A stretch of 50,939 nucleotides of DNA from Aquaspirillum serpens DSM 68 (GTDB lineage Bacteria; Pseudomonadota; Gammaproteobacteria; Burkholderiales; Aquaspirillaceae): contig NZ_ATVC01000008.1 in NCBI RefSeq assembly GCF_000420525.1, positions 1 through 50,939 of the forward strand. The letters run 5' to 3'. The notes under the pieces are model-generated. The model did no database searches and was not told the DNA's origin. It saw nothing but the letters and a program-made list of their open reading frames with translations. Positions 1-50,939 of the stretch are shown piece by piece. Positions within the stretch are counted from its first letter, which is position 1. Every line of letters begins with the position of its first letter. The translations under genes were made by a program, and so were the position numbers.

Positions 1-988
1 CTGTGCCAGATAAAAAAGCTTTAGCCAAAGGCAAAATATCTTCTTTTCTTTCCCGCAAAGGGGGAATAGAAACCGGAAAAACATTTAAACGGAAGTATAA
101 ATCTTCTCGAAACCGACCAGCAGCCACTTCTTCTTCGATGTGGCGGTTACTGGTTGAGATCACCCGAATGTCTAAACGAATTGCACGATTACTACCCAAT
201 CGTTCTAACTCTCGCTCTTGTAACACTCTCAGCAATTTTGCTTGCAGTTGCAATGGCATTTCACTGATTTCGTCGAGCAAGAGTGTACCACTTTGGGCCT
301 GTTCAAACTTACCAACAAAACTTTGGCTAGCACCGGTAAAAGCGCCTTTTTCATGTCCAAACAGTGTCGATTCTAACAAGTGTTCAGGAATCGCTGCACA
401 GTTGACTGCAACAAAGGGGCCGTTTGCCCGTGCCGAATGTTGATGCAGAAAGCGGGCTAAAACTTCTTTTCCTACACCACTTTCACCATGCAAAAATACA
501 CTAGCATCACTTAAAGCAACTTTCCCCAATAACGCTAACAGCTCTTTCATTACCTTGGATTCAGCAACAAGAGCCGTAGTTGCTTCGACATGATTAAGCG
601 CAGTGGGGGCAGCATGTGTCCTCTCGAGACAACGCGCCACCTCATCTAGCAGCACATCAGGTTCAAACGGTTTTTGTAAGTAATGTGCAGCACCAGCCCG
701 CAACATTTCAACAGCTTTATCTAACTCTCCATACGCCGTCATTAAAATAAACGGCACCGTCAGATTTTTTTGTTTTAATGCTGCAAATAAAGCATATCCA
801 TCCATCGGTTGCATTTGTGCATCCGAGATCACCAGAGCAACTTTATGTTGTTTGAGAATATGGAGTGCTGATCTACCTTCTTTTGCTGTCAAGGTTGAGT
901 ACCCTGCCAAATGCAGGGTATCTACGATGGCCTCCAATAAAGCATCATCATCTTCAACCACAAGAATAGGTAGCGTGAGCTTAGACAT
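1..988 (-). CDS. Sigma-54-dependent response regulator (NtrC/FlrC type), C-terminus cut by window edge
   Basis: Partial gene read on the minus strand from an ATG at 988 and running off the left end, so about 329 codons are visible. The N-terminal receiver domain (about residues 1-120) has the acidic pocket VVEDDD and a phospho-acceptor region VISDAQM. It is followed by an AAA+ sigma-54 activator domain with the Walker A motif GESGVGKE and the sigma-54 contact loop GAFTGA. The C-terminal HTH lies outside the window. The family binds enhancers and activates sigma-54 promoters by ATP hydrolysis once phosphorylated. The start is two bases beyond the cheB stop, so the two genes are very probably co-transcribed, with cheB first. 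FlrC/FleR (flagellar class III control) is one possible identity, given the chemotaxis partner, but NtrC, AtoC or PilR cannot be excluded. No partner histidine kinase is visible. Confidence 0.9.
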   Translation of the reverse strand, partial: MSKLTLPILVVEDDDALLEAIVDTLHLAGYSTLTAKEGRSALHILKQHKVALVISDAQMQPMDGYALFAALKQKNLTVPFILMTAYGELDKAVEMLRAGAAHYLQKPFEPDVLLDEVARCLERTHAAPTALNHVEATTALVAESKVMKELLALLGKVALSDASVFLHGESGVGKEVLARFLHQHSARANGPFVAVNCAAIPEHLLESTLFGHEKGAFTGASQSFVGKFEQAQSGTLLLDEISEMPLQLQAKLLRVLQERELERLGSNRAIRLDIRVISTSNRHIEEEVAAGRFREDLYFRLNVFPVSIPPLRERKEDILPLAKAFLSGT

Positions 989-990
989 CT

Positions 991-1689
991 CTACCTCGCA
1001 ATATGACTTGTTTGATGTGTCAACAAAGCTAATAGTCGTGGCGCAATTTGTTCAATCGATAGCACTTCTGCCACACCACCTAGTGCGATTGCTTCTTTCG
1101 GCATACCAAATACAACACAAGACGCTTCATTTTGGGCAATGGTATAGGCACCTGTTTGGCGTAATTCAGCTAATCCTCGTGCACCATCTCGCCCCATTCC
1201 CGTCAAAATCACACCAACAGCAGCAGCGCCTAGGGTATTAGCGCCAGAACGAAATAATACATCCACCGAAGGACGATGACGATTGACTTCATTGCCACGA
1301 CTGAGAGCAACAAAAAATTGCATCCCCCGCTTTTGTAATAAAAGATGAGCAAAACCGGGGGCAATATAAACATGATTTGCTTTAATCATTTCACCGTCCT
1401 CGGCCTCTTTCACTGTCAACGCACATTGTGTATTGAGTCGATCGGCAAATGATTTGGTGAAGACTTCTGGCATGTGTTGTGCGATCAAGATAGGAGGAAA
1501 TTGGGCTGGTAGCGCAGTCAACACAGCCTTGATTGCCTCAGTCCCCCCCGTTGAAGCGCCGATCAACACCATCTTTTCTGTCATGCGACTATTGCAACAA
1601 CAGGGGTGTAGGGGCAAGACAACGTCGGCGCTATAGCTTGGCGTTAACTCAAAGGGTTTTTGTGTCGCAGGCTTTAACATAAAGGGCAA
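991..1689 (-). CDS. cheB: CheB-type protein-glutamate methylesterase, catalytic domain only
   Basis: The 232-residue protein matches the CheB C-terminal catalytic domain, which removes methyl groups from glutamates of chemoreceptors and deamidates glutamines. The serine-histidine-aspartate triad is visible as S46 in GASTGGT, H72 in AQHMP and D168 in GMGRDG. Other conserved blocks such as NRHRPSVDVLF and NEASCVVFGMP are intact. Full-length CheB has an N-terminal receiver domain of about 120 residues plus a linker. Here only about 40 linker-like residues precede the catalytic domain, and the upstream 280 bases are AT-rich with stops in all minus frames near the start, so the receiver is absent rather than frameshifted. 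No good ribosome binding site precedes the ATG at 1689; ATG 1680 is an alternative. It is followed at once by a response regulator gene, which could supply a receiver in trans (inference). Confidence 0.88.
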   Translation of the reverse strand: MPFMLKPATQKPFELTPSYSADVVLPLHPCCCNSRMTEKMVLIGASTGGTEAIKAVLTALPAQFPPILIAQHMPEVFTKSFADRLNTQCALTVKEAEDGEMIKANHVYIAPGFAHLLLQKRGMQFFVALSRGNEVNRHRPSVDVLFRSGANTLGAAAVGVILTGMGRDGARGLAELRQTGAYTIAQNEASCVVFGMPKEAIALGGVAEVLSIEQIAPRLLALLTHQTSHIAR

Positions 1690-1829
1690 TCAAATAGAAA
1701 AGAGACACACACAAGAACATCCTTGCCTCGCCAGATCACACTCAAACAAGGTTAACCACAACTCTAGCAGGAAACAAGGCCTGTACGCGAAAAATCGCAA
1801 CAAACAACAAAAACAAAATTCACTCTTGC

Positions 1830-1858
1830 TTTATACCCTAAAAGGTGCCTGATGAAAA
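1830..1858 (-). promoter_or_regulatory. Candidate sigma-70 promoter for cheB-response regulator
   Basis: On the minus strand TTTTCA (1858-1853) and TATAAA (1835-1830) are separated by 17 bases. Transcription would begin near 1823, giving a leader of about 130 bases before cheB. Found by eye only; no sigma-28 or sigma-54 consensus was recognised in the same gap. Confidence 0.35.
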
Positions 1859-1921
1859 CCGCGTAAAATATGAAGAAGAATTGCGATAAACACATAAAAC
1901 AAAAATTCTATCTGATAAAAA

Positions 1922-1946
1922 ATAAAAGCGCCCGTTAAGGCGCTTT
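1922..1946 (-). terminator. Rho-independent terminator of the mla operon
   Basis: An 8-bp stem AAAGCGCC (1925-1932) / GGCGCTTT (1939-1946) with a 6-base loop is followed on the minus strand by a T-rich run (about 1924-1911). It lies 27 bases past the mlaA stop. The rest of the gap from 1690 to 1972 contains only this hairpin and the candidate cheB promoter. Confidence 0.8.
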
Positions 1947-1972
1947 ATAGACCTAATCATAGAAATGATCTA

Positions 1973-2725
1973 TTAGGGATTCACTAATTCATTAATAGGG
2001 ATCTCTTCTTCTGCTTGAGATTGCAACCCAACTTTTTTATCTCGAATCTGCAAATAGGTATCTCTCATCAAAGAATAGGGATCGAGGGCAGCTTCTTCTA
2101 ACAATTTTTCACTACCCAACAACTGCGCCCGCTGATTGATTACGTTAACACCGACGATAGTATTGCGTGTAGGAACATCATGTTGGACATGATGGTCGAG
2201 TGGATTAGAGACAAAATCAACCCCCGTACCAATCGCATCACGTACAGTTGAAGGCCCTAATAGCGGCAACACTACATAATGGCTGTTTTTCCAACCATAA
2301 TGTGCCAAAGTATCGCCGAAGCCACTTTTTTGGCTTTTGAGTCCCATTGGGGAAGCAATATCAAGCAAACCACCAAAACCAAATACCGTATTAACAGCTA
2401 CACGGAAAAAGTCATTTAGTGCTTCCTTTGGCTTTAATTGGACTGCATGATTGGCAAAACTGACAATATCTTTCATATTGTCAAAAACATTACTGACCCC
2501 CTGTCGGATGGGCTCAGGTGTCACGGTTTTGTATCCCTCAGCAACCGGCTGCATCACATATCGATCCGCCTTCTGATTAAAGGAAAACACGACACGATTC
2601 ACCGGTTCGAGAGGGTCGCGGGCATGGCGTTGCTCAACACTGGCACAAGCGGTCAAAGAAAGAACCAAGGCTGCCGCCATGGCCGAACGCCTATTGAACA
2701 GAGGTAACAAGGTCAGAAACTCCAT
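1973..2725 (-). CDS. mlaA: MlaA outer-membrane lipoprotein (VacJ family)
   Basis: MlaA sits in the inner leaflet of the outer membrane next to porins and extracts phospholipids that have reached the outer leaflet, passing them to MlaC. The N-terminus has a lipoprotein signal with lipobox LTAC, then the family core with DPLEPVNR and repeated helical segments including NTVFGFGGLLDIAS. ATG at 2725 gives 250 residues; the reading frame opens with an upstream TTG at 2737 that has no better ribosome binding site. The start lies inside mlaB (35-base overlap), which suggests translational coupling. It is the last gene of the operon. In enterics mlaA is unlinked, whereas linkage as here is usual in betaproteobacteria. 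Confidence 0.95.
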   Translation of the reverse strand: MEFLTLLPLFNRRSAMAAALVLSLTACASVEQRHARDPLEPVNRVVFSFNQKADRYVMQPVAEGYKTVTPEPIRQGVSNVFDNMKDIVSFANHAVQLKPKEALNDFFRVAVNTVFGFGGLLDIASPMGLKSQKSGFGDTLAHYGWKNSHYVVLPLLGPSTVRDAIGTGVDFVSNPLDHHVQHDVPTRNTIVGVNVINQRAQLLGSEKLLEEAALDPYSLMRDTYLQIRDKKVGLQSQAEEEIPINELVNP

Positions 2726-2987
2726 ATAAATCAGCAAGATCTAAAAATGCTTGCGGCAGATGTAGGTGGGAGAGTTCCACGTGGTTAGCCGCAGCAATGC
2801 GTTGTAGTTGCAAAGCCAAAGCAACCGCTGCGGAATCAACCTTTTCCACCGCTTGCCAATCGAAACAAACAACACCGCGCTGCACCGCTTGGCTTATCTC
2901 ACGTTCAATTTTTGCTGCCTCATAAAACGTAACGTTGCCCTTCAGTGGCCACGGCGATAACTCAGCTTTTGGCGATGAAAGCATCAT
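2691..2987 (-). CDS. mlaB: MlaB STAS-domain subunit of the lipid ABC transporter
   Basis: A 98-residue cytoplasmic STAS-domain protein. The short beta strand and helix pattern and the block VDSAAVALAL, with the conserved serine of STAS loops, identify it. In MlaFEDB this subunit binds the ATPase MlaF and stabilises the complex. Two consecutive ATGs (2987 and 2984) are preceded by AAAGAGAAA, which can serve as a ribosome binding site. The first 26 bases overlap the end of mlaC and the last 35 overlap mlaA, so the three genes are tightly coupled. Confidence 0.9.
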   Translation of the reverse strand: MMLSSPKAELSPWPLKGNVTFYEAAKIEREISQAVQRGVVCFDWQAVEKVDSAAVALALQLQRIAAANHVELSHLHLPQAFLDLADLYGVSDLVTSVQ

Positions 2988-3582
2988 TTTTCTCTTTTAA
3001 TGACTTAATTAAGCCATCAACACCCGACTGACGAATAATGTCGTTAAAATTATTGCGATAGACAGTGACCAAGCTCGCCCCTTCTACAGAGACGTTATAG
3101 ACTTTCCATTCAGTAGCAACCTTATATAAGGAATAGTCAACTTGGACATTCTTACCATCACCCATCGCTACTTGGCTACGTACTGTGGCTTCATTACCGT
3201 CGGCAGAAATAACAGGGTTAGATGCCACATTGACTTGTGCATTACGGAAGCGGAACATGGTTGAAGTGTAGGTTCTCACCAGTAGCGTTCTGAACTGCAC
3301 TTGTAATTCTTCCTGCTGCGCCGGTGAAGCGTCTCTCCATCCTCGTCCCACCGCTAAAGCCGTCATCCGTTTGAAATCAAACTTCGGCACAGCGATAGAT
3401 TCCACCTCAGCACGAATCTGACGGCTATTTTTCCCGTCATCTTTTTTCAGCGTGTCTAAGACCTGTCGAGAGGCCTGCCGTACCATGGCATCCGGCGTGT
3501 CATTTGCCAGTGCAACAGTTGATGGTAGCAATCCAGCACAGAACAAAATTGGTACTAACCAATGACGTAAACCCTGTAACAT
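2962..3582 (-). CDS. mlaC: MlaC periplasmic phospholipid shuttle
   Basis: The 206-residue precursor begins with a hydrophobic signal peptide (about residues 1-26, cleavage near ALA/ND). The mature region fits the MlaC (Ttg2D) family, with a phospholipid-binding alpha/beta fold carrying blocks such as YTSTMFRFRNAQV and WKVYNVSVEGASLV. MlaC ferries phospholipid between MlaA at the outer membrane and the MlaFEDB complex at the inner membrane. A strong AAGGAAAT ribosome binding site precedes the ATG. It is the fourth gene of mlaFEDCBA, 26 bases after mlaD. Confidence 0.95.
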   Translation of the reverse strand: MLQGLRHWLVPILFCAGLLPSTVALANDTPDAMVRQASRQVLDTLKKDDGKNSRQIRAEVESIAVPKFDFKRMTALAVGRGWRDASPAQQEELQVQFRTLLVRTYTSTMFRFRNAQVNVASNPVISADGNEATVRSQVAMGDGKNVQVDYSLYKVATEWKVYNVSVEGASLVTVYRNNFNDIIRQSGVDGLIKSLKEKNDAFIAKS

Positions 3583-3608
3583 ATTTTATTTCCTTAATTA
3601 AATGATGA

Positions 3609-4088
3609 TTATTCGGTTGAGTTGGTTGGTTTTTCAGCAAAACTCAACATAAATTTGCCAACCAAATCCTCTAATACTAAAGCAGATGAAGTGATATCAA
3701 TCTTATCGCCGGCAGCCAATTGAACTTCATCGCCCCCATCCAACAAACCAATATATTGCTCGCCTAACAAACCTGCTGTCAGAATTTGCGCGCTCACATC
3801 CTTGCTAAAGCGATATTCACTGTTTAAAGCCAAAGTTGCACGAGCACGCATGGTTTTTGTGTCTAAAGCAATCGATTCAACACGTCCCACTAAAACGCCC
3901 GCCGCTTTCACCGGTGCTCTGACTTTTAAGCCACCGATATTATCGAAATCGGCATACACCACATAGCTCTGCACACCCGAGCCGATGGAAGTCAGATTTG
4001 CCACTTTGAGTGCCAAAAACAGCAAAGCCCCAAGGCCGATCACCGCAAAGACGCCGACCCACAAATCTATCGTACCGCGTTGCACCAT
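3609..4088 (-). CDS. mlaD: MlaD MCE-domain subunit
   Basis: A 159-residue protein with one N-terminal membrane segment (about residues 9-28) followed by a single MCE/MlaD domain (about 38-118: YVVYADFDNIGGLKVRAPV through GLLGEQYIGL). MlaD forms a hexameric periplasmic ring on MlaE that receives lipid from MlaC. Length and order match the usual family. It is 10 bases downstream of mlaE. Confidence 0.95.
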   Translation of the reverse strand: MVQRGTIDLWVGVFAVIGLGALLFLALKVANLTSIGSGVQSYVVYADFDNIGGLKVRAPVKAAGVLVGRVESIALDTKTMRARATLALNSEYRFSKDVSAQILTAGLLGEQYIGLLDGGDEVQLAAGDKIDITSSALVLEDLVGKFMLSFAEKPTNSTE

Positions 4089-4098
4089 TCTTGAATCC

Positions 4099-4881
4099 TT
4101 AAAACATAAAAGCCGTTAACATAAAGTCTAGGGCCAAAATCACGAGAGCGGAGGTAACAACAGTCCGAGTCGTAGCACCAGAGACTCCCGCTGCAGTTGG
4201 TACGGCGTTAACACCCTCAAACACAGCAATCAATGTCACCGCCACCCCAAAAATCACACTTTTGATCACACCATTGACCACATCATAGTGAAGATCAACA
4301 TTTGACTGCATTTGTGACCAATAAGCGCCCCCGTCCAGACCAATCATCACGACACCAACAAAATACCCCCCAACAATTCCACATACATTAAATACAGCAG
4401 CCAATAATGGCATCGATACCACCCCAGCCCAAAACCGAGGTGCCAACACCCGCGCTATCGGGTTCACCCCCATCACCGCCATCGCATCTAACTGTTCAGT
4501 GGCTTTCATCAAACCAATTTCTGCCGTCATCGCACTACCCGATCGACTGGCAAACAATAGTGCAGCTAATACAGGGCCAAGCTCACGCAGCAAAGATAAT
4601 GCCACTAAAGTCCCTAGCGCCTCGGTAGAACCAAAACTATTGAGCGTGGTATAGCCTTGCAATGCTAAAACCATACCAACAAAAGTCCCCGACACCACAA
4701 TAATCAGTAATGACAAAACACCCGCAAAATAAATCTCACGGATTAACAAGGGCAATCGCTGTAATGTCTGTAAAGAATTGATTAATAACAAGAACAAAAA
4801 GCGCATGGCAAAACCAAAACGCCACACACCCTCTACAACCAGATGCCCAACTCGACGTAATGGGTACAATAAATCAGGCAA
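4099..4881 (-). CDS. mlaE: MlaE ABC-transporter permease
   Basis: A 260-residue MlaE/YrbE-type permease with about five hydrophobic segments and the family signature region ELGPVLAALLFASRSGSAMTAEIG. The start is a TTG at 4881. It is supported by a GAGGAG ribosome binding site at the right distance and by the protein beginning MPDLLYPLRRVG, typical for the N-terminus. The next in-frame ATG would remove conserved sequence. The gene begins 10 bases after mlaF stops. Confidence 0.94.
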   Translation of the reverse strand: MPDLLYPLRRVGHLVVEGVWRFGFAMRFLFLLLINSLQTLQRLPLLIREIYFAGVLSLLIIVVSGTFVGMVLALQGYTTLNSFGSTEALGTLVALSLLRELGPVLAALLFASRSGSAMTAEIGLMKATEQLDAMAVMGVNPIARVLAPRFWAGVVSMPLLAAVFNVCGIVGGYFVGVVMIGLDGGAYWSQMQSNVDLHYDVVNGVIKSVIFGVAVTLIAVFEGVNAVPTAAGVSGATTRTVVTSALVILALDFMLTAFMF

Positions 4882-4891
4882 GCGAATCTCC

Positions 4892-5707
4892 TCATTGCTT
4901 TAAACCAAGTTCAGCCGCGTAATCAGCAGCAGGGTAGTGTAATCTGACCGGTCCATCCGCTTCACCTTGGACAAATTGCCTCACAAACGGATCGGTAGAA
5001 ACACGAACTTCATGTGGCGTACCTTGGGCGACAATTCTTCCTTCGGCAATAAAATACACATAATCTAGTATATTTAACGAGACATGCACATCATGTGTCA
5101 CCATCACAGCCGTAGTTTTCAGAGCATCATTCAAACGCCGAATCAATACAGCAATCGTGCCGAGTGCAATCGGATCTAAACCAGTAAAAGGCTCATCGTA
5201 CAGCATTAAAGCCGGATCTAAGGCAATCGCCCGCGCCAAAGCGACTCGACGCGACATCCCCCCTGATAGCTGGGATGGCATCAAATTTGCTGTCCCACGC
5301 AGCCCTACTGCTTGTAGCTTCATCAAAACCAGATCACGAATCATCGCCTCTGGTAGTTGAGTATGTTCACGCAATGGAAAAGCAACATTCTCAAATACAT
5401 TCAAATCAGTAAACAATGCGCCAAATTGGAAAAGCATACCCAAGCGGCGGCGCAATGCCAGCAAATCACGGTCAGACAGACGGTTAACCTCACAACCATC
5501 AACCCAAACCGAACCGGATTGCGGTTTTACCTGACCCGATAACAAACGCAACAATGTTGTTTTTCCGCAACCAGAACCACCCATTATGGCAACTAGCTTA
5601 CCTTGTGGTATAGATAGTGAAATGTCTTGCAAAATGGGCTTTGTGCCGTAGGAAAAACTAACATTTTTGAGTTCTATGAAAGGTTTGTAATCTGTTTCAT
5701 TGTACAT
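4892..5707 (-). CDS. mlaF: MlaF ABC-transporter ATPase
   Basis: This is the ATPase subunit that powers phospholipid movement through MlaFEDB. It shows Walker A GGSGCGKTT, the signature LSGGM, Walker B LMLYDEP and an H-loop VTHD. ATG at 5707 (271 residues) is chosen because GGCGGG lies just upstream; the frame stays open to 5734. It is the first gene of the operon. The leader carries an unusual perfect hairpin with a U-tract, described separately. Confidence 0.95.
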   Translation of the reverse strand: MYNETDYKPFIELKNVSFSYGTKPILQDISLSIPQGKLVAIMGGSGCGKTTLLRLLSGQVKPQSGSVWVDGCEVNRLSDRDLLALRRRLGMLFQFGALFTDLNVFENVAFPLREHTQLPEAMIRDLVLMKLQAVGLRGTANLMPSQLSGGMSRRVALARAIALDPALMLYDEPFTGLDPIALGTIAVLIRRLNDALKTTAVMVTHDVHVSLNILDYVYFIAEGRIVAQGTPHEVRVSTDPFVRQFVQGEADGPVRLHYPAADYAAELGLKQ

Positions 5708-5736
5708 ATACCCGCCCAGCAAGCACATTAGCATTG

Positions 5737-5770
5737 CAAATAAAAAAGCGAGATGATAAATATCATCTCG
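5737..5770 (-). promoter_or_regulatory. Palindrome plus U-tract in the mla leader (attenuator- or operator-like)
   Basis: A perfect 10-bp inverted repeat, CGAGATGATA (5749-5758) and its complement (5761-5770), is separated by only two bases. On the minus strand it is followed by a T-rich run (5748-5737). It sits between the predicted mla start point near 5772 and the mlaF ATG at 5707, so it would be the first thing transcribed. It could be an intrinsic terminator/attenuator, a 5' mRNA-stabilising hairpin or a DNA operator for the divergent genes. Confidence 0.55.
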
Positions 5771-5778
5771 ACAAACGG

Positions 5779-5808
5779 ATTATATTCCGTGATGAATTGA
5801 GATACCAA
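5779..5808 (-). promoter_or_regulatory. Candidate sigma-70 promoter of the mla operon
   Basis: On the minus strand TTGGTA (5808-5803) and a consensus TATAAT (5784-5779) are spaced by 18 bases. The -10 is embedded in the near-palindrome GGATTATATTCC. The predicted start is about 5772, immediately before the perfect hairpin. Confidence 0.5.
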
Positions 5809-5828
5809 ATTGTTGCCGTCAACTGGAC

Positions 5829-7547
5829 GTGGAGTCGACAACCGTGGGAATGCAACTTCATATTAGAACGCGTCAGCAGCAAAAAATTCCTCTCTGGCTG
5901 ATGATGTTTTTATCACTGACGGCTTGTCAGCATCGCCCGCCAACACTTTCAGACCAGCATCTTACACAGCCTCACACGCCATCCGTTATTTCTTCACCAG
6001 TCAGCACCGAATCATCTCCGCTCACTCTGGTTCAGCCACCACAAAAAACCTTTACTTTAATTGTTTCACAAGCGCCAGTACGCGAAGTACTTAGCAAGAT
6101 CGCAAAAGAAGCAGGGCTAAATGCTGATGTTCATCCAGCTATCAATGGTTTAATCACGATTCATGCCATTAAACAATCTTTGCCCACTATTTTAAATCGT
6201 ATTACGCAGCAAGCGGCTATTCGTTGGCGAGTTAGTGATCAAGCCATCATTATTGATATTGAGCCAGATACTCCTTATCTAAAACACTACCAAATCAATC
6301 ATCTTAATTTAAACCGTCAATATAAAACGGAAATTGGTGCCAGTTCAGTAGTCAAAGCCACCGGTAGCCACAGCATTATCCCAGGGAATCAGTCAGGACA
6401 TAAAGCAGGATCATATAGTCAATTCCAAAATGAAGCACATAATCATTTCTGGCAAAGTTTACAAAATCACTTTGAGAAAATTTTACAAGAGCGAGGGAAT
6501 TCTCCAACCGTTGTTGAATTGGTGCCAAAATCAAATGAGCAAAAACCAAACCAACAAACATCGAGCGTACCAATTAAAGAAAGTTTTTCTCAAGTCTCTG
6601 GCCTAGTATCAATTCATAAAGAAACTGGGATTATCTCAATATTAGCTACCGAAAATCAACATCAAAAAATCTCTCAACTGATTAAAGAGATAGAAGCACA
6701 AAGCAACAAACAAGTCATGATAGAAGCAACTATCATTGAAATAGAACTTTCACACGAGTATCAAATGGGTATTGACTGGCAAGGAATATTTAAAGATGGT
6801 CGGTATCGTTATCAACAGAATTTTGCCCGTTATATCAATAGCAACCCTATACCGAAGTTTAATGCTGCATTGCCCATTTTTGAATATATTAGTAGCGGTG
6901 GCAACATACAAAGCACAATACAAGCTTTAGAAAGTTTTGGCAAACTTAAAGTTTTATCCAGCCCTAAAATTATTTCTCTTAATAATCAACCAGCTATTCT
7001 CAAAGCAGTACAAGACATCCCTTACTTTACTATGCGGGTGAATATTTCAGAAGGCAACAATAATCAGGCTAGTAGAACAAGCTATGAAAGTCATTTAAAT
7101 ACCGTATCAGAAGGGATTGTTCTCACCATTTTGCCACAAATTTCTGACCAAGGAAGAATAGCAATCAATATTCGTCCAACTATTTCATCTGTTATTGGCT
7201 ATATCCGAGACCCAGCAATTGATTTAGCTCTTTCACAACAAGCGAAAGCTAACTCAGTTGATGTAAAAAGCGAAATTCCTATTGTACAGATTCGAGAACT
7301 AGAGTCGACATTGTTTCTTCAAAATGGCCAAGTGGCTGTGCTCGGCGGATTGATTAAAGACCAAATAAAAGAAAATGATATCGGTCTACCTTTTATCAGC
7401 CGTGTTCCAGTAGTCGGTAATATTTTTAAATATCGCACCGAAGAAAGCAAAAAAACAGAATTAGTTGTTTTAATCAAACCAACTCTGATTTCAGCAACAC
7501 AGCAAAAAATCATTAAGCTCTCTAATCAAGATGGAGATCCAACATGA
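5829..7547 (+). CDS. mshL: MshL-like pilus secretin (outer-membrane lipoprotein channel)
   Basis: A secretin of the type II/IV filament superfamily that would form the outer-membrane ring. The N-terminus has a lipoprotein signal with lipobox LTAC. About residues 70-150 form the N0/STN-like domain (VSQAPVREVLSKIAKEAG). The C-terminal half (about 285-560) is the secretin domain with VMIEATIIEIELS, AVLGGLIKDQ and VPVVGNIFKYR. A longer Ser/Asn/Gln-rich stretch lies between them. The frame opens with GTG 5829; ATG 5850 after GTGGGA is an equally good or better start, giving 565 residues, close to Vibrio MshL. It is the first gene of an AT-rich six-gene cluster and overlaps the next gene by ATGA. 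Confidence 0.85.
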   Translation: MESTTVGMQLHIRTRQQQKIPLWLMMFLSLTACQHRPPTLSDQHLTQPHTPSVISSPVSTESSPLTLVQPPQKTFTLIVSQAPVREVLSKIAKEAGLNADVHPAINGLITIHAIKQSLPTILNRITQQAAIRWRVSDQAIIIDIEPDTPYLKHYQINHLNLNRQYKTEIGASSVVKATGSHSIIPGNQSGHKAGSYSQFQNEAHNHFWQSLQNHFEKILQERGNSPTVVELVPKSNEQKPNQQTSSVPIKESFSQVSGLVSIHKETGIISILATENQHQKISQLIKEIEAQSNKQVMIEATIIEIELSHEYQMGIDWQGIFKDGRYRYQQNFARYINSNPIPKFNAALPIFEYISSGGNIQSTIQALESFGKLKVLSSPKIISLNNQPAILKAVQDIPYFTMRVNISEGNNNQASRTSYESHLNTVSEGIVLTILPQISDQGRIAINIRPTISSVIGYIRDPAIDLALSQQAKANSVDVKSEIPIVQIRELESTLFLQNGQVAVLGGLIKDQIKENDIGLPFISRVPVVGNIFKYRTEESKKTELVVLIKPTLISATQQKIIKLSNQDGDPT

Positions 7548-8344
7548 AAATCAAACCACTTAATGAATTTAACTTTTCAGAAAAGATACCTAACTCTCTA
7601 CATATCGAGAGCACATTACGGCAGGAAGATATGAGCTCAGATTCAAAAAACAATCAAAAAAGCAAAACCAAATCGATCTTGATAATTAGTGTTCTCCTAA
7701 TTGGAGGGATGATTCTATTTGCCACAGATCTGACCTTAATTAATGCCAAAGCAGAACAGGTGGTTACCACAGGAAATACTCCAACAAAACTGTCTCCTGA
7801 AGTGACTCAAGACACAATTGTCACATCAACTGCAGCAGAAGAACAGCTACTCGATAGACTAGCTAGAGAATATCCAGCCCCTTCGCTGAGAGTAGATCAA
7901 GAAAGTCAGCAAACACATCAAGAGCAAAAAGCAATTGAAAATAAAAATTCTCAATTGCCTACAAAAATTTCTCAGGTTAAAGACAATACAGAAACAAAAC
8001 CACTCTATTTTTTTGAACAGCATACAGAAAAAAACTTGCCCTATGAGGATAGTAGTAAAAATAAAACAGCAGATGAAATATTCTTGTATGGAATTGAACT
8101 GGCTAAAGCAGGAGATTGGCAACAAGCACAAGAAAATTTCTTTATTGCCTATGATATGCAACCCACACAGGCTGATTTTGCTTTTAACTTAGCAGTCAGT
8201 CTCGATCAATTAAACTTGAAAAACCAAGCACTTCTTTTCTATAAAAAATCTATCGAATTGACCCAACAAGGATCACCCTATCAATTTAATATTCAGCAGG
8301 TTGACAATCGTATTATACACATCGAGAATTTAATTCGAGGTTAG
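7544..8344 (+). CDS. TPR-repeat inner-membrane protein, MshN-like
   Basis: A 266-residue bitopic protein: cytoplasmic N-terminus, one membrane segment (about residues 45-63, SILIISVLLIGGMILFA), a long low-complexity Gln/Glu/Lys linker and a C-terminal TPR-like pair (about 180-250; AGDWQQAQENFFIAYDMQP and NLAVSLDQLNLKNQALLFY). The topology and the place directly after the secretin match MshN in MSHA pilus loci, where its role is thought to be in assembly. Sequence similarity by eye is limited to the TPR region, so the assignment rests mainly on context. Translationally coupled to the secretin gene by a 4-base overlap. Confidence 0.6.
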   Translation: MKIKPLNEFNFSEKIPNSLHIESTLRQEDMSSDSKNNQKSKTKSILIISVLLIGGMILFATDLTLINAKAEQVVTTGNTPTKLSPEVTQDTIVTSTAAEEQLLDRLAREYPAPSLRVDQESQQTHQEQKAIENKNSQLPTKISQVKDNTETKPLYFFEQHTEKNLPYEDSSKNKTADEIFLYGIELAKAGDWQQAQENFFIAYDMQPTQADFAFNLAVSLDQLNLKNQALLFYKKSIELTQQGSPYQFNIQQVDNRIIHIENLIRG

Positions 8345-8346
8345 AA

Positions 8347-9882
8347 ATGGATAATGAAAAAATTGGGCAATTACTGATTAAAAAAGGACTCATTACGCAA
8401 CAACAGCTCACTATTGCACTTGAGGAACAAAAGCATAGAAACATTGGTACGAGAATTTGTAATATTCTCATTGAGATGGGCTTTGTTGATGCTGATATTT
8501 GTTATGCAGCATTAGCTGAGAAACTAGGTGTTAAAAGCATAAATGTTTTTGACCAAAACAATAGGGAAATATTTGAGTTTACAGAAAATCAATTATTAAC
8601 TCTCGAACAACACTTAATTTTTCCACTATGTTTTAATAAAACAGCCAATACAATCAGCTTAGCTGTTAGCGATACGGATCAGTTTTTATCAATCGACTTA
8701 ATTAGAGAAAGTTTCTTCAACCCATCTGCTAAGGTTGATATCTTTCTTTGCAGTCAAAAAGCCATATTAAATTTTCTAGAGCAATATTTTTACAATCATC
8801 AAAAACTCGATCCAAACCAAGAAGACTTCTTAGAAATGATTTTTAGGATTGCTCTTGCAAGGAAATGTTCAGACATCCATTTTCAACCACATCAGTATTT
8901 CACTCGGCTATGTTGGAGAATAGATGGGGATTTGCATGAAGCAACACTTATTCATTACAAAAAATGGCCAACTATCTTAGGAAAAATAAAATTTTTAGCA
9001 AATTTAGATATCAGTGAAAACAGAAAATCACAAGATGGTCGTTTTAGCGCAGAAATTTTTGGCAAAAAAATTGATTTTCGTGTTTCTGTTCATCCGACTC
9101 TATTTGGTGAAAACATTGTTATTCGCTTACTTAATTTTAGCAATAATATTTTTCATTTAAGCAGCTTAGGCTTTCTATCTGAACAATTAAAACTCATTGA
9201 TAAAATTATTCAACAAGAACAAGGTTTAATTATTGTCACAGGAGCAACAGGGAGTGGAAAAACAACAACTTTGTATAGCTTGTTACAAAAAATAAATCGC
9301 CCCCAAATTAATATCATGACGCTAGAAGAGCCTGTTGAGTATGTAATGGGTTCTATTAGACAAACCTCATTAACAGATAACAGTAAAATCTCATTCTCAG
9401 ATGGCATAAAATCTTTATTAAGACAAGATCCGGATATTATTTTGGTAGGCGAAATTCGAGACACAGACACAGCAATTATGGCAATTAGAGCAGCCATGAC
9501 AGGACATCAAGTTTATGCAACCTTACATGCAAACTCTGGATTAGGTGTAGTTGCACGTCTAATTGAACTTGGCATTAGTCATGAATTAGTTGCAATGAAT
9601 ATAATAGGTGTAATTTCACAAAAACTAGTCAAGAAACAGTGTAGCTGTTCTCAATCTGTCTCTTGTCGTATATGTCATGGGACTGGTTTATTTGGTCGAA
9701 CAGTGATTGCAGAGGTAATTGCCTTCGACAAGGAAATTTCACTTGCCATTTCTAATAAAGAATCTTTGTTGCAAATTGAAAAAAGTAAATTACATGGAGA
9801 GAATCATTTCTCAATGGAACAAGACATCAAAGAAAAAGTTAGAGCAGGACTTATCAATAAAGAAAGCTCTATGTTTTTTTAG
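8347..9882 (+). CDS. mshE: MshE-like filament assembly ATPase (GspE/PilB family)
   Basis: A 511-residue hexameric-type secretion ATPase that would drive filament extension. The N-terminal about 65 residues form an MshEN-type domain with two consecutive repeats (IGQLLIKKGLITQQQL and ICNILIEMGFVDADICYAAL), a fold known to bind c-di-GMP in MshE. The ATPase core has Walker A GATGSGKT (299-306), an Asp box and Walker B DPDIILVGEIRD (361-372). The usual tetracysteine zinc subdomain is contracted to C432, C434, C440 and C443. In the first MshEN repeat the expected Arg before L-G is a Lys, which may weaken nucleotide binding (inference). The gene has a GAGG ribosome binding site and starts just after the TPR gene. 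Confidence 0.88.
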   Translation: MDNEKIGQLLIKKGLITQQQLTIALEEQKHRNIGTRICNILIEMGFVDADICYAALAEKLGVKSINVFDQNNREIFEFTENQLLTLEQHLIFPLCFNKTANTISLAVSDTDQFLSIDLIRESFFNPSAKVDIFLCSQKAILNFLEQYFYNHQKLDPNQEDFLEMIFRIALARKCSDIHFQPHQYFTRLCWRIDGDLHEATLIHYKKWPTILGKIKFLANLDISENRKSQDGRFSAEIFGKKIDFRVSVHPTLFGENIVIRLLNFSNNIFHLSSLGFLSEQLKLIDKIIQQEQGLIIVTGATGSGKTTTLYSLLQKINRPQINIMTLEEPVEYVMGSIRQTSLTDNSKISFSDGIKSLLRQDPDIILVGEIRDTDTAIMAIRAAMTGHQVYATLHANSGLGVVARLIELGISHELVAMNIIGVISQKLVKKQCSCSQSVSCRICHGTGLFGRTVIAEVIAFDKEISLAISNKESLLQIEKSKLHGENHFSMEQDIKEKVRAGLINKESSMFF

Positions 9883-9894
9883 GAAGTTAAGAAT

Positions 9895-11100
9895 ATGAGA
9901 TATTACTACAGATCAATTGACCATAACCATAAAATCCATACTGGTTACATTGATGTAGAAAGCATCACTGAGTTAGAAAAATCATTAAAAGCACGCAATC
10001 TTTTTCTAATTGATTGCAAACTATTAGACAATAAAAAGAAAAATTGGCTGAGTTTTGGTAAAAAAATAGAAATCGATCAACAACTTCAATTATTATTTGA
10101 ATGGTTGTTACTATTACAATCTGGCATTACAGTGATTTCATCTATTGAAAGTTTGATTGAAGCCAGTGAAAACACGAATCGTAAAAATGCACTACAAGCA
10201 ACGCTGTTAGCATTAGAACAAGGAAAATCTCTATATCAGGCAATCAGTCATAATCAAATTTTCTCAAACATGGTAAAAGAGTTTATTAGAATCGGTGAAA
10301 CCAGTGGCAGCCTTATTACAAGTATGAATCATGCTTATACGTACCTACAAGAACAAAAAAACAACCAAGATACTATTAGACAAGCTATGTTATACCCGAT
10401 GTTTACTGTTGTTATTGGGTTGGCTGCTGTTGTTTTTTTGAGCTATTGGATATTACCAGAATTGACCAGCTTTCTCTTAAGTTTAGATCAAGAACTCCCG
10501 ACTACAACACGCATATTAATTTCACTGTCTGATTGGTTACAAACAGAAGTTGACCAGTTAGCCATTATTTTAGGATTTATTTTTTTAATTATTTACCTCT
10601 TGATTAAACATGAGTTAATTTCAAGAGAAAAGGTAGACTATTTCTGTTGGCGATTACCAATTTTTGGAGAGATTCAACAAATGATTTTTCTCAGCCAATT
10701 TAGCCGACTGCTCAGCATCACCTTAACTAGCGGTCTCACATTGGCAGATTCGATACAAACCAGTAATTTTATCAGCAACAATGCCTTCATTCAAAAACAA
10801 ATTGAGTTAATTTATCAAAAATTAGAACAAGGCTTTTGCTTTCATGAAAGCCTTGCCCATACACAATTAGCGCCCCAGATCATTGTTTCTCTTATCTATA
10901 ATGCAGAGAAAACGGGAAAAATTGCACCATGCTTAGACTATATTTCCATATTCTATCGTGAAAAAGCCAATCAGAGATTACAAAAAGTACAAAAGTTAAT
11001 TGAACCATGCCTTACTTTGTTTATTGGGCTGATACTTGCTTTTTTCATCATGGCAACCCTAGGTCCATTGTATGAATTGAGTAGCCAACTGGGGCAGTGA
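9895..11100 (+). CDS. mshG: MshG-like inner-membrane platform protein (GspF/PilC family)
   Basis: A 401-residue polytopic protein with two T2SS-F domains, each ending in a membrane segment (about residues 160-190, 220-240 and 370-392). Family blocks include LLQSGITVISSIESL, EFIRIGETSG and ITLTSGLTLADSI. This protein anchors the assembly ATPase and rotates or feeds pilin subunits. AGGAAG precedes the start and it lies 12 bases after the ATPase gene. Confidence 0.88.
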   Translation: MRYYYRSIDHNHKIHTGYIDVESITELEKSLKARNLFLIDCKLLDNKKKNWLSFGKKIEIDQQLQLLFEWLLLLQSGITVISSIESLIEASENTNRKNALQATLLALEQGKSLYQAISHNQIFSNMVKEFIRIGETSGSLITSMNHAYTYLQEQKNNQDTIRQAMLYPMFTVVIGLAAVVFLSYWILPELTSFLLSLDQELPTTTRILISLSDWLQTEVDQLAIILGFIFLIIYLLIKHELISREKVDYFCWRLPIFGEIQQMIFLSQFSRLLSITLTSGLTLADSIQTSNFISNNAFIQKQIELIYQKLEQGFCFHESLAHTQLAPQIIVSLIYNAEKTGKIAPCLDYISIFYREKANQRLQKVQKLIEPCLTLFIGLILAFFIMATLGPLYELSSQLGQ

Positions 11101-11104
11101 TAGC

Positions 11105-12370
11105 ATGAAAAAAGCCATTGTTTTTATTGAACCCAGCCAGATAGAAATATTCTTTTGCGAGGTATTTTTCCAAAAAATAAAAATAAGTCAAATTTTAACT
11201 TTATCAACAACTAATCAACAACAAGACTGGTTGAACCAATGGATTGATGTAGTTAAACAAGACAAACAGACTATTTTTTATTTTGTATTAAGCAGTAGCT
11301 TTGTTGATACTAAGGTAGAGTATCTACCAAAAATCGGCTTCTTCGATCAGAAAAGGCTGCTTAACCGGTTGGAGAGATCGAAGTTAAAAGGTAATGCAAT
11401 ATACCAATTAAAGGGACGATGCTTATTTTGTTACAGCCTCAAAACAGAAGCAGTGATGGATAAGATATTTACCATTGCAGAGGAGCAAGAAATCCAAGTT
11501 GCAAAAATCGTGAATTTTTTTGATTTACTTAGTCATAAATTTCTCAAGAATCTGCCTAATAAAGACATTTACTATCAGACAGACAGCCTATTACACTTTT
11601 ACACTTATCAAGATGGTTATCTAAAAGCAAAGCGGGATTTATATTTACAACCAGAAGAGAGTTGGTTAGCACGAGAAGTGGACAACTGGCAAAGGTCAAC
11701 AGGAAAACAATTGATAAATATCACATCGGAGATTGACAAATCAGCCCTAATTTCTGACATCATCAAGAAAAGCATTAGTTACTCACTACCACATCTGCGT
11801 AAAAGCTTTTTTAAGCAGTATTTAACAAAAATAACTCAGGCGATCATTTTTTTAACATCAAGCATGATTGTTATATCATTTGTTGCTTTTATTTTCTTCT
11901 TCCAAGAAGGGCAGCAACTAACCGAAATCCTATCACTAAAAAAACGAGAGTTTATTACTGTAGAAAATCAACAGCAAAGACAGCAACAACAAGATCAAAT
12001 ACTGAGTCAACTGCAGCAATATGATCTAATTAGGCCACCAGAGAAATGTCTGGGTACTGTCAAAGAAATAATAAAAAAAGCCTGGCCATTAGAAATCAGT
12101 CATTACACATGGCAATATGAATTTACTAAAAAAGAGCCAAAACTAAAATTTTCTATTAACCTTCAACATAGAACTGAGGTTAATCCACATCAAGCAATGC
12201 TATGGATTCACGCGGTTGCAAATGCTTTGCAAAAACAACAGTTAACAACCTCAATTGAACAATCTCCCTTACCATTGCGACCTGATCAAAACTGGACAAA
12301 TCGACAGCAAGATAATAATCCGGTGTTTCAGCTGACTATCGAAACAGATCGTCCAGCAAGATGCATATAA
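11105..12370 (+). CDS. GspL/MshI-like bitopic assembly protein
   Basis: A 421-residue protein with a cytoplasmic N-terminal region of about 240 residues, one membrane segment (about 245-268, hydrophobic with FVAFIFFF), a glutamine-rich coiled-coil stretch (about 285-310) and a periplasmic alpha/beta domain at the C-terminus. This order is that of GspL or a fused PilM-PilN, and matches MshI in MSHA systems. The actin-like fold of the N-terminal part is inferred from topology; I cannot point to intact nucleotide-binding motifs. It probably links the ATPase to the periplasmic alignment complex with the next gene product. It starts 4 bases after the platform gene. Confidence 0.6.
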   Translation: MKKAIVFIEPSQIEIFFCEVFFQKIKISQILTLSTTNQQQDWLNQWIDVVKQDKQTIFYFVLSSSFVDTKVEYLPKIGFFDQKRLLNRLERSKLKGNAIYQLKGRCLFCYSLKTEAVMDKIFTIAEEQEIQVAKIVNFFDLLSHKFLKNLPNKDIYYQTDSLLHFYTYQDGYLKAKRDLYLQPEESWLAREVDNWQRSTGKQLINITSEIDKSALISDIIKKSISYSLPHLRKSFFKQYLTKITQAIIFLTSSMIVISFVAFIFFFQEGQQLTEILSLKKREFITVENQQQRQQQQDQILSQLQQYDLIRPPEKCLGTVKEIIKKAWPLEISHYTWQYEFTKKEPKLKFSINLQHRTEVNPHQAMLWIHAVANALQKQQLTTSIEQSPLPLRPDQNWTNRQQDNNPVFQLTIETDRPARCI

Positions 12371-12391
12371 TCTCTGATGAAGGGTAAGAGC

Positions 12392-12946
12392 ATGTATTTT
12401 ATAAAAACAACAGACATCAGGCATTATTTACCACCAGCACATTTGCTGAAAGTTGCCTCAATGCTTATCGGATTATCAATCATAATAAGTGGTTATGCTT
12501 TCCATTATTATAAAAACAATCAACGATTAAAAAATCAGCTGCAACAATATCAACAAAAAACAATAGTCCCTGAACAAGAGATGTCTTTGCAAAAACATAA
12601 GTTAAAAAACAGCATATTATTTCAAGCTGAAAACCGCGTAGCACTGTTACAAACCTTGCAAAAAATAGAACAGAAAGGCATTACCAATAATGATTGGCAA
12701 GTTGATTTTTCAATCGCAGAACAACATCAACAGGGATTATGGCAGATAAGTACAATCAAATTAAAAATAGGCTTAAAACGAGAAATACAGCTGTTTGAAT
12801 TGCTGGATTTTTTGACACAGCGCGAGGGTGTCCTATCGCCCATGCGCTGTGATGTGCAACAGTTGAGGACCGGCGCAGCAACAGCAAATTGTCAATTACA
12901 GTGGCTCACTGTCACTGCCGCAGGCAAACAGGCCTTCAACGATTAA
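12392..12946 (+). CDS. PilO/GspM/MshJ-like bitopic protein
   Basis: A small protein (184 residues from ATG 12392, which has AAGGG seven bases upstream; the frame opens at ATG 12377). It has a short cytoplasmic tail, one membrane helix (about residues 20-38 with MLIGLSIIISGYAF), a coiled-coil segment and a C-terminal ferredoxin-like alpha/beta domain ending with two cysteines (in MRCDV and ANCQL). The arrangement fits PilO, GspM or MshJ, the partner of the preceding gene product. Last gene of the AT-rich cluster; its stop shares TTAA with the stop of the convergent ackA. Confidence 0.55.
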   Translation: MYFIKTTDIRHYLPPAHLLKVASMLIGLSIIISGYAFHYYKNNQRLKNQLQQYQQKTIVPEQEMSLQKHKLKNSILFQAENRVALLQTLQKIEQKGITNNDWQVDFSIAEQHQQGLWQISTIKLKIGLKREIQLFELLDFLTQREGVLSPMRCDVQQLRTGAATANCQLQWLTVTAAGKQAFND

Positions 12947-14118
12947 CAAAGAGCTAACGTATCGCGTGCGATGGTTCGCTCTTCATCTGTCCCCAGCGCC
13001 AAGGCCAGCGGACTGCCAGCCGCCGTAATTTGCCCTTCTTTACCTCCAACACAAAGCGCATTGGCTTGCGTGTCAACACGGTAACCAAATAAACCTAGGC
13101 GCTGTAAGGTACGGGCACGCAGGCTTGGCGCATTTTCACCAATTCCACCGGTAAAAACCAACGCATCAATCCGAGGCAAATTAGTCATCAAACCAGCAAT
13201 AGCCTTTGCTAGACGATGAACAAACACTTCCAACGCCAAGTGTGCCCCTTGATGGCCTTGGGCTTCTGCTTCTAACAATTCTCGGCAATCGTTGCTCAAC
13301 TCAGACAAACCTAATAAACCACTTTTGCGGTTTAGCAGTTCATTTACCCCCTGCACATCGGTTTTCAATACCTCGCATAAGAACGGCAAAATACCTGGGT
13401 CGATATCACCCGAGCGCGTTCCCATGACTAACCCTTCTAATGGCGTCAGCCCCATGGTGGTATCAACACTTTTGCCATTCACAATCGCACAAGCAGAGGA
13501 ACCGTTGCCCAAATGCGCGCTGATCATACAAATTTCATCTGTTGGTTTACGTAACCACTGTGCAGTGCGTTGACACACATAACGATGACTGGTGCCATGA
13601 AAACCATAGCGGCGAACACCGTGTTCTTTATACAAGAACATCGGCACTGCATACAAATAGGCATGTGATGGCATGGTTTGATGGAAAGCAGTATCAAACA
13701 CAGCCACATGGAGCAGGTGGGGCAGATGTTGGCGGGCAGCGTGAATACCAATTAGGTTGGCGGGATTATGCAATGGTGCCAAGGCTGAACATGCTTCAAT
13801 CGCAGTCAACACCTCATCATCAATAATGATTGATCCCTGAAAATGCTCACCACCATGCACAACACGATGCCCAACTGCGCGCACTTTGGTCATCAAATCC
13901 CGTTTTTCCAATTCAGCCAACACGGCCTGCATGGCTTCACTGTGTGCCCCTTGTTGCAGATCGAATTCGTAGCTTTCGTCTCCCTTAAATAAGACATGCG
14001 CCCCCGGTTGTCCGAGCCGTTCAGCCAAACCTTTTAATGCTACCTCGCCGGTTTCTGGGTCTAACAAAACAAATTTCAGAGAGGAACTACCACAGTTAAT
14101 CACCAACACAGAAGACAT
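12943..14118 (-). CDS. ackA: Acetate kinase
   Basis: AckA interconverts acetate plus ATP and acetyl phosphate plus ADP. The N-terminal signature VLVINCGSSSLKF and the later blocks RYGFHGTSHRYV, SAHLGNGSSACA and VFTGGIGENAP are all present, and the length of 391 residues is normal. ATG 14118 has GGAGA just upstream; the frame extends to a TTG at 14130 that is not needed. No phosphotransacetylase gene is adjacent. The gap from 14119 to 14466 holds a possible promoter for the downstream plus-strand gene and nothing else recognised. Confidence 0.97.
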   Translation of the reverse strand: MSSVLVINCGSSSLKFVLLDPETGEVALKGLAERLGQPGAHVLFKGDESYEFDLQQGAHSEAMQAVLAELEKRDLMTKVRAVGHRVVHGGEHFQGSIIIDDEVLTAIEACSALAPLHNPANLIGIHAARQHLPHLLHVAVFDTAFHQTMPSHAYLYAVPMFLYKEHGVRRYGFHGTSHRYVCQRTAQWLRKPTDEICMISAHLGNGSSACAIVNGKSVDTTMGLTPLEGLVMGTRSGDIDPGILPFLCEVLKTDVQGVNELLNRKSGLLGLSELSNDCRELLEAEAQGHQGAHLALEVFVHRLAKAIAGLMTNLPRIDALVFTGGIGENAPSLRARTLQRLGLFGYRVDTQANALCVGGKEGQITAAGSPLALALGTDEERTIARDTLALC

Positions 14119-14308
14119 CGATTTCTCCAAAAAGGGGGCGGATAGGCCAAAGGCACAACCAGCCTAGGATACCAGACATGCCAAGAAGATAAAGCCAACT
14201 TTACGACATGGATGTTAAAGATATGTGAGCAAAATCCCTCGATTTAACCTGCTTTTTACTAAAACTTTGATGAAAAACTACTTTTAGCAAGTTTTTTTCA
14301 CAAAAGGC

Positions 14309-14337
14309 TTGCATCTCCATACGCTTACGGCGACAAT
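14309..14337 (+). promoter_or_regulatory. Candidate promoter for the Rieske oxygenase gene
   Basis: TTGCAT (14309-14314) and GACAAT (14332-14337) are spaced by 17 bases, about 130 bases upstream of the gene start. Identified by eye in the 348-base gap between ackA and the oxygenase gene. Confidence 0.35.
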
Positions 14338-14466
14338 CCGGCCCCTTGCTTTCAAGCCAACTCACACCACAACTTTGAATTGGCTAAGTAAGAAATAGGT
14401 ATCCGCAAACTCGTTTCAGCGAGATTCGGCTGGTCTTGATTCTTCAGATATTGGGGATTGGGAATA

Positions 14467-15582
14467 ATGTCTGATCTGGCGAACGCGCATACTCTGCGCG
14501 CCTCCTCCACGCAACTTCCGGTCGATGTTTACTTCGATCCGGCCATTTATCAATTGGAACAAGAACGTTTGTTCCGCAACGCTCCGCAATACTATGGACA
14601 TGAGCTGATGGTGCCGAATATCGGTGACTATCACACTTTGGCGTGGATGGATCACGGCAAAATGCTCAAACGAGTAGAAAGCGGTGTGCAGCTATTGTCG
14701 AATGTCTGCCGACATCGGCAAGCCCTCATCCATAAGGGTCGCGGCAATGGTGATCTTATCACCTGTAATATCCACGGTTGGACTTATGATAATCAGGGTG
14801 TTTTAGTCGGTGCACCGCACTTTGCTGATAACCCTTGTCTCAATCTTGGGAAAACGCAGTTGGTCTCTTGGAATGGTTTGTTGTTTGACGCAAAACGCGA
14901 CATTCAACAGGATTTAGCCAGTCTAGGTGTCGCCCAACATCTGAGTTTTGAGCAATACGCCTACTCAGAATCTGTCACCACTGAATACGACTTCAACTGG
15001 AAAACCTTTATCGAGGTGTATTCAGAAGACTACCATGTCGATCCGTTCCACCCTGGTTTGGGCAACTTCGTTGACTGCAGCGAGTTGAAATGGGAATGGG
15101 GCCGACAATACCATGTGCAAACGGTTGGCGTGAAAAATCGTCTGGCACGGGCAGGCAGTCAGGTTTACAGCCAGTGGCACCAAGAAGTGCTCAAACAGTA
15201 CCAAGAAAAACAACCCGAGTTTGGCGCAATCTGGTTGACCTATTATCCAAACATAATGGTGGAGTGGTATCCCCATGTGTTAGTGGTCAGTGTCGCGATT
15301 CCTCGTGGCCCAGAAAAAACCACCGTCATCACTGAGTTTTACTACCCAGAAGAAATCGTGTGGTTTGAGCCTGACTTTATCGCAGCAGAAAAAGCAGCTT
15401 ACTTTGAAACCGCTGTTGAAGATGATGAGATTTGCTACCGGATGCACGAAGGCCGCCGCGCCCTGTGGCAACGTGGTGAATCCGAAGTCGGCCCTTACCA
15501 ATCGCCAACCGAAGATGGAATGCAGCATTTCCATGAATACTACCGGCGCGAAATGGGTGCAGATTTTGTAAAAGCCCGCTAA
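14467..15582 (+). CDS. Rieske non-haem iron oxygenase, alpha-subunit family
   Basis: A 371-residue protein with the domain order of ring-hydroxylating oxygenase alpha subunits. The Rieske [2Fe-2S] site is C81-x-H83 and C100-x2-H103. The catalytic mononuclear iron site is visible in SEDYHVDPFH, with D188 as the bridging residue and H190 and H195 as ligands; the carboxylate ligand is expected near the DDEICYR block. No reductase, ferredoxin or beta-subunit gene lies next to it, so the electron donor is unknown. Possible substrates include aromatic acids or quaternary amines, but nothing in the sequence decides this. ATG 14467 is preceded by GGGGATTGGGA. A terminator follows the gene. Confidence 0.9.
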   Translation: MSDLANAHTLRASSTQLPVDVYFDPAIYQLEQERLFRNAPQYYGHELMVPNIGDYHTLAWMDHGKMLKRVESGVQLLSNVCRHRQALIHKGRGNGDLITCNIHGWTYDNQGVLVGAPHFADNPCLNLGKTQLVSWNGLLFDAKRDIQQDLASLGVAQHLSFEQYAYSESVTTEYDFNWKTFIEVYSEDYHVDPFHPGLGNFVDCSELKWEWGRQYHVQTVGVKNRLARAGSQVYSQWHQEVLKQYQEKQPEFGAIWLTYYPNIMVEWYPHVLVVSVAIPRGPEKTTVITEFYYPEEIVWFEPDFIAAEKAAYFETAVEDDEICYRMHEGRRALWQRGESEVGPYQSPTEDGMQHFHEYYRREMGADFVKAR

Positions 15583-15605
15583 GCTGACCACAGTTGTTTG
15601 CTCAT

Positions 15606-15626
15606 ACGCCCCCGCCTTGGGGGCGT
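15606..15626 (+). terminator. Terminator after the Rieske oxygenase gene
   Basis: An 8-bp GC-rich stem ACGCCCCC (15606-15613) / GGGGGCGT (15619-15626) with a 5-base loop, followed by a weak T run. It lies 24 bases past the stop. Confidence 0.6.
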
Positions 15627-15658
15627 TTGCTCGTCTGGCCTTTACCGAGACTTTCCCC

Positions 15659-17605
15659 ATGACATCCTTTACTAGCCAAGGCTTTGCCCTACCCTCATGG
15701 TGGAATGGGCGTTTTGCCAGTCAGGACACCGCACAATCGCTACGCGAATTGGTCACCAGTGGCGCTAACAGCGTCTCTATCGTAGCAACGGCTTACACCA
15801 AAGATCGCTTTTCCAGCACTATCGTTGCCGATGGCCGTACAGAATCAGCCGCTAATGTGGCCACGATCTTACAAGCCGCACAACGCTATCCAAATCTAGA
15901 GGTCATCTATAAACCACACTTCAGTCCACAAACCGATGACTGGCGTGGCCGTTTTGCCCCCACCGACCCCGAGGCGTGGTTTCAAACTTATCGCACTTGG
16001 ATTGTTGAACAGGCTAGATTGGCTCAAGCCAATCAGGTTGATGTGTTTGTGTTGGGCACAGAATTTAGCTCATTAGCGATTGCTCGTTATCAAACACAGT
16101 GGACGGACATCATCAGCGCCATTCGGGAAGTCTATCAAGGACAACTCACTTATAGTTCGACCTTGAGTGCCGCCATGAGTGTGCCTTTTTGGGAACAGCT
16201 TGATTTTGCCAGTGTTACCGCCTATCCAGTCAGCGCCGGTAGTTATGCGGTCAACGCAGCACAGGTCATGGAAAGCTGGTATCTCGGTGTGGGCGGTGAG
16301 ATTGCGCCATTAACCCAAATCAGCGCCCTACAAAACGCCACCGGACATCGTGTGTTAATCACCGAAGCAGGCTATCGTAGCATCGACGGTGCAGCACTCA
16401 AGCCGGAAGACTACGAACAAAACACCACCGTTGATGTGCAGGAACAACAAGCCGCCCTACAAGGTATGTTATCGGCACTCAGTCAATTTTCCACTCACAC
16501 CGGCGGCTTACAAGGCATCCATCTGTGGAATTGGGAAACACAACCCAGCGCCAGCTTTAACAATAGCGACAGTGGTTACACCGTGCAGGGCAAACCCGCT
16601 TATCAAACCGCCAGCCAATGGTTTCATGCCAGTACACCACCAACCGTTTTACAGCTATTAGATGGCCGCGCACGCGCCGATTTATGGTTAATCGGCAACG
16701 ACAGTGCCGAGTTAGTGTTACTCAACCAAACAGGGCAAGCGGTATTAGCAGGCGGGGGAGATGATCGAATTGCCCTACAGCGTGGGTCGCATTGGATTGA
16801 TGGCGGTAGTGGTAACAACACCCTTTCGCTGCAATCGTCGGCCAGTGGCAGCACAGTGTTTTTCGGAACAGATAACGACAGCATGGGCGTGGCGTGGAAT
16901 CAAAGTGGTGTCAGCCTATTCCGCCATATCCAAGCCGTAAACGGCACTATCTATGACGATACTTTGATCGGTAACGATCAAAATAACCTGTTTTACACCG
17001 AAACAGGACAAGACAATGTGATGCTGCGTGGCGGTAATGATGAGGTTTATCTTGGGCCAGGAAATAAGATGGTCGATGGCGGCAGCGGCGTAGATAAGAT
17101 GAACTACAGTGGCGTCGGTACCGCTCTCACCGCCAGTGGCGACACGCGCTTATGGCAGGTCAAACACGGTGGATTTCACGATGTCTTGCTGCAAGTGGAG
17201 CATCTGGTAGGTAGTCCCTACGCCGACAACATCCGTTTTGGCGAAGGTGCGCAAACTGTTGATGGCGGTGGCGGGCGCGATACCTTAGGCGGAGGAACGG
17301 GGGCTGATCGCTTTGAAATCACTCGCGCGGCAGCGAGCGGAGATACCGCTACCCTAATAGATTTTCGCGCGGGTGAAGATCAACTCGCGTTAAGCAGCAA
17401 AGTATTTATTGCCGCAACCCAGCAAGACTGGCAAAACGTCTCCTCACTGACCACCAGCAGCCCAGCGCGCTACCTGCTCGATAGCCAAACGCGAACCTTA
17501 TACTACGATGCCGATGGCAGCGGCAGTGCATTTGCTGCGGTTTCAGTGGTGAGCTTCGCCAGCAGCAGTGATTTGCCACAGTGGACAGATATGGTGTGGT
17601 TTTAA
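15659..17605 (+). CDS. GH113-like glycoside hydrolase with C-terminal RTX calcium-binding repeats
   Basis: A 648-residue protein from ATG 15659 (the frame opens upstream at 15617 over the terminator, which is not plausible). Residues about 1-330 look like a TIM-barrel glycosidase of the GH113 mannanase type. The expected acid/base is E135 in VLGTEFSS and the nucleophile E236 in ITEAGYRS; both match the family pattern. Residues about 355-600 carry glycine/aspartate-rich RTX-type motifs (AGGGDDRIAL, DGGSGVDKM, DGGGGRDTLGGGTGADRF) and end with a typical RTX C-terminal segment (DFRAGEDQLALS). There is no N-terminal signal peptide, so type I secretion through a C-terminal signal is likely, but no ABC/HlyD pair is in the window. 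Its stop shares TTAA with the convergent tonB stop. The substrate is not known. Confidence 0.75.
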   Translation: MTSFTSQGFALPSWWNGRFASQDTAQSLRELVTSGANSVSIVATAYTKDRFSSTIVADGRTESAANVATILQAAQRYPNLEVIYKPHFSPQTDDWRGRFAPTDPEAWFQTYRTWIVEQARLAQANQVDVFVLGTEFSSLAIARYQTQWTDIISAIREVYQGQLTYSSTLSAAMSVPFWEQLDFASVTAYPVSAGSYAVNAAQVMESWYLGVGGEIAPLTQISALQNATGHRVLITEAGYRSIDGAALKPEDYEQNTTVDVQEQQAALQGMLSALSQFSTHTGGLQGIHLWNWETQPSASFNNSDSGYTVQGKPAYQTASQWFHASTPPTVLQLLDGRARADLWLIGNDSAELVLLNQTGQAVLAGGGDDRIALQRGSHWIDGGSGNNTLSLQSSASGSTVFFGTDNDSMGVAWNQSGVSLFRHIQAVNGTIYDDTLIGNDQNNLFYTETGQDNVMLRGGNDEVYLGPGNKMVDGGSGVDKMNYSGVGTALTASGDTRLWQVKHGGFHDVLLQVEHLVGSPYADNIRFGEGAQTVDGGGGRDTLGGGTGADRFEITRAAASGDTATLIDFRAGEDQLALSSKVFIAATQQDWQNVSSLTTSSPARYLLDSQTRTLYYDADGSGSAFAAVSVVSFASSSDLPQWTDMVWF

Positions 17606-18336
17606 CTGGCGTGCAATTGAAACACAAGCGGCACTTCCGCCCATGCTGACACCGCCTGCTCCCCCTCGCGGGCGGGTTCAAAACGCCAGCGCGCCACCGC
17701 TTCTTGCGCAGCTTCATCCAACGGTGAATAACCACTGCTGCGGGCAAGACGAATCACATCGGCACGCCCCTGTGAATTAACTTTTACCCGCAATAGTACG
17801 GTGCCTTCCCATCCCATTTGGCGGGCAGTCCGTGGATAGCGCGGTGGGGGATTGTCTAAATAGGCCAAATCAAAACGTGGTGCTTGAAAGTGACTCGGCC
17901 GTGAGGATGACTCAGTTGTCACAACCACAGGGACGGCCGAAGCAGCCGGTGGCGATTCTGCAACCGTCTTGGTCACAGGCTCGGTTTTAGTCTGTGCACG
18001 AACAGAAGGTGCAGTAGATGACACTGGTGCTGCAGATGGCGCGGGTGTTGAACGCTTAACCACCGGTGGCGCAGCGCGTGAGGGGACAGCATTCGCGGCT
18101 GGAGTGGGAACAGCGTCAGCAACGGCAACAGGCGGTGCGGGCAACAATTCAATCCATTGTGCGGTCAGGGGTGCCACCATTGGCGTGATAGCCACTGCCG
18201 GAACCCGAGTGTGTTGCACACCCCAAGTCAACAGTGCAATCACCCCACCATGCAATAACACACTCCCCAAAGCAGCACTGGCGGCGCGAGGTGTGACCGA
18301 TGCCGAGACAGGCGCACTATGCAGAGGCTTTAACAT
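17602..18336 (-). CDS. tonB: TonB energy transducer of the haem-uptake operon
   Basis: A 244-residue protein with an N-terminal membrane anchor (about residues 20-40), a Pro/Ala/Val-rich periplasmic spacer (about 60-150) and a C-terminal TonB domain (about 165-244) with PPPRYPRTARQMGWEGTVLLR and ALDEAAQ-like DEAAQEAVARWRFEPA. TonB transmits proton-motive force from ExbBD to outer-membrane receptors. It overlaps hmuV by 20 bases and is the last gene of the operon, so it is probably dedicated to the haem receptor here. No exbB or exbD is in the window. Confidence 0.93.
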   Translation of the reverse strand: MLKPLHSAPVSASVTPRAASAALGSVLLHGGVIALLTWGVQHTRVPAVAITPMVAPLTAQWIELLPAPPVAVADAVPTPAANAVPSRAAPPVVKRSTPAPSAAPVSSTAPSVRAQTKTEPVTKTVAESPPAASAVPVVVTTESSSRPSHFQAPRFDLAYLDNPPPRYPRTARQMGWEGTVLLRVKVNSQGRADVIRLARSSGYSPLDEAAQEAVARWRFEPAREGEQAVSAWAEVPLVFQLHAS

Positions 18337-19156
18337 GATTTACCTCATGTAGCACATCAAAACGCCAACCATGACTTTCTTGCACCACACGAATCGGCCA
18401 ATCGTAGGCAATGCTCAACGCCTCGCTGTCGAGTACACATGCCGGTGGGCCAGCGCGCAAAACACGGCCTTGATGCAATAACACCAGCCAATCAGCATAC
18501 TTTGCCGCCAATTCTAAATCGTGTAACACCGCCACCACCGTTTTTCCCCGCGCAGTCAAGGCAAATAGCCGCTGCATTAAAATCTGGCGATGACGTAAAT
18601 CAAGATGATTCGTCGGTTCATCCAATAATAAAGTTGGCGTATCTTGGGCTAAAGCCTGTGCAATCACTGCACGCTGACGCTCACCGCCAGACGCTTGTTG
18701 ATAACGCTGTCCAGCCAAAGTGGTCAGCTCTAGCGCCTGCAAAGCCTGTTGTACCCGTTGCCGATCGTCTGCCTTCGGCAACGCAAAACGGCCAAGATGA
18801 GGACGACGCCCCAACATCACGAAATCTTCAATACTCAAACTGCAATCACTCGGCGGATGTTGCCCCACCCAAGCAATCTGCTGGGCACGTTGTCGGGCTT
18901 TTAATTGAGTGACCGGCTGGCCGTGATACATCACCTCGCCCTGTTGCGGTGGTAATAAGCCCGCTAGATGGCGTAACAAAGTGCTTTTACCCGCACCATT
19001 GGGCCCAATCAAGACACACAAGCTGCCACGAGGAATCACTGTATTGACAGATTGCAGAATGGTTTTATGACCCATTTGCAAAGAGAGTTGGTCTATTTGA
19101 AATGCAGACAGTGCTGTTTCATGGGCTACAGGCAGGGGAATTGCATCGCGTTGCAT
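18317..19156 (-). CDS. hmuV: Haem ABC transporter ATP-binding protein
   Basis: A 279-residue ABC ATPase of the FecCD-linked type. It has Walker A GPNGAGKST, signature SGGERQR, Walker B TLLLDEPTNHLD and H-loop VLHD. It powers haem import through HmuU. The ATG at 19156 shares one base with the hmuU stop (TGATG), which implies translational coupling. Confidence 0.95.
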   Translation of the reverse strand: MQRDAIPLPVAHETALSAFQIDQLSLQMGHKTILQSVNTVIPRGSLCVLIGPNGAGKSTLLRHLAGLLPPQQGEVMYHGQPVTQLKARQRAQQIAWVGQHPPSDCSLSIEDFVMLGRRPHLGRFALPKADDRQRVQQALQALELTTLAGQRYQQASGGERQRAVIAQALAQDTPTLLLDEPTNHLDLRHRQILMQRLFALTARGKTVVAVLHDLELAAKYADWLVLLHQGRVLRAGPPACVLDSEALSIAYDWPIRVVQESHGWRFDVLHEVNHVKASA

Positions 19157-20109
19157 CAGTTGACCTTTCTTTGCCGATACCAGAACAACCAGATAAAAAA
19201 CGGTGGCCCAGTGAACGCAGTCAGCAGGCCGACGGGAATCTCAATGGGATACACCACCAGACGGGATACCGTGTCCATCGCCAGTAAAAATAAACCACCC
19301 AGCCAAGCCGACAGCGCAATCAACCGCCGCCGACTTCCCCCCACCACCAAAGCAAGCGCATTGGGCACCATCATGCCCACAAAACCAATGACCCCCGACA
19401 ACGCCACCGCAGCCCCTGTTGCTAATGCTGCTGCAACAATGACCCAAGCGCGGGTTGCTGCTAAAGACAATCCCAAACCGTGGGCGCTGTCTGTACCTAA
19501 TGCCAAACAATCTAAATCGCGTCCCAAGGCAATCAATAACAGCAAAGCAAGCGCAATCGCTGCGGCAGATACACCTAACGGCGAGGTACTGGCCCCTGAC
19601 AAATTACCCGCCAGCCATGCCATTGCACCACGCAAGGTCAGATCATCGGATAAGAACAGCACCAAACTGGTAATGGCACCGATAAAAGCTGCAATCACCA
19701 AACCCATCAGCAACAACGCCGCTTCACTGTTTCCCGCTACTCGCGACAACAATAAAATCAGGCCAGTGCTCAATAAGCCCCCGACAAAGGCAGCCAGTGG
19801 TAAACCAAAACTGGCAGCCCCACCCCACGCAATGAGTAACACCACCCCCAACGCCGCACCGCTTGACGTCCCAATCAAACCCGGATCGGCCAATGGGTTA
19901 CGAAACAAGGCTTGTAGCGCCGCACCACTGCCCGCCAATGCCGCACCAACCAGCAAAGCACTGGCAATGCGTGGCAACCGGAGTTCTTGTAATAAGGGGT
20001 CTTGCCAATCTGGCCATGCCCACAGCCCCCCTTGCCCCGTGATCGCCACGATCACCACCAACACACTGACGGCTACCGCCAACCCATACCCCACGGCTTG
20101 ATGACGCAT
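19156..20109 (-). CDS. hmuU: Haem ABC transporter permease (FecCD family)
   Basis: A 317-residue inner-membrane protein with about nine or ten hydrophobic segments and the FecCD hallmarks LRLPRIASALLVGAALAGSG, NPLADPGLIGTSSGAALG and GFVGMMVPN. It forms the haem channel with HmuV as the motor. Its start shares one base with the hmuT stop (TAATG). Confidence 0.95.
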   Translation of the reverse strand: MRHQAVGYGLAVAVSVLVVIVAITGQGGLWAWPDWQDPLLQELRLPRIASALLVGAALAGSGAALQALFRNPLADPGLIGTSSGAALGVVLLIAWGGAASFGLPLAAFVGGLLSTGLILLLSRVAGNSEAALLLMGLVIAAFIGAITSLVLFLSDDLTLRGAMAWLAGNLSGASTSPLGVSAAAIALALLLLIALGRDLDCLALGTDSAHGLGLSLAATRAWVIVAAALATGAAVALSGVIGFVGMMVPNALALVVGGSRRRLIALSAWLGGLFLLAMDTVSRLVVYPIEIPVGLLTAFTGPPFFIWLFWYRQRKVN

Positions 20110-20900
20110 TACAGTTGCCCTAGCTTGCTCACCGCTTTCGGACTGTCCAAATCAATGCGGAACATTTCCCCAGCCGGCAATTCATACACCCGACCTTTTT
20201 GTCCGGCCGGTGTTAATGCAATTTCAGGACGCGCCAACAAACCGGCACGACCGCCAGTGATAGCACGATTGTGATCGGCCACCACAATCACCTCCGGTTT
20301 CAAGCGACGCCAAGCCTCACGCGATAAGGGCTTAAAACCATCATGTTCGGCGATATTGATACCACCAGCAGCACGAATCAGAGTATCGGCAGCGGTGTTT
20401 TTACCGGCAACCAAACTCCCGTCATACGTGAACAAATAGCGCACACCCGTTGCCGTCTTTGCCGTCATCCCCTGTTGCCATTGCTGCGCCAGCTGCTCCG
20501 CACGCGCCGACTGTTCTAACAAACGGCCAATCTCACGAATACTATTTGCAAAATCACGCCCATCTTCATGTTGGCTCACTTGTTGCGCAGGAATGCCCAA
20601 TTTTTGTAATTGAGGCCAAATGGTCGCCGGTTGTGCCAAGCTGCTTCCTAACACCAGCTGAGGCTTTAAGCGGGTAATCGGTTCAACGCTCAATGAGCGA
20701 TTAAAACCAATCACCGCTGCCGAAGCCAAGGCAGGGTGTTGGCTAGAGCGATCTCGACCAATGACTGTTGGCGCGGCGCCTAAGGCCACCACCACATCCG
20801 CCACATCGGCCGTCATCACCACAATCCGCTCTGGCGCGGCAGCCCATACAGGACATGCCAACAGCGCCAGCAGTGCTGTCGAAAGAGACTTACGCCACAT
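20109..20900 (-). CDS. hmuT: Periplasmic haem-binding protein
   Basis: A class III solute-binding protein that hands haem to HmuUV. ATG 20900 (263 residues) is preferred: GGAAG lies six bases upstream, and it yields a clean signal peptide (MWRKSLSTALLALLACPVWA, then APERIVV). The frame stays open to 20924 inside hmuS. The mature part has the two-lobed family pattern with FNRSLSVEPITRLKPQLVLGS-type blocks. The start overlaps the hmuS stop by 11 bases. Confidence 0.92.
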   Translation of the reverse strand: MWRKSLSTALLALLACPVWAAAPERIVVMTADVADVVVALGAAPTVIGRDRSSQHPALASAAVIGFNRSLSVEPITRLKPQLVLGSSLAQPATIWPQLQKLGIPAQQVSQHEDGRDFANSIREIGRLLEQSARAEQLAQQWQQGMTAKTATGVRYLFTYDGSLVAGKNTAADTLIRAAGGINIAEHDGFKPLSREAWRRLKPEVIVVADHNRAITGGRAGLLARPEIALTPAGQKGRVYELPAGEMFRIDLDSPKAVSKLGQL

Positions 20901-21936
20901 CACCATCTTCCACCGCCAACTCACTGACCAACTTCACCCAACTGGCCAGCTCTGGCTTACCCGGTTTGCGCTCACCAAACAGCGTGACAATCGATTGACC
21001 ATGCGCATCAAACAGTTCCAGCGACGTCAACATGCCGCAGTCACCCGGCTTTTTGACCACCCACGCTTCTTGAATCAAATCAGTACGCAAGTGAAGGTTG
21101 AAATTAGGATCTAAGACATTCAACCATGGCCCTAAACGCTCCACACGATGAACAGGGCCGGTATGAATTTGAATGCAGCCGCGATTGCCTGCAAACACCA
21201 TAATCGGGGTTTCAGTTTCGCTGGCACAATGTAACAACGGCTCTATGGCATCTTTTGCCACCGTCCACGCATGGCCTTCTGGTGCCAGACGGAACGCCTG
21301 TTGCCGCGACACCTTATGCTGTGTCAGCAAACCATGAAAATCATGTACATCTTTTAACGCCAACCAACCCGCCCGTAGCCCCACCACATCAATGGCGTCA
21401 TCAGGGAGTTCTACCGAGGAAGCAGGGACAGTATCAATCACCAATGGCAGCAAGGTTGTCTGTAAATCTTGCTTGACGCTATTAAAAGCCGACACATCAC
21501 TTTGCAGTGTCAGGAAAATTTTATGGATTGCCTCACCATAGCGATCGAATACTTGAATACTGCGCTGTACTTTATCGTCAGTTTGACGATGCTCTACCGC
21601 AAAAACATATTTCCAATGAGAGAGAAACAACCGCAAATCGATTTCTGGGTTTAATGCCAAACCCATATTTCCGTTAATGCTGATATTGTCGTACAAACCA
21701 ATTTTTTCGTGGACGCAAGCCTCATTGCGCGTTAATGCCATCACAGGCCCGAGTGTCCGCATAGCCATCAACAAAGTTGGCCAATCCGCCTTTAATGCCA
21801 CGGCATCAGGGTCGGCAGCCACCAACTCGGCTTCACTGATGGCTAACTGCCGTGCCGCATCGCGAATTCGCATCTGTGGCATATCTCGTTTTAAAGCAGC
21901 GAAAGCTTGCCATAACGCTTCTGGCGCACGTTCCAT
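20890..21936 (-). CDS. hmuS: Cytoplasmic haem-degrading or trafficking protein (HemS/ChuS/PhuS family)
   Basis: The 348-residue protein fits the duplicated-repeat HemS family: an N-terminal repeat (about residues 1-165) and a C-terminal repeat (about 180-340), each ending in a similar block such as SIQVFDRYGEAIHKIFL and SLELFDAHGQSIVTLFG. Members take up imported haem in the cytoplasm and either open the ring or pass it to a haem oxygenase. A strong AAGGAAGAG ribosome binding site precedes the ATG. It lies between the outer-membrane receptor and hmuT. Confidence 0.92.
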   Translation of the reverse strand: MERAPEALWQAFAALKRDMPQMRIRDAARQLAISEAELVAADPDAVALKADWPTLLMAMRTLGPVMALTRNEACVHEKIGLYDNISINGNMGLALNPEIDLRLFLSHWKYVFAVEHRQTDDKVQRSIQVFDRYGEAIHKIFLTLQSDVSAFNSVKQDLQTTLLPLVIDTVPASSVELPDDAIDVVGLRAGWLALKDVHDFHGLLTQHKVSRQQAFRLAPEGHAWTVAKDAIEPLLHCASETETPIMVFAGNRGCIQIHTGPVHRVERLGPWLNVLDPNFNLHLRTDLIQEAWVVKKPGDCGMLTSLELFDAHGQSIVTLFGERKPGKPELASWVKLVSELAVEDGDVA

Positions 21937-21973
21937 AGTTTCTCTTCCTTATCATGTTGTGAATGGATAGCGA

Positions 21974-24247
21974 TTAGAAAAAGCGATATTCCACTGTACC
22001 CGCCACACTGCGACCGGGTTGGGAATAGAAGTCCAACACTGCACTATTGGCAGCAAAGCCCTTCACATCGCTCCAATTCCAATAAGTTTTATCAAAGACA
22101 TTGAACACCCCCGCATTGATGCGTAGCTGTTTATTAACTTGCCAATACGCAGTTAAATCGACAACGCCATAACCTGCAGGGGCAAAGCCAGCGGTAGCCT
22201 GACCTCGGCTATCCGTCGATTGCGGCACGCGACTCTTAGCCGCAGCAAAACGCAGCTTGGCATCGGCACCAAACGGCTCAGTGCTATAGGCCAGTTTCAG
22301 ATGACCTTTTAACGGTTCTACCGAGGTTAATGGGGTACCTTCGCTGTCGTTATCCCCTTCAGCCCAAGCAAGCGCGCCACTGATTTGCCAATGAGGCGCG
22401 AAGCGCCAGCCTGCCTTCACTTCCGCGCCGTGGATACTCACCTTCCCAACATTGCCATATTGATAGGTTGCCAAGGGACGGCCTTGTACACTGCGTTGAC
22501 CGACTAATTGGCGTTCTAAGAAATCACGATAGCGATTGGCGAACACACTGACATCAAGCTCAACCTCTTGCCAACGGCCTTTGACCCCCAGCTCAATCCC
22601 ACGGCTGGTTTCTGCTTTTAAGTTTGGATTGGGTAATACCTCATAGCCATGAGCAGCATTCATAAAAGCCATGGTGGCATCATCAAACGGCGGTGCACGG
22701 AAGCCGGTTGAGAACTGGGCAAAACCTGTGATTTGGTCGTTAAAGGCATACGCTAATGCCAATTTGGGGGATAAAGCACTGTCAGACAGATCGCTGGCTT
22801 GCGGGCCATTTTGGTTAATTTTTTGCGATAGCGCGTCTTGTTGCAGGCTCAAGCGGTAGTAGTCATAACGCAGCCCAGGTGTCACGGTCCAACCGTTATC
22901 CCACCGCATTTGGTTTTCGACAAATAAACCAAAACGATCGGTGCGATTGTCTGGAAACGCTTTCTGTGGGAAGGGCTCGCCGCCTACGGTTTTGGTCGTC
23001 GAACCATCAGCATTCCATTGTGTACGATCACGCAAACGCTCTGTTTCAGTACGCGAAGCATCAAAACCATAAATCAAGCGATGCGCCGCACCCAAAGCAA
23101 AAAACCGGCTTTCGAGTTGGGCATCCAAACCGGTGAGGGTTTGTGCAAAGCGATAGTCCGAGGTCCGCAAACGGGCATTACTCGGCCCTAAGCGATGCTC
23201 ACGCACATCTTCGGTCTGATCGAGCGTTTGGTGATAAATCTGCCACTTTGCTGCTTGAACCCAAGGGTGATCTTTATCTTGCCATTGATGCGCTAAGGTA
23301 AAACGTTCGCGGGTTTGATCATCATCGGCCATTTGACTTAACAAACTGCCAGTTGTCGGTGATCCACTGCTGCGCGCAGAAATTACATTGCTATCTTGTT
23401 GGCGTTGGAAACGCTCATAGGTAAAGAATAAGTCGTGTTGTGGATTTGGATGTAGGCCCAGCTTCAACAGGACATTATCGCTGTCCCAAGCTTGTGGATT
23501 AGGCATCGTCCGGCGACTGGCTGCTGTGCCGTCGCTACTGTCATCACGTCCTTGATTGTCAGTTTCATGGCCATGACGACGGGTATACATCAATAATGCC
23601 GACGCCAGATCATTGCGGCCAGCCAAGGTCAAGGTTGCTGCTGTACTCTGGTCGGCACTGTCACCGCCTAATTTCACACCAAAGTACAAAGGGTTATCTG
23701 CGCTGACAAAATCAGCAGCCGATAAAGTGCGGTAAGCCATCACCCCGCCAATCGCATCACTGCCATACAAGCTAGAAGCAGGGCCTTTAATGATTTCCAC
23801 CGCCTTTAAGCTTTCTGGCTCGGTGTAATCAGCACCAGAGATTGCACCATTCCCACCGCCCCCGCCGTACTGATCGGGTTGGCGCACGCCGTCAATCAGG
23901 GTCAAAATTCGATTGCCACTAATCCCACGAATCGTTACACCGGCATTACCACGCCGCCCGGGTTCACGACTGACACTGACCCCAGCTTCATCACTGACCA
24001 AATCGCGCAAATCTGCTGCAATCCGGCGGTCGAGTTGTTGTCGATCAATCACATCAACCGAGGGTGCAGTTTCATCTAGAGCTTGCTCAGTCCGCGAAGC
24101 CGCCACTGACACCGCCTGTAGGCGTTTGACCTGTTGTGGTTCGGTTGTGGCGTTATCTGCTGCTGCAGACAGGGGAAAAGCAGCAACAAGACACAGTGCA
24201 ATCTGTGACAGTGTCCAATGTGAGCGGGAAAAATGGCCGCCAGTCAT
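21974..24247 (-). CDS. hmuR: TonB-dependent haem/haemoglobin outer-membrane receptor
   Basis: A 757-residue precursor with a signal peptide (about residues 1-30, ending SAAA/DN). It has a plug domain with RDLVSDEAGVSV and VEIIKGPASSLYGSDAIGGV, then a 22-stranded beta barrel ending with an aromatic residue (EYRFF). The haem-receptor boxes FRAPPFDDA and NPNLKAETS are present, with a histidine between them (in NAAHGYEV) that corresponds to the haem-ligating His of HemR-type receptors. AAGGAG lies five bases before the ATG. It is the second gene of the operon after hemP. Confidence 0.95.
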   Translation of the reverse strand: MTGGHFSRSHWTLSQIALCLVAAFPLSAAADNATTEPQQVKRLQAVSVAASRTEQALDETAPSVDVIDRQQLDRRIAADLRDLVSDEAGVSVSREPGRRGNAGVTIRGISGNRILTLIDGVRQPDQYGGGGGNGAISGADYTEPESLKAVEIIKGPASSLYGSDAIGGVMAYRTLSAADFVSADNPLYFGVKLGGDSADQSTAATLTLAGRNDLASALLMYTRRHGHETDNQGRDDSSDGTAASRRTMPNPQAWDSDNVLLKLGLHPNPQHDLFFTYERFQRQQDSNVISARSSGSPTTGSLLSQMADDDQTRERFTLAHQWQDKDHPWVQAAKWQIYHQTLDQTEDVREHRLGPSNARLRTSDYRFAQTLTGLDAQLESRFFALGAAHRLIYGFDASRTETERLRDRTQWNADGSTTKTVGGEPFPQKAFPDNRTDRFGLFVENQMRWDNGWTVTPGLRYDYYRLSLQQDALSQKINQNGPQASDLSDSALSPKLALAYAFNDQITGFAQFSTGFRAPPFDDATMAFMNAAHGYEVLPNPNLKAETSRGIELGVKGRWQEVELDVSVFANRYRDFLERQLVGQRSVQGRPLATYQYGNVGKVSIHGAEVKAGWRFAPHWQISGALAWAEGDNDSEGTPLTSVEPLKGHLKLAYSTEPFGADAKLRFAAAKSRVPQSTDSRGQATAGFAPAGYGVVDLTAYWQVNKQLRINAGVFNVFDKTYWNWSDVKGFAANSAVLDFYSQPGRSVAGTVEYRFF

Positions 24248-24380
24248 AGCATCTCCTTAATTCGGTTAATTCGGAATCGTGCTCTGGCTGGCTAACCGCA
24301 AAAGGCGGTGGGCTGGCGAAGCCAAGCCGGTGGCGACTTGGCGAGCTTGCTTTTCGATGGCACGCAGCCATCAAAATCGG
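24248..24380 (-). promoter_or_regulatory. Stem-loop-rich spacer between hemP and the haem receptor
   Basis: Three potential stem-loops follow one another on the transcript: GATGGC/GCCATC (24356-24372), a bulged GGCTTGGC/GCCAGCC (24311-24328) and ACCGC/GCGGT (24295-24309). A spacer of this length and structure stands out because all other genes in the operon overlap or nearly so. It may set processing or relative expression. Confidence 0.4.
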
Positions 24381-24572
24381 TTATTTGGTTAAGATAATTT
24401 TGTCATTTCGCGTTAAACGAAGGCGATACAGCTCACCGTGATGCTCGATGAGAATCTCTTTTGTTTTCGCAAACAAATGCCGGCTGTCTAACGCCGGTGG
24501 CATCGGTGTCGATGCTGCCGGCAGAGTCAGGGCCGATGGCAAAGCTGGGGAAGTGGTGCGTAGTGTATCCAT
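24381..24572 (-). CDS. hemP: Haemin uptake protein HemP
   Basis: A 63-residue protein from ATG 24572 with the HemP C-terminal signature: LFAKTKEILIEHHGELYRLR followed by LTRNDKIILTK. HemP is a short conserved protein encoded at the head of haem-uptake operons; in some betaproteobacteria it is needed for full receptor expression. The predicted promoter places the transcription start on the ATG itself, so the message may be leaderless. The frame opens two codons upstream at TTG 24578. Confidence 0.88.
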   Translation of the reverse strand: MDTLRTTSPALPSALTLPAASTPMPPALDSRHLFAKTKEILIEHHGELYRLRLTRNDKIILTK

Positions 24573-24577
24573 ACGCA

Positions 24578-24596
24578 AATGATAAGCCTTCTCATT
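24578..24596. promoter_or_regulatory. Fur-box-like operator over the haem promoter -10
   Basis: The 19-base sequence AATGATAAGCCTTCTCATT is a near-perfect palindrome (only two symmetric positions and the centre differ). Against the 7-1-7 Fur model TGATAAT-N-ATTATCA it matches 11 of 14 positions. It covers the -10 hexamer, the right place for iron-dependent repression. Confidence 0.65.
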
Positions 24597-24606
24597 TATA
24601 AGTCAA
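24579..24606 (-). promoter_or_regulatory. Promoter of the haem-uptake operon
   Basis: On the minus strand TTGACT (24606-24601) and TATCAT (24584-24579) are spaced by 16 bases; both are close to consensus. The expected start point, seven bases past the -10, is 24572, the A of the hemP ATG. Confidence 0.65.
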
Positions 24607-24687
24607 ACCCCTTTCTCTATCAGCACCACAAAAGCCCTCTCTGCGGTATGTTAGACTGTTGCTATTTGTCACCCTTCTCAACTTGCC

Positions 24688-26170
<1,483 letters not shown>

Positions 26171-26183
26171 AGAAAGAACGCCC

Positions 26184-26888
26184 ATGTTATGTCGTCATTT
26201 ACCACTGATATTGCCATTGGCCTTGGCGATGGTGAGCCACACAGCATGGGCCGTCAGTTGTGACAACAGCGGGTTGAAAAATCGGCTGTTATTACAGCTC
26301 GAACCCACCGTGATTGACGTCAATCACAGCCTAGACTATGCGGGGATTCAGCAAGAATCTGGCATCAAACCGCTACAAGGAATGCCGAACGCTTTTGTCG
26401 GCGGTTTTACCAAAACCTCGGTTTCCACCAGTTTTGATATGAATTTTCATGCCAAACCCACTGCCGATGGCCGGCTGTGTGTCGCGGGTACGGTCAAATT
26501 AACCTTCAGCCAACCCAAAGCGGTGGTGTATATGCCAAAAGATGCGCCAGCCAATAGTTGTTTGTATCAAGTGACTTATACCCATGAAATGCAGCATGTC
26601 GCGATTTTTCAACGTGGCCTGCGGCGGGTATTACAAACCGAGGGCCAAGCGCTGCGCCATGAGATTGAACATCTACCGATTGGGGTGTATGCCAATGAAG
26701 ACGCCGCCAAGAAAGTCCTGACGGCGCGTTTAGAAGTTTGGCAAAAACGAATGCAAGCGGCGATTGCTAGTATTGAACGTGACCAAGGGCAAATTGATAC
26801 GGTGGAAAATTATCGCCGCGAAGGAGAAAAAGTCGGGCGCTGCCAACAACGACGACAAGCACCCAACAACACTGCTAACGGGCAATAA
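26184..26888 (+). CDS. Secreted protein with HEMQH motif, putative metallopeptidase
   Basis: A 234-residue precursor with a clear signal peptide (about residues 1-23, cleavage after AWA). The mature protein contains THEMQHVAIF near residue 132, which fits the zinc-binding HExxH pattern on a helix. Four cysteines could form two disulfides in the periplasm (in VSCDN, RLCVA, NSCLY and GRCQQ). The C-terminal part is helical and charged. It may belong to a family of uncharacterised secreted putative zinc proteases such as DUF922, but I cannot confirm that here. It begins 13 bases after dapE and its last 14 bases overlap the convergent motC gene. Confidence 0.7.
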   Translation: MLCRHLPLILPLALAMVSHTAWAVSCDNSGLKNRLLLQLEPTVIDVNHSLDYAGIQQESGIKPLQGMPNAFVGGFTKTSVSTSFDMNFHAKPTADGRLCVAGTVKLTFSQPKAVVYMPKDAPANSCLYQVTYTHEMQHVAIFQRGLRRVLQTEGQALRHEIEHLPIGVYANEDAAKKVLTARLEVWQKRMQAAIASIERDQGQIDTVENYRREGEKVGRCQQRRQAPNNTANGQ

Positions 26889-27618
26889 AGCCTTGTAATT
26901 TGCTTTCGATAATTCGTGGGTTCTCTCCGTTACAAATCGAGATCAACCCTTCGACCATCATATCTTTTGCCACCACCTGCGCCGCAATCAGGGTTTTCAA
27001 TTTGTTGGCGACTGGCAGGAAAAATAAGTTGGCAGAACCCACGCCATACACCGTTGCCACAAACGCTACCGCAATACCACTACCCAATTTTGATGGATCG
27101 CTTAAGTTTTCCATCACATGAATCAAGCCCAATACCGCACCAATAATCCCGATAGTGGGAGCATATCCACCGGCGGCTTCCCAAATTTTTGCCGCCTGTT
27201 TTTTCTGATTTTCATAGGCGGTGATTTCAAGATCGAGGGCAGCACGCAAAATATCGGGTTCTGCCCCATCGACTAACATCTGCAAACCTTTTTTGGTAAA
27301 AGGGTCTTTTACCCCCCCGACATTGTCCTCTAGGGCTAATAAACCATTTTTCCGCGCAATTTGGCTCCAATGAATCACATCGCGAATCACCCGTTTTTCA
27401 TCTAATTCCGGCGGGCTAAACACCCAGCCCAACAACTTTAAACCAGCAGTGAATTGCGGCACTGTCGATTGCAGCATCACCGCCCCAACCGTACCACCGA
27501 TCACGATTAAAAAGGCAGTGACTTGTAGCAATGAGGAAACATGCCCCCCTTCTAACACTTGCCCCAGCAAAATCGCGCTAATCCCGATGATAATGCCGAA
27601 AATACTGATTAAATCCAT
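26875..27618 (-). CDS. motC: Flagellar motor stator protein MotC (MotA/PomA family)
   Basis: A 247-residue stator A subunit with four membrane segments (about residues 5-22, 30-50, 150-172 and 182-203) and a large cytoplasmic loop. Conserved features include IGGTVGAVMLQ, PTIGIIGAVLGLIHVM and VAFVATVYGVGSANLFFLP. It forms the proton or sodium channel with a MotB/MotD partner and contacts FliG. It lies downstream of fliA in the flagellar block. No motD or motB follows; a convergent unrelated gene overlaps its end. Confidence 0.93.
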   Translation of the reverse strand: MDLISIFGIIIGISAILLGQVLEGGHVSSLLQVTAFLIVIGGTVGAVMLQSTVPQFTAGLKLLGWVFSPPELDEKRVIRDVIHWSQIARKNGLLALEDNVGGVKDPFTKKGLQMLVDGAEPDILRAALDLEITAYENQKKQAAKIWEAAGGYAPTIGIIGAVLGLIHVMENLSDPSKLGSGIAVAFVATVYGVGSANLFFLPVANKLKTLIAAQVVAKDMMVEGLISICNGENPRIIESKLQGFIAR

Positions 27619-27683
27619 CCCTACTCACTCCCTTGATACGGCGATAAAGGCTTACTTATCGCCTGTATTAGATTCATGTGTGC

Positions 27684-28424
27684 TCACAACCAGAGTTTGA
27701 GTTTGCTACGCAAACGAGACACCGCTTGTGTATGTAGTTGGCACACTCGAGATTCTGTCACACCCAATACTTCGCCAATTTCACGCAAATTCAGCTCTTG
27801 TTCGTAGTACAAGCTCATCACCATTTGGTCGCGCTCTGGCAGGGTTTTAATTGCCTCGACCAAGGCCGAGCGAAATTGATCTTCACCTAAAATGTCAATG
27901 GGATTGACTTGGCCTTCGTCACGCAACATCTCTGCTGGATGCGAGGCTTCTTCTTTGTCGGTAGCAAAGTCCTCAAAATACACAATTTGATGGCCTTTAC
28001 ATTCAAACAAAGCTTGTTGGTAGCTTTCTAGATCCATCTCAAGGAAAGCGGCAATTTCCGATTCTTGTGCACTGCGGCCAAGCTGGTTTTCCAAACGAAA
28101 AATGGCATCCTCGATTTGTTTGGCTTGCTTGCGCGCTTGGCGAGGCAGCCAATCGAGACGGCGCAATTCGTCTAACATCGCGCCACGAATACGCTGCGTG
28201 GCAAAAGTTTCAAATAACACGCCCTGCAGGGGATCGAATTGTCGTGCCGCTTCCATCAAACCAATTAGGCCAACTTGGATCAAATCATCAATTTCAACGC
28301 TGGCAGGCAAGCGACTCATCATTTGGTAAGCAATGCGTTTCACCAATCCGGTATGCCGCGAGACATCCTCAGCGACAGGCTCTTGATCTGTTTGATAAGC
28401 AAGATGTTTTGGGATACGGGACAT
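27684..28424 (-). CDS. fliA: RNA polymerase sigma-28 factor for flagellar operons
   Basis: A 246-residue sigma-28 protein. Region 2 (LVKRIAYQMMSRLPASVEID through FETFATQRIRGAMLDELRRLDW), region 3 and region 4 (LPERDQMVMSLYYEQELNLR with the HTH block LGVTESRVCQLHTQAV) are all complete. FliA drives late flagellar and chemotaxis genes and is held by FlgM. It follows flhG by 21 bases in the flhBAFG-fliA-motC order. Confidence 0.96.
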   Translation of the reverse strand: MSRIPKHLAYQTDQEPVAEDVSRHTGLVKRIAYQMMSRLPASVEIDDLIQVGLIGLMEAARQFDPLQGVLFETFATQRIRGAMLDELRRLDWLPRQARKQAKQIEDAIFRLENQLGRSAQESEIAAFLEMDLESYQQALFECKGHQIVYFEDFATDKEEASHPAEMLRDEGQVNPIDILGEDQFRSALVEAIKTLPERDQMVMSLYYEQELNLREIGEVLGVTESRVCQLHTQAVSRLRSKLKLWL

Positions 28425-28445
28425 AGAGAGAGAAAATAAAAGGAT

Positions 28446-29336
28446 TTAAGGGTGAGGGTTGTCTGCTGTCACCGCTTCTTGCAGATGACGTACAGTTTCT
28501 AACCAACGTGCAAACAGGGTATCACCTTCTGTCGGTGTACGACCGGCCCACAGCGGCAGTGCGCGGGCAAGTTGAGTGCAGGCAATCGCCCCTTCACTTT
28601 TTGGAAACGCCAAGGTAGCGGCGGTTTTCATCACTAAAGCACGCCGCAGGTGATAGTCTTCGGGAATAAAACCCACCCAACGCAGCGACACATTGAGGTA
28701 TTCGCTAGCAGCATAGGTGAGACGGCGAAACACATGTTGCGCATCTTCCAGCGACTCGGCATGGTTGATCAACACATTAAATGCCCGCCGGCCAAACTCA
28801 CCCGACAATTGTTTGATAATGCTATAGGCCTCTGTCAATGATTTCGCTTCTGGCGTCAAGACCAGAATCAGATGGTCAGCGATGGCACTCAGCGCTGGTT
28901 CTTGTCGCGGCGGCAAAGCATCAATCAAAATCCATTCCGAGTCGCGCAAGCGTGAAGAAAACTCTTGTGACAAACGGTGGGCCAAACCAGTATGCAAATT
29001 GGCAAACGCAAAAGGCCGGACATACAAATTCAGCAATTCAGCGCCCGAGCTTAAACTGACAATCGCATCTTCCAACGCCCCTTGATAGCCCATCACGTCA
29101 TCAAGATGGCGAGCATGATTGACTTTGAAGCGGCGCGCTTGTCCCATATCTGCATGAGCATCTAAGATCATCACCCGCTGTCCGTCCGAGGCCAACACGG
29201 CTGCAAACTCAGCGACAATCGTACTAATGCCACTGCTTTGATCGCCAATAAACGCAAAACTACACGGTTTACGACCCGCCGATAGCAAACGCCGCAAACT
29301 CGCTGCCTGATCATCCATCCCCATCCCCATACTCAT
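28446..29336 (-). CDS. flhG: FlhG/FleN-like MinD-family protein with degenerate P-loop
   Basis: By position between flhF and fliA and by overall MinD-like pattern this is FlhG, which controls flagellar number together with FlhF. The N-terminal DQAASLRRL helix that stimulates FlhF GTPase is kept. However, the deviant Walker A site expected as KGGVGKT reads GDQSSGIST (residues 31-39): both the signature lysine and the P-loop lysine are missing. The switch region reads LDAHADMG in place of LDADLG. ATP binding and dimer cycling are therefore doubtful. ATG 29336 overlaps the flhF stop by ATGA; in-frame ATGs at 29330, 29324 and 29318 are alternatives. Confidence 0.85.
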   Translation of the reverse strand: MSMGMGMDDQAASLRRLLSAGRKPCSFAFIGDQSSGISTIVAEFAAVLASDGQRVMILDAHADMGQARRFKVNHARHLDDVMGYQGALEDAIVSLSSGAELLNLYVRPFAFANLHTGLAHRLSQEFSSRLRDSEWILIDALPPRQEPALSAIADHLILVLTPEAKSLTEAYSIIKQLSGEFGRRAFNVLINHAESLEDAQHVFRRLTYAASEYLNVSLRWVGFIPEDYHLRRALVMKTAATLAFPKSEGAIACTQLARALPLWAGRTPTEGDTLFARWLETVRHLQEAVTADNPHP

Positions 29337-31003
29337 GACCAACTCGCTTGTGCCGCTTGCACCAGTTGATATTCATCTCGTTTCAAGCTGTAAGGCCCCG
29401 GCTCTCGCGTTGCTTTAAAAGCACGATCCACCAAAAATTGGGCATTTGGCAGATGTAAGTCTTCAGGCACTCGCTGGCCGTTGGTCACGTAATAGACCGG
29501 CAAGCGATGTCGAATTAAGGTATCTAAGCTAGGACCAGCTGACACCGCTTCATCCAATTTAGAAATAATACAACCCGCCAAGCCATTGCCACGATAGCGC
29601 CGCACCACATCTTCTAAGGTATGACCATCCGAATTGGCGGCCAAAACCAAAATCCGCGAGATGGTTCTACCGCCGTGCCCCACTGAATTGGCAAACATTT
29701 CAATTTGACCATTCACCCGACTATCGCGTTGTCCCATGCCAACCGAGTCAATTAACACCACATGATGTTTGCTGCCCAAATCAGCCAAGGTTAGGTTCAG
29801 GTCGGCTTCGTTTTGTACAGAGTAAACCGACACCCCCAAAATTTTGCCGTATAAACGCAGTTGGTCCTGTGCCCCAATGCGGTAGCTGTCGGTGGTGATT
29901 AAAGCGACCCGATCGGCGCCGTGTCGGATGGTACAACGTGCCGCCAGTTTCGCTACGGTGGTGGTCTTACCGACCCCAGTGGGGCCCACCAAAGCATATA
30001 ACCCCCCCTTGGCTACCACATCTTCTTGTTCGGGAATGGTCAACACATTGTGTGCTAAGGCAGACTTCGCCCACTTTAAAGCTGCTTCATCACTAAATTG
30101 TGTTGGCAGTTTTGCCACCAATTGGCGACATAATGCTGGACTCATGCCGGCGGCTAACAATTGTCGGAATAACTCGGCCTGTACCGGTTCGTGATTCTCA
30201 AAATTCGCCCACGCCAAACTAGCCAATTGCCCTTGCAAAATACTGCGCAGGGTTTTGATTTCTTCATTCAGTAGATCAAGTTTTTCTAATGCAGGATCGG
30301 GTTCTTCCTTGCGTTCGAGTAACTCACTATCGGCATCAGGGGCACGCAAATGGTTGGGAATGACTGATTGGTTGTCTTTTTGTTGCGCCAACGCCATGGT
30401 TGCTGGATCAGCAAAATGTCCTGAAGGGGCAATCTCTGCCGCCGCCCGCTCTTCATAGCGACCAATCACTGATTCTCGAAATGGCACCGCTTTGGGGGGG
30501 ATTTCTTCTTGTTCAGCCGTGTCGGAGATATCTTCATCTGTCTCCACATCGGTCATCGCAGATTTGACCATCGCTGCTGCAGATTCAGCGTTGGGCGTGG
30601 GATTGTCTGGTTGAAATGCAGCCGGTGTCACTAAAGGCCGTGCAGCTGGGGGAATGTGCTCTGGTTCATCAAGCGGTTCAACAGGGACAGCATAGGTCCG
30701 CGCCAAAGCATGCCCCATCACCGCACTGTTTAATGGTTTGGCCTGTGTGGTAGAGGGCGTGGCTAAACCGCTACCAGTAAAGGCGGCTAGACTTTCCGCT
30801 GCTTCTGGTGCATGTCGGTTGACTGCTGCCGTTGCCAATGACTGAGCCAGCGCGCTGACATCACCATCGGCCACGGCCATGATTTCAATGCCACCGGAGG
30901 CAAGGGGTCGATTCGATAGAATCAGCGCATCGGCACCGAGTTCTTCCCGCACCTGACGCAGGGCATCGCGGGTAGTGCGCCCAAAATATTTTTTTACCAA
31001 CAT
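29333..31003 (-). CDS. flhF: FlhF, SRP-type GTPase for flagellar placement
   Basis: A 556-residue protein. The N-terminal B domain (MLVKKYFGRTTRDALRQVRE) is followed by a long variable linker (about residues 70-230) and the NG domain with G1 GPTGVGKTT, a DSVGMGQRD G3 loop and a SKLDEA G4/G5 region. FlhF marks the cell pole and recruits the first flagellar components. It starts seven bases after flhA and overlaps flhG. Confidence 0.95.
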   Translation of the reverse strand: MLVKKYFGRTTRDALRQVREELGADALILSNRPLASGGIEIMAVADGDVSALAQSLATAAVNRHAPEAAESLAAFTGSGLATPSTTQAKPLNSAVMGHALARTYAVPVEPLDEPEHIPPAARPLVTPAAFQPDNPTPNAESAAAMVKSAMTDVETDEDISDTAEQEEIPPKAVPFRESVIGRYEERAAAEIAPSGHFADPATMALAQQKDNQSVIPNHLRAPDADSELLERKEEPDPALEKLDLLNEEIKTLRSILQGQLASLAWANFENHEPVQAELFRQLLAAGMSPALCRQLVAKLPTQFSDEAALKWAKSALAHNVLTIPEQEDVVAKGGLYALVGPTGVGKTTTVAKLAARCTIRHGADRVALITTDSYRIGAQDQLRLYGKILGVSVYSVQNEADLNLTLADLGSKHHVVLIDSVGMGQRDSRVNGQIEMFANSVGHGGRTISRILVLAANSDGHTLEDVVRRYRGNGLAGCIISKLDEAVSAGPSLDTLIRHRLPVYYVTNGQRVPEDLHLPNAQFLVDRAFKATREPGPYSLKRDEYQLVQAAQASWS

Positions 31004-31009
31004 GATGAA

Positions 31010-33088
31010 TTATCCCCTGCCGCCAACAACTGCAATGATCCGGATGGTTTTGTTATCAGGGATTTCATTGTGTGCCAAAACTGCCAACTGCGGCAGGGCA
31101 CGGCGTAAGAATTTTGACAATAAAGGCCGTAAGGCTGTCGGTGTTAACAATACAGGGTTGTGGCCTTGTTGTTCCACACGTTCAGCCTCTTGTGAGGCCG
31201 ACTGTAATAAACTTTCTGCCAAGCCAGGTTCCAAACCACCGCCTGCTTTGCTTTGCACCGCAGATAACAAAATACTTTCTAATTGTGGATCGAGTGTCAT
31301 CACCGGCAGTTCTTGGATGCCGGGGAACAGTTGATGCACGATAGCACGCGACAACGCCACCCGCACCACGGCGGTGAGGTCATCAATATCCTGTGTCATC
31401 GATACATGATCAGACAGGGTTTCGATAATGCTGCGGATATCACGAATATGCATACCTTCAGAGAGCAAATTCTGTAATACCTTCTGCAAGGTACTGATCG
31501 ACACCACTTTGGGTACCAAATCTTCCACCAGTTTGGGCGCTTCTTTGGAGAGATGGTCGAGCAGGGCTTGTACCTCTTCGCGGCCTAGCAATTCGGAAGA
31601 ATGTGTTTGCAAGATATTGGAGATATGAGTCGCCACCACCGTACTGGCATCAACCACGGTATAACCGAGGGATTGCGCTAAATCGCGATTAGAGGACTCA
31701 ATCCAGACCGCCGGCAAACCAAAAGCAGGGTCGGTGGTTGGCGTTCCTGGGACTTGGCCCAACACACGCCCAGGGTTAATTGCTAAAAACTGGCCGATAT
31801 AGGCTTCACCGGCGCCAATCTCTACCCCTCGGAGCAAAATACGATAGGCATTTGGACGAATTTCTAGGTTGTCACGAATATGCACCGCCGGCACCAAGAA
31901 ACCGACTTCTTGCGCAATTTTCTTACGAATCCCACGTACCCGCCGCAACAGCTCACCATCTTGTGAACGATCCACCAACGGAATCAGACGATAGCCCACT
32001 TCTAAACCGACCGGATCGACAGGTTGGACATCGTTCCAACTGACCTCGGCCAATGGTGCTTCCATGACCTCTTCCAAAGCGGTATCGGTTTCGACTTGTT
32101 GTTCCTGCTGTTTTTTCCGTTTTTCTAACCAATAAGCCAGCCCACCAAGACCGCTAGCAATCAACAGAAACGCCACATGTGGCATGTTAGGAATAATCCC
32201 AACCAGACCAATCACGCCAGCAGTCATATACAACACACTCGGTTGCATAAACAGTTGGCCGACCATCTGTTCTGAGATGTCTTTTTCTGTACCGACACGG
32301 CTGACCACAATACCAGCGGCAGTCGAAATAATCAGGGCGGGAATTTGTGCGACCAAACCATCACCGATGGTCAATAAGGTGTAAACGTGGGCCGCTTCAC
32401 CGACAGGTAAATCATGTTGTGCCACACCGACAATCAAGCCACCGACAATGTTGATCAACATAATCAAGATACCGGCAACCGCATCACCCCGCACAAACTT
32501 AGACGCACCGTCCATCGACCCGAAGAAGTTAGCCTCTTCTGAAATGGTGGAACGGCGGATCCGTGCTTCATCTTCACCAATCAAACCGGCGTTTAAGTCG
32601 GCGTCAATCGCCATCTGTTTACCGGGCATTGCGTCCAAGGTAAAGCGTGCCGACACTTCAGCAATCCGGCCCGCACCCTTGGTAATCACCACAAAGTTAA
32701 TGATGGTCAGAATAATGAACACCACAATACCAATAGCGGTATTGCCCCCGATCAGGAAGTGAGCAAACGCTTCAATCACCTGACCGGCGGCATCGGGGCC
32801 GGTATGCCCCTCTAACAAAATCACACGGCTGGAAGCCACGTTCAGCGACAACCGCAGCAGCGTTGTCACCAATAACACGCTAGGAAATGCTGAGAAATCG
32901 AGTGGTTTACGGACATTCAAACTCACCATCAACACAATCACCGAGATGGCGATGTTGAATGTGAAAAACATATCGAGCAGAAAAGCCGGCAAGGGCAACA
33001 CCATCATGCCCAAGATCAACAAGATCAGAATCGGGCCTGAGAGGGTAACAAAATTGAACTGCCTAAGAGAGGCAAGCAGGTTTTCCAT
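31010..33088 (-). CDS. flhA: FlhA, flagellar type III export gate component
   Basis: A 692-residue protein with about eight membrane segments in the N-terminal 330 residues, including the conserved FHIPEP region (here FTLDAMPGKQMAIDADLNAG), and a large cytoplasmic domain that forms the nonameric ring for docking chaperone-substrate complexes. It is full length. It follows flhB by nine bases. Confidence 0.97.
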   Translation of the reverse strand: MENLLASLRQFNFVTLSGPILILLILGMMVLPLPAFLLDMFFTFNIAISVIVLMVSLNVRKPLDFSAFPSVLLVTTLLRLSLNVASSRVILLEGHTGPDAAGQVIEAFAHFLIGGNTAIGIVVFIILTIINFVVITKGAGRIAEVSARFTLDAMPGKQMAIDADLNAGLIGEDEARIRRSTISEEANFFGSMDGASKFVRGDAVAGILIMLINIVGGLIVGVAQHDLPVGEAAHVYTLLTIGDGLVAQIPALIISTAAGIVVSRVGTEKDISEQMVGQLFMQPSVLYMTAGVIGLVGIIPNMPHVAFLLIASGLGGLAYWLEKRKKQQEQQVETDTALEEVMEAPLAEVSWNDVQPVDPVGLEVGYRLIPLVDRSQDGELLRRVRGIRKKIAQEVGFLVPAVHIRDNLEIRPNAYRILLRGVEIGAGEAYIGQFLAINPGRVLGQVPGTPTTDPAFGLPAVWIESSNRDLAQSLGYTVVDASTVVATHISNILQTHSSELLGREEVQALLDHLSKEAPKLVEDLVPKVVSISTLQKVLQNLLSEGMHIRDIRSIIETLSDHVSMTQDIDDLTAVVRVALSRAIVHQLFPGIQELPVMTLDPQLESILLSAVQSKAGGGLEPGLAESLLQSASQEAERVEQQGHNPVLLTPTALRPLLSKFLRRALPQLAVLAHNEIPDNKTIRIIAVVGGRG

Positions 33089-33097
33089 TGATATACG

Positions 33098-34246
33098 CTA
33101 TGACGACAAAGGGTCTTTAGAAGCCGGATCGAGTTCGGGCGGTACCGGCAGGTTTTCAGGGTAAATCGGCGCAAACCCACCTTGGGTTTGATATTGCTTT
33201 AATTGGAACACATAAGCCAAGACTTGCGCCGCCGCAGTATAAAGGGCCTGAGGGATTTCTTCTCCTAATTCGGCATGATGATACAGCGCACGGGCAAAAG
33301 GTGGGGTTCGCATCAGGGTTATTTTATGTTCTTTTGCCGACTCGATGATTTTCTCAGCCAAGCGTAGCGAACCTTTGGCAATCACCTTCGGTGCCCGCAT
33401 CCCCTCTTCGTATTTTAGTGCAACCGCATAGTGAGTAGGGTTTGTCACCACCACGCTAGCAGTTGGAATATCTTGCATCATCCGTTTCCGCGCTGCTTCA
33501 CGTTGCAGTTGCCGAATGCGGCCTTTAATTTCTGGACTACCTTCGCTTTGCTTATACTCTTGTTTGATTTCTTCTTTGCTCATCCTTAGGTTTTTTTGGT
33601 AGTTCCATAGCTGAAAAGGCACATCGACCACCACAATCAACAACATCGCGCCGACTACAACCAAAAAGGTATATTCCATCAGGCCAACCAGCGTTGCCAT
33701 ACTGCGTTCAACGGGCAATGTAATCAGATTAAGAATTTCATCTCGTTCTTTCCAGATCACCGATGTTGCCACACCACCAATCACTAAACTCTTAAGGATC
33801 GCCTTGCCGCCCTCCAACGCTGCCGACACCGAAAACATGCGCTTGATACCAGACAGGGGATTCAGTTTAGAAAATTTAGGCTCAATCGCCTTGCCAGAAA
33901 AATTCCAGCCACCGATAAGAATAGGAACGGCAGCAGCAATCACAAACAGCGCCCCAAGGATGGGTGCCAATGCTAATAAAATATCAAAAGTTGACTGTTT
34001 AAGCTCAGCCAACATACTTTCGCTGTGCAGCAAGGTTTTACCGTTGAAAGTAAAACTGCGTTCTAAAATCTGACCTAATGTTCGATAAATCTGTGCGCCA
34101 GTCATCATCAACATCGCCACACCGGTCATGGTGACAGCAAATGTTGCCAATTCACGCGAACGGGGTACTTGCCCTTCTTCGCGAGCCTGTTCTAACTTGC
34201 GCGGGGTAGCGGCTTCGGTTTTTTCCTGATCGCTGTCGTCAGCCAT
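33098..34246 (-). CDS. flhB: FlhB, flagellar export switch protein
   Basis: A 382-residue protein with four membrane segments and the autocleavage motif N269-P270-T271-H272, at exactly the position used by enteric FlhB. Self-cleavage switches export from rod/hook to filament substrates. The N-terminus (EKTEAATPRKLEQAREEGQV) is typical. AGAAGAG precedes the ATG. It is the first visible gene of the flagellar block; the 173-base divergent gap to thyA would hold its promoter. Confidence 0.97.
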   Translation of the reverse strand: MADDSDQEKTEAATPRKLEQAREEGQVPRSRELATFAVTMTGVAMLMMTGAQIYRTLGQILERSFTFNGKTLLHSESMLAELKQSTFDILLALAPILGALFVIAAAVPILIGGWNFSGKAIEPKFSKLNPLSGIKRMFSVSAALEGGKAILKSLVIGGVATSVIWKERDEILNLITLPVERSMATLVGLMEYTFLVVVGAMLLIVVVDVPFQLWNYQKNLRMSKEEIKQEYKQSEGSPEIKGRIRQLQREAARKRMMQDIPTASVVVTNPTHYAVALKYEEGMRAPKVIAKGSLRLAEKIIESAKEHKITLMRTPPFARALYHHAELGEEIPQALYTAAAQVLAYVFQLKQYQTQGGFAPIYPENLPVPPELDPASKDPLSS

Positions 34247-34419
34247 GTCTCTTCTCAGTCAATCGCGCAAAAATGGGGAAAAAACAATCTTTGGTAGCCA
34301 ATTCTACTAAACTCTTTTGTTTTCTGTTGGTTTGTCTGGCAACAATCAAAAATCTCGCGAGCGTGCCGCTAGTAAAGACAAAAAGAATTTACAATAACGA
34401 GTTTTTTTGAAAGTAAGCC

Positions 34420-35214
34420 ATGCAAACTTATCTGAATCTGATGCAACATGTTTTACAACATGGCATTGACAAATCAGATCGTACAGGAACGGGCACACGC
34501 TCGGTGTTCGGCTATCAAATGCGTTTTGATTTACAAGCCGGTTTTCCACTTGTTACCACGAAAAAACTGCATCTACGTTCCATCATTCACGAACTATTGT
34601 GGTTTTTACGCGGTGATACCAACATCGCCTATTTGAAAACACATGGTGTCTCAATCTGGGATGATTGGGCCGATGAGAATGGAGAACTAGGCCCCGTTTA
34701 CGGTTATCAATGGCGGTCGTGGCCGACCCCAAATGGACAATCCATCGATCAAATTAGCCAGTTGATACACCAAATCAAAACCAATCCAGACTCAAGACGA
34801 TTAATCGTCTCGGCGTGGAATCCTGCGCTGGTTGATGAAATGGCACTGCCGCCTTGCCATTGTCTGTTTCAGTTCTATGTTGCCGACGGCAAACTATCTT
34901 GCCAACTCTACCAACGCTCAGCCGATATTTTCTTAGGGGTACCTTTTAATATCGCCAGCTATGCTCTGCTCACCCACATGGTGGCACAGGTGTGTGAGTT
35001 GCAGGTGGGTGAGTTTGTGCATACGTTAGGTGATGCCCATCTGTATCACAATCACTTAGAACAGGCCAAGCTGCAACTTAGCCGCCAGCCTCGTCCGTTG
35101 CCACAGTTACGTTTAAATCCCGAGGTAAAAGACCTATTCAGCTTCTGCTATGAGGATTTCACTATCGAGGGTTACGATCCCCATCCTCACATCAAAGCCG
35201 AGGTCGCCGTATGA
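34420..35214 (+). CDS. thyA: Thymidylate synthase
   Basis: ThyA methylates dUMP to dTMP using methylenetetrahydrofolate. At 264 residues it has the same length as the E. coli enzyme, with the catalytic cysteine at C146 in [10 protein letters not shown] and other blocks such as [13 protein letters not shown] and [18 protein letters not shown]. Its last four bases (ATGA) overlap folA, which recycles the dihydrofolate it produces. Confidence 0.98.
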
Positions 35215-35705
35215 GCACAACACCGATCATTCGATTAGTCACCGCCTGCGCACGCGGTGGTGTAATTGGGCTGAATAACACCTTGCCATGGCATTTACCC
35301 GCCGATTTGAAGCATTTTAAAGCCATAACCACTGGCAAACCGGTAGTCATGGGTCGTAAAACCTATGAATCGATTGGTCGCCCATTACCCAACCGCGACA
35401 ATATCGTGCTCACTCGACAAGCAGATTGGCAAGCCGAGGGAGTTCGTGTGGTAACAAGTTTGAGTGAAGCGCTGACGGTGGCGACATCAGCCGCCGAAAT
35501 TTGCATCATTGGCGGGGGAGAGCTATATCAACAAGCGATTTCCATCGCGACTCATTTATCGCTGACTGAAATTGATGCTGATTTTGTCGGTGATGCGCAC
35601 TTTCCTGCAGTCTCGGCCACCCTGTGGCAAGAAATCAGTCGCGAACGTCATTTCAACGAAGCAGGGCCTTGGCACTACGACTTTGTTGAGTATCAGCGGC
35701 GCTAA
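35211..35705 (+). CDS. folA: Dihydrofolate reductase
   Basis: A 164-residue enzyme that regenerates tetrahydrofolate after thymidylate synthesis. The substrate-binding acid is D32 in [13 protein letters not shown] (D27 in E. coli), with the NADPH-binding blocks [12 protein letters not shown] and [12 protein letters not shown]. It is translationally coupled to thyA and followed by a bidirectional terminator. Confidence 0.97.
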
Positions 35706-35712
35706 CTGCAAA

Positions 35713-35745
35713 AAAAATCCCATCAATTAAGATGGGATTTTTTTT
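35713..35745. terminator. Bidirectional terminator between folA and map
   Basis: A stem ATCCCATC (35717-35724) / GATGGGAT (35731-35738) with a 6-base loop is flanked by an A-run on the left and a T-run on the right, so it can stop both convergent genes. Confidence 0.85.
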
Positions 35746-35754
35746 CACTAGGTG

Positions 35755-36543
35755 TTAAGGACGCGGCGGCGCACCTGCCGAGAGCGTTAACACTTCATGT
35801 CCTGTTTCGGTTACCAAAATCATATGTTCCCACTGTGCGGACAAACTGCGATCTTTGGTTTCGACCGTCCAACCATCCGATTTGATTTTAATAAACCGCT
35901 TGCCAGCGTTAATCATCGGTTCGATGGTAAAAATCATCCCCGGCTTTAACTCAACACCGGTACCTTGACGGCCATAATGCAAAACCTGTGGTTCTTCATG
36001 AAAGTTTTTACCAATTCCATGACCGCAAAACTCTTGTACCACTGAATAGCCAGCATTTTCTGCATAGCGTTGGATAGCATAGCCAATATCACCAAGGTGA
36101 GCACCGGGCTTGACACAGTTAATACCAACCCACATGGCTTCAAATGTTGTTTTCACCAAACGACGCGCTTGGGGGGTTACATCGCCAACAAGGAACATCC
36201 GACTTGTATCACCGTGATAACCATCTTTAATCACCGTGATATCCAGATTCACAATATCACCATTCTTCAAGGGTTTATCGTTTGGAATACCGTGGCAAAT
36301 GACCTGATTAACCGAGGTGCAAATCGATTTTGGATAGGGGACATGGCCGTCGGGAGCGTAGTTTAATGGCGCAGGAATACAACCCTGTTTATTCACCATA
36401 TATTCGTGGCACAGGCGATCAAGCTCGGCGGTGGTAACACCTACGTTTACAAAAGGCGTAATGTAATCTAATACTTCACCCGCTAAACGACCGGCAATAC
36501 GCATCTTTTCAATGTCTTCAGCGGTTTTCAGATGAATAGTCAT
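35755..36543 (-). CDS. map: Methionine aminopeptidase, type I
   Basis: Map removes the initiator methionine from nascent proteins. The five metal ligands are in the expected blocks: NLDITVIKDGYHGDTSRMF (two Asp), GHGIGKNFHEEP (His) and FTIEPMIN plus the final SAQWEHM (Glu residues). ATG 36543 gives 262 residues, the normal bacterial length; the frame stays open to 36606 without family sequence. No strong ribosome binding site is visible. Confidence 0.96.
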   Translation of the reverse strand: MTIHLKTAEDIEKMRIAGRLAGEVLDYITPFVNVGVTTAELDRLCHEYMVNKQGCIPAPLNYAPDGHVPYPKSICTSVNQVICHGIPNDKPLKNGDIVNLDITVIKDGYHGDTSRMFLVGDVTPQARRLVKTTFEAMWVGINCVKPGAHLGDIGYAIQRYAENAGYSVVQEFCGHGIGKNFHEEPQVLHYGRQGTGVELKPGMIFTIEPMINAGKRFIKIKSDGWTVETKDRSLSAQWEHMILVTETGHEVLTLSAGAPPRP

Positions 36544-36595
36544 GGATTTTTGATAGTCAGGATAGGGAAAGTGCCAGATAGTAACAAAAAATACA

Positions 36596-36625
36596 AAAAC
36601 GGGCACCCGTTAGGGCACCCGTTTT
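36596..36625 (-). terminator. Terminator of the porin gene
   Basis: AAAACGGG and CCCGTTTT form a stem closed over a short second CCC/GGG stem with a small internal loop. On the minus strand it is followed by a T-rich run. It lies about 40 bases after the porin stop. Confidence 0.75.
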
Positions 36626-36663
36626 AGGTTTCTAACCTCGGCAACGCAAAGCGTTGCAAGAAA

Positions 36664-37731
36664 TTAGAAGGAGTGTTTCAGCGCAACACCAACAGCTTGT
36701 GGGTTGGAGCCAGCTTTAACAGTCACAGGATTCACGCCGAAGTTAACAGCGGCCTTGTCTTTGTTGTCGATACGGGTTGCGTATGCCAACACTTGAGTGC
36801 GCTTGGACAGGTCGTAAGTTGCGCCCAGAACCCACTGGTTTGCTTTGTATTTGTCAGCATCAGCCAAACCTTTGGCTTTGCCCAATTGGGTGTAAGAAGC
36901 TTTCAGGCCAAATGCACCAAATTGTTGTGCAGCAGCGATAGTCCAGCTGGCTTGGTCGTAGTCTTGACCGCCTTTGACATCGTAGTCCAGACGCTCATAA
37001 CCGGCGCCAACCATGGTGTCACCAAATTTGTACGACAGTGCCAAGGCCCATGCGTCGATATCGTTGCTAGCCAAGGTTTTGGTGTCGTTTTGACGGCTGT
37101 AAGCCAAACCAGCTTTCAGACCTTCCAATTGGTAGGTTGCAGCCAAAGCGTAGATGGAAGCGTCGGTGCGCTCGTTGCCATCGTAAGCACGGGTTTCGTC
37201 AGCAGAGTAGCTGGCCTGTACGCCAAAGCCGCTGAAATTTGGCGAGAAGTAGATCGCGGTGTTGTTGCGACGGGAACCAGCACGGCCCCAAGTGGTGTTG
37301 CCCCAACCGTTATCAGCGGTGGTGTTGGTCATTACGTTCAGACCCACGCCATCGATAGCCAGTTTGTAAGCATCGTCATGACGGCCTAAACGCACATCAC
37401 CGAAACCACCAGCCAAACCGATGAAGCTGTTGCGAGTTGCCCAGTTGCTGGAGGAGTTGCTGTCATCAACGTTGATGGCTTGTTCAACTTGCCAGTGCGC
37501 TTTCAGACCGTTACCCAGGTCTTCGCTGCCTTTGAAACCGATACGGGAGTTTTCGTTAGCAATACGCATACGACCTTCGTATTGATCTTTGTCAGCAACG
37601 TTACCAGCAGCGCCAGTGGCTTTAGCGTGTTCAACGCCAGCACTGATGAAACCGTAAATTTGGACGTCAGCCATAGCGACTGGGGCAACGAAAGCACCGG
37701 CTAAAGCAGCAGCGATCAGCTTTTTGTTCAT
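36664..37731 (-). CDS. Gram-negative general porin (betaproteobacterial type)
   Basis: A 355-residue precursor from ATG 37731, with GGAG nine bases upstream. The signal peptide MNKKLIAAALAGAFVAPVAM ends with Ala before the mature start DVQIYGFISAG. The mature protein has the pattern of a 16-stranded trimeric porin, with the constriction-loop region around WATRNSFIGLAGGFGDVRLGR and a C-terminal Phe (ALKHSF) needed for BAM recognition. Codon use is strikingly biased, as expected for an abundant protein. A TATAGT hexamer on the minus strand (37807-37802) may be its -10. Confidence 0.95.
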   Translation of the reverse strand: MNKKLIAAALAGAFVAPVAMADVQIYGFISAGVEHAKATGAAGNVADKDQYEGRMRIANENSRIGFKGSEDLGNGLKAHWQVEQAINVDDSNSSSNWATRNSFIGLAGGFGDVRLGRHDDAYKLAIDGVGLNVMTNTTADNGWGNTTWGRAGSRRNNTAIYFSPNFSGFGVQASYSADETRAYDGNERTDASIYALAATYQLEGLKAGLAYSRQNDTKTLASNDIDAWALALSYKFGDTMVGAGYERLDYDVKGGQDYDQASWTIAAAQQFGAFGLKASYTQLGKAKGLADADKYKANQWVLGATYDLSKRTQVLAYATRIDNKDKAAVNFGVNPVTVKAGSNPQAVGVALKHSF

Positions 37732-37889
37732 AGAAATGAGCTCCACAGAGTGTGTTGTAGAAACGTGTTGTTGTTTGGCTTCATGCGACGAAAGCGCACC
37801 GACTATAACAGAGGGTTTCTATAAAAACGATGAAGTCGGTGTTGCATTTTCGTCCTGCAACGCAGCAATTGTTGTTTTTTTGATACGGT

Positions 37890-38204
37890 TTAGCCCAAAA
37901 ACTGGTTCGGATAGACCTCATCAATCAGGGTACGACAGTCAATCACCCGTAAATCGTTGTCTTTAGCAAACGACATGAGGAAGGCAAAAACACGCGGGTC
38001 GATCTTTTCAAGTTTTTTATCCACCGCCACACAACGCACGTTATCTAGCATCAATGGACGCACATAGGGGTGGTAAGACATTTTCTGATCATTACCGAAA
38101 CTGGCCAAAATACCGGACAAACGCTCAGCCCAATCACTGGGGCGGAAAGTACGGCCATCAGAGGTAATACCTTGGATGATAACTTCGTAAGGATTGCAGA
38201 TCAT
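37890..38204 (-). CDS. DUF3579 family protein
   Basis: A 104-residue protein with the DUF3579 pattern: EVIIQGITSDGRTFRPSDWA, a middle YHPYVRPLMLDNVRCVAVDK and the C-terminal FLMSFAKDNDLRVIDC. The family is common in betaproteobacteria and its function is unknown. It stands alone between the porin and dinG on the same strand. Confidence 0.88.
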   Translation of the reverse strand: MICNPYEVIIQGITSDGRTFRPSDWAERLSGILASFGNDQKMSYHPYVRPLMLDNVRCVAVDKKLEKIDPRVFAFLMSFAKDNDLRVIDCRTLIDEVYPNQFLG

Positions 38205-38312
38205 GGCGAATGGTGTGTCTCTTAGGATGCCAAAAAGGCTTTGTTATTCAGCATGGAAGCGCCGCAAGGTAAGGGGCTTCTGAGGTCGTATTCTACCGCA
38301 AAATGATGGTGC

Positions 38313-40445
38313 TTAGATTCGTCTAAATGGGGGGAGTGCAGCCAATAACTGACGGCCATACGCTTGTTTTAATAACCGATTATCCAAAATAGATACTCGT
38401 CCATAATCTCGTTCGGTACGAATCAAACGTCCTACCGCTTGCACCAGTTTGATCGACGCTTCTGGCACACTGATTTCTAAAAACGGATTCCCCCCACGGG
38501 CCGTGATCCATTGCGCTAAGGTTTGTCCCACCGGATCATCCGGCATCGCGAATGGCAATTTGGCAATAATCACATGCACGCACTGCTCGCCGGGAAGATC
38601 GAGGCCTTCGGCAAACGAATCTAAACCAAAAATCACACTCGCTTGCCCAGCGGCAATACGTTGTTGGTGTTGTGCCAACAACACCGCCTTGGGTAACTCA
38701 CCTTGCACCAACAGCACATCACGCCAAGCGGGGGGTAAACCAGCAGCAACGTCTAACATCTGTCGCCGCGAGGAAAACAGCACCAAACTACCCACGGCTT
38801 CTGCAGTATCAATTAAAGTTGGTAATATGCTGATGATTTCTGCCGTATGGGCGGCACTATCGCGTGGATTCGCCTGCATTGGCGGTAAATACAGCTCACC
38901 TTGCTGTGCAAAATCAAAAGGCGAAGGCAGCGCAACACAACGCACATCGTCTAACCATCCCAAGCCGGTTTGCTGCAGCAATAAATCAAACTTACCCAAT
39001 GAACGCAGTGTTGCCGAGGTCAACACCGCTGCCGAGACTTTCTGCCACAAGGTTTGACTTAAGGCACTGGCAGCAGAAATTGGCGAAGCGGAAATCATAA
39101 AATCGACTTTTTTTGCCTCGCGTTTTTGTGTAATCCATTTTGCAATCGGCGGGATCGGCGGCTCGACGTGTTGTGCCATGTGCTGCCACACAGCGGCCAT
39201 CCGTTCATGCTGCCCCATCACCATACCCAATTCACTGCTGTAATGATCAATCGTCAGTTCATCATCAGGGTGTTGTTTACGTGCCTCTAACAAAGCCTCA
39301 CCACAGGTAGTCAGTTGCTTCATAAGACTGGCACTCATCAACGCCATATTACCCGCCACCACCGCCAACCCTTCAGGTAAGAGGCCTTGTTCAAATAGCC
39401 ATGGCGCCGGATTGTCTGTTTCGGTAAATCGAGCCTCATTTTGCAAGATGGCATGTAACTGGCTTAACTCATCATGCAAAGCTTGCATTGTGTCTTGAGT
39501 TAACAGCACAGCGTCTGCTGAGGGTAAAAAACTCAGACAACGATTTAACAGTTCTGTGGTTTTCTTCAACCAAGATTGTGCTTGTAACAGGCTATGTTCA
39601 GCAGCAAATTGACCAACCGCTTTCTTTGCTAAATGATGGGCTTCATCGATGCAATACAAACTCTGACTTGGCGCAGGCAACACCACACCACCGCCCATGC
39701 TGGCATCAGCCAACAGCAAATCATGGTTTGTTACCACCACATCCACTTTTTCTAGCACATCCCGTGCCAGATAAAAGGGACATTGTTGCCGTTGTGGACA
39801 GCGGCTTTTCAAACAACCATGACGATCGTTGGTGATTTTCTGCCATAAGCGATCATCAATTACCTCCGGCCAATCATCACGATCGCCCGACCATTGCTGG
39901 GCTTGGAATTGTTCTGCCAATAGGCGCAGAAAAGAGAGTTCACCTTGTAAGGGCTTGTGATCCCAAATAGCAAATTGCCTGTCAAAAGGCAAATCTGCTG
40001 CTGTATCTTGCCCTGTCATTTGATATAAGCGGTAGGGGCAAAGATAGCGCCCTCGCCCCTTGGCCAAGGCATAGGACACGTCTAATTCACTGTGTTCAAT
40101 GAGGGTGGGTAAATCACGATTGACCAACTGTTCTTGTAAAGCAACGGTGGCCGAACTCACAATCAGCTTTTTGCCACGTGACAACGCCATCACCATACCA
40201 GCCAATAAGTAAGCCAAACTTTTTCCCACCCCAGTGGGGCCTTCGATGACCGCGATATGGCGACCCGAATTCACTCTATCAACAACCGCAGGGCTATCGG
40301 TTGATGCTTCACGCGCGAGGGCAAAAGTGTGGGCAATCTCCGCCAGCATTTGCCGTTGGGCGGCACGCGGGCGAAAGTGGGGGAGTCGTTGCGCCAGCAA
40401 ACGATAGAGATCTTGCAGCGCTTGTTTTTCAGTATCAGAGAGCAT
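38313..40445 (-). CDS. dinG: DinG-type ATP-dependent DNA helicase
   Basis: A 710-residue XPD/DinG superfamily-2 helicase that unwinds DNA 5' to 3' and resolves R-loops and forked structures. Walker A is GPTGVGKSLAY, the DEAH box is in CIDEAHHLA, and motif VI is QAVGRLIRTERDYG. Four cysteines in GRYLCPYRL and CLKSRCPQRQQCPFY form the expected 4Fe-4S cluster site. Divergent from the decarboxylase gene by about 106 bases. Confidence 0.95.
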   Translation of the reverse strand: MLSDTEKQALQDLYRLLAQRLPHFRPRAAQRQMLAEIAHTFALAREASTDSPAVVDRVNSGRHIAVIEGPTGVGKSLAYLLAGMVMALSRGKKLIVSSATVALQEQLVNRDLPTLIEHSELDVSYALAKGRGRYLCPYRLYQMTGQDTAADLPFDRQFAIWDHKPLQGELSFLRLLAEQFQAQQWSGDRDDWPEVIDDRLWQKITNDRHGCLKSRCPQRQQCPFYLARDVLEKVDVVVTNHDLLLADASMGGGVVLPAPSQSLYCIDEAHHLAKKAVGQFAAEHSLLQAQSWLKKTTELLNRCLSFLPSADAVLLTQDTMQALHDELSQLHAILQNEARFTETDNPAPWLFEQGLLPEGLAVVAGNMALMSASLMKQLTTCGEALLEARKQHPDDELTIDHYSSELGMVMGQHERMAAVWQHMAQHVEPPIPPIAKWITQKREAKKVDFMISASPISAASALSQTLWQKVSAAVLTSATLRSLGKFDLLLQQTGLGWLDDVRCVALPSPFDFAQQGELYLPPMQANPRDSAAHTAEIISILPTLIDTAEAVGSLVLFSSRRQMLDVAAGLPPAWRDVLLVQGELPKAVLLAQHQQRIAAGQASVIFGLDSFAEGLDLPGEQCVHVIIAKLPFAMPDDPVGQTLAQWITARGGNPFLEISVPEASIKLVQAVGRLIRTERDYGRVSILDNRLLKQAYGRQLLAALPPFRRI

Positions 40446-40551
40446 GGCTAAATTGTACTCCAGAGCAGCTTCCTGTGCGTTGCAGCGTGACCCTCGGCAC
40501 AGTTCTCGCTAGCATCTTATGTCCTTTTACCCACTTTAATTTATACGAACG

Positions 40552-42492
40552 ATGACACCCATCCTCAGCCGTATCCTATTGGTCAGCAGTGATCCTGCTT
40601 GGCGCCAACAAACCTTGGCCGGTTTTTCTCAAGTGTTGATGCGTTATGACAATCCTTTTGGCCTCACTTTTTCCAGCGAGGCAAGCGCACAACAAGCCCT
40701 CCATGCCATTGAGCAAGATGGCGATATTCAAGCGGTGTTGGTGGATGACAGTTTGTCATCAAGCCAAGGCAAGAATGCGGCAACTCTACTGCAAACCTTA
40801 GCCAACTATCGTCCTGAGTTATCGCTGTATGTGCTACTCGAGCAAGAAGATAGCCCGCATGTTGCCCATTTTGCTGAATTGGGTATCAGCGGTTATTTTT
40901 ATCGCGCCGAACAAGATTATGCTGGATGGTTTCGCATTTTACAGGCAGAAATCGCCGATAAAGCAGCGACGCCATTTTTTGACCAACTGAAACGCTATGT
41001 CGCGCTAGCCAAAGACGCTTGGCACACCCCAGGTCATTCTGGCGGCGATAGCTTACGGTCGAGCCCGTGGGTGGGTGATTTTTTTGATTTTGCTGGTGAG
41101 CAAGTTTTACGGGCAGATTTGTCGGTGTCGGTCCCGATGTTAGATTCTTTGTTACATCCAGAAGGGGTCATCGCCGAGGCGCAAGCACGGGCGGCGCGGG
41201 CTTTTGGAGCTAAACAAACGTATTTTGCTACCAATGGCACTTCGACCTCGAATAAGGTCATTTTCCAAACGTTGTTATCTCCGGGCGATATCTTGTTGTT
41301 AGATCGCAACTGCCACAAATCGGTGCATCATGGCGTGATTCTTTCGGGTGCGATGCCGGTTTATTTAGATTCTTCCGTCAACCGCCGTTATGGTGTGTTT
41401 GGGCCAGTGCCGAAACACCGAATTTTGCAGGCAATGACAGATTATCCTCAGGCGAAAGTGCTGATTCTAACTTCCTGCACCTATGATGGTTTGCGCTACG
41501 ACCTTAAACCGATTATTGCCGCCGCCCATGAAAAAGGGATTAAGGTTTTGGTGGATGAGGCTTGGTATGGCCACGCCCGCTTTCATCCTGCCTTACGCCC
41601 AACTGCTTTGGAATGTGGTGCCGACTATGCCACTCAATCCACTCACAAAGTGCTGTCGGCGTTTTCCCAAGCCAGCATGATTCATGTCAACGACCCCGAC
41701 TTCGATCCGCATGTTTTTCGTGAAAACTTCAATATGCATGCCTCGACCAGCCCACAATACAGTTTGATTGCCAGCTTAGATGTAGCAAGAAAACAGGCGG
41801 TGATGGAAGGGTATAAATTATTACACCGTACTTTGCACTTGGCAGCTGAGCTACGAGAACAAATCAATGCCACCGGTGTGTTTCGTGTGCTGTCTTTAGA
41901 AGAATTATTGCCAGAAGAAGTCAGCGCAGATGGGATCTTGCTCGACCCTTGCAAGCTGACGCTAGACATTTCCGATTCTGGTTTTTCGGCGGATGAATTA
42001 CAGGAAGTGTTGTTTGAACGCTTTAATATTCAAATTGAAAAATCCACTTTCAATACAGTCACCCTGTTACTCACACTTGGCACCACTCGCAGCAAAGTCT
42101 CACGGCTGCACGATGCCATTGTCCGACTAGCAAAAGAAAAACGACTACCACGGCCACCACTGCGGCTACCGGAAATCCCTCACTTTAGCCGCCTTTTGTG
42201 TTTACCACGGGATGCGTTTTATCAGCGTGGTGAGCGAGTGCCGTTATGTGACGAAAATGGCGCGCCAAATCCAGCGTTGGTCGGACAAATTGCCTGCGAT
42301 CAAATTGTGCCTTATCCGCCAGGGATTCCGGTGCTTGTCCCCGGACAAGAGATTACGGCAGACATCATTGCCTATTTAATTCGATTAAAAAAAGCACAAA
42401 AACATATTGAAGTACACGGTCTAGACCAAACAATAGGTGAAGAATGTTTGCGAATTTTGCGACAGAAAGCACCCAATCAGGCGGCTATTTAG
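40552..42492 (+). CDS. Orn/Lys/Arg decarboxylase, PLP-dependent fold type I
   Basis: A 646-residue protein with the three-part layout of the family: an N-terminal flavodoxin-like wing domain (about residues 1-130), the PLP core (about 140-460) and a C-terminal domain. The PLP lysine is in STHKVLSAFSQASMIHV, preceded by VDEAWYGHARFHP. The start of the core, DAWHTPGHSGGDS, is the substrate-binding region. It is shorter than enteric inducible decarboxylases (about 710-755 residues). Arginine, lysine or ornithine cannot be told apart by eye; the argF and argG genes downstream make a link to arginine/polyamine metabolism plausible. Confidence 0.88.
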   Translation: MTPILSRILLVSSDPAWRQQTLAGFSQVLMRYDNPFGLTFSSEASAQQALHAIEQDGDIQAVLVDDSLSSSQGKNAATLLQTLANYRPELSLYVLLEQEDSPHVAHFAELGISGYFYRAEQDYAGWFRILQAEIADKAATPFFDQLKRYVALAKDAWHTPGHSGGDSLRSSPWVGDFFDFAGEQVLRADLSVSVPMLDSLLHPEGVIAEAQARAARAFGAKQTYFATNGTSTSNKVIFQTLLSPGDILLLDRNCHKSVHHGVILSGAMPVYLDSSVNRRYGVFGPVPKHRILQAMTDYPQAKVLILTSCTYDGLRYDLKPIIAAAHEKGIKVLVDEAWYGHARFHPALRPTALECGADYATQSTHKVLSAFSQASMIHVNDPDFDPHVFRENFNMHASTSPQYSLIASLDVARKQAVMEGYKLLHRTLHLAAELREQINATGVFRVLSLEELLPEEVSADGILLDPCKLTLDISDSGFSADELQEVLFERFNIQIEKSTFNTVTLLLTLGTTRSKVSRLHDAIVRLAKEKRLPRPPLRLPEIPHFSRLLCLPRDAFYQRGERVPLCDENGAPNPALVGQIACDQIVPYPPGIPVLVPGQEITADIIAYLIRLKKAQKHIEVHGLDQTIGEECLRILRQKAPNQAAI

Positions 42493-42596
42493 CATCAGCC
42501 TTGCCTAAGCAAGCAAATTAGCAGAAGATTCATTCAAGCTGATCTAGCCTATGTTGGCGAGAGAAGTCAGTTTTTTCTCGTCAACAACGACAGCCT

Positions 42597-42618
42597 ACCC
42601 GTTACCACGGGTCTTTTT
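42597..42618 (+). terminator. Intrinsic terminator between the decarboxylase gene and argF
   Basis: ACCCGT (42597-42602) / ACGGGT (42607-42612) with a 4-base loop, followed by CTTTTT. It lies 105 bases after the decarboxylase stop and 117 before argF, so it could end the former or act in an argF leader. A second, AT-richer hairpin (GTTG...CAAC, 42553-42585) precedes it. Confidence 0.65.
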
Positions 42619-42697
42619 CTAAACCCTAGACCTAACAAAAAGGGGGAGCAAGCAAAGGTAAAATAGGGTGTCATATCCCTATTCATGCTTACCTTGA

Positions 42698-42714
42698 GGC
42701 TTCTGATCGAAGCC
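42698..42714 (+). promoter_or_regulatory. Hairpin just upstream of argF
   Basis: GGCTTC (42698-42703) / GAAGCC (42709-42714) forms a 6-bp stem ending 20 bases before the argF ATG. Another inverted repeat, TAGGG/CCCTA, lies at 42664-42681. The argF start has no clear ribosome binding site, so structure here may matter. Confidence 0.35.
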
Positions 42715-42734
42715 AATGCTCCCGCGTAAAACTG

Positions 42735-43658
42735 ATGAAAACGCCAAAGCATTACCTCCAATTTACTGACTTCAGCCAAGACGAGTATTTGCATCTGTTC
42801 GAACGGGCGCGAATTCTGAAACGCCGTCACTATGATGGTGAACTGTATCGTCCGCTTGTCGGCAAAGTCATGTCGATGATCTTCGAAAAAAACTCGACCC
42901 GCACCCGGGTTTCTTTCGAAGCGGGCATGGCCCAACTTGGCGGCCATGCCTTGTTTTTGGATGGCCATACTTCGCAAATTGGACGTGGAGAACCGATTGC
43001 TGATACGGCGCGGGTTTTGTCGCGCATGTCCGATATCATCATGATCCGCACTTTTGAACAGGCCAATGTCGAACAACTTGCCGCCCATTCTCGTGTCCCC
43101 GTTATCAATGGTCTGACCAACGAATATCACCCGTGCCAAGTGTTGGCAGATATTTTCACTTGGGTCGAACAACGTGGTCCCATTGCAGGAAAAACAGTGG
43201 CATGGATCGGTGATGGCAATAATATGGCGCGCACTTGGGCACAAGCAGCCCGCTTGTTAGGGTTTAAGCTGCGTGTCGCTACCCCCAAAGGGTATGAAAT
43301 CAAACCTTTGCCCCATGACGTTTACGACAGTAGTTTCTATCACGCCTGTCACGATCCACATGAAGCCGCACAAGGCGCCGACATTGTCACCACCGATGTC
43401 TTTACCAGCATGGGGTTTGAAGCAGAAAGCGCGGCCCGAGCGGCTGCATTCGAACAATTCACCGTCACCGCTGAATTGATGGCGTTGGCTCACCCACAAG
43501 CGATGTTTATGCATTGCCTCCCAGCTCACCGAGGCGAAGAAGTCAGCGCAGAAGTGATTGATGGCGCACAATCGGTGGTATGGGATGAAGCAGAAAACCG
43601 TATGCACGTACAAAAAGCGGTGATTGAATATCTGTTGTTAGGCCGCGTCTCGCGTTAA
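42735..43658 (+). CDS. argF: Ornithine carbamoyltransferase
   Basis: ArgF makes citrulline from ornithine and carbamoyl phosphate. The 307-residue protein has the carbamoyl phosphate motif STRTR (in EKNSTRTRVSFE), HPCQVLAD, the ornithine-binding DGNNMA region and the catalytic FMHCLPAHRGEEV. It is the step before argininosuccinate synthase, whose gene follows 103 bases later. Confidence 0.97.
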   Translation: MKTPKHYLQFTDFSQDEYLHLFERARILKRRHYDGELYRPLVGKVMSMIFEKNSTRTRVSFEAGMAQLGGHALFLDGHTSQIGRGEPIADTARVLSRMSDIIMIRTFEQANVEQLAAHSRVPVINGLTNEYHPCQVLADIFTWVEQRGPIAGKTVAWIGDGNNMARTWAQAARLLGFKLRVATPKGYEIKPLPHDVYDSSFYHACHDPHEAAQGADIVTTDVFTSMGFEAESAARAAAFEQFTVTAELMALAHPQAMFMHCLPAHRGEEVSAEVIDGAQSVVWDEAENRMHVQKAVIEYLLLGRVSR

Positions 43659-43695
43659 TCCCGTTTTACTATAGAGGCAATCCCTCTGTAACAAC

Positions 43696-43720
43696 CCGTA
43701 CCCGTGTCGCACGGGTGCGG
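43696..43720 (+). promoter_or_regulatory. Strong hairpin in the argG leader
   Basis: CCGTACCCGT (43696-43705) pairs with ACGGGTGCGG (43711-43720) through ten base pairs including one G-U. No T-run follows, so it is not a typical terminator. Its core ACCCGT/ACGGGT repeats the stem of the terminator before argF. Confidence 0.4.
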
Positions 43721-43761
43721 TGTTGCTGTTCTCACATGCGATAATTTAAGGAAATCTCCTG

Positions 43762-44997
43762 ATGAGTGAATCTCAAGTGAACAAGGTGGTCTTGGCTTAC
43801 TCCGGTGGGTTAGATACCTCGGTCATCCTCAAATGGTTACAAGACACCTATCAATGTGAAGTGGTGACTTTCACCGCCGACCTCGGCCAAGGTGAAGAAC
43901 TGGAGCCCGCTCGTAAAAAAGCGCTGCAATTCGGTATCAAGCCAGAAAATATCTTTATCGATGATTTGCGTGAAGAATTTGTCCGCGATTTCGTGTTCCC
44001 GATGTTCCGTGCTAACACCATTTATGAAGGTGAATACTTGCTCGGTACATCAATTGCACGACCATTGATCGCCAAACGGCAAATTGAAATTGCGCGTGCG
44101 ACAGGTGCCGATGCGGTGTCGCATGGCGCAACCGGCAAAGGTAACGACCAAGTTCGCTTTGAATTGGGTTACTACGCTTTGATGCCAGGGGTCAAAGTGA
44201 TTGCCCCGTGGCGCGAATGGGATTTGCTGTCGCGTGAGAAATTACTCGCCTATGCAGAAAAAGCCGGTATTCCAATCGACATGAAACACAAGCAAGGCGG
44301 TTCGCCTTACTCGATGGATGCCAACTTATTGCATATTTCCTTCGAAGGTCGCCATCTGGAAAATCCAGCAGCAGAAGCCGAAGAAGATATGTGGCGTTGG
44401 ACGGTTAGCCCAGAAGCAGCCCCCGATGCAGCCGAATATATCGACCTTGAATTTGCTAAAGGCGATTTGGTTGCTATCAACGGCGTGGCGATGGCCGCAC
44501 ATGAATTGCTGGCGAAGCTGAACGAGCTCGGCGGCAAACACGGTATCGGTCGTTTGGACTTGGTGGAAAACCGTTATGTCGGTATGAAATCGCGTGGTTG
44601 TTATGAAACCCCCGGCGGCACCATTCTGTTGCGTGCTCACCGTGCGATTGAATCGATCACCCTCGACCGCGAAGTGGCACATTTGAAAGACGATCTGATG
44701 CCACGCTATGCCAGCCTGATTTATAACGGCTACTGGTGGAGCCCAGAGCGTTTGGCCTTGCAAGCGCTGATCGATCATACTCAACAAACCGTCAACGGTT
44801 GGGTGCGTCTGAAATTGTATAAGGGCAATGTGATTGTGGTTGGCCGCGATTCGAAAACCGATTCGCTGTTTGACCCAACCATCGCGACCTTTGAAGATGA
44901 CCAAGGCGCCTATAACCAAAAAGACGCTCACGGCTTCATCCGCTTAAATGCTTTACGGATGCGCATTGCTGCCAATGCCGCGAATAAGCGTAGCTAA
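43762..44997 (+). CDS. argG: Argininosuccinate synthase
   Basis: ArgG joins citrulline and aspartate with ATP to give argininosuccinate. The 411-residue protein begins with the ATP-pyrophosphatase P-loop [10 protein letters not shown] and has [15 protein letters not shown] and the later [22 protein letters not shown] precedes the ATG. argH is not in the window. A terminator follows at once. Confidence 0.98.
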
Positions 44998-45012
44998 GCG
45001 GTTTTCGCGAAA

Positions 45013-45041
45013 AAAACGGCCTGTCTAAGGCCGTTTTTTTT
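45013..45041. terminator. Bidirectional terminator between argG and bacterioferritin
   Basis: AAAACGGCC (45013-45021) / GGCCGTTTT (45029-45037) with a 7-base loop, flanked by A and T runs; it serves both convergent genes. Confidence 0.85.
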
Positions 45042-45054
45042 ATCATCAGAAAAA

Positions 45055-45519
45055 TTAAGCTTGGCTTTGCAAATAATTTTGCAAACCAATCTGTTTAATC
45101 AGATTCAGTTGTTGTTCCAACCAATGCGCGTGGTCTTCTTCTGTATCACGCAACAGATCTAACAACATATCGCGGGTGATGTAGTCTTGTTGTTTTTCAC
45201 AACAGGCCATCGCTTCACGCAACGTGGTAACCACTTCATATTCCACCTCTAAGTCACGCGCTAACATCGATGGCACGTCATGGCCAACTTTGACCTCCAG
45301 CGGTTTCATCGCCGGTACACCACCAAGGAACAAAATTCGGGCAATCAGCCGATCTGCATGTTCGGTTTCTTCTTGCGTTTCGTGCCAGATACGCTCATAC
45401 AGCTTGCTAAAACCCCAATTTTCATACATGCGGGCATGCAGAAAATACTGATCCCGCGCCATCAATTCCCCGGCCAACAAATCGTTTAAGTGTTGGATGA
45501 CTTCTGGATGACCTTGCAT
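45055..45519 (-). CDS. bfr: Bacterioferritin subunit lacking the haem-ligand Met52
   Basis: A 154-residue four-helix bacterioferritin from ATG 45519, with GGAG seven bases upstream. Ferroxidase ligands E18, E51 and H54 are present, and matching Glu/Glu/His residues occur in LEVEYE and DTEEDH. The methionine that ligates the inter-subunit haem in typical Bfr (position 52, usually EMxHAD) is a threonine here (EETEHAD). The protein may therefore not bind haem alone, or may pair with a second Bfr subunit encoded elsewhere, as in organisms with two-subunit bacterioferritins. Confidence 0.93.
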   Translation of the reverse strand: MQGHPEVIQHLNDLLAGELMARDQYFLHARMYENWGFSKLYERIWHETQEETEHADRLIARILFLGGVPAMKPLEVKVGHDVPSMLARDLEVEYEVVTTLREAMACCEKQQDYITRDMLLDLLRDTEEDHAHWLEQQLNLIKQIGLQNYLQSQA

Positions 45520-45540
45520 CACACTGCTCCTAAAAAATAA

Positions 45541-46704
45541 TTACTCGGCGGAACGCGGTTTGCGGTTACTGCCCGCTACCATCTTATATTCGAATAAACG
45601 ACATTCTAGAGCACCGTTGAACAAGGGAGTGCGCTTGGATGCAGATAAACGTACTCCTTTCGCCAATTGCGGATCGGCGCTCAGGAAATAAGCACGCCAA
45701 CCGGCTAAGGCACGTTTCATCCACGCCCCTAATTCAGGATAAAATGCCGCTAAATGTTCTTGTTCATCCAAGCGTACACCATACGGTGGATTACACACTA
45801 AAATCCCCTCTGCCGTTGGTGCCGACATCTCTAAAATATCACCAAGCTGCAGCGCAACCGCACCGTTTAGACCACAGGCGGTTAAATTTTCTTGGGCTGC
45901 AGCAAGCGCATAGCGATCTCCATCGCTGCCATAAATTGGCAATGTTTTTACCGGCAGCTCAGCCGCTTGCGCCTGTTGTTTTTCACGCTGCCACGCTTGG
46001 GCATCAAAACCCGGGAATTGTTCAAAAGCAAAGGTACGACCACGACCAGGCGCACGGTTGAGGGCAATATGTGCCGCTTCAACTAAGAAAGTCCCACTTC
46101 CACACATCGGGTCATATAATGTCTGTTCTGGTGTCCACCCTGTTAACGCCAAAATGCCAGCGGCTAAATTTTCTCGCAAAGGTGCTTCGCGGGTGGTTTG
46201 TCGCCAACCGCGTTTGAACAACGCCTCGCCGGAGGTGTCGAGATATAACGTGGCGTATTTGGCATCGAGGAAAACATGAATCCGGCGATGTGGTTGCGCG
46301 GTATCAACCGAAGGACGTTGTCCACCGGTACGTTCGCGAAAGACATCACAGATGGCGTCTTTCACTTTAAGACTGACAAAATCCAAACTTGGCAGTGGGC
46401 TTTTGATGGCATCAGTTTTGACTTTGAACGTGTCGGCGATGGAGAAGAACAGTGTCCAATCCACCCCCCGCGCCAGCCGATAGACATCATTTTCATTGCG
46501 GTAGGGCGCATGAGCCAACCGCAACAACACGCGACTGGCAACACGCGAATGTAGATTGACACGCCGCATTAAGGAAAATGCCCCGCTAAAGGCGACACCG
46601 CCATCTCGTGCGACAATCTGATTTGCACCCAAGGTATGCAATTCTTGAGTCAAGACCGGCTCTAAACCACGAGGACAAGGCGCGAAAAACTGTTCAGTCA
46701 ACAT
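45541..46704 (-). CDS. THUMP-domain SAM-dependent RNA methyltransferase (RlmL N-terminal type)
   Basis: A 387-residue protein with an N-terminal THUMP RNA-binding domain (about residues 45-160) and a C-terminal Rossmann methyltransferase domain with DPMCGSGTFLVEAA, a YGSDGD acidic loop and the catalytic NPPYG. It matches the family that makes N2-methylguanosine in 23S rRNA (G2445, the RlmL N-terminal half in enterics). The second methyltransferase half of enteric RlmL is absent, as is usual outside gammaproteobacteria. Divergent from mutY. Confidence 0.9.
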   Translation of the reverse strand: MLTEQFFAPCPRGLEPVLTQELHTLGANQIVARDGGVAFSGAFSLMRRVNLHSRVASRVLLRLAHAPYRNENDVYRLARGVDWTLFFSIADTFKVKTDAIKSPLPSLDFVSLKVKDAICDVFRERTGGQRPSVDTAQPHRRIHVFLDAKYATLYLDTSGEALFKRGWRQTTREAPLRENLAAGILALTGWTPEQTLYDPMCGSGTFLVEAAHIALNRAPGRGRTFAFEQFPGFDAQAWQREKQQAQAAELPVKTLPIYGSDGDRYALAAAQENLTACGLNGAVALQLGDILEMSAPTAEGILVCNPPYGVRLDEQEHLAAFYPELGAWMKRALAGWRAYFLSADPQLAKGVRLSASKRTPLFNGALECRLFEYKMVAGSNRKPRSAE

Positions 46705-46769
46705 AAACTTTGCTTAAAAAAAAGAAACTTTCTCTATTGTACCTGTCTTGTCGTTCCCTCTATAAGAAT

Positions 46770-47840
46770 ATGCCTATCTCTTCCAAACAATTTGCCAAAC
46801 AGCTGATAACATGGCAGAAAATTCATGGTCGTCATCATTTACCGTGGCAAGTTTCAGATGCCTACGCGGTATGGGTGTCGGAAATTATGTTGCAGCAAAC
46901 CCAAGTCAGCACCGTCTTGAACTACTATCCGCGTTTTATGGCGCGGTTTCCTACTGTCACGGCTTTAGCCAGTGCTGATATTGATGACGTGCTTAGCTTG
47001 TGGAGTGGCTTGGGTTATTACAGCCGCGCACGCAATCTTCACCGTGCAGCACAATATATTGCGACACACTATGGCGGCCAATTTCCACAACACGCAGCGC
47101 TGTTAGCCGAACTCCCGGGCATCGGTCGCTCCACCGCCGCCGCCATTGCTGCTTTTGCCTTTGGCCAACGCGAGGCTATTCTCGATGGCAATGTGCGCCG
47201 AGTATTCACCCGTGTCTTCGCGATAGAAGGTTGGCCGGGGAATAAAGCGATTGAGCAACAACTATGGCAGTTGGCCGAGTCGCTGTTACCGGATGCGGCC
47301 GAGATTCAACCCTATACGCAAGGGTTAATGGACCTTGGCAGTTTAGTCTGCCGCCGTGGTCAGCCGGATTGTGGCAGTTGTCCTTTTACTCAAGATTGTT
47401 TAGCCAATCAACAGGGCAGACAGCGCCAGCTACCCACCCCACGGCCAAAACGAGAGATACCACAACGCGAGGTAAGGTGGTTATTGCTCTACGACACCGA
47501 GGGTCGTGTCTTTTTAGAAAAGCGCCCACCAACTGGAATTTGGGGAGGGCTGTGGAGTTTGCCGGAATGGACAGCAGAACACACATCGCTAGCGCAACGG
47601 TTGCAGGAATTAGCCGTGATCGCGGAAGACGCCGCCGAAGCACCAGCGCCTTTACATGCTGTCACGCATCAGTTTACCCATTTTCATTTAACCGCTTACC
47701 CATATCCGCTTGCCGTTCGTACCCGAGCTGAGTGTCGCGAATCCGCATCCTGTTGGGTTAACGCAGCAGAATTAGCGCATATCGGCCTTGCCGCCCCAGT
47801 ACGACGTTTATTAGAGACATGGATGTCGTCTCTATTTTGA
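46770..47840 (+). CDS. mutY: A/G-specific adenine glycosylase
   Basis: MutY removes adenine mispaired with 8-oxoguanine. The 356-residue protein (ATG 46770; the frame opens at a TTG 46710 without family sequence) has the catalytic SEIMLQQTQV, the helix-hairpin-helix LPGIGRSTAAAIAAFAFG with the catalytic Asp in ILDGNVRRV, a 4Fe-4S loop C-x6-C-x2-C-x5-C (CRRGQPDCGSCPFTQDC) and a C-terminal NUDIX-like 8-oxoG recognition domain. Confidence 0.96.
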   Translation: MPISSKQFAKQLITWQKIHGRHHLPWQVSDAYAVWVSEIMLQQTQVSTVLNYYPRFMARFPTVTALASADIDDVLSLWSGLGYYSRARNLHRAAQYIATHYGGQFPQHAALLAELPGIGRSTAAAIAAFAFGQREAILDGNVRRVFTRVFAIEGWPGNKAIEQQLWQLAESLLPDAAEIQPYTQGLMDLGSLVCRRGQPDCGSCPFTQDCLANQQGRQRQLPTPRPKREIPQREVRWLLLYDTEGRVFLEKRPPTGIWGGLWSLPEWTAEHTSLAQRLQELAVIAEDAAEAPAPLHAVTHQFTHFHLTAYPYPLAVRTRAECRESASCWVNAAELAHIGLAAPVRRLLETWMSSLF

Positions 47841-47867
47841 TGAAAAAGAATTTAGGAAAAAATCGCC

Positions 47868-50072
47868 ATGGTTTCTGTTACCCGCCCATTGGTGGATTCT
47901 CTTGCTCATGCCGCTGATCCAGACCGTTGGTTAACCGGCTTAATCAGTGGGCTGCCACCGGAAGGGGCCAGCCTTGTCGAACGTGCTTTTCACACCGCAC
48001 GCGAACACTACGGTGAAGATAAGTTGCCGCCGGTTGGCGAGCGGCTGTTTACCCACGCTGTTGCTGCTGCCGCCATCGTCGCCGATATGGAGTTACTCGC
48101 CGATGCCATCGCCGCAACGTTGCTGTTTGCCATGCCCGATTACCGTGGCGATTATGTTGATTGGCTGAAGAAACACTTTACCCCCACTGTGGCAGAACTG
48201 GTGCAAGGGGTGAGTCGGATGCGACGGATTACGTTGTTGGCTTCGCAAGACCGTGAAGAAACGCCAGAAGCGCGGGCACAACAAGCAGAAACCATGCGTA
48301 AGATGTTGCTGGCGATGGTGGCAGATATTCGGATTGTGCTGATCAAATTGGCATGGCGTACCCAAACCATGCATTTCTTATCCCGTGTGCCCCAAGAATC
48401 TGAACGGCGGCGCATTGCACAAGAAACGATGGATTTGTTTGCACCACTCGCCAATCGGTTAGGGGTATGGCAGGTGAAGTGGGAGTTAGAAGATCTTGCT
48501 TTCCGCTATCTGCAACCGGACAGTTATAAAAAAATCGCCCGTTTGCTGGATGAACGGCGGGTAGAACGGATTGATTACATCGAGCGAGTCTTAAACGACC
48601 TGCGGCGAGAACTGGCTCACGCCCATATCGAAGCGGATGTCACAGGTCGGCCCAAGCATATTTATTCCATCTGGAAAAAAATGCGCAAAAAGAACCTCGA
48701 CTTTTCCGAGTTGTACGATATTCGGGCAGTACGGGTGTTGGTACACAGTCTGAAAGACTGTTACACCGTGTTGGGCCTAGTCCACAGCATGTGGCATCCG
48801 ATTCCAGGGGAGTTTGATGACTATGTGTCCAACCCCAAGCCGAATGACTACAAAAGCCTGCATACGGCAGTGGTTGGGCCAGAGGATAAAGTGCTCGAGG
48901 TACAAATTCGCACTTTTGAAATGCACGAACACGCTGAGTATGGCGTGGCAGCGCATTGGCGTTATAAAGAAGGCGGACAAGGCGATAGCCAGTATGAAGC
49001 CAAAATCGCTTGGCTACGCCAGTTGTTAGAATGGCGTGAAGAAGTCAGCGACCGCACCGCGCTAAGCAGCGAATTTCAGACCGCGTTGTTCTCCGACACC
49101 ATTTATGTTCTTACCCCAGCCGGTAAGGTTATCTCATTGCCGCAAGGCTCCACCCCGCTGGATTTTGCCTATTCCCTCCACACCGATTTAGGTCATCGTT
49201 GCCGAGGGGCAAAAATTGATGGGCAAATCGTGCCTTTATCCACGCCTCTGCAAAACGGCCAACGGATTGAAATTTTGGCGGCAAAAGAAGGCGGGCCGTC
49301 ATTAGACTGGCTGCATGATGGTTGGGTAAAAACCCATCGTGCCATCAGCAAAATTCGGCAGTGGATTCGGCAACAAAATGTCGATGTGGCGATTGAGGCT
49401 GGACGGCAGGTATTTGAGAAAGAAATCCAGCGTTTAAGCGTACAACCAAATTTGGAGCAGTTGAGTGAGAAACTCAATTTTCACAAGATTGAAGACGTCT
49501 ATGCCGCGCTGGGACATGGAGAACTGACACTCAAAGCGTTAGCACAGGCAATTCACAGCATTCATCCACCGCCCCCTGCCCCCGATCTCGATCCAAATTC
49601 GTTGATTCGCGCCAGCCGTGGCAGCTTTGATAGCCAAGGGGTGTTGATTGAAGGGGTGAATAATCTAATGACGGTGTTAGCGAAGTGCTGCAAACCGGCG
49701 CCGCCTGATGCAGTGGTTGGATTTGTGACCCGAGGGCGAGGGATTTCGATTCATCGCACCAACTGCCTGACCTTGAAACGACTCTCGGCGAATGCGCCAG
49801 AGCGTTTAATTCATGCCGCCTGGGGAAAACAAGAACGCAGTGTGTTCCCCATCGATATTGAAGTATTGGCGCGTGATCGGAATGGTTTACTGCGAGATAT
49901 TTCCGATATCTTTAGCCGTGAAAAACTCAACGTCACCGCAGTCAACACCCAAAGCCGTGATCTCAAAGCATCGATGCGCTTTACCGTTGAGGTGCGTAAT
50001 GTCAGCGAACTGTATCGGGTGTTGGCACGGATTACCGATGTGCCGGGGGTACAGGAAGCACGCCGGCTTTAA
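47868..50072 (+). CDS. relA: RelA-type (p)ppGpp synthetase with degenerate hydrolase domain
   Basis: A 734-residue long RSH protein for the stringent response. The N-terminal hydrolase-like domain lacks the HD metal motif (the site reads LLFAMPDY), so it should be synthetase-only. The synthetase domain has E315-F-D-D318 (the ExDD form of monofunctional RelA) and YVSNPKPNDYKSLHT. Then follow TGS (about residues 408-470), helical, zinc-finger/RIS (AKCCKPAPPDAVVG) and C-terminal ACT (about 660-734) domains that sense uncharged tRNA on the ribosome. A hairpin follows the stop. Confidence 0.96.
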   Translation: MVSVTRPLVDSLAHAADPDRWLTGLISGLPPEGASLVERAFHTAREHYGEDKLPPVGERLFTHAVAAAAIVADMELLADAIAATLLFAMPDYRGDYVDWLKKHFTPTVAELVQGVSRMRRITLLASQDREETPEARAQQAETMRKMLLAMVADIRIVLIKLAWRTQTMHFLSRVPQESERRRIAQETMDLFAPLANRLGVWQVKWELEDLAFRYLQPDSYKKIARLLDERRVERIDYIERVLNDLRRELAHAHIEADVTGRPKHIYSIWKKMRKKNLDFSELYDIRAVRVLVHSLKDCYTVLGLVHSMWHPIPGEFDDYVSNPKPNDYKSLHTAVVGPEDKVLEVQIRTFEMHEHAEYGVAAHWRYKEGGQGDSQYEAKIAWLRQLLEWREEVSDRTALSSEFQTALFSDTIYVLTPAGKVISLPQGSTPLDFAYSLHTDLGHRCRGAKIDGQIVPLSTPLQNGQRIEILAAKEGGPSLDWLHDGWVKTHRAISKIRQWIRQQNVDVAIEAGRQVFEKEIQRLSVQPNLEQLSEKLNFHKIEDVYAALGHGELTLKALAQAIHSIHPPPPAPDLDPNSLIRASRGSFDSQGVLIEGVNNLMTVLAKCCKPAPPDAVVGFVTRGRGISIHRTNCLTLKRLSANAPERLIHAAWGKQERSVFPIDIEVLARDRNGLLRDISDIFSREKLNVTAVNTQSRDLKASMRFTVEVRNVSELYRVLARITDVPGVQEARRL

Positions 50073-50098
50073 CAACTTTTTCATCCACAGACTCAAAG

Positions 50099-50120
50099 AC
50101 GCTACCTATTGCGGTAGCGT
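50099..50120. terminator. Hairpin between relA and the Mth938-domain gene
   Basis: ACGCTACC (50099-50106) / GGTAGCGT (50113-50120) with a 6-base loop between two convergent genes. The T-run is weak on both sides. Confidence 0.55.
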
Positions 50121-50145
50121 TTAGCACAACCACCACGGGCATCGA

Positions 50146-50508
50146 TTAAAACAGTGCCGCAACCACCCGCCGATCTTCATCAGCCAAAATATTAAACGTG
50201 CGGCAAGCCGCCTGAGTGGTCATCACCTCAACCCCCACCCCAGCCGCCAACAACGCCGCCGTCAATCGGGGATGAGGAAACTTTTGCCCTGTTCCCGTCC
50301 CCAGCAAAACGACCTCAGGCTCCCACGCTAACAGCGCCTCAAAATCACTGGCCTGTAAAGCGGCAAAATCTGCCACCTCCCAAGTTTCTAATCGTTCAGC
50401 ACTCACCAACAACGGTGGGGTGTGTTCCTGTTTATTGATGCTGACGCTGGTTTCGGAATACGCCGTAAAGCGGTTTTGATTGAGATTTTGGTTAAGGTGC
50501 AATTTCAT
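50146..50508 (-). CDS. Mth938-domain (DUF498, NDUFAF3-like) protein
   Basis: A 120-residue protein with the Mth938/DUF498 pattern: SAERLETWEV, PEVVLLGTGTGQKFPHPRL and the C-terminal GVEVMTTQAACRTFNILADEDRRVVAAL. Mitochondrial relatives help assemble complex I; the bacterial role is not established. It stands alone. The gap from 50509 to 50768 is AT-rich and shows no further gene I can support. Confidence 0.88.
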   Translation of the reverse strand: MKLHLNQNLNQNRFTAYSETSVSINKQEHTPPLLVSAERLETWEVADFAALQASDFEALLAWEPEVVLLGTGTGQKFPHPRLTAALLAAGVGVEVMTTQAACRTFNILADEDRRVVAALF

Positions 50509-50768
50509 AATCGAGGCAATCCCACAGAAAAATAGTCAAGACACGCGTTGATGTGCCGTTAGCAACAGCAATCTATCGAGAATGGGGGTTCGGGGACATT
50601 TAGCAAGGGAATGACTTGTCTCTCAAAACCGACAGACAGAATAACGATTTGCATATTTTTATCAAAAAATTCGGATAAATCATATATTATCTTAAAAAAT
50701 TTTTCTTTCAGTATCAAAACTCTCTTTTGACATCGATTTCCTCGAAAAGCCCGTTGCCACATGCCTAC

Positions 50769-50796
50769 TTGACATCCTCCCCGGCCTGAAGGCCGG
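50769..50796 (-). mobile_element. Right end of an IS200/IS605-type element with terminal hairpin
   Basis: The GC-rich hairpin CCGGCC-TGAA-GGCCGG (50781-50796) followed on the minus strand by GAGGATGTCAA is the familiar right end of tnpB-bearing IS605/IS1341-group elements. The likely boundary is TCAA (50772-50769). The rest of the element lies beyond the right edge. Confidence 0.75.
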
Positions 50797-50905
50797 AGAT
50801 TCCTACGGCGCTCAGACACGGCATTGAGCCGCATCTGAGTCGCTTCGGTGGGTTCCTGCTGCTGGCGGCATTGCTGCACCGCTCACTTCACAGGCGAACC
50901 GGGCG
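50773..50905 (-). ncRNA. Probable omegaRNA (3' part), overlapping the tnpB end
   Basis: In IS200/IS605 elements the guide scaffold is transcribed from the 3' end of tnpB through the right-end hairpin, and the guide is the flanking DNA. The sequence here has that arrangement; the upstream limit is a guess. The guide would start just outside the element, reading leftward from about 50768. Confidence 0.5.
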
Positions 50906-50939
50906 TGTCCCGCCCTTAGAACATTGATCGCGCCGACCA
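50812..50939 (-). CDS. tnpB: TnpB (OrfB) RNA-guided nuclease, C-terminal end only
   Basis: Reading the minus strand from the window edge gives VGAINVLRAGHARFACEVSG, then a Pro/Ala stretch and AGTHRSDSDAAQCRV before TGA at 50814-50812. The NVLRAGH block and the GTHRSDS tail are typical of TnpB C-termini in this IS group. Only 41 codons are visible, so whether the nuclease is intact cannot be judged. TnpB is an RNA-guided nuclease that helps the element persist after TnpA excision. Confidence 0.8.
   Translation of the reverse strand, partial: VGAINVLRAGHARFACEVSGAAMPPAAGTHRSDSDAAQCRV

Follow-up and report, generated by a model that had tools for sequence, protein, structure and literature searches.

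An AT-rich, apparently split MSHA-like filament operon in Aquaspirillum serpens DSM 68

Within a stretch of 50,939 nucleotides of the Aquaspirillum serpens DSM 68 genome (contig NZ_ATVC01000008.1; the whole stretch analysed is called the window here), six adjacent genes resemble the assembly machinery of a type IV filament, no pilin lies beside them, and their composition is unlike that of the genes on either side. Is this operon a recent import, half of a machine whose subunits are encoded elsewhere, or a distinct secretion system? The comparison reported here favors, with a probability of about 0.8, a split MSHA-like filament machine of vertical descent, with its pilins elsewhere, its constraint altered, and its scattered parts presumably working together.

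Six genes of a probable assembly machine

The preliminary description correctly recognized a secretin, a TPR protein, an ATPase, a platform protein, a GspL/MshI-like protein and a PilO/MshJ-like protein, all on one strand (window 5850-12946, Table 1). The six genes are intact, adjacent and tightly packed, and span 2,353 codons without a stop; only the Secretin, T2SSE and T2SSF domains of Pfam score over cut-off among their products. No tRNA gene is present in the window, and promoter and terminator scans of it gave no excess over shuffled sequence.

Table 1. Positions in the window of the operon genes and of their flanking genes
Gene	Product or likeness	Position	Strand	Basis
L	secretin lipoprotein, MshL-like	5850..7547	+	Pfam Secretin 5.5e-36; open frame from GTG 5829
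N	TPR protein, MshN-like by position	7544..8344	+	TPR_16 7.6e-4, under Pfam cut-off
E	PilB/GspE-type assembly ATPase, MshEN-related N-terminal domain	8347..9882	+	T2SSE 1.5e-97
G	inner-membrane platform, GspF/PilC type	9895..11100	+	T2SSF 8e-40
I	GspL/MshI-like; actin-like cytoplasmic domain, long helix, ferredoxin-like end	11105..12370	+	predicted fold, alignment
J	PilO/MshJ-like	12377..12946	+	predicted fold; alignment with 16 relatives
mlaF-E-D-C-B-A	divergent neighbor	1973..5734	-	phmmer; position conserved
ackA	acetate kinase-like, convergent, overlaps end of J	12943..14130	-	name from our own reading of the sequence

The secretin gene more likely begins at ATG 5850 than at the upstream GTG, a start that by our reading gives a lipobox (LTAC). 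Its best NCBIfam profile is that of MshL (TIGR02519 pilus_MshL, 241.6 bits, just below the cut-off of 250.2; the Denitromonas ortholog scores 252.3). The product of N, which by our reading has an N-terminal hydrophobic stretch, matches the gene at the same place in relatives (phmmer), and most relatives (69 of 74) likewise have L next to N. Pfam gives nothing meaningful for the products of I and J, whose assignment comes from alignment and predicted structure. I is 12-16% identical to 16 relatives, and its model (pLDDT 70.9) matches PilM (Foldseek E 3.9e-9) and cytoplasmic GspL (6.5e-9), with a VIA score of Z 10.4 to cytoplasmic EpsL and PilM, equal to that for other actin-like folds, FtsA among them. 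The model of J (pLDDT 80.2) has Pseudomonas aeruginosa PilO as its best PDB match, with a Foldseek E of only 3.4e-3 and a VIA superposition of Z 11.1 (rmsd 2.0, 94 residues).

The ATPase carries an MshE-related c-di-GMP domain (NF053729, 50.3 bits, cut-off 38). The MshEN c-di-GMP receptor, as characterized in PMC5013675, contains two 24-residue motifs (RLGxx..G..LxxxLxxQ) separated by 5 residues. E lacks this canonical arrangement: Lys replaces Arg in motif I, which is otherwise kept, and motif II has Cys for Gly, Cys for Leu and Lys for Gln, after a spacer of 7. Of 90 relatives, 86 retain the Gly of motif II. Most of the 90, however, have S, K, N, T or A in the Gln column, and Arg is rare in both motifs, so the Gln and Arg changes do not set the window apart. 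Any binding of c-di-GMP by this MshEN-related domain is putative.

Pilin genes and other probable parts elsewhere in the genome

A genome-wide search for prepilins with the N_methyl profile found none in the window and two in the genome (99.97% complete), both on another contig (C4:67899-70163) beside rpoS. These two, c4B and c4A, score over the cut-off, carry GFTL(I/V)E, and are accompanied by a third, minor-pilin-like gene, P, whose product lacks Glu5. A degenerate GF(S/T)L(I/V)E-like start pattern matched four places in the genome (a reversed control pattern matched two), and the two matches other than the C4 pilins show no prepilin frame. One prepilin peptidase and one PilT are encoded elsewhere, the latter only 48-53% identical to that of four family genomes; no PilT ortholog was found in G003. 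The genome thus possesses an assembly ATPase, a platform protein, class III prepilins and a prepilin peptidase, the set that defines the type IV filament superfamily. No hidden second machine, and no second complete MSHA locus with the same genes, was detected in it: L is its only secretin over cut-off (one further match is sub-threshold, E 0.04) and E its only assembly-type ATPase. As first described, mshM is not among the six genes; a genome-wide AAA_22 search gave 35 matches, 15 of which were fetched, and the readable ones among these we take to be housekeeping ATPases.

The proposal that the locus is a split one, with pilins elsewhere, is supported by synteny: the C4 cluster has its counterpart in the distal stretch of the operon of relatives, downstream of the assembly genes. 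Of the 59 non-family loci that extend 6 kb or more beyond G, 56 contain relatives of the C4 pilins; the Denitromonas locus, for example, matches in the order L N E G J P B A. The exceptions are L056, L058 and L059 (each with at least 6 kb after G), and as L058 and L059 are also the nearest non-family neighbors in the concatenated tree, the split could predate the family. Two family genomes, G004 and G005, share the arrangement of A. serpens: B and A (matched) and P (by position; weak matches, E 0.008 and 0.006) follow hdac in both, as they do in A. serpens, and in G004 the pilins also follow nlpD-rpoS, again as in A. serpens. The pilins are split further in three other family genomes, and one family genome, G002 (87% complete), gave no secretin match.

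Missing from the locus, too, is the small secreted protein K, encoded right after J in 68 of the 69 non-family loci that reach 3 kb or more beyond G. A profile built from 19 K proteins of non-family loci found no K in the window, the rest of the genome or six family genomes searched whole; as a control, the same alignment run on the loci gave matches in 70 of 90. The earlier statement that no PilP/MshK is encoded at the locus therefore holds, with K called PilP/MshK-like from its position only: five K proteins matched no Pfam family over cut-off, and comparison with PDB sequences gave no identity, only scIg12 (E 0.0017) and dIG14-scdim-EF62 (E 0.0045).

The six genes probably supply the motor and the envelope-spanning parts of an MSHA-like type IV filament machine, with the C4 pilins (P, B and A) as the filament subunits that most likely partner it. 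The lone prepilin peptidase would mature the C4 prepilins; ATPase E, acting against platform G, would add pilins to the filament; I and J would link the motor to the periplasm; the filament would leave through the secretin L, kept in place by N; and the distant PilT could retract the filament.

Composition, divergence and descent

The six genes have a GC content of 0.33-0.38, versus 0.45-0.49 in mla and ackA, and a GC3 of 0.24-0.36, versus 0.40-0.46 in mlaA-F and 0.44 in ackA. The preliminary description noted this sharp difference and took it as a sign of transfer; the difference is real, but transfer finds no support in the conserved flank and the trees. Genes of the mla cluster adjoin the operon in all four family loci read (phmmer), and divergent mlaD/E is upstream in 41 of the 58 loci, these four included, in which 5 kb or more precedes L. 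The other flank is not conserved, since ackA was found in none of 90 loci; in A. serpens it takes up the position after J that in non-family relatives belongs to K and, usually, to pilins.

Trees were built from 37, 27 (concatenated) and 24 rows hand-picked from the 90 loci and the window; being a long branch too, L055 was omitted from the concatenated one. The concatenated E+L+G tree places the window with its family (support 99/100, or 90/86 without G003), and so does the secretin tree. The ATPase or platform alone neither supports nor rejects this placement (AU test, p 0.452 for E and 0.633 for G); the placement rests mainly on L. With the mla flank conserved and the window grouped with its family, recent transfer into the site is unsupported, and these sequence comparisons indicate that the operon is probably old. 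It is also extremely divergent: the end branch of the window in the E+L+G tree is 4.04 against a median of 0.43, versus 0.38 against 0.2 in the mla tree, where it was not flagged as long.

Replacement in place, meaning that recombination with a distant or unsampled donor brought in an AT-rich version of the operon from within the 5' portion of L to within the 3' portion of J, would account for the low GC3 and the conserved position, and also for the GC steps, which fall inside L (~6400) and near the 3' end of J (~12800) instead of at gene borders, and for the lack of any special affinity of E and G to the family. Such an event is nevertheless rather unlikely, as the secretin and concatenated trees still place the window with its family, the ends of L and J do not clearly resemble the family more than the interior does, and no closer relative was found: among 398 genomes of the phylum sampled (three candidates scored per genome), one besides A. 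serpens itself passed E 1e-98, at 42% identity, and the best identity in named genomes is 40% among the matches listed (80 loci kept). Segment identities show no break matching the GC steps, an uninformative result as a breakpoint test.

Divergence and AT drift of this order, together with the failure to find K in the family, might instead mark a machine on its way to loss, its function ceased and its genes drifting to the mutational equilibrium of the genome. Changes at 56 of 180 near-invariant residues of E (124 retained), which possibly lower its activity, are in keeping with this, as is the GC content of the four family loci read, all GC-rich, where the operon is 0.026-0.057 GC-richer than its surroundings, as if following the bias of each genome (15 of the 90 loci, in which no secretin was matched, do not enter this comparison). 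Decay is distinctly unlikely, however, for an operon whose six frames are intact and adjacent, whose ATPase keeps its Walker A and Walker B motifs, His box and four Cys, and whose presumed partners, the genes for the C4 pilins, PilT and the peptidase, are undamaged and ordinary in composition. That 2,353 codons remain open at near-saturating divergence suggests that selection still acts.

A history can be proposed for the split MSHA-like machine, in which the operon would have kept its ancestral neighbor mla and been cut after J in an ancestor common to family members, or earlier, when the pilins moved and K was lost. In A. serpens the six genes would then have diverged far more than their relatives and gained AT, with all frames preserved; the simplest route is vertical descent with constraint relaxed or changed. 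It is an unlikely extension of this history that, after K was lost and the pilins separated in the family, the motor and envelope parts of what is the only detected secretin filament system of A. serpens are being rebuilt at many times the usual rate. The outcome would be a simpler machine, with three pilin-like genes, without K and without the otherwise conserved motif II Gly of its ATPase, that may no longer make an ordinary adhesive pilus.

An AT-rich, pilin-less filament operon need not, then, be a recent import, as position and trees here point to old age. A. serpens offers a natural case of a secretin filament machine in two halves, apparently without a subunit nearly universal in its relatives, which would make testable both the role of K and the working of an MSHA-like machine as the only type IV filament system of a genome.

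Comparison with known systems

A type II-like secretion (pseudopilus) system in place of an adhesive pilus would fit the recognition of only three pilin-like genes in the genome and the finding that the best NCBIfam platform profile for G is GspF. It is improbable given that PilT is present and that GspD (150.4 of 351.35 bits), GspE (320.8 of 630.25) and GspF (208.2 of 424) are far below their cut-offs, with MshL near its own. The distinct secretion or filament system also entertained in the preliminary description is apparently not required by the data. The TadA-type ATPase profile of the Tad pilus is likewise below cut-off (TIGR03819, 59.4 of 373.15 bits), as are the type IVa PilQ (122.6 of 284.35) and PilB (333.9 of 675.65). 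The operon is like the type IVa pilus (PilMNOPQ) in the PilO fold of J, the PilM-like fold of I and the presence of PilT, but unlike it in that the PilM-like and PilN-like parts are one protein, I, and that the locus has no PilP.

The MSH model of Denise et al. (2019; PMC6668835), as outlined there, makes mshL, mshE, mshG, mshA and mshM mandatory and allows mshA to lie apart; the same source describes MSH systems as nearly always confined to a single locus and as occurring in genomes that have T2SS, T4aP or Tad besides. A. serpens departs from this pattern in possessing two loci plus a lone PilT and peptidase, with no second secretin over cut-off and no second assembly-type ATPase. Its candidate for mshL is the near-cut-off match given above; mshE and mshG would be represented by T2SSE, T2SSF and the MshE-related domain, all over cut-off, although these are general and not MSH-specific full-length profiles; and c4B and c4A are candidates for mshA.

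The MSHA loci of Vibrio contain an MshL-type secretin, a TPR protein, an MshEN ATPase, a platform, a GspL-like and a PilO-like protein, with mshI and mshJ preceding mshL. The operon is like that of Vibrio cholerae in these six components, and unlike it in gene order, in having its pilins apart, in that no MshK or MshM was found, and in its c-di-GMP motif, which departs from the Vibrio one partly as in betaproteobacterial relatives. The difference in order noted at first agrees with the rearrangement against Vibrio described for the betaproteobacteria Gallionella ES-2 and Sideroxydans ES-1 in PMC3770913.

Compared with betaproteobacterial MSHA-like clusters, the operon shows no K, has its pilins on another contig instead of in the locus, and encodes proteins that are far more divergent and AT-rich. 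It shares with them (Denitromonas halophila L061 and Janthinobacterium psychrotolerans L135, for instance) the order L-N-E-G, followed by I and J where examined (I in 25 of 31 loci, J in 23 of 31), and often the mla neighborhood.

The assembly operon and its predicted products

The plus strand of the window encodes six intact genes, none with a broken frame, in the order L (secretin), N (TPR protein), E (assembly ATPase) and G (platform), followed by I and J. The top curated profile for L is MshL (241.6 bits, just below the cut-off of 250.2), and its scores against GspD, PilQ and other secretin profiles are far lower relative to their cut-offs. I and J have no meaningful match in a Pfam search; in AlphaFold models, for which 16 relatives were aligned, I appears GspL-like or PilM-PilN-like (Foldseek matches to PilM at E 3.9e-9 and to cytoplasmic GspL at 6.5e-9; cyto-EpsL has a VIA Z of 10.4, equalled by FtsA and other folds of the actin type), and J appears PilO-like (Foldseek E 3.4e-3 to PilO; VIA Z 11.1, rmsd 2.0, 94 residues).

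Features of the window and of two other loci; the names of the flanking genes were read from the sequence
Feature	Location	Coordinates	Strand	Remark
mla genes	window	1973-5734	-	divergent flank
L, N, E, G, I, J	window	5850-12946	+	MSHA-like operon
acetate kinase-like gene (ackA)	window	12943-14130	-	convergent flank
Rieske-type oxygenase-like gene, then 662-aa protein with hemolysin-type Ca-binding-like repeats	window	14458-17605		read from sequence
lone PilT	C24 (contig of the same genome), L007	5854-6873		
K	L061 (Denitromonas)	14968-15315		example of K

In nearly all betaproteobacterial relatives, J is directly followed by a gene for a small secreted protein, K (pattern LGRLFxTPxxRAxLD...TVWING...LKVGQ), which from its position may do the job of PilP/MshK. 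A profile built from 19 K proteins, themselves among the loci counted, finds K at this place in 68 of the 69 loci from outside the window's family (Aquaspirillaceae) that extend 3 kb or more beyond G. The same profile has no match in the window, in four family loci (three of that length, one shorter) or in six family genomes, the genome-wide search being without a positive control of its own; the preliminary description had likewise seen no PilP/MshK lipoprotein. Five K proteins gave nothing over the Pfam cut-off, and K has no clear match in the PDB.

Separation of the assembly genes from the pilins

The genome, 2.6 Mb in 119 contigs and with 99.97% completeness, encodes two N_methyl prepilins, B and A, adjacent to each other on another contig, C4, and preceded by a 381-aa gene, P, whose start is minor-pilin-like without Glu5 and which has no Pfam match. 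A degenerate DNA pattern for prepilin starts matches the genome four times, and only the two C4 genes are prepilins. There is one secretin over the cut-off, one assembly-type ATPase, one PilT and one prepilin peptidase; since no second secretin over the cut-off or second assembly ATPase was detected genome-wide, this genome probably has no secretin-type filament system besides the MSHA-like machine. The lone PilT shares only 48-53% identity with the best match in each of four family genomes, and no ortholog was found in another, G003.

Comparison of 90 loci (80 named, among the matches listed by an ATPase scan, and 10 from other genomes) places L, E and G on the same strand in 75 and L beside N in 69 of 74; after G, where examined, a length rule finds I in 25 and J in 23 of 31 loci. 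Of the 69 non-family loci that extend 3 kb or more beyond G, 59 include relatives of the C4 pilins; where 6 kb or more is available, the figure is 56 of 59. In Denitromonas (L061) these pilin genes are ordered P, B, A. Within the family, G004 and G005 resemble the window's genome: B- and A-matching pilins, and a gene that is P-like from its position, come after hdac, and in G004 after nlpD-rpoS as well. In G001, G002 and G003, the relatives of B and A do not lie together. Several genera of the family thus share the split, which is no artefact of the window's assembly and bears out the earlier proposal of a split MSHA locus with pilins elsewhere. C4-type pilins are likewise missing near the operon in L058 and L059, so the split may predate the family.

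By analogy with type IV filaments, and from sequence, E would drive the insertion, via G, of peptidase-matured C4 pilins, I and J would couple the motor to the periplasm, L and N would form the exit, and PilT would possibly retract the filament. The MshEN-related domain of E largely retains motif I; in motif II, Cys replaces a Gly kept by 86 of 90 relatives, and Lys occupies a Gln position at which most relatives also have no Gln. In the crystal structure described in PMC5013675, c-di-GMP is contacted at both of these positions, so control of this E by c-di-GMP appears doubtful; for the whole group it is uncertain.

Descent, divergence and composition

The operon is probably not a recent import. 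The mla genes adjoin it in all four family loci read, and of the 58 loci with a long enough upstream sequence, 41 (these four among them) have divergent mlaD/E there; ackA is present in none of the 90 loci, so the downstream flank is unconserved. A tree of E, L and G groups the window with its family (support 99/100; 90/86 without the long-branched G003). Of the single genes, L supports this placement; E and G alone are compatible with it but do not favour it (AU p 0.452 and 0.633). Among 398 sampled genomes of the phylum no closer relative was found, and besides the window's own only one passes E 1e-98, at 42% identity.

The preliminary description rightly saw a sharp difference in composition (GC 0.33-0.38 in the six genes versus 0.45-0.49 in mla and ackA; C4 pilins 0.46-0.52), but its suggestion of transfer, as recent import, is not supported in view of the retained mla neighbour, the combined tree and L. 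The main rival to descent in place is replacement there by an unsampled AT-rich allele, which GC steps inside L and J suggest but segment identities do not.

Against 14 relatives, E of the window shows 35-40% identity; those of G003 and G004 are 47-61% identical to their relatives. The concatenated tree gives the window an end branch of 4.04 (median 0.43; family members 0.44-1.54), and the tree of its mla proteins gives one of 0.38 (median 0.2; family 0.11-0.24). From L to G the GC is 0.351 versus 0.477 in the surroundings (difference -0.126), and in 75 relatives the corresponding difference is within -0.044 to +0.064. In four GC-rich family loci the cores exceed their surroundings by 0.026-0.057, so that the operon seems to amplify the composition bias of each genome. 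The G003 locus (L050) has a long branch (1.54), the opposite composition (core 70.7% GC versus 65.0% around) and MshEN motifs that depart too.

Near-invariant residues are kept at 124/180 positions in E, 65/78 in L, 39/64 in G and 11/14 in N, the counts for G003 being next lowest or low too (E 157/189); E retains Walker A, Walker B, the His box and four cysteines. Our reading of the divergence is that constraint has changed or relaxed while the machine is probably still used.

Comparison with known MSH systems

Genes of this kind also occur in metagenome bins titled Rickettsia typhi or Bordetella parapertussis (L068, L069, L076), although they are otherwise seen in environmental bacteria; the titles look like mislabels.

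Passages of Denise et al. (PMC6668835) describe MSH systems as almost exclusively single-locus and as systematically accompanied in the genome by T2SS, T4aP or Tad, whereas the system described here is split and apparently alone. The gene order itself is already known, since a passage of Emerson et al. (PMC3770913) reports MSH clusters with significant rearrangement in Fe-oxidising betaproteobacteria. The system is a variant by its split, its missing K, its apparent status as sole system and its hyper-divergence.
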